A stretch of DNA of 64,000 nucleotides from Styela clava (Eukaryota; Chordata; Ascidiacea; Stolidobranchia; Styelidae), in assembly GCF_964204865.1 (NCBI RefSeq), contig NC_135252.1, forward strand, positions 12,669,383-12,733,382. The letters are read 5' to 3'. Below are positions 1-64,000 of this stretch, in pieces. The notes under the pieces were generated by a model that saw nothing but the letters and a program-made list of their open reading frames with translations, was not told the DNA's origin and ran no database searches. Numbering within the stretch: the stretch's first letter is position 1; each line of letters begins with the position of its first letter. Made by a program: the position numbers and the translations under genes.

Positions 1-119
1 CCTTTATCTTTTGTACTTATTGTTGAACTACCATGAACTCGAGATCTACAAGACATCATATAAACATATATTGCAACTACATAGCAAAGCATTCATGTAC
101 AGTCTTTCATTTTCATATG

Positions 120-274
120 ACATATTTTTGATGTCGTTCACTCCCAACAAGGCTCGGCACAGGCAGACACAACTAGATACATTACTATAGTTTGAAGAGC
201 GAAAATCTTCAACATTGAATACCCAATTCATTACACCCTGAGTGAGGTGGTGGCACGGGATTTGAACCCAGGAG
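120..274 (-). repeat. tRNA-derived SINE, left part (split by a hAT-like element)
   Basis: The text GGGATTTGAACCCA at 257-270 is the reverse complement of a tRNA-type B box, and the stretch near 138-175 (CACTCCCAACAAGGCTCGGCACAGGCAG) resembles the same part of the copies at 53785-53970 and 58725-58925. The SINE stops at 274 and resumes at 5003, after the 8-bp duplication CCCAGGAG. It is therefore an older SINE interrupted by the element at 275-5002. The family assignment rests on eye alignment of the few copies in this window. Confidence 0.55.
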
Positions 275-716
275 CAGTGTTAACTCTAAGCGAATTATGA
301 GTGCGAAAGTGCTTCGCAGTCGAAAAAAAAAGTGCGAAAGTGCTTTTGCCGATTTTAACAAGTTAGGTGCTCTAGCCTTTCATATTACCCATTTAACACG
401 GCATAGATACTCGAAAAAGCGCTCCTCCGGTTAATATTATGAATTAAAGAGAAGCCTTTCCGTTAAGGGAGTTCCCTTTAAGCGAATTCACGTTTAATTA
501 AAACAAGCGAATTCATGGGCAACGAAAAGACATCTGCTAACACTTGCCGCGAACAAAACTTTCATGCAATGTATCACGGTGTCAGTTGCTTACTCGCGTG
601 AACAGCAAAGGCTTTCACATTTGTTACTCCTTCCATCTAACAGACAACGATTGATACACGTAGGACCATATTAGTTACAGGGTGGATCATTTGTACAAAT
701 CCCGTGCAAAATAATT

Positions 717-731
717 CCCCCCCCCCCCCCC
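717..731. repeat. Poly-C run (15 C)
   Basis: A homopolymer of 15 cytosines inside the 4.7-kb hAT-like element. It is rare in this AT-rich sequence and likely length-variable. Confidence 0.9.
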
Positions 732-2337
732 AAATATAAACAGCAATCAACTAACTAGGGTTAGGTGCGCTGGAAATTCAACTTTTCGATTCATCCCTAA
801 ACCTAATCTGACAATTATTAATTTGTGATTTTGAACCACTTTGAAAGTCGCCACCCGCTGTTTTAAAAGATAGGTTAACCTACGTTCCCTCCGAAATATT
901 ACACAGGATACACCCCTGTTTTAGGAGATTGGTTGACCTACTTTCCTTTTAAACTTTTTTCTCCGAAATATTACACAAGACCACTTTGAAAATCCTCCCC
1001 TTTCGTGAGCTAGCGTGACCTAATTTCTCATTTACATTTATATTATACTATTTCAGAGCTTACCCAAAGACAAGTAATTTTTAAATGTCGACATGCCTTG
1101 GTTTGCGTGCGAGTTAGTTTAAATCAGGCAGAAAACATCATATATCGGCAAAATGTTTAGTAATGTCATGTACTTTCAGCATTCATAAATAGCACTCTTT
1201 GTAATGCTGCTGACCTAGTATCAAATATTCGCATCACAACGCCACTTGCGAGGTTTCCATACATTTCAATTACACTAATAGGAACGATGACACCAAAGAG
1301 TTTTCTTTTGCGAAGGTACACGAAATATAACGAGGGCGATTCTTGAAAAAAACATGAATATAAAAAATAAACGAATGATATGATAGTGGATCCCAAATAA
1401 TTTTGAGAGTGTCTCGAAATACCAATCCATTTGATAAATAATTTTTATTCGACCACATAAACGCTGATATACGCATTCTCAGATATCGGACATCCAGTCG
1501 CGATATTCAATCGTTCATATGCACAAATCTCACATTAATAGTAATTGCTACCCACGTTTGTAAAGTTTAGAAACCAACAAACAGAAAATAACTTATCCTA
1601 AAACGCAATTAAAACTCAGTCGGCAATAAATTTGTCGCCAAGACGATGCCATACAAAACAAAAAAGATTTGGTCGCGAGAGTTACGTTAGATGACTGCAA
1701 AACCACGTTGTTTTTTAAGCAGAATGTAAAACAATCAAATTAAAAAACGGGAGTTACGACGCCCTTAACATATCGTGTGTATTTAACTTCCCTGGTAAGT
1801 ACTATTATTATTGTACTTATACACCTGTTGGAGTATTTCAGACAATTTCGAATTTAAAATTAATGAAAACCCGACATATAATAAAGACGCAAAAGTAAAA
1901 TGAACATTTATTGAAAAAGTTATTATTTAAGAAAGACAACATGATCGTACAATTCCGCCCAAACCTCGATGTTCGCAAGTGAGATGATAATTAAATACTT
2001 CCCTGTATTCGACCAATTAACTTTAGCGTATCGTTGTTCTGCCATCAAACAGCCAGGTGCAAAATATTTCCGTCCTGTGATATGCTCACAAATATTCTCG
2101 ATATTAATATCATACCCTCGCGTATGTACTTTCTATTAGCTCTTTAGTGATCCCTTCCATCCTTGGCCAAGTCATGTTTCGAATATGTGAACATTTTATT
2201 CGACCATACATGGCCGGCGGGATGTTAAAATTGTAAACAAGAGAGAGTCGCAACAATCGCGAATTTCGTTTTGTTGCGCCTGTTATCGTCGAAAATGATT
2301 ACATTTGTTGTATTTTGAGGCATTTAAGCAGTAATAA

Positions 2338-3625
2338 TTAGGGCATGACATCATCAAAATCGTCAAGTGAGATTTTGAAATTGCAAATTCCGTAAATAAA
2401 ATTGTGAATTACTCGGTAACGAATTCAGCTTCAATGACCGTCGGGGTATTGTTTTGTTGAAAATTATAATTAATGTGAGAGCGCCAAAAACATACAGTCC
2501 ATACCGATGCGACTGCAATTTATATGACCGCACTTGGTGTGGCGCGTTTATTAATAGTGTTAAATAAATTAAACGAATATCAATTATAACCAAGCCTGTC
2601 AGCGTGTTTATTTTCTGTGGGCAAGAATCGTAAAATACCATCTTGAGACAAATTCACTTCTATTATAAAATCTAATTTTTCAGTTATTATCGTTATACAA
2701 ATAACGTGTGGCAGCTTTTTAATTTATCGTCGACCAAAAAACCGCCCCACACTCGTCCAAACGTGTGTCAAGCTTGACCGACAGGAACAGATTCATCGAC
2801 GACTTTAATTAGGGAAAAGGGAACATTTTTTTGTGATAAAACTTGTACTTTTGTAAAGGTAAAATTTGATCTAAATTAATCGCAAAAATGTTTTATTTTA
2901 AATGTAACAAAACACATTTTGCGATATAACCTTGTATTTTCGAAAACGGGTGTCCTGAAAAATAAAATATGATCTAAATTAATCGCAAAAATGTTTTATT
3001 TTAAATGTGAAAAATAAAATATGATCTAAATTAATCGCAAAAATGTTTTATTTTAAATGTAACAAAACACATTTTTCGCAATACAACTGTATTTTCGGAT
3101 ACCGGGTGTCATGAAGAGTAAAATATGATCTGAATTAACCGTAAATAATGTTTCATTCCAAATGTATCAAAACGCATTTTTTTGCGATATAATTTTGTAT
3201 TTTCGAAAACGGGGCGTCATGAAATATATTAATCTAATGTTTTATCTAAGTCTAACTAACGTCTGGTACACATCATTTTCGGGGAGAACTCTAGCCCGCG
3301 AAACGTCATTTAATTTAGAATAGAGAATGTTCCACGCATTCCAAAACGGAAAATCACCAGTAAGTCGACAGGGATTCAACCCTACGGATTCAGTATTCTA
3401 TATCCCTCCCCGTGTCAGAAATTTCTGAAGATTGGAACAAAGAACCCGTCAAACCGCCGCGGAAGAAGGGGAGTATTTTTTGCACTAATAATTAGGGCGT
3501 GACATTATTAATATCGTCAAGAAACTGGTGAATTTTCAAATTCCATAAATAAAATTGGGAATTGCTCGGTAACATTTTAGCCATAATTATCGCCGGGGTA
3601 TTGTTTTGTTGAAAACATGTTGAAA
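2338..3625. repeat. Diverged direct duplication flanking an AT-rich minisatellite
   Basis: The stretches at 2338-2470 and 3490-3620 are diverged direct copies; both hold AATTCC.TAAATAAAATTG and end in GGGGTATTGTTTTGTTGAAAA. Between them, about 2860-3220 contains roughly three to four copies of a ~110-bp unit with the core ATCTAAATTAATCGCAAAAA and a 3' part ending near CGAAAACGGG. One copy is shortened to about 60 bp. All of it is internal to the hAT-like element. Confidence 0.75.
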
Positions 3626-5084
3626 CTTGAGGGAATTAGTTACAATCAGCGCCTGACCTCTATTAGGCACTCGAGCACTCGAAAAAAAAAGCACTCGAGT
3701 CCAATCTTTTTAGCATTAAGTCGCATACGTAAAATATCCTGTAAAAGAAGTGCTGTTCATTAACGTTATCTCGTCTTATGACCACGCAGAAATGCCTTTA
3801 TTGCCGAATTATTCAATCACTATTTTAAATCAACATTCAGGATTGGCACAATTTCAGATTTGCGAAGTTTATCACCATAGAAAAACATGAGAAAGTTAAT
3901 TATCGTCTTAATAAATATCAGCATCACGGTATCGACAATAATATTACCATTCGCATAAAATTGGGACTGTAAATTTACAAATCTTGATAGGTAATATTAA
4001 AGCCAACGCAAATGTTAATTTGAGTCCTCAATGTCTTCAACAGCTGTTGCCGATGTGAACAAACGGGTAAACCCGAAATATAAAACTGTCCGCCGACCCG
4101 CAAGAATTCATATTTGTAAAAAAGAGAGGGCGGGAATATAGATTAACAAAACCTGGATATCGCCGCCAAAACGATCGGTGACAAGAACAATTAGCGATTA
4201 CAACGGAATTAACCAGTAAAAAGGCTTTGTTGCCGATTTTTTAATGTTTCAACCGACGTTCCAAAAATATTTGTTATTCGGTACTCGTTAAAAATATTCA
4301 ATTCAATGAAATATTGAATTTTGCCCACCCGTACTCGCATATCAATGAGAAATAGTTGTGTAAATATCGCAAAATGCCACGTGCTTTCAACATTGTGATT
4401 ACAATAAAATGGCACTTAATGGTATTTTGTGAATTTGGTGATTTTGCAAATCTGTGACATGCTGCTAAAAGTTTCGTCTGATTTGAAAATCGTGCACTTT
4501 GGTCACAATACATCCAAAGTGACTATAACGCTTTACTAACACTTTTATAGTCATTTTGAATTCAACGATATCATTGATAGTCACATGACCACTTTTGTTC
4601 AAAGAAAGGCACTGGTAGTATTCCAACATCTGGTTTCAAAGACGTGGAGCGTTTTTGCGGGAGAAGCGGAATCGGTGTGCTTGTATAATAATCATATTAT
4701 AAACAAGAATTTTGCCGTTAATGCAAAAGCTTTATCTCCTATGTCTGCATCTCATAGGTTAGAATTCCGGTAAATATCGTTATGATATGCAGAATTGAGT
4801 TACAAAAGTACTAGTATGTTACTTATTTGTCAACTTAATACTCTTAATAATTTGTTAACTTTGAATTTTTATTCCATTCAAAATCGGAAAAAAGTGCTAT
4901 TTCTCTTCAAAATCGGAAAAAAGTGCTATTTCGCAGTCCCTAAAAAAAGTTGCGAAAGTGCTTCGCAATTTTCGCAAAAAAGTGCGCTAATAGTGAACAC
5001 TGCCCAGGAGATTAACCTGCCATAACACTTCAATCCCCAGGCCAACAAGTAAGTAGTAAAAGAGTAAATCTGACATTCTCAAAC

Positions 5085-5593
5085 CTTATAAGATGGCCAA
5101 ACTTATTTCCCGGTGACATTGTAGCACTAGGTGGTGAAGATCTAGGAGTAAAACCTCCAAATGATGGAGAGTTCATATAGGGATGATGTGCGTGGCCTCC
5201 ACTCATTGATCTGTTTAATACCGGTGTCTGAATAAAGAAACGTAAGATAAATTTTACAAAAAGTTAGAGAATTTACTACAGTGACTTTGAAGGATTCCAG
5301 GAATGGTTTCTTTCCTCATTTAAAAACCGTCCTTCGACCCAAAACATCAGCGCCTACTGAACTCTGAAAGAGGTTTAAAAAATTTCGAAGCCTAAATCGG
5401 AACGAAAATGAGAAATGTTATCTGATAAGAGATAAGCATAGGCTTATAGATATAAATTTATAGCTCACTGTGGTCACTGAAGGGTCGCCCATCAGATATC
5501 CAGGTAAAAATTGACTCCCACCATGCTGGTGATGTAAGCCACTTGTTGATGGTGATGGATGGTGGCCAACAGGAGACCCCAACATCATTGGTT
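5085..5593 (-). CDS. NUP35: NUP35 (Nup53/MP-44) nucleoporin, two 5' coding exons, partial
   Basis: NUP35 is a nuclear pore scaffold protein that binds the Nup93 and Nup155 complexes, NDC1 and membrane. The upstream exon (5593-5469) has an AG acceptor, then EPMMLGSP and further on QFLPGYLMGDPSVTT, followed by a gtgagc donor. These match the conserved N-terminal EPMMLGSP and QFLPGFLMGD motifs of vertebrate NUP35. The next exon (5227-5085) continues in phase 0 as TPVLNRSMSGG, then FGGFTPRSSPPS, and ends LIR before gtttgag. The insertion between the two motifs is His/Ser/Gly-rich. The initiating exon (expected between 5594 and about 6290) was not identified. The RRM-like domain and C-terminus are absent, presumably left of the window because 275-5002 is a transposon. 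The call is firm; the extent is partial. Confidence 0.88.
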
Positions 5594-6294
5594 CTGTGGT
5601 AAAATCAATAAGTACTTTAATGAACGCTCCAAAAGTGTGTGTACCAATTTGGAGGTAACTAATTTTATTCACCCACTTTACATCAAGTTGTGTAAACGGA
5701 CTGAAACCAATGTGAAGGGGGTATATTCACTTGGCTAACACAGACAGTCCCCAATCTCGTAATAGAACTGAAATATGGGAAATCTGAATAAAATTAGGGC
5801 CTAGCCCTAACTACAGGAGTACTCTTTAACGTACACTATTTTAATAATATGCATAGTGCATACAATCAAAAAGCTCAGCAATGGGCGGCGATTACCGTCA
5901 TACTTTTTAAAAAAAAAATTAAAGGGATAAAATATAATAACATGTTATTATTATTCATTGTGAATGTTTCTCTATACTATTTAGAATGATACAAATTGCA
6001 TTTGAAAAAAAAAGATAGCTTTACCTTGATTGTCCATGTTATTTATACTTAATAAAAGTCAATGTCTACCCTGTCAGCTTTTATATAAAGAAAAATTATT
6101 TAATAAAACCTACAATACAAATACAAGACAAAAAGTAATTAGGACAACATATGATTGAAAAGATTTAATTTCAAACATTATTAATAATGATCGACTGTCA
6201 TAAATGGATTGAATCCCAAAATATGTTGCATTTTACATGTTAAAAAGGTAAATTCTGCAAAATATAACAGATAGTGTTTGTAACACAGCCAATG

Positions 6295-6639
6295 TCAGAG
6301 CACCATAGACAGCCATCCCACGATTAACAAAATTCCTCCGTATGGTGTTATGGGTCGAATTGAACTGTCTCCTGTTATTGATTGGTAATAACAACTTCCA
6401 CAAAACACAAGCATTCCTGTAGTCAGTATCGCTCCAGTTAGTAATGGATATTTGCATCGGCTCACTGCCAGAAGAGCAAGAGTATGAAAGAAATGTTGTC
6501 GATTTGCATTATCAAATATAAGTTTTCTGTGCTCATCTTCTTTATGTATACCATGTGCTCCGTATGCTGCTAATCCTACTGCAGAAGCACCAGATATTCC
6601 AGCAATTCTAACAAACAATCGACCATAATAAGAAGCCAT
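6295..6639 (-). CDS. TMEM256: TMEM256 (DUF423) small membrane protein
   Basis: A complete intronless reading frame of 114 residues, the usual family length. An N-terminal segment with GASAVGLAAYGAHG is followed by the family signature NANRQHFFHTLALL, then hydrophobic segments containing LLTGAILTTGMLVFCGSCYYQ and a final GGILLIVGWLSMVL. I expect four membrane passes. It is close to human TMEM256 along its whole length. The family is a widespread small membrane protein of poorly defined function. The ATG directly follows a textbook 3' splice site (a pyrimidine run at 6644-6660, then AG), so the mRNA has either a 5' non-coding exon or a trans-spliced leader. It lies between POLR2L and NUP35 on the same strand. 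Confidence 0.95.
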   Translation of the reverse strand: MASYYGRLFVRIAGISGASAVGLAAYGAHGIHKEDEHRKLIFDNANRQHFFHTLALLAVSRCKYPLLTGAILTTGMLVFCGSCYYQSITGDSSIRPITPYGGILLIVGWLSMVL

Positions 6640-6661
6640 CTAAGGAAAAAAACACTTTTTT
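6640..6661 (-). promoter_or_regulatory. 3' splice acceptor abutting the TMEM256 start codon
   Basis: Read on the minus strand this is a pyrimidine-rich tract ending TTTCCTTAG immediately before ATG. It implies that the transcript is spliced at the first base of the coding region. The donor is either a 5' UTR exon upstream or a spliced leader; the sequence does not decide. Confidence 0.7.
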
Positions 6662-7103
6662 CAACCTCCCAGATTATTCACAATTTAGTGGAACACATTA
6701 TGACACAGTTTCTGTAAATAAAAGTCCATATGAAATAAGCACACAGAAACTCACACTTATCTTGAGACAAAATATGACAAATAGGTGCTTACAATTCGCA
6801 ATAACTTCACAAATGAAAAGTTATAACATACAATGCTGCCGTATATTAAAAAATAACGAATATGATCATGCCAGTTTTATGCTCTGCAACAAATATTATA
6901 CAATAGGTTTCTAACATCATTTAGACATCAGTTACATTGATCTGATACCTCAGGTTTCATATAAACAGTAGAATATTCAGATATTGCAATGATTCACCAT
7001 TGTCCGGATTGAAAGCTGACCTATAATTTCACAGTTTCGTATTCCAAAATTCAAACATCTTTGTCCATACTTTACAATTTTTATGAAGTTGAGCTAATTC
7101 AAA

Positions 7104-8927
<1,824 letters not shown>

Positions 8928-10073
8928 GAGTCCCCTCCCCGTTATGCGATCATTTTTACCAAAATGCTTCTAATATGCTTTGTATTCACAGAAAACACTT
9001 CATTTTATCATTAACATACTCTACAAATCCATCTCAATCACTTCCCTTAAAATCATGCCGGTACCGTGACCGGAAAACCCTTTATACCGCCTCTACTTTC
9101 ACCATGTCAGTGGGGCAATTGCGATCAACAACGTATATTTGGGACAACACTGAAAGGCTGAAAGAAGAAACGGATGAGGTGGAGGAAAAACGGAAGTTGA
9201 GGTGTTCCCGAAGGTGAAAAATTGGAAAACACTAAAAGGCTGAACACTAAAACGAGGCAGTGGAAGAAATTTCTTCCGAGGTGGCTGAAACCACTAAAAA
9301 GCTGAACACTAAAAGGAAGAAGTGGATGAAATTTCTTCCGACGAATAATGAGGTGGTTGAAGTCACTAAAAAGCTGAACACTAAAAGAAAGAAGTGGATG
9401 AAATTTCTTCCGACGAATAATGAGATAGTTGAAGTCACTAAAAAGCTGAACACTGAAAGGAAGAAGTAGATGAAATTTCTTCCGACTGGTGTTTATGTGG
9501 TTGAAGTCACTAAAAAGCTGAACACTAAAAGGAAGAAGTGGATGAAATTTCTCCCGACGGGTGTTGATGTGGTTGAAGTCACTAAAAAGCTGAACACTAA
9601 AAGGAAGAAGTGGATGAAATTTCTCCCGACGGGTGTTGATGTGGTTGAAGTCACTAAAAAGCTGAACACTAAAAGGAAGAAGTGGATGAAATTTCTCCCG
9701 ACGGGTGTTGATGTGGTTGAAGTCACTAAAAAGCTGAACACTAAAAGGAAGAAGTGGATGAAATTTCTCCCTCCCCTCCAATTTTCACGGCTCTATCTTT
9801 ATTTTAACCTCCACATATGCTTCCGTTCTTCCTGAAATAGAAAAAGAGGTTTCGTGCTCTAAAATTGGTCATTTTCGACCACTAGTGGCGTTTTGACCCA
9901 GAAAAATCTCATTTTTGGACGAAATTTGACGCGAAGCGAGCTGTAGGTAGGCGAGTAGGTATGGATTATGTATACCGAGCGGGAATCTATCACTATTTCT
10001 AGTTTGGCCAAAACAGGGTGCTGAAAGGTTGTGATCGTAAATGTGACGTGAACGAATATCGGGGAGGGGACTC
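8928..10073. mobile_element. Candidate inverted-repeat element carrying a minisatellite
   Basis: The left end reads GAGTCCCCTCCCCG and the right end is its exact reverse complement, CGGGGAGGGGACTC (10060-10073). The flanks are CATA on the left and ATAC on the right, so any target duplication is at most 3 bp (ATA). The similarity does not extend inward. No coding capacity is convincing. The interior is dominated by the 72-bp minisatellite. It could be a non-autonomous DNA element or a chance GC-rich inverted pair. Confidence 0.45.
9240..9770. repeat. 72-bp tandem minisatellite, about seven copies
   Basis: The phrase CTGAACAC recurs at 9240, 9302, 9374, 9446, 9518, 9590, 9662 and 9734. The first interval is 62 bp and the rest are exactly 72 bp. 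Each unit also contains GTGGATGAAATTTCT and GTTGAAGTCACTAAAAAG. The last four units are nearly identical, indicating recent expansion. Because 72 is a multiple of three, long repetitive frames open on both strands. These are a consequence of the period and are not annotated as genes. Confidence 0.95.
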
Positions 10074-10081
10074 ATACTCTA

Positions 10082-10163
10082 CTCAGATATGCACCCAAAT
10101 GACACTGCCCCAATGCATGTAAATACCTACATCGGAACAGACACATCTACCTGCATATCTGAG
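10082..10163. repeat. Short inverted repeat (12-bp arms)
   Basis: CTCAGATATGCA at 10082-10093 pairs with TGCATATCTGAG at 10152-10163 across a 58-bp loop, just right of the minisatellite element. It could form a hairpin or be a relic of a small element. Confidence 0.5.
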
Positions 10164-12062
10164 CTTTCAATAATACCAACAATTATGGGAGGATTGCACT
10201 ATTAAATTTGCACTATTAAATCAATACCCGTACCGTTACTCCTTCATCCCACTTTTTAAAGAAACAGTTTATATAATCTTTAGCGCCACGCTGTGGATAA
10301 CCGGTTAATTTCACTCTCAGCCCCAGTTACCGTATTTTCATAGTTAACTTAATAATATCAAATAATAATATACGCTGATTATTTGGTTTCTGCAAGACTA
10401 CTTATCCTTCTTCTATGCTTTTGTGCCGGTGGATCCGTATGCATATATTGCAAGGATGCTGTAGCAAGAGTAGAGATAACAATCCTAAGTGATCTAGGAG
10501 TCTTGCTGCACACTAACAAATTCATGAGACTAACGATGAGACCAAGCCTTATTGCACTGTATTCTACACTAATAAATAGGACACCCGGGGGACGGTCGCT
10601 ACGCTACCCGCAAGGGGAAATGTAAGGAAAAGATTTGAGTATAAAAAGTGGATGTTTGATTATGAGTTTGATCGTAAATATATACTAGGGTTTGATGGAT
10701 GCACCACGGTCGTTGCGCCGGAAGAATGTCGGAATTCGCCCGGCGCGCTGCGCCCTCCTTCTTTAGTCCATTAAGTAATTTAAATAGCACATCATAAACA
10801 GGTCGCCCATAATGACAGTTAATTCACCCCAGTGAAATTTTTGCCTGTAACACATAGGTCACTTAATATAGTTCGCTCACGCTTTTTTCGTCTTTGTTTA
10901 TTTATGTTACACAGTTCTCTCGTTACGCTTGAATGTTGCGTCAAGGTATTCTCTCAATGCGATATTGTGGCGCGTGTAGGCCTCAGTTATCTGACTAACT
11001 ATGTGTGGATACTAAGGAATACTTGTTATAAAAGAAATAATTTGAATGAAACAGAGAAGAAGCTGTAACGGACTTTTCCCCGACTTTTGACCCTCGAAAA
11101 TATTCTTCCTATACTTTAGCATTGCAAAATTTTCGGGACTTATTTTATTTTGAGAGTGGTTTCGAGTAAAATGGGGTATTTGTTTCAAACCATCATTATA
11201 ATTCATTGCATACAACATTTTGTTTTCAAAAGTACCTGCAAAGAATTTAAGCCAAGTCTATGACAGCTTTTTCTACACTAATTTTTTATTGCTGCAATTA
11301 AATTAAAACTCCTAAGAAGACAAAGTGATATTTGAATTATCTGATTTATATTTCCGAAACACAACTGAAAACTAACGAATAAAGTTCAAAAACGCGGTAT
11401 GTTTACGACCACGCTCGAAAATCTGTCTTGAGCGAGAAAAGTGTCTGCAAATCCAGTTAATTAGTCGGACTCGGTTCAGGTTTAATACCCACGGGCCCGG
11501 GTCGGACCTGCAAATCCAGTTAATCAGTCGGGCTCGGGTCGGGTTTATTTTGGGGCCCGATCTTACCTTTACCAGCGATCGCTGTTAAATATCATGATTG
11601 GCAGACCCTTTGGCGTCAACGAGTAGCCTACATATTGAAATATATCAATCCAAATATAACGTTAATTCAAATCATGTTTGAGAAGAAAATAAGCGGACCA
11701 CAGAAAAATAAAATAAGCTTACCTGCCCAATAAGACGGCCTCCCTGAAATCGAGCTGAAAAATTGGGCCTAGAAAAGCGACTTATTAGCCAGGGAATACG
11801 GCAACTTGAAGTATATATAGCAAATACAAGCATAAGTTAAGAAGGATTGTCGTCGCCAATACGGAACAAAATCCATGGATTTAAAATATCCAGCTCTTTA
11901 TACCCCTATTTTACCTTTAAGCCCTAAGCCGCACAGACTGGCGTCAATAAATGCCATGACTGGGAGGACAATTCAGTTTTATTTGAGAATTAGTAAGATT
12001 TTCAAAGTTGTTTGACTCCGTAGCAGATTAAAATTCGGTGTGCGAATGGTGGCATAAAGATT
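10164..12062. other. Intergenic region with a 64-bp tandem duplication
   Basis: No supported gene. A GC-rich direct repeat is present: CTGCAAATCCAGTTAAT begins at 11444 and again at 11508, each followed by related GGGCTCGGGTCGG-type text. A short frame at 10383-10625 has a hydrophobic start but no recognisable family or gene context. Confidence 0.55.
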
Positions 12063-12454
12063 ATGTATGGTATCTAGTTATTTTTTCATGTTTTTGGCCA
12101 TGTTCTGGAGGCTGTGATAATTAATAAATTGAACTGGAATGATTTCATCCAAATAAATCATTTTGTACGGTTTACGCTTCGTCTCTCGATTTGAACTCTC
12201 GTTTTGAACGCGATACCTAAATATAAATAGCCGAATAATAGGCTGCTATATCGCCTACATGTATGGTATCTAGTTATTTTTTCATGTTTTTGGCCATGTT
12301 CTGGAGGCTGTGATAATTAATAAATTGAACTGGAATGATTTCATCCAAATAAATCATTTTGTACGGTTTACGCTTCGTCTCTCAATTTGAACTCTCGTTT
12401 TGAACGCGATACCTAAATATAAATAGCCGAATAATAGGCTGCTATATCGCCTAC
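12063..12454 (+). repeat. 196-bp tandem duplication of the 5S rRNA upstream region
   Basis: 12063-12258 and 12259-12454 are near-identical direct copies; I saw one substitution, CTCGATTTG versus CTCAATTTG. Each ends in CGCCTAC, of which GCCTAC is the first six bases of the mature 5S sequence. The duplication therefore copies the promoter region plus the gene's first bases. A TATA-like TAAATATAAATAG lies about 35-45 bp before the 5S start in each copy. Confidence 0.92.
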
Positions 12455-12567
12455 GACCATACCACGTTGAATACACCCGATCTCGTTCGATCTCGGAAGT
12501 TAATCAACGTCGGGCTCGGTTAGTACTTGCATGGGTGACCGGCTGGGAATACCGGGTGCCGTAGGCT
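12449..12567 (+). rRNA. 5S ribosomal RNA gene
   Basis: About 119 nt, starting GCCTACGACCATACCACGTTG and ending GGGTGCCGTAGGCTT, matching metazoan 5S rRNA throughout. The internal control region is recognisable: an A-box-like AAGTTAATCAACGTCGGG and a C-box GGTTAGTACTTGCATGGGTG. The 5' and 3' ends can pair as helix I (GCCTAC with GTAGGC). A T-run follows (CTTTTGCTTTTT) as a Pol III terminator. Substitutions versus the usual animal sequence (CCGATCTCGTTCGATCTCGG, and AATC for the usual AAGC) may be lineage differences or decay. Only one full copy is present here. Confidence 0.92.
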
Positions 12568-13280
12568 TTTGCTTTTTACAAAGCATATTGATTTGGTACA
12601 TTTACCATTATTTAATTAAGGTTTGTGGTCTATCAGGACATGATTATAATTTCCCAAAACTATAAATAAATGATTTTGATTTCGTTAAACTTATAAAATA
12701 ATAGTGCGCCAAATCTGCGATACACAATTTTATAATCGGCTATCATAACACTTTAATGACTCACAGTTTCAGGTGACCAGGTGATAGTACCTCATTACTG
12801 TTCAAAAGCGTCAGTCATTAAACGTTTTAGGTATCATTCCACCGTAAATTCAATACTATTAAAACGCGTCAGTCGCTGAACGTTCAATTAGCATTTCACA
12901 ATACCTTTATTATTAATAAGCATTTAACTAGCATTTCACCGCAACTTCAACACTGTTAACATTCAAATCAATGAAGGTTTTGGTTTGGGGCGACTTACAA
13001 GGCGAAACCAACTCTATTTAGTATTGCTCTATTAAGCTGACAGATCAGTTAGGGAATACCGGGTGCCGTAGGTTTTTTAATTCACAAAGAATTATTCATT
13101 TGGTACATTTACCATTATTTAGTGAAGGGTTTGTGGTCTGCCAGGACACTATTTTAATTTCCCAAAACTATAAACAAATGATTTTGATTCAGTCAAACTT
13201 GTAAAATATTGGTTCCCCAAATCTGCGATACACAATTTCAAAATTGCTTATCGGTACATTTAAATGACTAGTAGTTTAAT
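12568..13280. repeat. 5S spacer sequence and partial second copy
   Basis: The text after the intact gene (TTGATTTGGTACATTTACC and onward) recurs after the 3' fragment from about 13075 to 13270. The segment 12780-13050 (CCTCATTACTGTTCAAAAGCG through to TTGCTCTATTAAGCTGACAG) recurs at 16727-16950. Together these show an original tandem 5S array with a spacer of roughly 500 bp, now disrupted. Confidence 0.8.
13052..13072 (+). pseudogene. 5S rRNA 3'-end fragment
   Basis: Twenty-one bases identical to the 3' end of the 5S gene (12545-12565) are followed by about 190 bp similar to the 5S downstream spacer (12568-12760). It is the tail of a second 5S repeat unit whose gene body is missing, offset exactly 507 bp from the intact copy. 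Confidence 0.85.
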
Positions 13281-16200
13281 TGGACACGTTAGTGGACATA
13301 ACGATCGTTTTGGTATTTTTGTTGTTCTTGTTCTTATTTGTCTTCTTCTTGGTATCGTTATGAAAAAATCGCTTTTCTCGTTGATTACTGGACCAATTGC
13401 TTTGAAATTTTCAGTGAGTAAAGATTATATTTTTCCCCAGAAGGCTATTACTTTTATTTATTCTTAAATTTTATATGAATCCTATGAGATATGATATTTC
13501 ATACAAAATTTCGCGGTATTTATTTTTACTCATGTGAACACTGTTTTACACTTATTTCAATCGGTTTCGCGATCGATTGTCTTGCTCAGTACTACAGCTA
13601 CTGTAGGTCGGTACTGGTAAGTTGCCATACCGGTACCGTAACGCAGTGAAAATGACTTATTCCTTCCGCGGTATTACTAATGCTGCAATGCAAGTTTTAT
13701 AGCCTATCGTATGCGGAACGGAATATCAGACCTACAGGTTCGGTACGGTAGCTCAGTACGTAAGTACGATACTGGTACTGGTGCCGGTGTCTTACCACAA
13801 TGAAACAAGAGAGCTACGCACAAATATATGGACACGTTAGACCAGAGCGAATCAGTCCTTACCGGTACCTTTGACGCTACCGGTACCCTCAAAAAAGTTC
13901 TGAATTTCCAGTAGCAAGAATTTTGCAGAATCAAAACGTACAGCCAGTCACGACACTGACTAAAATCCGTGTTCCCATGGATAAAAAATAATACAGCAAA
14001 ATTTTAAACGAAATATCAAATTTCATAGAATTCACGCAAAATTTTGAAATAAACAAAAGTAATAGCCTTCTAGCGAAAAAATTAATCTTTAACCACTGAA
14101 AATTTCAAAGCAATTGGTCCAGTATTCGAAGAGAAAAGCGACTTTTTAAAAACGTGTCAAAGAACAAGAACAACAACAACATAATATTGAAACGATCGTT
14201 ATGTCCACTACGTGTCCAAAAATTACCGTAACTTATTCTTTCACGGTCCTACCAGTGCAGTAATGCAAGCGTTGTAGCACTTGTAGCCTACTATATTTGT
14301 TTATTTTGATGAGAGTCTACTGGAAACAAGAGAGCTATGCTCAAATATATGGACACGTAGAGTCACATAATTTTGATGACGTCATAGCGAAAAAAAAAGT
14401 AATAGCCTTCTGGAGAAAATTTTTATCTTTAACCACTAAAAATTTCAAAGCAATTGGTCCAGTATTCGAAGAGAAAAGCGACTTTTTAAAAACGTGTCAA
14501 GCGATACTGAGTTAGCAGTCAGGCAGCATCTTACCTGTACACTGTAGGCCATATACGGTAATTGATCACAGAACAGTTGTTCCCTTGCAAATTTTATGTT
14601 GTTTACACTTTAGGACAGATAATTGATCACAGAACAATTCTTCCCTTTCAAATTTTATGTTGTTTTCAGTAGACTCTCATCAAAATAAACAAATATAGTA
14701 GGCTACAAGTGCTACAACGCTTGCATTACTGCACTGGTAGGACCACGAAAGAATAAGTTACGGTAATTTCATTGTGGTAAGACACCGCAACCGGCACCAG
14801 TATCGTACTTACGTACTGAGCTACCAGTACCGGTTAGCAGTCAGCCAGCATCTTACCTGTACACTGTAGGCCATATACGGTAATTGATCACAGAACAGTT
14901 GTTCCCTTGCAAATTTTATGTTGTTCACACTTTAGGACAGATAATTGATCACAGAACAATTCTTCCCTTTCAAATTTTATGTTGTTTCCAGTAGACTATC
15001 ATCAAAATAAACAAATATAGTAGGCTACAAGTGCTACAACGCTTGCATTACTGCACTGGTAGGACCGTGAAAGAATAAGTTACGGTAATTTCATTGTGGT
15101 AAGACACCGGTACCGGCACCAGTACCAGTATCGTACTTACGTACTGAGCTACCAGTACCGGTACCGAACCTGTAGGTCTGATATTCCGTTTCGCATACGA
15201 TAGGCTATAAAACCTGCATTGCAGCATTAGTAATACCGCGGAAGGTATAAGTCAATTTCACTGCGTTACAGTACCGGTATGGCAACTTACCAGTACCGAC
15301 CTACAGTAGCTGTAGTACTGAGCAAGACAATCTATCGCGAAACCGCTTGAAATAAGTGTAAAACAGTGTTCCCATGAGTAAAAATAAATACCGCGAAATT
15401 TTGTATGAAATATCATATCTCATAGGATTCATATAAAATTTAAGAATAAACAAAAGTAATAGCCTTCTAGCGAAAAAATTAATCTTTAACCACTGAAAAT
15501 TTCAAAGCAATTGGTCCAGTATTCGAAGAGAAAAGCGACTTTTTAAAAACGTGTCAAAGGACAAGAACAAGAACAACAACAACAACAACATAATATTGAA
15601 ACGATCGTTATGTCCACTACGTGTCCAACAACATAAAATTTGAAAGGGAAGAATTGTTCTGTGATCAATTATCTGTCCTAAAGTGTAAACAACATAAAAT
15701 TTGCAAGGGAACAACTGTTCTGTGATCAATTACCGTATATGGCCTACAGTGTACAGGTAAGATGCAGGCTGACTGCTAACCGGTACTGGTAGCTCAGTAC
15801 GTAAGTACGATACTGGTACTGGTGCCGGTACCGGTGTCTTACCACAATTAAATTAGCGTAACTTATTCTTTCACGGTCCTACCAGTGCAGTAATGCAAGC
15901 GTTGTAGCACTTGTAGCCTACTATATTTGTTTATTTTGATGAGAGTCTACTGGAAACAACATAAAATTTGAAAGGGAAGAATTGTTCTGTGATCAATTAT
16001 CTGTCCTAAAGTGTAAACAACATAAAATTTGCAAGGGAACAACTGTTCTGTGATCAATTACCGTATATGGCCTACAGTGTACAGGTAAGATGCTGGCTGA
16101 CTGCTAACTCAGTACCGCACCTACGTTAGGTACCGGTACCGCCGTGAATTCAGCTCTCATCGCTTTGTTGGACACATAGTGGACATAACGATCGTTTCAA

Positions 16201-16374
16201 TATTATGTTGTTGTTCTTGTTCTTTGACACGTTTTTAAAAAGTCGGCTTTCTCTTCGAATACTGGACCAATTGCTTTGAAATTTTCAGTGGTTAAAGATA
16301 AAAATTTTCTCCAGAAGGCTATTACTTTTTTTTTCGCTATGACGTCATCAAAATTATGTGACTCTACGTGTCCA
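13281..16374. mobile_element. Cluster of nested palindromes from a ~206-bp inverted-repeat element
   Basis: The best full unit is 16169-16374, starting TGGACACATAG and ending CTACGTGTCCA, that is, 11-bp inverted ends with one mismatch. Further copies start at 13281 in the same orientation and lie in the opposite orientation near 14046-14217, 14350-14500 (truncated) and 15452-15627. Around them, about 13281-13805 and 15095-15627 form inverted arms of roughly 520 bp. A second module containing ATTGATCACAGAACA occurs at 14512-14770 and 14836-15090, and inverted at 15630-15780 and 15845-16110. Low-complexity GGTACCGGTAC tracts separate them. There is no coding content. The cluster splits the 5S spacer. 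Confidence 0.75.
16169..16374. mobile_element. MITE-like element, reference copy
   Basis: About 206 bp with imperfect 11-bp terminal inverted repeats (TGGACACATAG and CTACGTGTCCA). It contains GGACATAACGATCGTTT, CTGGACCAATTGCTTTGAAA and a TGACGTCA palindrome. Other copies share all these blocks. No clear target duplication was seen, so the superfamily is unassigned. Confidence 0.6.
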
Positions 16375-16726
16375 TATATTTGAGCATAGCTCTCTTGTAT
16401 TTTAAATCAAATTACAATATAATACAATACAATTTCATTTCGATTTTTCGTCTACAACCTGACAACACAAAATGGAAAACACAGACAAGGGCGACGAAAA
16501 GATCGGGAAAATGAGCAAAACCTAGAGAAAGGTTAATAGCGAACGCTGCAAGCGTTTGTGCCCATTCACCCAAATTATTGTTTCGAACTAGTAAACCAGT
16601 TAGTAAGCGCAAAAACACCCAAAATAGGCATCAAGAACTCATACTCGAAATACTCGAGCCATCCTTTGCGAAATTTGCAACTACTTTGTCTAACGAACAG
16701 TATACAGGTAATCCTCATCCGGGTAA
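16375..16726. other. Unassigned sequence between the palindrome cluster and the 5S spacer remnant
   Basis: No gene supported. The phrase TTTGAGCATAGCTCTCTTG at 16380-16398 also occurs, slightly altered, at 38199-38217 after GTCCATATTTTA, suggesting a dispersed repeat that includes the inverted-repeat element's flank. Confidence 0.4.
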
Positions 16727-16968
16727 CAGAACCTCATTACTGTTCAAAAGCGTCAGTCATTGAACGTTTTAGGTAGCATTCCACCGTAACTTCAATACAG
16801 TTAAAACGCGTCAGTCGGTGAACGTTTAAATAGCATTTCACCACAACTTCACCACTGTTAACATTCAAATCAATGAAGGTATTGGTTTGGGCTAGCTACA
16901 AGGCGAGACTAACTCCATTTATTATTGCTCTATTACGCTGACAGCTTAGTAGGTGTATACTGTATAAG
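16727..16968 (+). repeat. 5S spacer remnant, right side
   Basis: ACCTCATTACTGTTCAAAAGCGTCAGTCATTG and the following ~220 bp match 12790-13045 with scattered differences and one deletion. It ends at the 3.7-kb transposon, whose target duplication lies in it at 16962-16968. Confidence 0.8.
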
Positions 16969-17251
16969 CAGAGCCATTATATAACTAGTCTGGAAGGCCG
17001 TATACTGACCTGTTGTTCACAGCGTCATCTAGTGTTGGCGTGGGTAATTCATAACCACGGCGTCGTCTGCTGTTTATTTTAGGCTGCTCGCTGTTAAACG
17101 TATCCAAAGTTCGAATGGAAATGGATTTATCTGAGGAAGAAATGCTTGAATTTTTTGATGACATGAGTTATATAGTACTGATTGCTTATTAAAATAGGTT
17201 TTGATCCTGAAAGAATGAATAGTAAGAGTTTATAGTACCATAGTTTAATAT

Positions 17252-18166
17252 GTGAAAGTAGAGACCGTTTTTGGTTTGCTGAAAATTTGGTCAGTATTTT
17301 TACATCACATTTGTTTTGCTATATACAGGCACTTAGGCACTGTTTTAGACCCGATTTTATATATTTCACAGCTTGATGACGAGATAGAAGGAAAATGGGG
17401 CAGGATATCTGTAGTAGAAATCGACTACGGAAGTGTTAATTGCAAGAAGACACTGCAGACTGCATTGAATGATTTGAACATCACATTAAATCAGGAATCA
17501 TCACTATGGGCAGTTGTTATAGCGGATATGATGGAAATTTCTAGAGAAGAATCCAGAAGTAAAATGACAGCTAAATACATTGAAAAATTGCAAAAGCCAT
17601 AGCCCATATTCGAACAATTCTGAAATCTCTCATTTGGACCTAAAACGCATAATCAAAACTGCAGCACTGAAAATTATAAAAAAGCGTTTCAAGTAACTGA
17701 GCCTGTCATGCAAACGTCAATAACCAAAGGCGACAAAAAGGTGATTGAGTACTTTGCTGGGGGATTGCTAAAATGGGGAATAAAGCGTCCAGGTGGAGAA
17801 GGTGCTTTCTGGTGCCAAAACCAAGCTTCGAGACTCGATCTTCCCGATTGCTTTAAAGAGCGCAATAGAGGCGGTATCATATCAGCATCCGAAACATTTG
17901 TTCTCTTTCTAATCTCTGTGGAAAGCAAATTCCTGTCTCAAGTATGCAAAAGGGTAATAGATAAACGGCGTATTATCGGAAATATTGACATGGACCCTTT
18001 CAGCCCCAGTGAATCCAGTATTCTGACCATTCTTGTGAGAAGATTTATTCGAACAAGGACCCATATCCATTGCAAGACTGAACTGCAGAACAAAGTTTCG
18101 AAAAGAAAATATGGACCCAAATCATATGGACTTCGCGATGGTTTGAAAAATTGTTTTTCCAAATAA
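17252..18166 (+). pseudogene. Transposase-like remnant of the 3.7-kb transposon
   Basis: Two open blocks are separated by stops and a frame change: 17252-17602 (116 codons) and 17708-18166 (152 codons). The second contains EYFAGGLLKWG, then ERNRGGIISASETFVLFL and ESKFLSQV. This recalls the C-terminal region of P-superfamily/THAP9-type transposases, where a YxAGY motif is followed by a GG(L/I)xxPS segment. That resemblance is from memory of the family and is weak. It could be two exons of one gene or a decayed single frame. An additional short acidic frame starts at 17115 (MEMDLSEEEMLEFFDDM). Confidence 0.4.
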
Positions 18167-18762
18167 TCTCATTATTACACTATAATAAAAATTAGCCAAC
18201 AAAACAATTTCTACTTTGTATTTTTAGCATAAGAAATACGAAAAAAAACTGAACAGGAATTTTGACTTAGATATGAAGAATCACACAGACTTGGTAGAGA
18301 AAAAATGACAAATGCAAAGACCAATAATTGATAGCTAATTTTAAAACATAGATGTGGTTCCACAAATTTGAATAAAATTATACGAGAGATAGGGGAAACT
18401 TTTCAATTTGATAGGAGGCATTTTGACAAATAAACCATCGATTAATATTCATATGAAATTTAATTTTGGATACATTATGGTAACTATTATTTAAAGCAGA
18501 GACTAGCCAGCCACTAAAATTAGAAACAAATTTAAGAAAATGGACTAGTACTTGTATATAAATCCGTATGCATGTATTTAAGCAGAAAGAAGTCAGCTTC
18601 TAGAAATTTATCAATCATTTTCAATCGCAACATTAGAACCAAAAACACTACTACTCGATTTTACAACATCTATTAATCTGGAGTTTGATGTGAATAAACT
18701 AAAGGTGGGGTTTTCAGTACGGAAACCTCACTCGCGTTGGTGACCAAAATATGCCTCTAGAG

Positions 18763-19187
18763 CAGGGGTCTCGAACTCAAAACATGTCGTGCGCCACTTT
18801 TTGAAATTTATTGGCCACGCGGGCCGCAAACCAAGAAATTAGGTACAAAAATGAGTATCTGAATGTATTGTGTTGAAATTACACTTGAATGTTACAGCAA
18901 ACGAGACAGGGGTCTGCAACTACGGGGTCGCGACCCAAATTTGGGTTGCGAAGCACTCCGCTCTGAGTCGCAAAACAATTTCAATTATGCCATAATTATG
19001 AGCATCTTGTCTGTGTAGCGTATTCAGGCATAACAACTATATAAATCTCCGATTATAATTATGGATGTTTCCCCAAGTATACACTTCCTTATTTACTGCG
19101 GTGACATTGGCCAATCAGTATAAGTGCAAATTTTGACGTAATAATAAACATTTTTGGATCGCGCTGAAAAGTAGTTGCGGACCCCTG
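18763..19187. mobile_element. hAT-like non-autonomous element nested in the transposon
   Basis: It begins CAGGGGTCTCGAACTC and ends GTAGTTGCGGACCCCTG. The flanking octamers are CTCTAGAG (18755-18762) and CTCTAAAG (19188-19195), one mismatch. A second internal start, CAGGGGTCTGCAACTAC at 18907, pairs better with the right end, so this may be a composite of two related elements. Confidence 0.75.
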
Positions 19188-20759
19188 CTCTAAAGGGTCT
19201 TGGTTTATTCACCATGGTAAAACAGAGCTCGCACCACTGTCCAAAACAATACAAATAATCGCAGCCATAGAAATAGATGCCATTCTCAAGCCATTTTTTG
19301 TGGCATCACTAAGCAGCATTTTCTGGCGATTAACTTCTCCCACTAATGGCCGACTGTATGCCTTTTCTTCCCAATATCCAGGTATTTTAGAAAACCTTTC
19401 TCAAGCCATTCTCATCTTTTATCATAGATGTTGTAAAAAGGCTGAATTTTCTCTTGTCACTGTCTTGATCATGCACATGGAGACGCATACAAGTGTAGCA
19501 GATGTTGGGTCCTCTACCAGCATAAGAATATGCTATTTCACATTGAGAGCCGAGATATCTGTATTGATACAATACCAAAATTAAATTCAACAAAAATACA
19601 ACTAAATAGAAGTATATCTGACTAAATGCAAATATATCTTACCTTAATTTCAAGAAAATTCTGCCATCATCTTCTATTTCTGGAACACTTCTGGGAATGC
19701 ATGAACTATTCGTGGAAACAATATCATATCCCAAACACAGGGTGAGATCAACCAAGTTTTTAAGTAGGATTGAAATTGCCGATGATATTGTGAAAGCATA
19801 AACCCCAGCGAAAGCGCAAGAAAAGGAAAATTGTTTTTGGTCAAATTGGCAAATTAGAAGGCTTATTTCCGTTGTCGCATGTAAACTGTGATAAGAATAG
19901 TATTTTGTGGGTGATGCCACAAACTTAATCCAACTTTTTTTATTGGCCCTTTGAATATCTTCATCCTTGAGATTATCAGCACAAATTCTAGCTTTTCCAT
20001 CCTCAACTTTGCTTTTAAAGTTAGGAGAGTAGCGATATTTAAACACAATCTGGATGCAATAGAAATTACTTAGCAATTAATATGTCAAAGTCATGAGTGA
20101 GGTAATAAATGGCTAACACTAGAATACAATAAGGCACAAAATAAACAGTGAAAACTCATGACATCACATACAGCAGTAGCCTAGCCTACACCATATTTCT
20201 GAAATAGAAGAATAAACTTTGCCCTTGTTTTAGATAGCCAAAATAAAATACGGTAAAATTGCGGATACCAAAAAAACGTGATGAAACTTTTGTGTCCATT
20301 TTTTGATGGCATTCCAAATTTGCTTTTCATACCATCCGGGACACGATGCTTGCTTGGAACCATTATTAACTCTGTACCGGTAACTAAAAAACAAATGTTA
20401 CCAGCACCGGAGTTACTAGTAGCTTAGGATAGGATTCTAAACTACCTTTTCTGCATATACAGTCTATATTTAAGTTTAATAATAATAGTTTGCCTTTTTA
20501 TTTCAGTTTTCCATATCTTGCCAACTTCGCGCAACTTGAAATGTGTAAACATGGCCTGAAAACAATCACACATTACCTGTATCAAACTACCTGATTCGGC
20601 TGTCCAGCAGACGACAGGGGTGTAAAACCCACGCCAACACCAGATGTCGCTGTCAACAACTCGGTGTTCTGCAAAAAACCGAGAGCTTCCAGACTAGTTA
20701 TATAATGGCTCTGGTATAAGTATGCAAGGGTGTTGTAGCCAGGGCTGAAAACCCTATGT

Positions 20760-21312
20760 CAGGGGTCGGGAACCCATGGCTCGCGAGTAATAAATATATG
20801 GCTCTTTTGGTGACGGCATATGGCTCTCAGAAAAATCTAATATCCCAAGACTAAGCTTACTATTGTTACGAGATTTCAAATTCTTTTATAGCCAAATTTG
20901 GCAGGAAATTCCCAATACGTTTGAGTCGCAACGCGCGTCCAGCACATGTCTATGTTATGTAAGATAATTACCAGACAGGCATTGTGACAAACAAGGGGAT
21001 TCTGGAACATATATTGTGACATCACAGAGCGATGGAGTTTTCAAAACACTACAGAGATGCCTAAACGAAAAAGGGTGATGAGTATCGTAGATTTCCACAT
21101 TGGGCTGCAGGTGAGCAACCGTTCAAGGCCCGCAGCGACTACATGCAGCATCAGAAATCACATTAAATGTATATTGACATTGTATGTGTTGATTTTTGAG
21201 TGAACATTTCAGGCCTGATTAAGTGAAAAAATGTTATATGGCTCGCACGGAAATGCAATTGAAGATATGTATATTTTATGGCTCTCTTGACCAAAAAGGT
21301 TCCCGACCCCTG
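20760..21312. mobile_element. hAT-like non-autonomous element, ~0.55 kb
   Basis: The ends are CAGGGGTCGGGAACC and GGTTCCCGACCCCTG, an exact inverted pair. The octamer CCCTATGT lies at 20752-20759 and again at 21314-21321, with one extra G at the right junction. The text ATATGGCTC recurs near both ends in subterminal position. No transposase frame is present. Confidence 0.85.
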
Positions 21313-22636
21313 GCCCTATGTCCTCCGACAATCGAAGCAACTATGGACACCTCCCTTCAAAAAGTTTTTTCCCCGCTGTTCAAATACGCGAGAGACACCA
21401 CTTTAGTGTTTATCGGAAGGTTTTCTTAGTCGCCTTGCGAGTGAGATTACTAGAGAGAGATAGATATCTAGACTTCCTTTCGTTGTATACACTCTCGAAA
21501 TGAACAAAATCCAAAATTTTCGAGAAATTGCTTCAAATTGTAACGACTGCAGTAAAGAAAGTTGTGATACAGACGAATTGTCTATTTCAGTGTGTTGTGT
21601 ACAACCTCCTTTTTCAAATAAGCCATGAATGACAAGTTAGATATAAACCAGACCTGAGATATCGATTCAACATTATCGCTCAGTTGTAAACACAGCGTGT
21701 TATTTACTATAATATAGCTATAGGACGTCATATATATACAGTCTTCTGTTCACGCTAAAACACTATTGCGACATAATTTGAAAGAATTTGTTTAGTCTAT
21801 TTGTGTGGGACTATTTGCTAAGTGATAGCTGGCTTTTTGAAATTTCAGAGCAGCTTTAAAATGTAGTTTGTCACTTATCGATTTTCATCAGTAAGTATGT
21901 TGATAGGTATTTGTCTGTCTGTCTGTATGTTTGTTTGTCTGTTAGATGCACGCGATATCTCACGAAAGCGAGATTGAATCTGCTCCAGATTTTGCATGTG
22001 CATTCATCATATCTCGGACCAGAAACCTATTGATTTTGGGCGAATTATGTCGTATAATTAGCGAGTTATTAAATTAGTGATTGGACACAAGGTGTCACTA
22101 TTAAGTAAAAGCGCGAAAAGCGAAATAAATGAGTCATATTTAACTCATTACAATTTCAACAGCAAGCACAAAAAATACTAAATAAATGCGCGGCGAGTGG
22201 ACAAGAGTCGTGAGAATCAAATGTTTATTATTATTGATGAAATCATTTTGACGCTAACAGCGATTGTTTGACAACTGAGTGACTGAGTCATTCACTATAT
22301 CGACAACAAAACCATTCAAACAAGTCTGCAATATTAGCAATTCGACTCTCGTTGTGATTTTCGTGCAAATACTAAACTTAAAGCAACGGAAACTGAGGAA
22401 ATTGGATACTTCCGTTTTGCGCAAACAGCCGGTGCCGGTTACACGCATTCGTACATCGCAATATATGAACAACACGCACATATATAACGCACCATTTTAT
22501 GAGATATTTCATTCAGGCGGGTATACATACATAGCTTCTGAGAACGAAATGCGTAATTATATTAAATAGTTCAAACATATATATATATATACCCGATGGG
22601 ATAAGGAAGGTCACGGGGGAATCAAAACAAGATACA
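21313..22636. other. Region upstream of the unknown plus-strand gene
   Basis: No supported gene. A TGTCTGTCTG microsatellite-like tract near 21911-21940 is followed by AT-rich text. A TA dinucleotide run at 22577-22591, 45 bp before the first ATG, could act as a TATA-like element for the downstream gene. Confidence 0.45.
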
Positions 22637-25600
22637 ATGGACGAGATAAGCGTCGATGGATTCCACTGTCACATAGTTTCAGCTGATTCAGCAAACAGCA
22701 ATCCCAAGACGCAAGAACTCAGCGCAGTTAGAAACGATATCTCACACGAAGCAATAATAAAACCACAATGTCGACCACAGCAAAGTAATACTGAACGATT
22801 GCTGACACCGCGGAATCACTTGAACAATGTGAGGAGTCCACCATATATTAGTACAACAACTCATCGAAGACAGGTAAGATTTTTTGGTTATCATTATGTC
22901 TTTGATTTGATTTATTTTGATTTTATACATTTTTAACGTCTTAAGGCTAAGCGTTTGACGAGACATGCGTACTGAGCTATTGGCAAAGTCTTACTGAATA
23001 GTTATTCGGAAGCACTCATCGGTGTGGCAACGTGGATGACTAACATTAACAGGATTTAGACATAGAAATTATTTCCTTTACAATACGAATGTTATTCGGT
23101 TCCATTTTATAGCCAATAAAGCTATGTTAACATCAATTTAATGGTTTTATTTAACCATGAGGCGAGCTGGTAGTTATATACATAGAATGGAAACAACCAT
23201 TCGCGCCAATTAGGCCATTTTTGTTCCCCTTCTGGATTTTTAGTGAAGTAACAGCCTGTCAATAGCTTGCTGAATTTCTGAAATAAATTATTTATAAGGT
23301 AGCTTCCTCATATACCGTATGTTAATTATCCGCTAGTTCAGGACCAGGTATCATTAGTTTTGCATACCGGTGCTTGTTGTAAAGAGTGAAAGCAGTAAAA
23401 CTTCGGTATGATACAGCAGGGAAAATTCGATATATATATCGTAGGATGTGAATGTTATCGCTAGGGTTGCCACTTCTGGATACATTTTTTTCGAATCGAA
23501 TCTTTCCGAATCTGATTCCATTAAGCTTTCATTTTATTGCATGCGTATGTTTGCTCAAAGTCACAAAAAAGCTCAAATCTGGAACTAAAAATGGAATATG
23601 CAATATGGCAAGGATGATAAGGGGTTTTCAGTGAATAATCCACACTCATTTCCATCGTGATACAAAAAGATGTAGGTCATAGATATCACCAATAAAGGCA
23701 TTGATGAAAAACTTGCTGTTGCAACCTATCTGTGAGTCTTACAATAGCCTACTGAGGTATTATTGTGTTATATTTGTATCAAGACTGAGGCAGTTTGATG
23801 GAATTCATATGAGAAAATAAGCAGAGAACAGTTGTACCGTTATGTCATAAACACAGTAACAGGACTGCTTTCCCTAGTCCCACACCAGTATATGTGACTG
23901 TGGCATTTCACTTCTTGGTATATTGAATTAAGGCCGGCCTTATTACCGATTCTTTATCTTCAAAATTTTAGTACAATATTTTATATTTATGCTAGCAGCA
24001 TGGAGTAATACGACAAAAACATTCTAATTGCATCTGAATTACTAGCAATGGGAAATGCTTGCAAGAATATGATTGAAGACGATAAAATTAACCACAATTA
24101 AATTAATTTCGAGAAAAACAATCGTTCACCCGACTACGATTGCGAACAAAAATTTCCATAAATATTAGAGACAATATTAATTGTGACTAACAGCGTTCTT
24201 GGCTAACTCGGGCTTCATTATTATCGTCGACTACTTTAATTTCGTAATTCAGAAAGTCCAAATGTGCACAATGAACGCCCCGTTGACGAGCGATAATTGG
24301 TCGACGCTTTATCTCGATCAAACATGGTCCCTGGGGCTAAAGTAAGACGACATTTGCACAGTATGCTTGGGCTGGTATAAAATCTGGCAAGTGTTGATGT
24401 AAAACAGTGCACAAGTTGCCATTCCTCAAGTATTATTTACTCCTAAATGTACGCGATTTATTTCACTCAGAACAAAGTTAAAATTAAATTTCAATCAAAA
24501 TTAAATATTATCTAGACGTCGGTAGCTGATTCTTTATCCAATCATGCCAGGGCGTACAATAACTTGGTCGCAACGCAGGTGTGCTGTTGAAAATTTTCAT
24601 CAAAATTGTGACGAATTTTCAAGTGTACGATTCATTTAAATTCGCGCATAATAAAAACTTGGGCTATTCAGTGGAAAACTGAACTCGCAGTTCGGTGAAT
24701 ATTACGCCACACATCATATCGAGTGATGCGTAAAAGTGTGTGTTGTGCCGAACTTGAAACAAATGACGGCAGATAGGTAAGAAAGTCAATCACGAAAAAT
24801 TTATTTTCATTTATTTTCGTCCCGTAATTTGGTGTTATTTGGAGTGCCGCAGAAACGCATTCGGCAGTTTACACGCCGCCGAAAACAACATTTAACAAAC
24901 GTTCAGTGTTTTTTTTTCAGTCCCGTAATTTGGTGTTATTTGGAGTGCCGCATAAACGCATTCGGCAGATTTAGAGCTGCCGAAAACAACGATTTAACAA
25001 ACGTTCAATGTTTTTTTCCCGGTGAATCGCTCTCTTTTCCGAATCGCGTAAATCTGATTCGAATCGATTCAGAAAAGATGCGATTCGAATCGATCCGATT
25101 CGTAAATCCAAAAGTGGCATCCCTAGTTATCGCATCACCGATTTTAGTTGGATTACCAAGCCTAATTACGTGACGCAAAATACAAGATGTAGCCGTAGCT
25201 CAGGTACAAGTTACAACCGACCACTGAAATATCGATAGGGCTAGCTACTGAAACTATATAAAACTATAGAATTATGATGATGCATTACGGTGCGTAAATG
25301 CCGATTGGCGCAGAACTAGAAGCAGTTCAGGTCGATAAGACCAGAAAAACAGCTACCAAGCTGCGAATTCCACATACGGTATATAATCCGGGTTCGTGAA
25401 AAAACTTCATCGAATTGTAAAAAATGAAATGATCCGCAAAAACGGGATTGAAATGTTCAGAGAGTGTTTGGAAGGATAACATTTTTTGTGATCAAGATAA
25501 CTAATGCAGTGATAATTTATATCTTCCCAAGCAATAGATTTAATTTTGATTCTGCTGCCGTAATTTAATTCCTGACTAATTTCAGATTTGTTCCAGCTTT

Positions 25601-28600
25601 GAATCACCGCCAAATACAAGCCGAGCTAATGTGCTGATGAATGGAAAAAACGGTTACGCATGGACTCGTCCAAATATGCAGTGCCCACATCAAAGCTTTG
25701 TCAATTCGGGCGACTACATGATCCTGCACCGCAGTCCAGAACCTCATCATCTACCAATTAACAACCACTCAACAAAGATCATTGGAGGTACTAACAATCA
25801 GAGTCGAAATAATTCATCGGTTGAACTTCCACACTCGACAGAACATGGAGCAAGCAGCAGTGAATATTCCAATATTCAGAGAAGTAACGACGTATATTGT
25901 AGTGCTTTAGGAAATAAAATGCAAAATTACAACAATCAGCGTACTTCAGAACACTTTATGCAGATGCCTATCCCATCTGGTCATGGGTCTTTGGAACATT
26001 CTCTGCCCGTTAGCTTTTCAGCGGCTAAAAACTCTATGTCCGCTGTACAACATCATGGATGTTCCATGGCATCGCAATTACCTGTGATACCGGTCGCTAA
26101 TACCAGTAATCATACAAATTCTCACTATGAAAGACGTTTTTGTAGTCAACAAAATGATATTTTAAGTTCCAACGCGTCTATTATCAATGCTATGGATGTA
26201 TCAAATGTTGGAGACGTTGAAAGAAATTTAACAGTGATCAATAATCATATTACTCACCAACTGCCTCGAACTGCACCAACAAGATTTTGTAACAATAATG
26301 AAATTGCACAACAACCTCTTCAGTTTCAACTTGGCAGTAGTAGCTGGACATCCCAAAATGGAACTAGATGTCAAGTTTGTACAAAAAATCAGCAAACACA
26401 ATGGGCAGCATATAATAATCACGGAATGATGGCCGCAACATTACCAAGTCCAACAATGTCTCATGGTAATCTAGTGAACACAAATCTTCATATACAGCAT
26501 ATAAATCACGCCGACGCAGGTTTGCTTATCAAAGAAGTTCCACGAAATAGAAGCTACCAATATTTATCATTTCAAGGTAATGCGGAATTATTATCGACGA
26601 CATCATTGAAACCAGCAAACACTCTTCATTATTTTGGCAATGCTCCAAACTTTATTTACGCTGGTAACGTTCAGTCAAATGAGAGTTTAACAGTCAGAAA
26701 CCAACCAGCAATTCCAAATAAATCTCGTTTTTCAAAAAAAAATTCCGACACTCATGTTTCTCGAAAAGTGAAAAGTGTACCGAAGCACTCCAGAAAAAAT
26801 TCTAAATTCGTGAAAATGGCAACCCCTGAGCATGATTTGAACGCGGACGAAAAAAATTCTGTACCCTCCCAAAACCCTGTGAACAAAGACCACAAAACTG
26901 CGCAAATATTTCAGAAAATAACAAACGAATTGAAAAGAAAAGCTTCTGGTACTAATTCATCGTTGCATATACATCCTATCAAAAACGCAGAGTCACTCGA
27001 AATCTGGTTAAACAGCATGGACAAGCGACATGCTGTCGGGCATCTCCTTCCAACAGAAGAGCTTCGTGGGTCAGGCGAAGTCAACAATCTTTCGATCAAA
27101 TCGGATGATTGCAATTCAGACACGCGCAAAGATAAAGATAGCAATGAACAGTGTATGGAAAGCATAAATGCATCAAGATTGATGACACCAGCAATTGCTT
27201 CCTCTGATAATAAAAACAATTTCACAGAAAGCAATGGAAGTTTGCTGACTCCAATAACGGGTCATGACAGCAAGGATATTACTTTACCCTACCAAGAACA
27301 AGGTATTTCTAGCGTTTGCCTTCAGAAGTGTGCTGGTACCAAAGAAACACCAGCAAGATCGACGCCAGTGAATATTGAATCTGAACATAACAACATTTGC
27401 ACAAAAAACAATAATACTTTGCAGACTCAAGTTACGGGACATAAAATCAATGGTATTAATTCTTTACCCTGCCAGGACCAAGTTATTTTCAATGTCAGTC
27501 CTCAACAGTGTACTGGCAACAAAAATGCATCGGAAATGCTGATTTCAGAAGAACATACTGCATCTGACAATGCCTGCAATTTGTCAAAGAACAATATTAA
27601 TTTCCAGACTCAAGGTACGGGACAACAAAGCATTGATAGTATTTCGTTAACCCATCAAAACCAAGTTATTTCCAACGTTAGTCCTCAACAGTGTGCTGGC
27701 AACAAAAATGCATCGGGAATGCTGATTTCAGAACATTCTGCAAATGACAATTACTGCGATTTGACAAGAAACAAGAATAATTTTCAGACTCAAGGTACGG
27801 AACAACAAAGCTTTGATACTACTGCTTCAACCAATCAAAACCATGTCATTTTCAGCGTTAGCTCTCCACAAAATAATGAGAAAGTAACGGAAACAAAAAC
27901 GACTAAAGAGTCTATTCGTGAGAAAATTGAAAACTTGTCCATGAATAATTTTCAAGCTCAAGGGACCGGACAACAAAGCATTAATACTACTGCTTTAACC
28001 CATCAAAGCCAAGTTGTTTTCAGCGTCAACTCTCAAAAAAATTATGAGAAAGAAACGGAAACAAAAACGGCTGAAGAGTCTATACGTGAGCAAAGTAAAA
28101 ACCAATTCGCGAATGATTTTCAGACGCAAGGACGTACGGGACAACAAAGCATTAATAGGACTGCTTTAACATATCAAAACCAAGTTGTTTTCAGCGTTGA
28201 CTCTCAACAAAATTATGAAAAAGAAACGGACACAGAAATAACTAAAGCGCCTATTCGTGAGAAAAATAAAAACAATTCTGTGAAAAAATCAATCCAATAT
28301 GAATGGCGGCAAAATACGGCTCCGGATATAATTGTTGTTGGCGAAGAGGAAGAATATAGTAATGAGTATAAATATCTCCGCGAACATAAAAATTATGTTC
28401 TAATTTCCAACAACAGTTCCGATTCCATACTACCAAATAGTGCCTCGAACAACAAGAATAAACAAGCTGGCATTAGCATAAGTAATAAAGCAATTGTTCA
28501 AGATACAACAGAAAATGAAGCAAGCGAGAATCAGTGCACGGATTGCACAAGAAAACGGCATCACTCGAACGATTCAAGCCAATATGGTCAGAAATATAAA

Positions 28601-29131
28601 AAAACAGAAATACTAAATCCTAATGAAGGAGATGACAAAATAGATGTCGATATTGATCCTTCTTCGCTTAGGGCATCTGAACACTTGACATCCGACAAGT
28701 CTCATGCCTGCGTGGTTTTAGAAAAACTGAACATGGACGATATTGAAAAAAAGGCTAACACGAACAAGAATAGTGCTTATTCTGAAGACTTAAATCAGTG
28801 CACACCGACACACACATATTGCAAAAGCGACGAAAAACATGAAAGCAAAATAACAGAATATTGCGACGATGCTATTGGATGCGTAACTAATGCATCTGAT
28901 GACACAATGCTGCGGCATGGGGAAATTAAAACTATTTGTGATACATCTGTTAAGAGCTGTGCCGCAGAAACATCACGGTATAACAAGAAATCTAAAAGTA
29001 CCTGTTCAAGGATACGGACGAGACTGGGAAATTGGAAACCAATTATATTTCCTACAATTAAAAGTGTTCCTCATCTTCCACTTTCGTCTCCAACAGAGGT
29101 AGAAAATCAGTTGTTTTCCAACAAAGTATAA
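22637..29131 (+). CDS. Unknown ~1260-residue Ser/Asn/Gln-rich protein, two exons
   Basis: Exon 1 is 22637-22873: ATG in ACAATGG context, 79 codons, ending HRRQ before gtaaga. Exon 2 runs from 25586 (TTTCAG acceptor, phase 0, starting ICSSFESPPNTSRAN) to the stop at 29131, 1181 codons in one frame. I recognise no domain. The protein is low in hydrophobic stretches, with no signal peptide or membrane segment, and is rich in Ser, Asn, Thr and Gln. Basic clusters (KKNSDTHVSRKVKSVPKH; TRKRHHS; a C-terminal SRIRTRLGNWKP) suggest a nuclear or nucleic-acid-binding role. Six degenerate repeats of 56-61 residues lie in the middle. One intron of 2712 bp holds a hAT-like element. It may be a lineage-specific gene. 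Confidence 0.75.
23462..25125. mobile_element. hAT-like non-autonomous element, ~1.66 kb, in an intron
   Basis: It starts TAGGGTTGCCACTTCTGGA; the right end, reverse-complemented, starts TAGGGATGCCACTTTTGGA. The 8-bp flanks GTTATCGC at 23454-23461 and 25126-25133 are identical. It occupies over 60% of the intron of the plus-strand gene. No transposase frame is convincing. Confidence 0.88.
24821..25016. repeat. ~100-bp tandem duplication inside the intronic element
   Basis: TCCCGTAATTTGGTGTTATTTGGAGTGCCGC occurs at about 24820 and 24922, each followed by CATTCGGCAG and then ACAAACGTTCA.TGTTTTTTT. The two copies differ by a few bases. Confidence 0.85.
27247..28230 (+). repeat. Six coding repeats in the unknown protein
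   Basis: Repeat starts are near 27247, 27422, 27605, 27785, 27953 and 28121, a spacing of 168-183 bases (56-61 codons). The protein core reads QTQGTGQQS, then a Leu/Thr segment, then QNQVIFSVS. Copies 2-3 end in PQQC.GNKNAS; copies 4-6 carry NYEKETETKT..ESIRE. The last copies are the most alike. Confidence 0.85.
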
Positions 29132-30894
29132 GTATTCAAGTAACATTTCTGAGTATTTCTAATACATGCTGATTTTATGTCTATTTATATAGTTAATACA
29201 TTCTTAAAGCAAAGGTTTCCGACCTGAATTTTACCGAAACTTTAGACGTCTTGTCTTTAACTCACCTTTGGGAGTTGAGACTACCCGTTTTGTATGACTG
29301 CACCAAGTCAAACCTGGGGAAAGCAAGTCATTGAAAAACGGCGATAGGTACAATACATCACTCCTTGTTCCTAACTAGGTGAACAATACATAAATTATAA
29401 ATGTCCATTTACTGTTTTTTTTGTTTGTACAGGAAAAGGCAATGGCCAAAAATACGTGTGAAACGGCAATAGTAATGAAATATATGATCTATACGGGCTT
29501 AGTGGAACATACTCAGCAAGTGCTTGAGTAGCTGCGATGACAGTCAGCATTCTGGAACTGACCTGTACTACAAAAGCCCCGGATTTACAAACTATATGCG
29601 CAGATGAAAAAGAGTTTTGTGACAGTATGATAATAACTCAGTATTAAATTATGCTAGTCTTATAATTTGATTGAGTACTCGATCTTCGATTGTTATTTTT
29701 TTGACTACATTTTCGTTCGTTTTCTTTTGGTTTAGAAATATAAAATGCATTTGTCTCGAATTTGTTTACATTAAGTGCTTCTCCAGCATCAAGAAACTTG
29801 TCCACTTTGAAGAAACTGTTTAGATAAGTTTTGTATGTGAACGCTAGGTTACGCCAACCTATCTGGAATTTGAATTGGTATCACTCCTATGCTCACTAAA
29901 TGATTGGTGTCACTCCAATACTCACTAAATGAGTATTACTACAGTAATCAAGGAATCTGATAAACAGCAAGCTACACGTTACGACGTACGTTTTCAAAAA
30001 TATACATACGAGAACGACAATTTTCAAGGGTAAACAGACGTTCCGACTCACGCAGGTACGTAAGTACGTAGGCCAAGACGTCTGTAAGACTTTTCAAGCG
30101 TTAGTATACGCGATGAATATGATATCGATATGGTATCGCTATTGTTCTATACAGATGGATATTATTATAAATTCAACCACTGATCAGTTTATGAATGTTG
30201 GTGATGAAACACTAAGCTGCGAGCCTACAACATTAACATTATAAAAGCCAAACTACATCACTAGAAGGAAATACTAGTATGTCCATAACAGTGCATTGAG
30301 CACAAACATATGCGATGAAATAATATATATTACATATATATGATTTAAAATCTATATAACGATAAATCGTAAACTCAATTGCACAATTTAGTTTCCATAA
30401 ATTTACAATATTGCACATTTTACAGACACTATTATCTCATAATGCACTTAAAGCAGGACTAAAAGCACAAAAGTAAGAACCAGTAATAATAGAACTAAAA
30501 ATGCGATGCTGTATATGATTTCAGGATGTACAAGGTTAGCAGCATGTTACTCTATGTAACAGCGTCGGTTGAGGAGGTTAAAATGGTTATTATGGTAATA
30601 ACAAATATAAAATGATATTTAAGATTTAGAAGATGGCAAATCAAGATCATTTGTTTAGGTATGAAAGTTGTCTATCAATGTTAAACCAGAGCCATGGGGC
30701 TGGAACTGCATTTTATAAATCCCAGAAGTCAGGGTCGAAATTTTGCATCCTTGGCAGAATTTCAGACTTTCAATTATAAAAGTTAAAATTTTTCACATAA
30801 ACATCAAGTTTGGCAAACGTTTTGCACACATATTCAAGAAGTCTTGCTCACATCCAAATTTCGCAACTGGACTGAATTTCTTAAGTAACTACTG
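29132..30894. other. Intergenic region between two convergent genes
   Basis: It lies between the 3' ends of the plus-strand unknown gene and minus-strand SLC49A4, so it should contain both 3' UTRs. A 29-30-bp tandem pair (ATTGGTATCACTCC...CACTAAATG) lies at 29874-29932. No further gene was seen. Confidence 0.5.
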
Positions 30895-33800
30895 CTAGTT
30901 AACTATACTGCTAGGATTATGCCTGTTTGATGTTCTTGTATTTTTATCCAATTCAAGTCGAACGTTTTCATTCTTCGCTGATATAGCTAAAAATGGAGCA
31001 GCAAGGCCAGTAAAAATTAACACCAAGTAGATGGAAATATCTTGATCTGAATAGAGAATTGGACATTGCTAAATATACACAGAGTGACAACAATCCATAG
31101 GAATATAGATTTTCCAATCTTTATAAATATTTTTTCATATGAATAGTCACTTGAACATATCACAAGGAAAGGCAAGGATAAAATTTTACTCTGTTTTGAC
31201 TCAATCAATAGCATGCCACAGTCTCTGGTCTAGCTTTCAGTAAAAATGTCACTAATTCTTGAATTCTTTATTTATTTCTCATCCCCTTTAATTCTTTAAA
31301 TCAACTGAAGGAATATAATATATTCACAAAAGTAGTGTACATATCTATACCACACAATATATAAAATATTGATATTCAGCTGTAAATAAAACATTTCAGA
31401 TATACTTCAGGCAAAAAAGGAAAATACTTACTAGGGACTGAATTCAATATCAGCAAGAAGATGAACATGCTCAACATGATAAACCAGGTAACAACGGATA
31501 TTGAAGTTCCTTCACTAACTGGATAAGCAATATCAGCTGTCAACTCCATGCCAAGTGGTTGAATTACACTTGAAAAACTTCCAAACAGTATGAAACTGAC
31601 CCAAAATCCCGCTAATGTATAAAGAAGTCATTATTCGTAGATGTAGAAACATTTCATTGGCATTTAGATTAAGGATGGGGTATCAGGTCTAGGAAATCTC
31701 TTTCCTGGGCTTGCATCTAAAACATCTTTGCTGGTAAAACAGTGATGGCATGTTGGATCATGTTTTTCATATCTCTTAGAGCAGCATTTTCCGACCAAAA
31801 AGGTAACAGATCTTCATCCACACATTACAAACTGTGCAAAATCAGAAGTGCAATTTTCGCATAACAATAGATAATATTTCATCGAAGAATGAACAACGAA
31901 TGGAAACCGTGTTTTCATGCATGGCGAAAAGGGAATGAAGGGATCTGAAATAGGCGAGAAGGAATGCATTGAAAAGGTTGAAAACAACTGTTTTAGACAA
32001 TTGTACATTGTGTGACAATATGACAGATATGGAAATCACATTCATTTTGCAAAATTGAAATAAAAATTGGTACTTGATCAAGTGTTTACTGTAAAACACC
32101 ACTCACATAAAAGTATTGTAAAATGATATTTGTGCTAAAATATACTTTTTTTGCTACATTTTTGGGTGTGGCATGATTGCAATAAACTGAATTCACCAAT
32201 CTATGTATAGTGAATGAGATTTTGACTTTGATCTCACTTCGCTACCTCACTGGTAGGAATATATGAAAAATTTCACACTATACAATAAATATTTTTACCT
32301 TCAGTGAATTTGAATGGAGGCACGTTGATCCAATCCAATATTATGATTGCAAGATACAAAAATACAACAGCCATTATTATATAACATGAGAATAATAGCC
32401 ATTTCAACTTCCCTTTTATTCTATCAGCAAACCTAGAAATGAATATATAGCTTATATATTTGTATCAATGTATGGCCAGCAATGTAATATTTCCACTGAG
32501 TATTGCAATCAGTGGCACGAAGATTTAATAAGCAATGTTTATGTCAATGGGAAGCTTGCCGATGCATCTTTGCCTTCGTAGTCTCATGCCCTAGTAGGAT
32601 TTGTGTAGATTAGAACTTTACATACACATAATAACATATATAGCAGGTGTGGGCACAATTTTTTAGTATAAGAGCCGCATGATGCAAGGCAGAACTTTGA
32701 AAGAGCCGCAGATTTTGTGAATTTAATAATATTATCGAAATACCATGAACAGAAAAGAAGTTCACACAAGAGTCTAAAAACAATAAATAGATAAAAAGGC
32801 AGCTATACTCAAATATATGCACAGTTTCAGCTCATTTAATTTGTGCTCCTTATAGCTGATTTACGAGGGTTTCCATGATTCGTTTCATGGTGCCATTAAC
32901 ATTGCTGACTTCATTCTGACTTAGTAGCTTATGACAGTTTAAGCACAAAGGTTTATTCTCTTGACTGGTAAATCCGTACGTTCTTCCCATTCTGACTTGA
33001 CAACCACTCTTTTCATCTTCGTACTTTTTTAATTGAGGACATATCGCACATTACCTTAGATAGACTAACTAACCGCAATCAAGCTGCAATACCGCCGACG
33101 CATCAATGAACATTGACCATTGTGGCGAAAGATTTGCTGACTTGACTGAAATTCAAAATTCAACGCTACAGCGATTTTCAAACTAAAACATAATTTGTCC
33201 TAATCATTGACGAAAACTTCTTTACGACTTTTAATAAATTAAAAGAGTTTACATTAAAGTTTTTAGTAAAAAGTTAGTTAAAATTTGGATAATAATTTAT
33301 GTTAGCGAGAAGAGCCGCACAAAAAGTCTGGCGAGCCGCGGTGTGCCCACCCCTGATATATAGGGACAAGGGTGATTTCTTCAACACAATTTTATGTGTG
33401 AAAACATATGTCAGATTGAATTAAAGCTGACTTTAGCACAATTCTACTGCTCTTGAGATGTTCTTGAACATTTTTGCTGTATATATTTTACAAAAATCCA
33501 TTACTATTTAAAATAATATTATTGCTAGGTATAATAAATTTTTTTATTCAGCATGCACTAGTAAACAAAGCCTGCTCTTACATAATTTATCTGAGAATGA
33601 TACCTCTGACATGATGCATTTTCGGGGAGTCAAAAATAATAATAAAAAATCAAGCCTACCATCCAGTTAAAATTCCCAATACGCTTCCACATATTGTCAT
33701 CACAAAAGCAACATTTCCAACCTCGGTCTGCCAAAAGAAGAAATACAAAAATCATGACAGAGAGTCAGTAGTAAAACTCAGTTGACTGTAAACTTCCACT

Positions 33801-36800
33801 GTCAGTGTACTGTGTAAAAATTTTCCAAGAAAAACAAATTTCCAAGAATTTTAATTATGTGGAATCTCGTATCTGTTTTCTTTTATTTCTGAGTGAGTTC
33901 ACATAACCTTGCTTTGAGCAAATTCTACTAAGACAACACCCCTTAAAAACACAGCAATATCATCACCAAACTCACCTCTGATACATTATGTGGAGTCATC
34001 AGAACTGTAACAATACCAAACCAACCATAGAACGCACCACAAGCAAGAGCAAATGATATTGTAACAACCCAAAATGAATATTTTTTTGATAATGTCTTTA
34101 ATCCTGCCTGTATTTACAAGAAAATGAAATTGTTATCTTGATAACAATAAAATTTCCATGAGCTTTCCACTGGTGAAAATGAACTGGACCCTTAATGTGT
34201 TCTCAATTCACCAGATTCACCAGTTTAACATGGGATTATAATTCAACAGTTGGCTCGGTTGCTGAATGGATGTAACCATTATTATATTACCTAGTGCTGA
34301 ACTACCACATGTAGTTCAAGCAACTAAAGCTCAGCGATGTGGAGCAAGATACCACATGTAGTTCGAGCAACCAAAGCTTGGCGGTGTGGCGTATCATGCC
34401 AAGTGTTAGAAATACGCTTGTCACAGCACCTTTGATTACTCATGTGGACTCACAGGTTCGCATCCTGTAGGGCAGTGGTTCTTAAACTTTTTCGAGCGCG
34501 ACCCAAATCTGAGTTTTATGAATACTCGCGACCCAATCCTAAATAACGCAAAATGTGTTTTTAATGTTTGTACAGTTTGACTCAAATACAGACAACTATT
34601 TATTAGAAACAGTCCGTCCATTGACTCAGTGAGATCGATGAAACTGAAATTCCCTTTTCATTATATCTTCAATACACAGCTCTATTTTACTTAACGCAAT
34701 CGCAAGTTGTCACTAGTATCGAGGCGATTGCGAGCTTAGTTTTGATAACCGTCAGTGCCAAATATCCTCGCTCGCACAAGTGCCTTGTCGCGAATGGAAG
34801 CAGAAAAGGCATCCGCTGTCCGTCGCAAACACGACATCCTAGCTGGCCTTCGGTATCTCTCGCAATATACAACTTTTCACTCATCAAATGTGCACACACT
34901 GCTTCGTTCGCGGTAAATGGGGCCTCGGGATGAAGTCACATTTTCTCTAGATATTGAATAATCTAATGTCGAGAAGCGAGCTTTTCCATTGCGTCGTCTA
35001 TTACAATTTACATTACCAAAAAGACACCCATTTTTGGTTATTTTAATCCACTAAGACGACATTCCACGCGGTCAACACAACGACAAGCGACGTGCATGGT
35101 TACCGATACCATAAAAATATTACACGTGACTGGCATATCAGAATTGTGATGTAACAATGAGCTCAAGACAGTTCTTTCCGTGAATGAAATTTTATATTTC
35201 ATTATTTTTAAATACCAGAGTTTAGAAGCTAAATTGAAACATTGGGAAAACTGAAAATTCGTCCTTCTCCTCTTAGATTGCCCTTGCATTGACGACCTTG
35301 TCGCGACCCATTTTTAAACCTTCCGCGACCCATGTTTGGGTCGCGACCCATACTTTAAGAACCACTGCTGTAGGGGATAATTACGTGCGAGAGGATTGCT
35401 GGACTTCTCACCGCTGTAGGGTGGGTTCACTTAACAGCTGGGCGGTTATGGATTCCTTCACCATCAAATCCATGACTCTGAAAACAAAATAACTGGCTAA
35501 CTAATCCTATACCGATATAGACTGTTAACCGGATGACAGGCCTTTCTCTACGAGGTTACATGCATCTGTAGAGTAAAAATCTTTGTTATCCTAATATGTT
35601 GATGAAGTCAAAATTTTTGTTTTACTGTGTCATGATTTTTATTACAAAAATTAAAAGCGTCACAAGTTTGAGAACCTCCAATAAGTTTACTTACTAAAAT
35701 GTCAAGCCTTTCTATCCCAGCAGATACACTAGGTGGCACATCTGGCTTGTTTCGGAAGAAGATTACAATAGAAACGAGAATTAAAACTGCAATCGCAAAC
35801 TCTCCATACAAATAATATTTGATCTGCTTTCTGTTAAAAAAATTAAAAAGAATTGGAATAAAACGAGCATCTAACAGGTGGAATTGATGTATTTGGGGCA
35901 TAAAGCATTTAGCTTATAAGCTGATCACAAGTTGAGTTCTATCTGTTTAGGGTATCAGCACATATATCTACTTTAAATTTCACTCATAGTGGAAGACAGT
36001 GCTTCCCAACATGGGGCGAAGTTTTGGATCATTTGCTTTTTTTAAACCATGAAACTTGATTTATTTTGTTGTAAATTTTATTGTTTATTTTTCATTCCAT
36101 ATTGAACTGTTGGTTCTCATTAATCCTACATGTGAGAAGTATCACAACGAAAAAACTTGTCATGATCTATTATGTTACGCTTTAGCAAGGCCACACCATG
36201 ATCTCAAAAACTCACTGATGGGGAAACAAGCGCATCTTTTTCATTAGTGCACTTTGAAGTGATTTCTGGTGAAATAAATGTTATGTGAAAATGATTGTTT
36301 TGTATTAATTATATCCGAGGTGTTTGATCATATTCTTGGGTCATAAAATTTCACAAAATTCATTTTAAAAAAAACCTGGGTCGATTGAAAAACCACATCA
36401 GAATTTAAATCATCATGTTTGATGCTGTACATTGTTTTATTAATTATCCAACAAAAAAACAACTTATAGAGACATTTCAATAAAAACTTAACACATTTCA
36501 GAAAGTCTAAATTGAAGAGAATAATTTTTATATGCAATTAATAAAATTTATCCAGAATACCAATATGCAAAGTAAAATATCATTTAGGTAATCATTGAGA
36601 TTGATATAGTAAAATGCATGGTAATTTCACCTCATTTCTTCTGTATTATCTGAACATGAAGTAGTTGTTAGTGGAACAATTGGGGCCAATGTTACATTTG
36701 TCATAACTTCATTTCTATCTGTATATGTTGCATGTGTTGTTGTTGAAAGATTTTGTCCACCTGTGCAATTGTTTGGTCTGTTCACAATGGCTGGTCCGAT

Positions 36801-39800
36801 TAGAAAACTTGCTGCATTACCTATGAGCAAATATTTGCTTTCACTAATAGCTATTAAAATTTTTGACTTGCATTGTACTTACGTTAATACTATCAGGGTT
36901 TCAATAGGTCTATAGAAATTCTGATCATGGTACCATTTCATACAATGTATTTCATTCTCGTATTTAATATGCATGAAATACCAAAACTACAGTGACAATA
37001 AACAATGTCACAAATTTTCAAACACTCAAACCAGTAACAATTCAAATAATACAAAGCATGTGACAGAAAATATGTTTGTTAGGGCCAGAAATCAATTTTA
37101 TTCGACATGCTCTAGTAGACAATGCCAATGTGCTGCTTTTAAACAATTTATGTGAGAAAATGCCTCTGACAAGAAGCAAGTTTTGGGAAGTCGAAAAAAA
37201 TTGAAGTGAGAAATATTTCATCAATTTTCGTTCGAAAAAATGCTCGTTTTGGTCCTAAATATATTATACTGAGATTTTCATTTATATTCCTTTCACCATG
37301 AACAAGGATCTGTACAAGCTACCACTGCCATGTAAAAACAACCTTTTACCATAAAAATTGTGATTTTGATTTGATTTCAGACTTCTCACTGAATTAATTC
37401 ATTTTAACAGAATTACGATTATTTTCCAAACACTTCAAAATAATCAAGAAGAAAATTATTTTATTTTAGCTATGACCTAAACAAAATAATAGGATAACAG
37501 TATTAGAAAATATGATACAGATGAATGATATAATAAGAGTGCCGCATGACTGAAACTGGAATATTAGAAACCGATAAATCTGAAATTCTGCATTGACTCA
37601 TTTGTAGTCAATGCAGAATTTGTATACTCTACTTATATAACATCTTAGTTTAATCCATATTGCTATTTGATTAGGTAAAGTGTAATATATATATAAACTT
37701 AAGTGATAGTTTACTATGGTTTTGAAGACAATGTAATACCCAACATGCCCAGGCTAATATGTGGTTGCATACATCACTTTATTTTTTGTATTTTTCTACT
37801 GTTTGTGCGTGTATGTCAGGCCATATATTATCACAATGCTCACAAGCTTAAATCCTGATTATACAGTATCTATCTCACCATGTGTTTTCATTTAGATTCC
37901 TGTATAATCAGAACACCCCCAAGCCTGAATAGAGAGTATCTCTTCATGTTTCGGACACAAAATGGACCTATGGATCGGTTTTACTTTTTATTTATTTAAA
38001 AAAATTCTGTGGGCACTATGTGATTCGTATTTCACTTACGGTATGTAATGACCACTTTAAAATTAACACTAATTATTTATAGCGGTTCTTCGACCTCCTC
38101 TCTCGTGCTACGCGAAAATCGTATTTTTCTTGATGGTAGCAGCAATGTAAAAGGTTAGATAGACTACTGCTTCGCTTTGTTCTTCATGTCCATATTTTAT
38201 TTGAGCATCGCTCTCTTGTTTTTTCACTTATCCTCTACGTCACAAGTTGAGATTGCTCATACTTTATTTACCATGGCAATATTCAAAATAAATAATCTAT
38301 CAATAACTATCAAACCCTACCTATATTTCCAATTAAAACCATGCAACTAGTAGCAAACACTCTTTCATTAGGAGGAAACCATGTGTTGGATATTAAAGGA
38401 GCTGCACCCAATACAGGGCATCCTGCCATTGCACTCAGTAATTGACCAGCATGTATGAAACTGAAAAAAAAGATACAAAAAGCAGATGAAGTCAATTATA
38501 GTTTGAATCTTCCAAGTAGGTTGGATGTAGAACAAAGTTATGATATTGAAAACGAATATGTGGTAAACTTGTCACAATTTGATTATAAGAAAGTCCTTTT
38601 TAATGAATAAAAACAGGAAGTACAAAATAACATACTATTTCCATGTGGACGATGGCAAAGGTATGCATCGTAGTCCAGTACCCATTGCAACCAGTGTCCC
38701 GCCAAATATAACGGATAGTCTTGCACCTTTATTGTTTATCAGCCATATGAAAAATGGCATTGTTGTCATAATTCCAATTGGTGCCCAATTTGAAAGCAAA
38801 TCATAATCATCTGAAAAATGGCAACAGAATTGGCTATAAAAAACTCATAACAAAAAAAATTGCATGACTAGTAAAGAGCCTTATTTTAAAAAATTATGCC
38901 ACTATCACTAAAACAAAATAAGACTGGTTGAAGAAATTACATCAATAAATGAAAAAAAAATCAGCATATTATATCAAACATACACCAAATTTTATTGCCA
39001 TCTAAATTCTTTAGTCTGAGGGTTCCTTTGGCAAGATTGCAACACCATTTCAACACAATTATTATATAAGATAATATGCAAAGACCAGAGATTATATCAA
39101 TTATTTTGCTTCGAGAAGTTCAGTGGGAATGAGATACTTTTTCGACAGAATGCTTGACCCAACTGCACATACTTATATTGTACCTGCAAAAAGTATCCTA
39201 TTGTTTGTACATTTGGGCCACTACTCAAACTGGCCTTAATGCAATTGACACAACTTTAAGATATTTCTGAATATGCTAGTTTAATTTTGTTTCTGGTATG
39301 CATGTGTTTTTTTCTCCTCTTTTTGAAAGTTTATTTATCGTGCCAGTTTGGAGTGCTTCAGATTTAATTGAAATTTACAAAAAACCTTATAAAATGCACT
39401 CACTGATAACTGTAACAGTCCATCAACTATGTATTGATATTTACTACATAGTATTCCCCAATATAAATCTATTCAAAGCACTTACGATCTGTAAACCCAA
39501 TGACTTGTGTTGCTGAAACACTGATTGGTCCCCATGTATCCCATACTGCACTTTGTAATAAAGAAAACAATGCAAATATGGCCAAGATGAGCCAGCGATA
39601 CCTGGTTGTTCGTAGCAATACCACCGGGGGCTCGACGTTGACCAGAGGTTCCTTATCGTCCTGATAATAAACAGAAAAGTATAAGAACCTAGGACATTTC
39701 AGCTTGAACCCAGCAAAACAAGAAAAAATAATATTGGCGCTTTAAAATTAAGATGGGATTATTCTGTCCAGCTTAGCTTTAATGAATAGTACTAATACCT

Positions 39801-40382
39801 GTGTTGAAATAGTACTAGGGTAGTTTCCCCAGTTTGTGATCAACTTTCATTGCGTGATAATATCCAATCTTTGTGTTTACCTTGTTTGTAGTGCGTTTGT
39901 TCCCCAATAGCAATCCCTAAATTCCCAATTGCAAACTACTGCTATATAGATATAAATTTTTAGATCACTATAATAGTTGTTTTTTTGTAAAATTGTAACT
40001 TAGCTGTATCTACAGATCTGTGTACAGAGACTGAAAACTATGGCAATTATTTACCGATAATGTCAATGAATGTTATTTATAGTGATTGCTCAGGCTTGAT
40101 ACTGTATCTTGAGGTCCAATCTGGCAGTATCAGCAGGATAATGTCTAAATAAACAACTACAGGCAGACTCGGAGTACTGTGTTAAAATAAAAAGTAAACG
40201 TTGATGAACACTAAAACGTGACATGATCCAGGCAAATGTGTTAGTTTATATTGTGACTAAATGGATAATTCCGAAACTAGGGTCAGATAATCCCACACAC
40301 TGACACTATTTTTCACTGGAAGCATACCGGTACACATCACATGCGTTACATCTACTTGAACTGATATTTCACTCACCTCCAT
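30895..40382 (-). CDS. SLC49A4: SLC49A4 (DIRC2-like) lysosomal major facilitator transporter, 11 exons
   Basis: Exons, 5' to 3': 40382-40377 (ATGGAG), 39660-39486, 38810-38636, 38460-38321, 36820-36631, 35830-35695, 34107-33976, 33727-33660, 32432-32299, 31611-31432, 31046-30895. All have GT-AG ends and consistent phase, giving 495 residues (human protein 478). Diagnostic motifs: SAVWDTWGPISVSA after TM1; GTGLRCIPLPS; AGQLLSAMAGCPVLGAAP with ISNTWFPPNER; PPSVSAGIERL; GWFGIVTVLMTPHNVSE; FADRIKGKLKW; and GMELTADIAYPVSEGTS near the C-terminus. These follow human DIRC2, a lysosomal membrane transporter of the SLC49 family reported to carry pyridoxine. Exon 5 carries three N-glycosylation sequons (NCT, NLS, NVT) in the loop that is glycosylated in DIRC2. 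The acidic N-terminus (MEDDKEPLV) may carry a degenerate lysosomal sorting signal. Confidence 0.95.
32644..33355. mobile_element. hAT-like non-autonomous element in an SLC49A4 intron
   Basis: Left end CAGGTGTGGGCACA; right end GGTGTGCCCACCCCTG, an imperfect inverted pair. Both ends have subterminal AGAGCCGCA-type motifs. The 8-bp flanks ATATATAG at 32636-32643 and 33356-33363 are identical. It lies between SLC49A4 exons 8 and 9. Confidence 0.88.
34365..35545 (+). repeat. tRNA-derived SINE, split by a hAT-like element
   Basis: The head at 34365-34472 reads GGCGGTGTGGCGTATCATGCCAAG and then CACAGGTTCGCATCCTGT, a tRNA-like A-box/B-box arrangement. The body resumes at 35368 with GATAATTACGTGCGAGAGGATTGCTGGACTTCT. 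Related copies lie at 47690-47830 and 50425-50710 in this orientation, and reversed near 41795-41990, 49440-49600 and 60900-61080. It lies between SLC49A4 exons 6 and 7. Confidence 0.75.
34473..35367. mobile_element. hAT-like non-autonomous element inserted in a SINE
   Basis: It starts CAGTGGTTCTTAAACTTT and ends AAGAACCACTG. The flanks CTGTAGGG at 34465-34472 and 35368-35375 are identical. Subterminal CGCGACCCA repeats are present at both ends. CAGTGGTTCT is a typical end of Charlie-type hAT elements. No transposase is present. Confidence 0.9.
38085..38225. repeat. Fragment of a dispersed repeat also seen beside the 5S cluster
   Basis: ATGTCCATATTTTATTTGAGCATCGCTCTCTTG near 38186-38218 matches the flank of the inverted-repeat element at 16370-16398 and its inverse at 14330-14350. 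It is a short piece in an SLC49A4 intron. Confidence 0.45.
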
Positions 40383-42133
40383 GAAGGATACGTACTGCCG
40401 CCTCCCAGTCAATTGCGAAAAATGCTGTCCAGTATGTAATCCAATTCAAGGTAGCACCCATGCAGAGATAATATGAACAGCACGGTATTTGTCGCAAACA
40501 TTGATCAGCTGATCGCCGCCGATCACGAGTTATCGGGCGACGCGGGGAAACCCCAATTTTACACGAAATAACAATAAAGAAATCCCCGACGAAAAAGGGT
40601 AACAGCGCGATCTTTTCTTAGCCTGGATGAATCCAAGTTCGCTCCAGTATCATTTTTCATTGCAAAATTACTTATACTACGAATAAAAACTATATGCCCA
40701 AAGGGCAATATGACAAATTTTAACCGCAACGAGTTGTTTTGAATCGCATCTATGAGAAGAACGCATGTTAAGTTCACTTCGGAATCCGCAAAAAAACAAT
40801 ATTTAAAACTACACTCGCTAAACAACATACAAACGGGCCGTTTTGCAGGATTGTTGTTGTTATTGAGTGAAAATAGCTTATTTTCGCAACTAATGAACCT
40901 ACAATTTTTCATAAAAGTAGTCAGAAGGCCACTGCTTTCATTTTTTGAAATTCCTTTCCGAGGGCCGATATTTCGTCAAAAATGTCGCTGTTTCATTTAG
41001 GTTAATTAAAGGGGAAGACTTTTCAGTACGTATTGTTTGTTGGCTGGTCTTTATCTCTTGAGTAAAGTCAATGCTCTAAACTTGTTAATGCATAACCGTA
41101 CTGGTGCATTGCGTTTACGCATATAATAAACCTCGCAAGCTCAAATAAGCAGGGTGGATTACTAGTCGACAGCGTAAAGATACTACAAATTATTTGCCTT
41201 CCCTTTAATCTCCTAAATGCTTGAATATCACATCCACAGCTCACATCAGCTAGACCTAATAGAATGTTGCTAATATTTTTGAATAAGCTGGTAGATGAAC
41301 AAAGGGTATTTTCCTTAAATCAATCCTAGCATGGCCAATACACAAAAGTTCAAACACAATTTTTAATAAAAATATAATTTCAATATCTCAATATATAACA
41401 CTTCCACCACAAACGAACCCGTAAAAATTCAGAAAAAAAGATTCATTATAAACAAACATTACTCTTTCTTCGCTATTAACATATTCCATTTTTAGTGAAT
41501 ACTTAGTTATAGATCACAGTGAGCTCCTCTGGTATGCAAATTCATCAGTTACATTACGACCTATTATATGTTTTGGCTTAGTTGAAATAACTTAGAATTC
41601 GATGCAACAACAAAGTGCCAATGTATAAATTGAATGTAGACTGAACAGCATTTCCTTTAAAAAAAATAAATTTTTCATTCACAAATCCTATCTTAGATAT
41701 GCTCAAAAAATCTCTAGATTTTAAAATTAACTAATGTAGTTAAATAGGATAGGATTCTACATATTTATTCCGCTGGAGAGGAAAGTCAACAATATGGCTT
41801 AATCATATGTTGAACCACAGCCTCTCGCCCAGTTACCGGTCCATGTCTGGTATGGATTAGATAGCCAGTTATTTGTTTCCAGATGCTTGGACTTCATGGT
41901 GGATGAAGCCGTAACCGACCACCAGTTATGTAAACCAACCTACAGCAGCGAGGAATCCAGCACTCCTCTCGCACATAATTTACACATAAGATTTAAACCT
42001 GTGACCCCGCACAGGTAATCAAAAGTTTGCAAAGAATTTTGAAAGGATTATTGTTAAGTCTAACCAACTCGTATAAGAAATTGCCATTCAATTTGGAAAG
42101 CCTATATTCAAGAGTACTTAAAAAAAATTGTAC
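40383..42133. other. Intergenic region between SLC49A4 and the CCP/vWA gene
   Basis: It contains the SLC49A4 promoter at its left edge and, on the minus strand, the likely 3' end of the CCP/vWA gene. If the last exon is read through its donor, a stop follows within about ten codons (near 42100), and an AATAAA on the minus strand lies near 41762. A reversed SINE copy occupies about 41795-41990. No other gene was seen. Confidence 0.5.
41795..41990 (-). repeat. SINE copy (reverse orientation)
   Basis: CCAGTTATTTGTTTCCAGATGCTTGGACTTCATGGTGGATGAAGCCGTAACC corresponds to the reverse complement of the tail at 50590-50660. It shares CAGCACTCCTCTCGCACATAATT with other copies. Confidence 0.65.
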
Positions 42134-44004
42134 CTTTTCCATCAATGGAATCGAAACTATAATCTGACATAATTTCATCTTGAACTTCCTCAAGAAGTGA
42201 TGGCAATTCGTCAAAACTATCTGCTAACACAATTTTTCCAGTAATTGTCAGTAGCTGGTCAGGATTAAAAGATCCAATTCCAATGGCAACTATTTTGATC
42301 CCTTGAATTAAGAAGTTTCAAAACAGATATTATCTAAAAGCATAGCAGTTTCAGAATCAATGTAATAGTATTCAATATACGAAAAGCCATATATTCTTTC
42401 CTTTATCAGAATGAAAATGAAATATAATCTATCTTGTCTCCATATTTACTCTAGAACTGAGAAGCAACTACAATATCTAAAAAAAATGTTCAAAACGTGC
42501 CTATTGCTTTCTTCATATAGGATCACTGCCTAATTGGTTAGTCCAACTATAAAACGTCAGCTAGCTGACAAAGTCAAGAATACATAAAACCTAGCTCTTT
42601 CGAATCTTCTGCTAAAAATTGCAAACAAATGGCTGTATAATAATACTTTCACTAACAAAAATCCTCAATAACCTTCCTGTCTGGCTTCTAATGCTGGCTG
42701 TTTAACATCATCATTTGATCTTCCATCAGTTAAAATAACCAATATCTTGTCAACATTATCACGACCGAGTGCTTCAAAATGTTTGGTGCCTTGTGTAATT
42801 GCATTACCAGTAGCAGTACAACCTTTCATTTGGCTGATTTCCATGATGGTTTCTCTCAGATATCTGAATGGATATTGGCCAAGTTCTACTTCAATCTAAA
42901 TTGAAAACTTGTGAGTTTAAATAGGTGAAAGACAGAAAAAGTGATATGAAACCAACTTTTACCCGATATTTTGGATTCAGAGCACCAGATGCACACATGA
43001 AAGCTGATTCTCCACTGTATTCAATTATACCAACCTGAAAATTGGAGAAAACATAACATTAAAAGTCAAACAATAGCATACAATGTGATTACAATTCATT
43101 CAAATGAATGTTATGATACTGTTTTTCTGTTCCATGTAGGCTCTCTACTGAACCCTTACGATTTCTTATTGAAATAAGCTCAAGCCTTTGTACAGGTGAG
43201 CAGTTACTTGATCACAGCCATATTTGAAGCAGAAATTTTACATTTAATTTCAGAGAGAGCAAATATGACTTTATCCATTGACAAAACATGATCTTTCATT
43301 CAGTCACAAATCCGAATTAGATATTCATCCAGATACATACTTGTAAGGGGAAAAAGACATGACTGACCAGCAATGATAAGGGGCCTCTGCAGAGACCACC
43401 TGCCTGAAACCTGATGAGGAACCATGCAATCCTCTATCTCACATAAAAATGTGGAAACACTCCAATACACAGACAGAAAGTGCTAATCAGAACATGCCAG
43501 ATACATTCCTAGGTGCTGGACCCACAGATACCAGAGATGACACTATCAAGACTTCTCGGACTATGAGATGGCATATGAAAAGGTTTGTAGTTTTATGTTA
43601 GGGTTCTGTATTACTTAAATTGCAATGTACTGGTGTCAGCAGATTACTGGTATAAGTCGCTACTGCCGTAAACAAGCCCAAATGTGATATAAGTCCACAT
43701 GCATTGATAATTATCAAACAACTCCCAAATCAAAGTCATAACTCAAACCATCTTACGCCACCTCATGTCCTTGTTTCGAAAAGTCTGTAAACCCCAGGAA
43801 TTATACAATATAATGCAAGACCCTGCCTAGTTGATTTGACAATATCATGAATTACCCTGGTGGCACCAATGTCAATTTCTCCTTGCATATCTTCAAACAT
43901 TCTAACAACCCATTGTTTTGCGAATATAAAATCTTCATCATTTATACTTCCCGACCCATCAATTAATAGAATGATATCTCTCGCACAAAGGCCTTGTGAA
44001 CAGG
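42134..44004 (-). other. Second vWA domain, intact MIDAS
   Basis: Four exons. It begins ACSQGLCARDIILLIDGSGSINDEDF, with a complete DxSxS motif (DGSGS). It continues VGIIEYSGESAFM, then KGCTATGNAITQGTKHF (the MIDAS Thr region), then ILVILTDGRSNDD (the MIDAS Asp) and IKIVAIGIGSFNPDQL. It should bind Mg2+/Mn2+ and a ligand carboxylate in the classical manner. The final exon ends SIDGK before a gtacaa donor; the C-terminal exon, if any, was not located. Confidence 0.9.
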
Positions 44005-47000
44005 CTGGAAATAAAGAATAATAGTCAAAATGATGAAAAAGAACTCACAAGCTAAAGTATATGGTCAGTTGAGACATCTAAGGCAATACACAAATGACTA
44101 CTGATATTTAACAATACGTAAGGACCTTCTATTTTTAGAAATACTGCAATCTTTACGGCTCAGTATTGCGTAACAGCAAGCATGAGACGTAGCTGGCATT
44201 GCCAAAACGGCTAAGTATAATGATTTAACCAATTTGCCATTCTTTGCACCCTCATCTCTATCATCTTGCTTTTAAAGGATCTTAGTAACTTTTGATCACA
44301 GTCACAGATCGATTTGAAGCAAGCAGTACAAAAATTGCTGTACAAAATTTTGTATAGTTCAAGTATATACACTTAAATTAAATGGTTGAAATGGCCATCG
44401 TCCAGGCACAACCAAGTCTATGTCACTACCTAAGTATGTCATCCAGATTCAGATTTCAACCATGTTTTAATAATAAGAATTGAATTTATCTGATAAAAAT
44501 ATAAATACTTGAGCAGATTGGAGGTGGATTTTCCCATATGACATGACCTTGCTTTCCTGCATCAACACATACAATCATTGCACTTCCTTGAACTATATAC
44601 CCTTCATTACAATCAAAGCGGCATACAGAGCCATACGAATTATTTTTCGTGCATTCCACTATCCCGTGAGCAGGAGGTAATAGCACCGGCTGACAGGATA
44701 ATCCTAAAATAAAATAAAAATGGGGGATTCAAAATCGGAATTTCCCACCGAACGGCAACTGAAACAGTCACATTGATTACACCACTCGTCAGGAGAGCAG
44801 AGTTTTTCAGTGGATAATGTTTTTTTGTTGCGCAAAATATTCAATCCATGACAGATATAAGCAGTTCAAATGCTGGCCTAAATAACCACGCCCTCTGATG
44901 AATTCAAATCGATGATTTCAACAAAATTAGCTGTGCGAATCGCACTGATTATTAAGCAAAAATTTCAAGAGGGGGAAGTGGGTGAGACCCCCAAAAAAAA
45001 CCTTGCTGTGCCACTGCTTACAACTGTACAAGTATTAATATGTAACCAAATAATTTTAAAAACCAAAAAATTACAGTTTATTATTAAGTGAAAAATCATT
45101 CAGATACATATTTAAATGATTTCAAGGCCAATCCTATACGGCTTGTTACCTGCCACACATATAGGCATTCGAGCATTCCATTGACCAACACCTTTTCCGA
45201 GTGGGTCTCCACAAAACAACTGGGATGAACCAACCAAATTGAAACCATCTTTACACCAGATACGACAAAGTGAGGAAAAGCTGTTTTCTTTAGTACAGTC
45301 CATCTCCATTTCTGGTATAGGTAGTAGAGGAGGGCAGACAACACCTAATAACAGCCAGATATCAAAAAATGACATTATTACTTTTATTAGAAAATAGTGT
45401 GTATGTCCTCAACATATGTATATTTGTATTTATAGGAAAGAAATCATTTAAGGACAGAATACACATACAAGACCCTTCAAGTCATAAAATATTACAAAAA
45501 AACGTACTATTTACAAATATAAATGTTCTTCCAAAAACTATACTACATATCAGTGGCCGCTTTTCAAGGCCTTGTTTGATGGAGAATATATCCAGTGGTC
45601 TGGCAGTTAAAGTGCTAGACTCTGTAAGAATCACAGGTAACACATCTTGGGTTCAAATCCCATGGGGTGTAGTAAATTCGGGATACCGTACCAGTTAGAT
45701 CTTGCCACTTTATAAAATTATAGCTCTTTGAATATTGTTAAATATTAGTGGCTGCTTCTACATGACCTTGTTTGCAGTGAACATGGCAAATGAGCGTCGG
45801 ATAAAAAAGGATGAAAAAAAAATCAGTTAACATCAACAACATTACTTATACAACTTCCTGGTGGAGAAATCCATTCAACACTTCCATCCCCATTCATATC
45901 ACCACACAGAGCAGTTGCTTGTCCAACTAATTGAAAACTATCATCACAATGAATTGTACATAATTCACTGGCAGGACCATCTTGCTTCAATATACAAGTT
46001 ACTGTGCCATTATCTATTGGTCCAGAACAGAGAGAATGATCTGAAATGCACATTTTGTTAAACGAAATGTTAAACGAAAAAGAAATTCTTAATATATGGA
46101 CAAAATGAAGAAGTTGAATAATAGGGCCACCGCAAAGTCAGCTAAGAAATTAGACAAAAAGGGTGAAATATTTCATACCTTTACAGTCAATTTTAATCAA
46201 GTCTGTAAGAAAAGTTGTTGTTACTTCATTTAATTGGTCTGTTGTCGACGCCGTAAATGATCTGATATAATTTTTTTCTAAGAAGTTAGTGGCTTCGTCT
46301 CCAACACCAATCCCAAGAATAGTGATATCTGAAAATTAACTCTTTAAATTATGTAGTGTATGACAAAGATGGGAGGGAGAAAGCAAAAATTATTATATGT
46401 TGGAGCATTTTACTAGTTTGTGTGTACTTCGCTAGTCTAGTCTGACACATTCTTCCCAAAGGCAGGTATGGCCTTACCGATAGTGAAGTGAATAGTTAAG
46501 AAGGCTGAACTTTGCAAGATCGGCTAAAAATTTCTTAGCAACACCATAATGAAGCTCTCACCAGATTCATTTGCTTTGTTTAACGCAATATACGTGCCAT
46601 CTTCAGCTTCACCACCGAGTAAAAGTACTATGACAGGCATCATATATGGACGTTGCCTTTCTTCAATATACTGCATTGTATCGATCATGGCTCGACCAAG
46701 GTGAGAGCATCCTCCAACATGTTTAATTTTTCTTACTTTTCTTTTCAAAGCCTCCATGTTCCGATAATCCAACTCCATTTCTATCTTTTATAAAGTTGGG
46801 AGGGTTAGGCTCAATTATATGGTCAGATTGAATGCTTATGTATGGTGCAAAATTGAACAATTTTATGCAATGCATTACTGCCAATTTCAGAATACTTATC
46901 ATGGCTGTGAAGCCGTAGAAAATTTTTAAACTCCCCCTAATTTTTATTGGGAAAAACTTCAGCTTCGACTTTTGAATTTGAATTCTGAAAAAATCAAATT

Positions 47001-50000
47001 TTGATAACAAAAACTTCGGTGTTGAGTTTTGACTTCTTTATCACTAAAAAAAGCAGACAGAATTTGACTTTGTGGAGCTTGAAATTAAGATTCTCAATCC
47101 AGTAAAGATATGCCAAACACAGCTCTGCTACTCATATACCTCTGATGGAATATTGAGCATTTTTAGGATTGAAAAACGGCAAATAGTGGAACACTTCACT
47201 GACAACAATATGATTTTCATTTATGAGAAAGATCTATACAAAAGTTTACAAAAACAATATATTAATAATATATTGAAAATATTTATGACCTTGAAATGTG
47301 GAATTGTATACGCAGTGTTGCATTTCTTTTCTCTACTTCCATAAACAGCAATAGATATCCAAGTAGCTCCAGCATTGATACCTCCACGAATTTTGTTCAG
47401 AGCTCCAGACAACCAATCACGAGCGTCAGAAAAGAACCATGATTCCCATTTTTGTGATCCATCCATTAATATGAAAACATCTAAAAGTCCGACGCCACAT
47501 CCTGAAATATTTATATTCACAGATTAAAAATTTGATTTTTCATCTTTGCTACTCATTCCTTTTTGATTGCACCATAGTCTACCACTTAACATTGGGTGCA
47601 TGAGTGTAATTGACCACATAAAGCCCAAGCAAATGTGGTCAAATCCACAACTAGCATAGTTTGACAGTTGGCATATTATGCTAAGCGATAACAACTAGCT
47701 TCCCATAGAACTCCTAAATACCCTATGTGGGTTAGCACAGTTGAATCCTGTGGGAGGTAATTATGTGCGGGTGGATTATTATTGAACTCTTCGCAGTTGG
47801 TCAGTTACCGGTTTGGTAACAATAAAGTTTAAAACAAATTACTGGTGAAGGAGTTTTGTCCCAGGGTTGAAGGTGAAGTGACCACCAACAAGACTGACAT
47901 CAAGGGCATGATGAATCTTCTTTTTCGATTTATACCCAGCCTTATGTATGGCCGATGATGCTTTTCTTATTTTTTTTATAATTTTTCAATTTTTAACTGG
48001 GTCCAAACTAACTTTCCTTCAAGCTTTTTGATTACCAACCTTACACGCTCCCGTTGCACCACTTGTAATAATAACTGATTAAAAAGCACAACACAAAATG
48101 GAATAAACAATGTACCTGCACAAGAGAGAAGATCTTTATCCCAAAACCCAGCACCATCGTTAACACCTGGATCTGCACAAATAAATTTGACGTTTTCTTT
48201 GTATTTTTGTGATTTATGTGAACATTTTACATCACATTCAGCTCCCGGTGAATTTCCACCAAGACAATAAGCATCAGGTCCAAACATATCTTTGAGATCA
48301 GGAAGACAATTTGTAGCTGGGAGAGAATATTATAAAAATCACCATGAAAAAGGAATATTCAAAGTGAATATTTTTCAATCATGTACAAGGCAGTTCGATT
48401 CAGACCTGGAACACATTTACCAACCCAATCAATGGCATATTGAAAAAAAATAGAAAATTTAATGGCTTGTTGTCATAGTAACTCGTAATATGCTGTTATG
48501 ATACCAATGTAAATGCTGATAAATATATCCTAATTTGATTTACAAATAATGTTAAGATGGAAAGTTTCATGTCATTGAGTCAATGTAACTCGTATTTATC
48601 CATTTCAATGTTGTTTATGTTTTAAATCTGTTATGATGAGTAACACGGAATGAAGACAAGAGCATTTTCGAATACCGATTTCAGAATCAAATATCAAATA
48701 CTTGGGAAATTGATGACGGTATGAAATTTTTTTATTCTTATTTTTATTTCTGCAGACTCATAAATTACTGAAAAATAGAATCAGACATCTTGCCTTTCAT
48801 TAGAAAACATGTTTTTTATCACTAAATCCATTGAAAGAAAAGAGTCACGTCAGTCACTCAAACAGTTCACTTAGTTTTCACACACAATCAAAAACATGTT
48901 TCATCAATAAATCACTCGGAAGAAGAGTCATATGTCTGTTTGCATATTAAAAAAATGACTTCCAACAAACAAAAAAATGGATTCACCTCATTCTTTGGCA
49001 AAACAGAATAAAAACAAGATGGCGGTGATTCGAAATTTTTGTTTGAACCAATTCGCCTAATTTACTATTTGATTCAAAATGCCCATCTCCACTCGAAATA
49101 TCAGTGTTTCGACTCTCGCATCACTAAACAAAAACAATTTAATACATGATCCTTACGGTCACAAGTAGGTGTTGAAGAGTTCCATATTCCTTCCTTAGTA
49201 CAAACTAGCTCATATGGAGGAACAGGTTGAAATCCTGAATCACAATTGAATAAGCACTGAGATCCAATACTGTTTAATTTTGAACAAATTGCTTCTCCAT
49301 GATCAACTTTTGTTCCAGAAATGGCACATGAAGTTCCTAAAAAAAGTGAAAGATAGCGATTTCGAGCATAATCGATGAACAGATACATGATTTTCTATTT
49401 TTATCCCAAAGAGAGGAAAGCCTATAAAACAAAATAATCACATGGCGAACCGCTTCCTCTCAAGGCGGTTATCAGCCCATCCCAGCTATGAAAATAGTTA
49501 CCAGTTATTTGTTTCATATGCATGAACTTAATGGTTGAGGAATCCGTAACTGGTCCTATGACGGCGATAAATCCAGCAATCCAATATTGAGTCAATAATT
49601 TTTCATGCTAATACTAATTAGATTTATTTAGTTATTAGTAGTAGAAAAGTAAAAACAAATTACACATACAGAGGTACAAATCAACTTGAAATTTCAAGGT
49701 GAAGGTGGAAGTGAAAAAAATCACACTGGTTGTCAAGTAGCAACAACACAATCATAAAAGAAAAAACTTGGCATGACTGATATAAGGCCTGATTGCACCA
49801 ACTAACAACTAACCTCAAAGCAAAGTAAGAGCCAATAGTTATAGAAATTATATAATGGTATATAATGGCATATGGCACTGTAAACTGGTGAACTATTCAT
49901 ATTTTTGACTTTGACAGCCTTGACAGGCAATATGGCTAGAGTTTTTCCATCATTCCGGATAATAGAAAATCTTATTGAAAGAAAAGAAAATGACTCAACA

Positions 50001-53000
50001 AAAAAAATAAATAAATAAAATGCCATTGATAAATGTACAAAATATACTTACTAATACATTCCGGTGGTCGGAAACTCCATTCTCCAATCCCATCTCTATT
50101 CCTGTCTTCACAATCAATGATATCTCTACCAGTGTCAAGTTCTAAACCTTCTGGACACTTGAATGTACATCGAGAATCTTTTTCATTTGAGTCCGTACAA
50201 GTGTATTCGGTCTCGGGTGAAAGTTCAAACTTCTCAATCTCTCGACACAAATATTTGAAAACTGCAAATAAAATGTTAATTTTTATAAAAAATATATAAA
50301 GGGAGTTACTACTTTATAAATTAATGATGTTGCGTTATGTGACAGCAAATTTTTCCGGCATGAGACTTGAAGTGGTTGCATTCTATATGATCAGTTGACA
50401 ACTTTTTTTCTTGGTCTTCTGCTAAGCGGTGTGGCGCATCATGCTAAGCGTTAGGAATACTATCGCCACCACACCTCTGATTACCCTGCATGGGTTTATA
50501 GATTTGAATCCTGTGTGGGATAATTATGTCCAAGATTTGCTGGACTCCTCGATGCAATAAGGTGATTTGGTTCACGTAATCTCTGGTCGGTTACGGCTCC
50601 ATCCACCATCAGGTTCACGCATTTGAAACAAATAAATGGCTAAACTAACTGCATACCCAACATGGACTGGTAACTGATGGAGAGGCCATGGTTCGCCATA
50701 TGAATAAGGAGTCTTATCGGATTTCCCCTCCCCCTGGATGAACATGTATTATTATCCTCTCCTGTCTAGACCATTGTTTCCCAATTGCGAAGGAATAAGG
50801 GAAATTTGTTGTTTCGGGGGAAAATACAGAAATATTACTTTGTATCAGGTGTGGCTTTGCTGATATTGTTCAGATATTTAATATTATTGTAACACATATT
50901 TACGCACAGATTACTGCCTATTCGAACCGTGCAAAAGAGTGCAAGTTGAACTAGCTAAAGATTCTTTGAAGATTGAACAAATAAAGGAAATATTCATAAT
51001 GAGGCGGGGATGAAGAGATCCAAAATAGGCAAATCGATAGAAATCTATTGAAAAAGGTTGGGAACACTCGAATAAACAGTGACAGTTCATGAACAAGAGC
51101 CCAAAAAGAAGCAATAAAATAAATGCAATAAACAACCTTCACATTCTGGAACCTTTCCAACCCATTCCCCACCATCCTCTGTTTCAGTCAGGCCACAAGT
51201 AACCAGATTGACATGGGATAAAACAAGTCCCGAATCACATTCAAATTGACAATCTGATCCTACCCTATTCAAATCTGAGCAACTGAGGGCGCCATTTTCT
51301 GGAGGTTTCAGAGGAGGACTACACGTATATACACCTGAAATATTAAAAACAAAATGTTGGATTTATTATAAATATGGAGGGTTGAAATTTTCCATTAATA
51401 TGATCCGTGTCGTATCTGGAGTTGAATTCAAAATTCTGAAGTCTCTGTCAAAATTTCAGATTTTTATTTTTAAGTGAAGAAGTCAGAAACAAATTCAAAA
51501 CAAATCATGTTTATAAAGTGATCTCAACACTTAATAGTCGGCTTGTTTTGTTATTTTCTCAGAGTTCGGGTCAGATTTTTATAACCCGGCGTAAATTTTC
51601 CTCACCACAGGGGAAATGTACTAGAATTTTCGAAGCAATAACTGAAAACAAGCAGATTGTGAAGGGGTAAGTATTGTCAAGTCTTACAGTGAATGTGACT
51701 TAAGTTTGTCCATTTCATGTGGGTATTAAATTTAAGATGAATTAAACCTGACACAGAACTCAACCTGATTTAACACTCCAGAGTGCAGTGACTCAAAGTT
51801 TGGACTAGTTTTTATTCGAGACTTGGATGACCTGTGAATTGACTTATAATTCAGAAACTTGCATCTAACACTTTTGTTATCTAAATTTGATAAAATATAC
51901 ATACAACTAGGTACTTTTGTGCTCCATTCCCCATCACCATCTCCATTTTTATCGACACAGGTTATTTTACCGATATCTTCATCTAATCGCATATTATCCG
52001 GACATTCGAATGAACATACAGAATTTCCTAGATTTGCATTCGTACATGTAAATGTCGTTTGTTCTGACAATTCAAACACTTCAATTGCGATGCACACGAT
52101 TGCTGGGAGAAAAAAAGATTTTATTTATTCATATTAGAAAGAGAACATTAGGTCTTTAAGACTTTCAATTACAATGCTATCGTAGGAAGGAATAAGAATG
52201 ATAATACAAATTAATCATATGGCGAAAAACAAACATCTCGCCCCTTTATGAGTCAGGTTCGGGTATGGGAATAGGTAATTGTAATCTAGCCATTCTTTTT
52301 ACAAAATCACCTACACAGGGTTTAAACTAAGAAAGGAAAGTGAATGAAAAAAATTTTTATTGCACCAACAACAAACTGCACCAAGCATAAACTGAACTTA
52401 CGAATCACACTAGGAAATCAGAAAGGTGATAATAATCAGAATCGCTGGACTTCTCATAGTTACATGGTGTTTCACGTACCACTGTTCGGTAACAAGTATT
52501 ATCATTATTCAAATCAATAAATTGGTTTGCTCTTCCAGAAACCGACCTGGGCTGGTAACCAAACAAGAAGCTGTACCGTTCACCATATGATTAGCCTATC
52601 TTTTCCTATTCCGCAGGATAAAAATGGAAATCCTGTACTATCCAAATCGCAATAAATAATGATAGCTTACGTATACAATTTGGTATTTCACCACTCCATT
52701 CCCCATTTCCATCTCCATCATTATCTTCACAGACTATTACATTTTCAACGGGATCTGATTTCCATCCGATCGGACAATTGAAAGTACATTCAGAATTTCC
52801 GTGATTAAGTTTAGTGCAACTATATGAAGTTTCAGTTGATAATTTGTCATCATCTATTTCCTCACATAGAATAGCTGTGCATATATCAAGCAAAAATAAA
52901 CACTTGACCTTCGGCAAAAGTATAATTTTCATTGTTATCATTATGAGTGTGTTTATTAAAAATACCCTGTTTTTGATAAGAGTACAGTATTGATGGTTGT

Positions 53001-56000
53001 TATTATGTCTATGAAGTCGGGTAAAATTTATAATTGACTCAGATTAACGAATCCAGGTTGAAATAAATTTTAACGTCCAATTTAAAGATTGTATTCTTCG
53101 CCGGAAGACGATTATTTTGATTTTGAAATTTTCTGTAGTCTATATGAGATTTGTTTTTGTGTGCAATGACGTCATTCAAAATTGTGCACCTTTTGATTGT
53201 GACAGTAGTTTATTGTGACAGATTGTATAAATGTACTACTTCGTTTTGGCGTTGTATGCTACTACGACCAAATACATTCTAAAAAAGTTGTTTCCGAATA
53301 TATAATATATTCAAAATTGGGTGATGACTTCTATATTGGATTAAAAAAATTAAATTCTTATCGATTTAAGCATTTAGAGTTTTTGAACTTTGATTAACTC
53401 ACACAAACATAAAGCAATTAGAAAAATCTTTACGTGTGCAATCGGGAACTTCTTTATCCCAATCTCCAAAATCATCTCCATCTAGATCTTGGCATGTTAC
53501 TTGATTGTGTTCTGTGGTTAGCTTCATACCAGATGGACATGTGAAGTTACATACAGAATCCAATTGATTTGATTTAGTGCACTCATAAATTGTGTCTGGA
53601 TCGAGAGATTTTTCATCAAATTTACACGAGACAGCTAAAAATAAAGCAAATGTTTTTTATAAATAGGAAAACACCCACAAATACAAAATCCATTACCATA
53701 ACTAAAATATAAAGAAACTGTAAATTTATTATATTGAAAAATATGTTGTGTTAATCTAGTCGATTTATAGTTTTTTTGGACAATGCTTTCTCATGTCTTT
53801 CACTCCGAATAAGGCCCTGCATGAGCAGCTACTGATGCCTGAGTGGGTACTATTTTGGGAAGGTCTGTAATCTTTCTGGTACGGTAATGCCTACCTAATT
53901 TATTACACAATGGTTGAGGTGGGATTTGAACCCAGCATGTGTAATCTGCATTCAAGTCTTACGCTTTAATTGTTGGAAAAACTAAATTTATTAGATTTGG
54001 AATATGAATATTATATCATTGCAAAAATGACAAGATTATTCCGAAAATATATAATATGAATTTAATTATGTTAAAAGATCAGAAATATGATTTTAGAATA
54101 TCAATAAATTTGCTTCAATTTAGTTGAAAGAATTCATCCAAAGCAAGGTCAGGTGCCTTCAGAAGTAAATGACACTCAAGTATGTGCAAAGTTAAGTTTG
54201 ACCTATATATACCGTAGGTATAGGGTAGTGCATTAACCTGGCAAATCCAAATTGGGATGAGACTCAATTCACTACAAGTTGATATGATCTCAACCCTCAT
54301 TCTCCCATTTATCCCCTTCCCCCTGTTAAATTTACTCGGGGAGTAGAGAACAACATGGATATAATACTTGCAAAATTTATCCCGAGGCAGGAGCTAGCTT
54401 TCAATGTGCTTTTAAACATTACCATGAAAGATAATGATAATTAAATAGCTGAAACAGATTTTCACTTCAATAAAATTATTTTTATAATATTTTGAATTTT
54501 TGATTTATTTGATACTCACGAACACAATTAGGTATACCATCGCTCCATTTTCCTCTGCTTGTTTCATCAACATCTTCACAATATATTGTGTCCACTCCAT
54601 TATGAAGTCGATATTTATCAGGACAATTAAAATCACATTTGCTGTTTCCGATATTTTCATTTGTGCATGAGTAATTGGTCTCTCTGGATAGTTTATTAGG
54701 ATCAATCACATCACAAGTTATCACTATAAATTAAACAGAAATGAAACAAATTAGAATGCTTATTTATTTTAAATGATTCAAGCAGGCTGTGAAGTTGAGG
54801 GGAATTCACAATTGTTTGAATTTATTTGAAATTGGACGTCTCAAATATTCACCGAATGGCGTCTGGCAAAGGGAGCTACACATAACTCTGAAAATTATTT
54901 AACAGCGTTTCGCTACAAATGACACAAAATTTTTAGTATTTCAAACGCCTCATGACACCGCGAGTTGCACTTTTGACGCACTGTTCAGTTTTACCTTAAC
55001 TCCTCTGTTAAAAAATTCCTAGCTGCACCAATGAGTACACTGTTCCGAATGTCTAACGAAATTAATGCCTTTCCTCCAGGAAAATCAAAATTTGAACACC
55101 AACATCTGGGAGTCCTGTATTTAGGCAGGGCTGTGGAATCGAAAAAAACCTGCGCACCTTTAATTCCAATCTCGATGCGTCCCAAATATTTAGATACTTA
55201 CATATTGCCAGAAGAATTTCAAGGCCACCTATTTCATTATTCAACCCCATTAGAGTAGCTTTTATTCACCTTCACACGTTGGTTCCATCTTCTCCCATCT
55301 GCCAATCCCATCATTATTATCATCAGTGCATTCGTTCCTTGATGAACCAGCAACATAATAACCAGTTTCACATTCAAAAGTACAAACAGAATCTTTGATA
55401 TTTTCATTTGTACATGATAATGTACCAGACTCCGGTGATTCTAACTTTGGTTTGCATTTGACAACATCAGCTGTGAATCACAATGTTCGAATGCATTATT
55501 TAATACTAACTATTTTGGGGGGTGTAGTACAAATGACAACAACGATAGATATATTGGACCCAAAGTGTACATATGAATTGTTTTGTTATATTCCTGCTAA
55601 TTCACTCTAAACAAGGCGCTATGCTATACAAGTGGCTACTGAAATCTCACAATATGTAAGGAACTACCTTTATTTGGAAGGACAGGAATCTTTCAGGTTT
55701 GATATTGCCTACCCAATTGTTTTTGCCCGTAGTAATACCAAACAGGAATTGAAATGTCTTTAATGTAACGTATCACACGCATTGGGCACTATCAAAAAGC
55801 AGTTTATGTGACTGAATGTTTCTTGTAAGATTCCCCCTTTCCAAAGGGGCAGGCATGGTATTCAAACAAGAGATGAGTGATCTGTGATGCTAAAATGGTT
55901 AAGTCTAACGCTTTTACTGCTAGGCCACTGCACCATCCTTGTATCTTGTTACTGAGACAAAAAATCTTTTTTTTCCTCGCAAATAATGAACCAAGTGATT

Positions 56001-59000
56001 GATCTCCAATTTTCTGTACTTACAGATGGAAAAGCTCACTAGAAAGATATATATTTTTTTCCTGATTTTTCATCAAAACAAATTTGACGCTAATTTAGAA
56101 GTTATTATTTCACTGAATAGAAATTTATGTAAGTAGCTTGACTCAACAATAATTATAATATTTATCTTAACAGTTTTGTCTGATGAAGTTAGAGTATGAT
56201 TTAATGAAAGCTTACAAATATACATGCTATTCCATGGAAAGAGTTTATGGTATATATTTATGTATACTTACGAAAGCAGATCGGTTCATCATCGCTCCAT
56301 TCACCAATTTTATCAAAATCATTGTCGTTACATGTAACCACATTACTACCAACAACATGATATTCTTCGATACATGTAAATGTACATACTGATGTAACAT
56401 ATGATTTGCCAGTGCAAGATACATCACCATGAATAGGGGATCCATATGGTGGTAAACATTCCCCCAAATAAGCTGAAATTAAATAAAATGAGGAAAAAAC
56501 ATGGTCGTCGAAAAAACTTACGGTAATTTCTTCTACAAGAAATAAGAAAATGTATTCAATTTTGTTCACATTTGAACTTCTGTTTGTGTATGATTGTGCC
56601 CTAAGGTTTCAGTCATCTAAGACATTCCAAATGACCGTCTCAGCACTGGAGACAACCCTACGTCCAATGCTCAAAAATTTACAGCACTCGAACGTACTCC
56701 TGTCAAGGGATTTTGCTGATCTTAGCTACAATTGCAGCCCTGGGTTCACCAATTGTTTGATGAATATGTATAAAAAAGAATTGGAAAAAGTAGTAGTCAA
56801 CTATAAAATATTAGATCATTCTTTACCCTCTTAATCTAAAGTTTTTCAATATGAGTAAGAGTTACATAAGCTTAGTTGTTTGATAGTGTAAGGATTGATG
56901 AAAGCTATTCGACATCAATTTTCTCACACTTTTGCTTGAGGTTTTTCTTAAATATTCACTCAAAGCAATTAAATTGCTTCCATTGCTCAGAATGATAATT
57001 TTCCAAAGGAACTACCGGTATTCTAAAATATCCCAAAAAGCTAGAATCCCAAATATCAAATATGAAAGGGAATTTTTTTTGGACACCCATGGTAAAGAAA
57101 CATATATTTTTCAAGCCATTACCAAATTTTATTATTTAATGTAGATATTTATAAATAGAATATTGTTCTCACTTGAGCAGATAGGAAAAGTATCGGACCA
57201 CAAGTAAGCATCTTCTTCTTCTTCATTTTCTAAGCATTCAATTTCCTCAGGACCGAATAAAACATATCCATTATTACAGTAAAAAGAACATATAGAACCA
57301 ACATAGGCTGCATCAGTGCATTGCATTTCCCCATCAGCTGGATCAGTTAAGTCAGTACAATCGCTCGGAATAATGATTACATATTCTGTGTAGAAAATTT
57401 TTGAAAGATTTGAAAAAAAAATGCATTATTGCTTGGTTAGAGCAGGAGCAGTGGATGTTTTTGGATGTCACAATTCCCATTTGATATGATTGTGTCAAAT
57501 TTAATAGTGGCTGACATTACTGAACTGAAGATGAAAAAAACATTAATATTATTTTAACAATTCTTAGTTTAAATAAGGTTTAAAAATAAATCTCAATTTT
57601 GTATGTAGTTTCATTTTCATAACTTTCTCTAGGAGCAGGGTACTGCATAAAATGCTTTAGCGGACGGGCAGCAGTTTACCTATAACTGGATGAGAGTGTG
57701 CATTATTGGCACAAAAGTAGCATGTTCAAATCCAATACTGGTTATATAGACCAGGGCTACTCAACTATTTTTACCGAAGATCCACATACAAAACTTCAAA
57801 AATATTTGGGTCCGGTCTTTCCAGAAATTTTATTTCGCCATCCTTAAACACACACTTCCTCGGCCGACTAATGATTATTAACTATTCAAGATTGTTTATT
57901 ATGGCGTTTTAGTTCTTTTCATATTTATTTAAATCTATAAAAGTGATTTTATAAAAGAAAAATTCAAAAGTGGAGCTAATGATCCAAAATAAAGAATTAG
58001 GCGCGGTCCGAATCGAATACCCGAAAGGTCCGGATTCGGACCGCAGTCCGCCAGTTGAGTAGCCCTGATATAGACTATGACCAAGATGCCTGAAGTCACA
58101 TACAATTTACGACAGATTGGAAAAAAATTCCTTTTTTTAATATTAAATTATGACAAGGAAAGGTTTTATAATGTATGGTCATTCAATTAACCAAACCAAA
58201 ATCTGGACACAATTTTTTGATATTGCTAAAAACAACACCAGATTTTTTGATTTTTGCTAAAATAGAAAAATGTCAATAAGAAAACAGAAGAGATTTTTAA
58301 TACCGAAAAATACATTGTCATTTGTCAGAGAGATAATACATGAATGATAGACATGTTTTCTTACCTTCACAGAAAGGAAAGCTGGCATTCCAATCTCCGA
58401 TTCCATCATTGTTTTCATCAAAACAAGATGCCGGTGCCAAACCAATCAATCGAAAACTATAATCACATGTATAATTGCATGTTGAGTTAAAAAAATTTGA
58501 ATCAGTGCAGTTGACAACTCCATTTTGTAAAAACGAATATTCAGGTAAGCATTTGATTCCTGGAAAACGAAATAGAGATGGGCTAAATAAACATTCCTGA
58601 CATTCAAAGCGAATGAAATACTCAGTTCAAATTCATATATATACCAAACAGTATTGTTTTTATCAACTGACATAGACATACACCAATGTGAAAGCATAGA
58701 GTAAGGATAAGTAGTTCGTAGGTATTTATATTCTTTTTGCTCTGAACAAGGCTCTGCCCAAGCAGCCAATGATATGTAAACAACTGCTTAATTTTGAAAG
58801 GACCGGAATCTTCAAGGTGCGTGGCTCCCCCTCTCAATTTATCAAATCCATGAGATGATGAGGTGGGATTTGAATCCACAACTCCATCATACATACAATA
58901 AGTTTCACGTTTCAACCACTAAGCTTTTACAGAAATTAGGATCTAGATAATTATATTTCATTGAAAAAATTTTCTCACTTTCACATTTGGGTATTTCCGT

Positions 59001-62000
59001 TGTCCATTCTCCTTTTCCATCTTTATCTTTATCCTTACATGTCATGCTAGTATCAGATCCATCAACCCACATTCCGTCAGGACATGTAAATAAGCATTTC
59101 GATCCCCAGTAGTTTGTATTTGAACAGTTAATATCAAGTTTATCGTCCACCATTTTCCATATAATCTCATCACAAAAGATGTCTAATGCATAGGAAATTG
59201 TGATTATGTACTTAAAATGTCTTGCAACATATAGCAAAATGCTTTGTCGGGGGGGATTTCTTGACAGAAGACAAGTCAAGTTTATTTTTTCCAACATGAC
59301 ATGACCAAACCTGAATAATATACTAGTCAATGTATAGCACATGAGTTTGAATTTGGAAATGTGGGAAAATGGAGATAAACAATGATTTGATTGGTTTTAT
59401 ATATTTTACAGTTTTTCACAGAAATTAAATGAAGGCCTTTCTGGTTATACTGTGATACCTTCAAAGCTAAAAATAAAGTTTTTCAGATTTTAAATTAATA
59501 ACTAAACCAAGAATTTGAAGTACAGAATGAAAAAATTTACAGGTATGTTATGTGAAGATACTTTGTTCTTATGTAATAAATCGGTAGTCGAACGACTTGA
59601 CACTCCAACAATTCGACACTCCAATAAATCCAAACACTCTTATGTCGACTTACGAATACAATTAGGTATTTCATTCTCATCCCATTCACCTACGCCATCA
59701 TCATCCAAATCCTGGCATTTCATTTCATTATATTCTTTATTTGATATCATTCCTTGCGGACAATTAAATGAACATACAGAACCAGCATGATATGAATTTG
59801 TGCATGTCATTTTTGTATCGTTTGACAGATTAGTTAAATCAAGTTCGGTGCAGTTTATTGCTAGAGAAGAAAATGAAAAGTATTTTAGTTATAAGAATGC
59901 TGAGAGTGTTGGTGTGGCCTATTGAAAATAGTTAACGCCCAACATTGCAAAGACTGTTCAAAGACAGAGCTTTGTTCAGAAGGGGAAATTATGATTCATA
60001 CAAAGGAATAGCACAAGTTATTGTCATCAAATAATAATTAAATCATTTAATAAATATACCGTCGTTGTTCAGAATAAAAATGTAATATAAAAATGGAGCT
60101 TTATTGATTATAGGCAGTGAGCTTAAAAGGAACAAAATTTCAGAAAAGCATATACGGTATTTTATTTTCTGATTCTTTGAAAAATAGTATCTCATCATAT
60201 GAGAGTGACTTCTTTCTTGTACAGAGTCGCATTCAGAATAAAATGCATAAAAAGATAATTATTGATTTTTGGCACTAGGCTCAGAAAAAAAAACAAAATC
60301 CAGCAAAATCAACACTTAATAGGCAAAAATTTATTTTAGTTCCCAGTCCCTTATCAAAATAGTGCCTCTTCATGTAGCAGTGACTCCAAAATGTTGCATA
60401 AAAACGATATTAATAGATCATAGGAAGTAGGCTCAAGCAACATTGAATAGGTGACATGTTATTACGTAAAAACTCACGTCGACAATTTGGAACCTCATCA
60501 CTCCATTTTCCTGTTTTATTTCCATGTGGATCTTCACATATAAGCACTTCCGAGCCACCGACTAATGTAGTACCATCATCACAATAAAATGAACATTTCC
60601 AATTTGAACAAGAATAAAACGTTTCATCTGTCACCATTGATCTTTTAATTTTATCACATTCAACATCTGCAATAACAGAATGCATGACACATGAAGAATT
60701 TGCTGTGAGGCCGTGAAACAATTTGAAATGGCCATCTAATTTTCAAACAATAATGGTGATTGGTGATTGAAACAAATTACAAACCGATACATATTGCATA
60801 CTAAAGATACTTACTTATACTTATTTTATTTTTTGTCAATTCAACCTGTGGGCACGTTAAGCTAGTTAAGCTGGAGGAGGCATGGGAGGACGGGAAAATG
60901 AAACAGCCTAATCCGGTTGACATTCTATGCCAAGTATGGGAATAGTTCGCCAGTTGTTTCGGGTGCATGGACTTGATGGTGTGATTGAACTGACCAGTGG
61001 TTTCATGGACTACCCCATGAGTGCGAGGTATCTGGAAACCCTCTCGCACATTATTATCACCCAATTGAACCCGCAAATTTTCACAGGGTCATCAGACTAT
61101 ATCCTGCTATTTCGGTTTGAAAAAGTTCTATTCGCTTTGAAAATTGACTTTCCATAAAATATATCTAGATTGTCATCTTCGAATCCTATGTATATTACTG
61201 TAACTACTTAAGTTGTATCAATTAAGTACATTTGTAATGCCTACCATAACAAATTGGTAGAGGGTCACTCCAACTGCCGTGTTCGTCATTATTCAAATCT
61301 TCACAATATATTTCCGATATAGCATTTGGTACTTGCATTCCATCTGGACATTGAAAAATACATTCTGATCCAAAAATATTAGTGTCATTGCATTCGAAGC
61401 TGGTTTCTGGCAATGAATCTGAATCAATCTCTTCGCATGTTATATCTGTCACAAAAATATTCAACATATAAAATGGTAGGTATTCACAGCCACAGGAACT
61501 AAAAATAAAAAGTATTTATTTGTGATCGTATTGTCTTGATAAGTCAAGTCAAGTTTAGTAAACTAGTAAAAAAAAATCACAAGCATAAATTACAAGAAAT
61601 TGATAATTTACACAGTTTTACTGGGGAAGGGAAGTCGCGGGGAACCAAAGCTGGTTATCGAGCAGCGACACCCGATGAATTGATAGTAATTGAGGTTTGA
61701 CGGTAATCTTTGCACGCCAATCAAACCAGGAAAATATCTAATGTGGCATTTTCAATAAAAAATAGCTGAAGGATTCTGTGAATATTATTCATTATAATAA
61801 GTAGTGTATTTATCGCTATATACCAACGGCTCTGTCCCAAGATTAACCGGGTTGTCAATGCAACTATTTATTGGTAAGTAACATGGTAATTCGGGGTTAA
61901 CTCAGCGATCAGTTAAAAATTTAGATGAAAAATGTTTTAATGATCATTTGGTTCTGTTGCTAGTTTTGAGGTCCAGTATTACCATTAGCCCAGTACTACG

Positions 62001-62731
62001 ATCTGCAAATCAGATGTACAACTGAACATTGGGCTCAGTATCCTGACTCAACCCTTCAATTTTTTAATGGATAAGTCCATGATACTACAAGAAGGTGGGC
62101 AGATTAGGCAAATAATAAAATTTTAAGCCATACTCAATGATTACAGCAAAGGATAAAATTACATGTTATTCACCAAGCTTTACCAAGAAAAAAGAGAGAA
62201 TATCTATTCGCCATCATACACTCTGCAACTCCTCATGACAATCGAATGAGAATTTGCCATGCCTTAATTATAAGTTGCATGAGCCCACAAAAATGTCATT
62301 GATTATGACCTTAGGTAATTCCTAATTTACTGACGTAACTGGAAATGAATTCCGTAAATTCCGTGCAAGCCTATGTATGAGTAAACTGCGAATAAAGTTA
62401 TTTTACTATGGTTGTATTTATCGCAATCACATTTTACCCCAAGTGTTAAAGCACAAAAAACAGACATATTTATTGGAATAGATTTGCTTTTTTATGAGTA
62501 TAAGAAAAAAAATGTATATTTTACCTATACAACTCATTTCAGTACTATTCCATTCACCGAATCCATCAGCATCCCTGTCTTCACATAACAACATTTCTGG
62601 TCCCCCATCATTATCCAATCTTTTACCGGTAGAGCAGCTTAATGTACAAATCGAATGTTTCTTATATTCTTTAGTACAATTCACTTTTGTGATATCAGAT
62701 ACGAGCTCCTTAAGATCAGGGCAGAGAACAT
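42134..62731 (-). CDS. Giant CCP (sushi)/von Willebrand A extracellular protein, 27 exons, partial
   Basis: Exons 5' to 3': 62731-62525, 61445-61245, 60666-60478, 59860-59654, 59182-58979, 58559-58365, 57385-57173, 56472-56272, 55470-55270, 54723-54520, 53634-53434, 52874-52671, 52102-51905, 51334-51137, 50261-50052, 49336-49157, 48316-48116 (17 CCPs, one per exon, all phase 1-1); 47501-47290, 46784-46562, 46328-46179 (vWA1); 46040-45846, 45344-45150, 44703-44509 (CCP18-20); 44004-43856, 43034-42963, 42895-42673, 42301-42134 (vWA2). The visible coding sequence is 5196 nt, 1732 residues. Phase is continuous throughout, so a single transcript is plausible but not proved. No signal peptide or start exon was found; it probably lies right of 64000. 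The architecture recalls SVEP1/polydom and selectin-type CCPs, proteins of cell adhesion or humoral recognition. No orthologue is claimed. Confidence 0.85.
44509..46040 (-). other. CCP modules 18-20 between the two vWA domains
   Basis: Three exons of 195 bases each, phase 1-1. They read CSGPIDNGTVTC..., CPPLLPIPEMEMDC... and CQPVLLPPAHGIVEC..., the Pro/Gly-rich start typical of CCPs, with FQLVG, FNLVG and YIVQG before Cys5. They are closer to canonical or selectin CCPs than the first block. Confidence 0.87.
45580..45715 (+). repeat. tRNA-like SINE copy
   Basis: AGTGGTCTGGCAGTTAAAGTGCTAGACTC (A-box-like) and TTGGGTTCAAATCCCATGGGG (B-box) are spaced as in a tRNA, but the sequence does not fold as a full tRNA gene. 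It lies in an intron of the CCP/vWA gene. Confidence 0.6.
46179..47501 (-). other. First vWA domain, degenerate metal site
   Basis: Three exons (212, 223 and 150 coding bases). It begins GCGVGLLDVFILMDGSQKWE, where the MIDAS DxSxS would be; here it is DGSQK. The later Thr motif is replaced (GGCSHLGRAM against GCTATGNAI in the second domain), and the LTDG aspartate becomes LGGE. The fold-level pattern (hydrophobic strands, DITILGIGVGDEATNFL) is retained. It is predicted not to coordinate a metal in the classical way. Confidence 0.82.
47690..47830 (+). repeat. tRNA-derived SINE copy
   Basis: ATTATGCTAAGCGATAACA, then TGGGTTAGCACAGTTGAATCCTGTGGG, GGTAATTATGTGCGGGTGGATT and GGTCAGTTACCGG match the family at 34365 and 50425. 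It is intronic. Confidence 0.7.
49440..49600 (-). repeat. SINE copy (reverse orientation, tail part)
   Basis: CACATGGCGAACCGC, GTTACCAGTTATTTGTTTCATATGCATGAACTTAATGG and CCGTAACTGG parallel the copies at 41795 and 60900. It is intronic. Confidence 0.65.
50425..50710 (+). repeat. tRNA-derived SINE, longest copy
   Basis: The head AGCGGTGTGGCGCATCATGCTAAGCG is followed by a B-box-like AGATTTGAATCCTGTGTGG, then the body GGATAATTATGTCCAAGATTTGCTGGACTCCTCG and a tail ending CATGGTTCGCCATATGAATA. At about 285 bp it serves as a family reference in this window. Confidence 0.75.
52215..52600. repeat. SINE fragments
   Basis: CATATGGCGAAAAACAAACATCTCGCC on the left and GAAACCGACCTGGGCTGGTAACC...TTCACCATATGATT on the right are tail-like parts in opposite orientations. 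It is intronic. Confidence 0.5.
53785..53970 (-). repeat. tRNA-derived SINE, second family
   Basis: The reverse strand carries CTGGGTTCAAATCCCACCT (B-box), preceded by an A-box-like AAAGCGTAAGAC. The far end reads ACTCCGAATAAGGCCCTGCATGAGCAGC. Copies occur at 120-274, about 55600-55930 and 58725-58925. Confidence 0.7.
57752..58067. mobile_element. hAT-like MITE, 316 bp
   Basis: The ends CAGGGCTACTCAACTA and CCAGTTGAGTAGCCCTG are inverted. The flanking octamers ATATAGAC at 57744-57751 and 58068-58075 are identical. Subterminal GGTCCGG/CCGGACC motifs occur inside. It lies in an intron of the CCP/vWA gene. Confidence 0.9.
58725..58925 (-). repeat. tRNA-derived SINE, second family
   Basis: TTTTTGCTCTGAACAAGGCTCTGCCCAAGCAGCC at one end and GAGGTGGGATTTGAATCCACA (reverse B-box) at the other, with GGACCGGAATCTTCAAGGT between, as in the copy at 53785. 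It is intronic. Confidence 0.7.
60900..61080 (-). repeat. SINE copy (reverse orientation)
   Basis: GGGAATAGTTCGCCAGTTGTTTCGGGTGCATGGACTTGATGGTG and CTCTCGCACATTATTATCACC align with the copies at 41795 and 49440. It is intronic. Confidence 0.65.
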
Positions 62732-64000
62732 CTGAAAATCATAACAAATGATAGATTTCATGTCAATCATTTAAGATGGTTAACAAAAGTATATGAAGAT
62801 ATATGAAAAAAAAAATTCCACTGGTGTACTTTTGAAGTGTGTGAAAATGATAGAAAATGTGATCCGATACCAGCTAAAAACGCCGATACCAATACTACAG
62901 AAATGCCGATATTACCGATATTCCGATACTATATAATTATTACTTACCGTAATTAAGTGTGCTGTGTAGGGCAGAAAGGTTAAAACAATGGTCTTTGAGC
63001 GTTGTTCACTACACATTATTTCGATCGAAAAAAGAAATATATAACATAATATGAAATTGATGTTTGGTATCCAGATGCTGATTAAGATGCATTGTACAGT
63101 GAAACTAGTAATCTCGGTGTTCAATTAGAAAACTCATAAGCCGGGATGTCCAATTCGAAGTTAATGTTAAAATCGCGACCTTCGAATATAGTTATTCGTG
63201 TTTAAAAGAATATCGAATATCGCCCACACATTCTAACGCCGTCGTCCTACGTTCAAATTAAAAGCATTTTACAAATATTTTATTTTGTGGTTGATCATAA
63301 TCGTCGCCGCAATAAATCAAAGCCAACATCAAAGAATATCAATCAGCGCCGACAAAAAGAAGGCCTACTTATAACTGTCGAGGATGTTTTTTTACTTTAC
63401 TATTTTATAATATTTTACAATTGCTATCATATATTTTGAGACAGTCTAGGGCTCTAGGCGGTCATGTCAATATATCTATGTGGAAATTAAACAAAATTGA
63501 AATTAATACCTGCGTATAGGGATAATTGTGTCGGAATTTAGTTTATCGATGTCGACGGACTAAATGACACTCGTACTTGACGATTAACAGTCAGAATTTA
63601 TAGACGTGCCCGAAGTGCATGTGGCGTTAACAAGGACTCCAATTCCACTGTATATGATTTAAAACTGGGCGCCTCGTTGCTTTTTGTTATGTGCTGTGTT
63701 GATATATTTCTTCAAAATTACTATGTAATATTAAGAATGTCAATATAAAAATTTGACAGCGAAAACAGCCAAATTAGTTGAGCTAGTTTGGCTGATAAAT
63801 AGCTAAAAACAGGTGGATCCTATTCCCTTGCGGGGGTGGGGACATGTATGGCTCATAGCTCACGATCTCTCTGGACAAAAAATAAATTTGAAAAGTAGTA
63901 TTTCAACTTATCTTTAAAAACATTCTGGACCATATCAAAAAAGTTAATATATCGGCCTTAATCCAACCGATATCGATACATGGCCGATATTGCCGATACC
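62732..64000. other. Upstream flank, no exon found; possible truncated element
   Basis: No start exon or signal peptide of the CCP/vWA gene was recognised. GCCGATATTACCGATATTCCGATAC at about 62924 and GCCGATATTGCCGATACC at the right edge are related motifs of the kind found at hAT element ends. An element may run past the window. Confidence 0.4.

Follow-up and report, generated by a model that had tools for sequence, protein, structure and literature searches.

In the 64,000-nucleotide stretch of Styela clava DNA analysed here (the window), a probable gene on the minus strand codes for a very long tandem array of sushi (CCP) modules that extends well past the window and in which the segment between Cys5 and the core Trp holds a loop of the Dx[DN]xDG type. 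The CCP domain is known; a Dx[DN]xDG-type calcium loop within it would be a new variant. Sequence comparison gives good support to loops of the calcium type within this fold and makes Ca2+ binding by them likely. The best explanation of the data as a whole, which we consider reasonably probable, is an array of calcium-site six-Cys CCPs acting as a Ca2+-dependent rod.

The original prediction listed nine DxDxDG-type loops, and all nine were recovered, every one on the minus strand and within a CCP module, after Cys5 and before Trp. Their positions are 62550-62585, 59682-59717, 59004-59039, 58390-58425, 55295-55330, 52696-52731, 51924-51959, 50077-50112, and 45871-45906. A six-frame search of the actual window finds the 12-residue pattern nine times, and 200 dinucleotide-preserving shuffles yield none. 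An acidic loop had been ascribed to most CCP modules, which is loose for the window: nine of the 20 CCP exons found there with our own HMM (E<0.01) have the full motif, and the other 11 have it in partial or degenerate form or lack it. The whole array has 61 CCP exons over ~73 kb, and in 36 the motif is in register. The proposed interval 45846..62731 is bounded by outer exon borders (acceptor 62731, donor 45846), but the probable gene reaches beyond it in both directions: two further CCP exons and a vWA domain lie below 45846, and 41 further CCP exons lie above 62731, from 64402 to 117265 in window numbering of the flanking genome. The features of the window are listed in Table 1.

Table 1. 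Exons and open frames of the probable CCP-array gene in the window
Feature	Position	Strand	Basis and remarks
CCP exon, phase 1-1, loop CEDRDADGFGEW	62525..62731	-	motif and HMM; AlphaFold-modelled
CCP exon, partial loop CEDLNNDEHGSW	61245..61445	-	HMM
CCP exon, degenerate loop CEDPHGNKTGKW	60478..60666	-	HMM
CCP exon, loop CQDLDDDGVGEW	59654..59860	-	motif and HMM
CCP exon, loop CKDKDKDGKGEW	58979..59182	-	motif and HMM
CCP exon, loop CFDENNDGIGDW	58365..58559	-	motif and HMM
CCP exon, loop CLENEEEEDAYLW, acidic, out of pattern	57173..57385	-	HMM; acceptor uncertain
CCP exon, partial loop CNDNDFDKIGEW without G6	56272..56472	-	HMM
CCP exon, loop CTDDNNDGIGRW, R at position 9	55270..55470	-	motif and HMM
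CCP exon, degenerate loop CEDVDETSRGKW	54520..54723	-	HMM
CCP exon, partial loop CQDLDGDDFGDW without G6	53434..53634	-	HMM
CCP exon, loop CEDNDGDGNGEW	52671..52874	-	motif and HMM; AlphaFold mean pLDDT 88.6
CCP exon, loop CVDKNGDGDGEW	51903..52102	-	motif and HMM; lower limit is module end; donor uncertain (heuristic 51872)
CCP exon, out-of-pattern loop CGLTETEDGGEW	51137..51334	-	HMM
CCP exon, loop CEDRNRDGIGEW	50052..50261	-	motif and HMM; acceptor uncertain
CCP exon, short ordinary loop CTKEGIW	49157..49336	-	HMM
Divergent CCP-like exon, loop CADPGVNDGAGFW	48116..48289	-	weak match, 16.7 bits
Open frame like last part of vWA domain	46153..46335	-	by eye
CCP exon, loop CGDMNGDGSVEW	45846..46040	-	motif and HMM
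CCP exon, degenerate loop CGDPLGKGVGQW	45150..45344	-	HMM
CCP exon, degenerate loop CVDAGKQGHVIW	44509..44703	-	HMM
vWA domain, four open frames, intact DGSGS	42111..44000	-	outer limits approximate

PF00084 was matched by 18 of the 19 window modules scanned (E up to 0.1), with a best value of 1.5e-09; the exception, 62529-62723 in exon 62525..62731, was not matched at 0.1 when scanned alone. The divergent exon 48116..48289 was omitted from alignments A1 and A2; without its module (48120-48266), A1 comprises the other 19 of 20 window modules. The modules, of ~64 residues, have six cysteines in this alignment; five of the cysteines and the Trp form invariant columns in all 19, and Cys1 is found in every module but is not aligned to a single column. 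The Trp after the loop, singled out earlier as invariant, is indeed present throughout, but it is a general CCP feature and its invariance comes partly from the definition of the loop. AlphaFold models of two single modules both have the CCP fold with a well-ordered loop, and they align to CCPs of CD55, CD46, C4BP, CR1, factor H, and E-selectin. The loop is flanked by predicted strands on either side, with no helix. A phmmer search with one module against PDB sequences gave weak matches only (CR1 0.073; p53 0.18, taken as chance). Outside the CCP modules, two of the four frames of the vWA domain at 42111..44000 matched Pfam VWA (3.5e-05 and 6.2e-10), the other two had no Pfam VWA match and were assigned by eye, and we take its DGSGS to be a MIDAS-type motif; the vWA-like open frame 46153..46335 had no Pfam match at 0.1.

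In ordinary sushi domains, this segment had been described as no more than a short turn. This description fits the CCPs without the extra Cys pair sampled in this genome, where the distance from Cys to Trp is seven residues in 16 of 18, but it goes too far for the vertebrate regulators, since in our alignments some modules of CR1/CR2 have 11 residues there (CTSNDDQVGIW, CTSDPQGNGVW, CRSDSKGHGSW).

Across the array, the Cys-to-Trp loop has 12 residues in 55 of the 61 modules and mostly reads DxDxDG-x-G-E. Upstream of the window's boundary exon, the motif is in register in 27 of the 41 CCP exons; the loop CIDPDGDFDGIW at 104475 has the full motif out of register and is excluded from the 36. Each CCP exon encodes one module, usually with phase 1-1 borders, four-residue linkers separate the modules at 40 of 56 joints, and a cassette of four modules repeated eight times accounts for 32 of the 61 modules. 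Because the 14 modules used to seed the HMM were mostly long-loop, CCPs without the long loop may be under-counted. One intron of the probable gene holds a retroelement-like frame. The protein is probably giant and extracellular, with irregular CCPs and C-type-lectin-like pieces toward the N-terminus, followed by 57 CCPs in a row that a vWA-like piece interrupts close to the end, and then the vWA domain. The domain content and exon structure point to an animal gene. We infer that the whole array is a single transcript, the alternative being a set of adjacent genes.

The loop agrees by sequence with the published definition of the Dx[DN]xDG calcium site, with positions 1, 3, and 5 kept and positions 2, 4, and 7 free. 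In the table of loop positions, built from 55 modules with the six lacking a 12-residue loop left out, position 9 is acidic in 48 loops, and the motif and an acidic position 9 occur together in 35. This Glu or Asp stands two residues past the motif, as in the integrin 'calcium blades'. Among the cassette copies, positions 1, 5, and 9 are unchanged and position 3 swaps only between Asp and Asn, an agreement that is partly due to descent because the copies are duplicates. Position 6 is Glu, Lys, or Asp instead of Gly in all eight C-type cassette modules, and the candidate sites there may therefore bind weakly. The modules are under purifying selection, as judged by pN/pS with one of eight type B and three of eight type C copies left out (differing match length); taken by itself, the type D loop is under little constraint (pS 0.063, pN 0.041), and type B offers few changes from which to judge. 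Co-loss of ligands was not seen in 13 same-length loops from other six-Cys loci (5/3 vs 2/3, p 0.59).

We infer from these sequence features that the FG loop (Cys5 to the core Trp) of the six-Cys CCP variant would bind metal as a calcium site, the ligands being the side chains of D1, D/N3, D5, and E/D9, probably together with the residue 7 backbone carbonyl. The corresponding loop region of factor H contacts the preceding module. By analogy, the FG loop would lie at the module end that faces the linker and the preceding module, so the ion may sit at the module joints, where its role would most likely be structural. Each ion would fix the enlarged loop and stiffen the module-module joint, and the array may function as a long Ca2+-dependent rod that holds the lectin-like and vWA ends apart. 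Extracellular Ca2+ is millimolar, and because it is so high we rank a structural, always-loaded role above a switch; in seawater or body fluid, no site would be expected to stand empty. A more detailed version is offered tentatively, as one that may hold but that we stop short of calling probable: the CCP fold would be a further structural setting of the Dx[DN]xDG calcium loop and would place it at the inter-module face, and at most ~47 Ca2+, one per module, would rigidify, in a cadherin-like manner, an adhesion or matrix fibre of ~60 CCPs enlarged by the eightfold four-module cassette.

Loop-bound Ca2+ could instead stabilise its own module alone, holding the long FG loop in place next to the Cys1-Cys5 disulphide and leaving the joints and the shape of the array unaffected. 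This reading rests equally on the same loop data, and the degenerate-loop modules inside the array imply that joints without a site are tolerated. An effect on the joint is favoured by the frequency of four-residue linkers and by factor H, where the FG loop is found at a module joint, and we regard confinement of the ion's role to single modules as unlikely. It is quite improbable that the loops form an acidic surface without a specific ion, serving cationic partners, low-affinity ion buffering, or mineral binding. A few loops are acidic and no more (CLENEEEEDAYLW), and some acidic loops of other genes stand in a different register, e.g., CVDDGDGDNLGEW, but acidity alone does not account for a pattern in which position 3 may be D or N, positions 1 and 5 are D, positions 6 and 8 are G, position 9 is E or D, and the intervening positions vary freely. 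Moreover, when the ten inner residues were shuffled within each of the 17 twelve-residue loops of the window, matches averaged 0.08 (maximum 3, 5000 rounds) against nine of 17 in the real loops; the pattern therefore reflects spacing and is more than a matter of acidity. Functionless acidic drift of an ordinary long-loop CCP in a duplicated gene is scarcely credible: although FG loops of 11 residues, some of them acidic, occur in CR1/CR2, slightly more than half of the array (32/61 modules) consists of cassette copies, and type D loops are under little constraint of their own, many window modules with only 19-38% identity to the first module still hold the pattern, and the changes in cassette-copy loops spare positions 1, 5, and 9.

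The motif is not limited to this one gene. At other loci of the same genome assembly (376.6 Mb, 379 contigs), it was in register in four of 40 six-Cys CCPs sampled and in none of 18 sampled CCPs without the extra Cys pair, as counted with a regular expression that needs the Trp and so passes over Trp-less CCPs. No COX1 was detected in this assembly. A pattern scan of a viral contig collection gave five matches, none confirmed as a relative. In a scan of genome contigs, one of 14 places was confirmed, a 21-residue match in a Verrucomicrobiaceae MAG, which was rejected because it belongs to a CxxCH-motif protein, presumably cytochrome-c-like, with a chance GDGNGEW. Thyroid peroxidase was considered as a known CCP calcium site and set aside, its calcium being assigned to the peroxidase domain and not to the CCP (PMC9986399). 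No report of such a loop in a sushi domain was found among the matches listed from open-licence PubMed Central.

If these CCPs do have a built-in calcium site, the short list of folds with a Dx[DN]xDG loop gains a new context, and CCP arrays, which are mostly viewed as metal-free rods with stiffness from linker length and hydrophobic joints, gain a second stiffening route. The module would also be a small (~64 residues), portable, calcium-controlled unit, and a six-Cys long-loop class may hide under 'Sushi' in invertebrate CCP annotations.

The array modules resemble the CCP/sushi/SCR family (PF00084) of complement regulators and selectins in profile match, single-exon modules, and predicted fold, and differ from ordinary CCPs in their six cysteines and 12-residue loop; selectin CCPs likewise have six cysteines. 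With the integrin-alpha 'calcium blades' they have in common the motif, D/N at position 3, a later acidic ligand, and a predicted strand-loop-strand setting. The integrin blade belongs to a beta-propeller, whereas the array has the CCP profile and predicted CCP fold, so that the loop pattern alone is common to both. The literature comparisons also drew on PMC3123361 and PMC4068365. The predicted strands around the loop distinguish it from the helix-loop-helix of the EF-hand. Thrombospondin type 3 repeats use DxDxDG as a unit of its own, whereas each of the nine window motifs lies inside a CCP. Sponges and anthozoans have extracellular sushi-thrombospondins of ~1000-1300 residues that combine sushi domains with calcium-binding type 3 repeats and have the sushi near the N-terminus, apart from those repeats, along with EGF and ConA-like domains (PMC6526912). 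Here, in contrast, the motif is within the sushi domain itself. The main text of a 2011 survey of 16 Dx[DN]xDG contexts does not contain 'Sushi', 'CCP', or 'complement control'. Cadherins have an unrelated fold and motif, with ligands supplied by both neighbouring domains; the principle proposed to be common to cadherins and the CCP array is that ions at the joints stiffen a tandem array.

The minus strand carries all nine D-x-(D/N)-x-D-G motifs exactly as the original prediction quoted them, every one within a CCP exon, and the observation is confirmed and extended here. The pattern C-x-D-x-[DN]-x-D-G-x3-W matches nine times when the window is read in all six frames, and 200 dinucleotide-preserving shuffles of the window gave no match. 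Nine of the 17 window loops match the motif, and shuffling the ten inner residues of each loop lowers this to a mean of 0.08, indicating that the loop is not merely acidic.

The segment from Cys5 to Trp (the FG loop) is exactly 12 residues long in 55 of the 61 modules of the array. Counting from the first Asp of the motif, these 55 loops have Asp at position 1 (54 loops), Asp or Asn at 3 (51), Asp at 5 (50), Gly at 6 (38), Gly at 8 (53), and Glu or Asp at 9 (48); positions 2, 4, and 7 hold mixed residues, and position 3 is Asp (26) or Asn (25) with approximately equal frequency. Candidate side-chain ligands at 1, 3, 5, and 9 are all present in 47 loops, 35 of which also have Gly at 6. According to Rigden and colleagues (PMC3123361), a Dx[DN]xDG calcium site is defined by side chains 1, 3, and 5 and the main-chain carbonyl of the residue that follows, together with at least one later acidic residue, which lies two residues further on in integrin-type propellers. 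The array loops have the sequence features of that definition, including the near equivalence of Asn and Asp at position 3. Acidic residue 9 is missing in four of the five loops that lack ligand 3 or 5, compared with three of the 50 others. The p values for this co-loss, 0.0005 for all 55 loops, 0.0025 for the 37 unique loops, and 0.028 for the 17 window loops, overstate the significance because the CCP modules are related, and co-loss was not seen in 13 same-length loops from other loci (p 0.59). Calcium binding by the array loops is predicted and likely, and the original reading of a calcium-type CCP loop is supported in part.

The gene is probably far larger than the originally predicted interval. 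An HMM seeded with 14 window modules detected 20 CCP exons in the window (E<0.01) and 41 more in the flanking chromosome (C3 of the 376.6-Mb, 379-contig assembly), all on the same strand and reaching 117265 in window numbering; CCPs without a long loop may be under-counted, since the seeds were mostly long-loop modules, and some CCP-like frames recognized by eye near 114-119 kb were left out of the score. The motif is in register in 36 of the 61 modules. Each module appears to be a single exon, usually with phase 1-1 borders (splice sites were picked heuristically, and one donor was not found). Three fragments on the N-terminal side have weak C-type lectin matches (E 0.00072, 0.019, and 0.03, all below the Pfam cut-off) and contain, by eye, EPN- and WND-like strings, resembling the calcium-site motifs of C-type lectins; two further frames scanned on that side had no match in Pfam. 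On the C-terminal side, two of four frames match a vWA domain (Pfam, E 6.2e-10 and 3.5e-05) with DGSGS intact. From strand, exon phase, and spacing, we infer that the lectin-like pieces, the CCP array, and the vWA domain form one transcript.

Features of the window, its flank, and related loci (window numbering unless a contig is named)
Feature	Position	Strand	Observation
DUF423 protein and RNA polymerase N / 8 kDa subunit	6298-7331	-	small genes near each other
72-bp tandem repeat	9125-9781	-	6.8 copies, 94% matches; open in two minus-strand frames, one with no Pfam match at 0.01; probably not coding
322-bp unit, two tandem copies	14511-15162		related pieces on both strands, 13.6-15.9 kb; perhaps a mobile element
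Open frame, 1166 residues	25631-29131	+	degenerate DNA repeats of ~168-183 bp; no Pfam match at 0.01
Transporter-like frames	~31-40 kb		one with an MFS match below cut-off (E 0.0043)
Eight tandem four-CCP cassettes and other CCP exons (L009-L014)	64402-117265 (outside window)	-
Long open frame in an array intron	84946-86148 (outside window)	-	retroelement-integrase-like (by eye)
Tandem six-Cys CCPs in single open frames of 633-813 residues (L053, L059, L054, L056)	C6:7.5 Mb, C6:9.87 Mb, C10:18.05 Mb, C19:9.44 Mb

Thirty-two modules repeat the order DCBA eight times, with typical loops CEDSDDDGIGEW, CEDNNNDEVGEW, CVDSNDDGVGEW, and CEDNDGDGEGEW for types D, C, B, and A, respectively; the type C loop lacks the motif Gly in all eight copies. 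Copy number may differ among individuals. Cassette exons are on average 88-94% identical, and flanking introns 74.5-79.3%, a flattering figure because only aligned columns were counted. With copies of differing match length excluded, pN/pS is 0.17 for A (8 copies), 0.38 for B (7 of 8), 0.27 for C (5 of 8), and 0.23 for D (8). Within the loops of the 32 modules, amino acid changes are confined to the residue between Cys5 and position 1, to positions 2, 4, and 7, to Asp-to-Asn at 3, and, in type C, to Glu/Lys/Asp at position 6. Calculated over the loop alone, the ratio is low for types A and C, few changes lie behind the figure for B, and type D (pS 0.063, pN 0.041) is not clearly low.

In a genome search with one CCP module as query, 150 of 181 candidate places were scored. 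Most of the strongest matches belong to the array, and further groups lie on contigs C1, C3, C4, C6, C9, C10, and C19. Eleven small stretches from these groups (L051-L061) contain 40 recognized CCPs with an extra Cys pair (six-Cys CCPs): 34 have loops of 12-14 residues, 14 have D-x-D/N-x-D anywhere in the loop, and four have the motif in register. Among 18 CCPs lacking the extra pair (L001-L008, L056, L062, and L064; the one from L056 is possibly a chance frame), none has the motif and 16 have a 7-residue loop. These samples were chosen by query similarity or Pfam score and missed Trp-less modules, and so are no census; from their counts, the acidic loop seems to be a trait of a six-cysteine, long-loop CCP class, with its greatest regularity in the array gene. 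The tandem CCP frames on C6, C10, and C19 differ from the array, where each module has its own exon, and are possibly retrogenes; they have many acidic loops in a different register, e.g., CVDDGDGDNLGEW.

The original prediction proposed that calcium could rigidify or switch the array. In factor H (PMC4068365), the CD and FG loops of CCP 11 contact CCP 10. A salt bridge may join Asp675, which lies three residues ahead of Trp678 in CCP 11, to Lys624, which directly follows the last Cys of CCP 10. We therefore read the pre-Trp segment as lying at the face toward the preceding module. Of 56 joints in the array, 40 have a four-residue linker. If array modules pack as in factor H, each calcium site would lie at a joint, adjoining the linker, and the ion would be structural and permanently loaded, stiffening the joint. 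This stiffening role is plausible, at roughly even chances.

The fold of the array modules is CCP, and by sequence the loop looks like a Dx[DN]xDG site. A propeller blade is ruled out for the module, as is a thrombospondin type 3 repeat, since the motif sits inside another domain, and an EF-hand, since the loop is flanked by predicted strands without helices. In the main text of the 2011 Dx[DN]xDG survey (PMC3123361), the terms "sushi", "CCP", and "complement control" are absent, and we found no report of a calcium-binding CCP among the open-licence papers searched. Some CR1 and CR2 CCPs have long FG loops that, in partial alignments, lack the motif, and sushi-thrombospondins (PMC6526912) carry sushi domains and type 3 repeats as distinct parts. 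The array CCPs represent a new, predicted calcium-type variant of a known domain.
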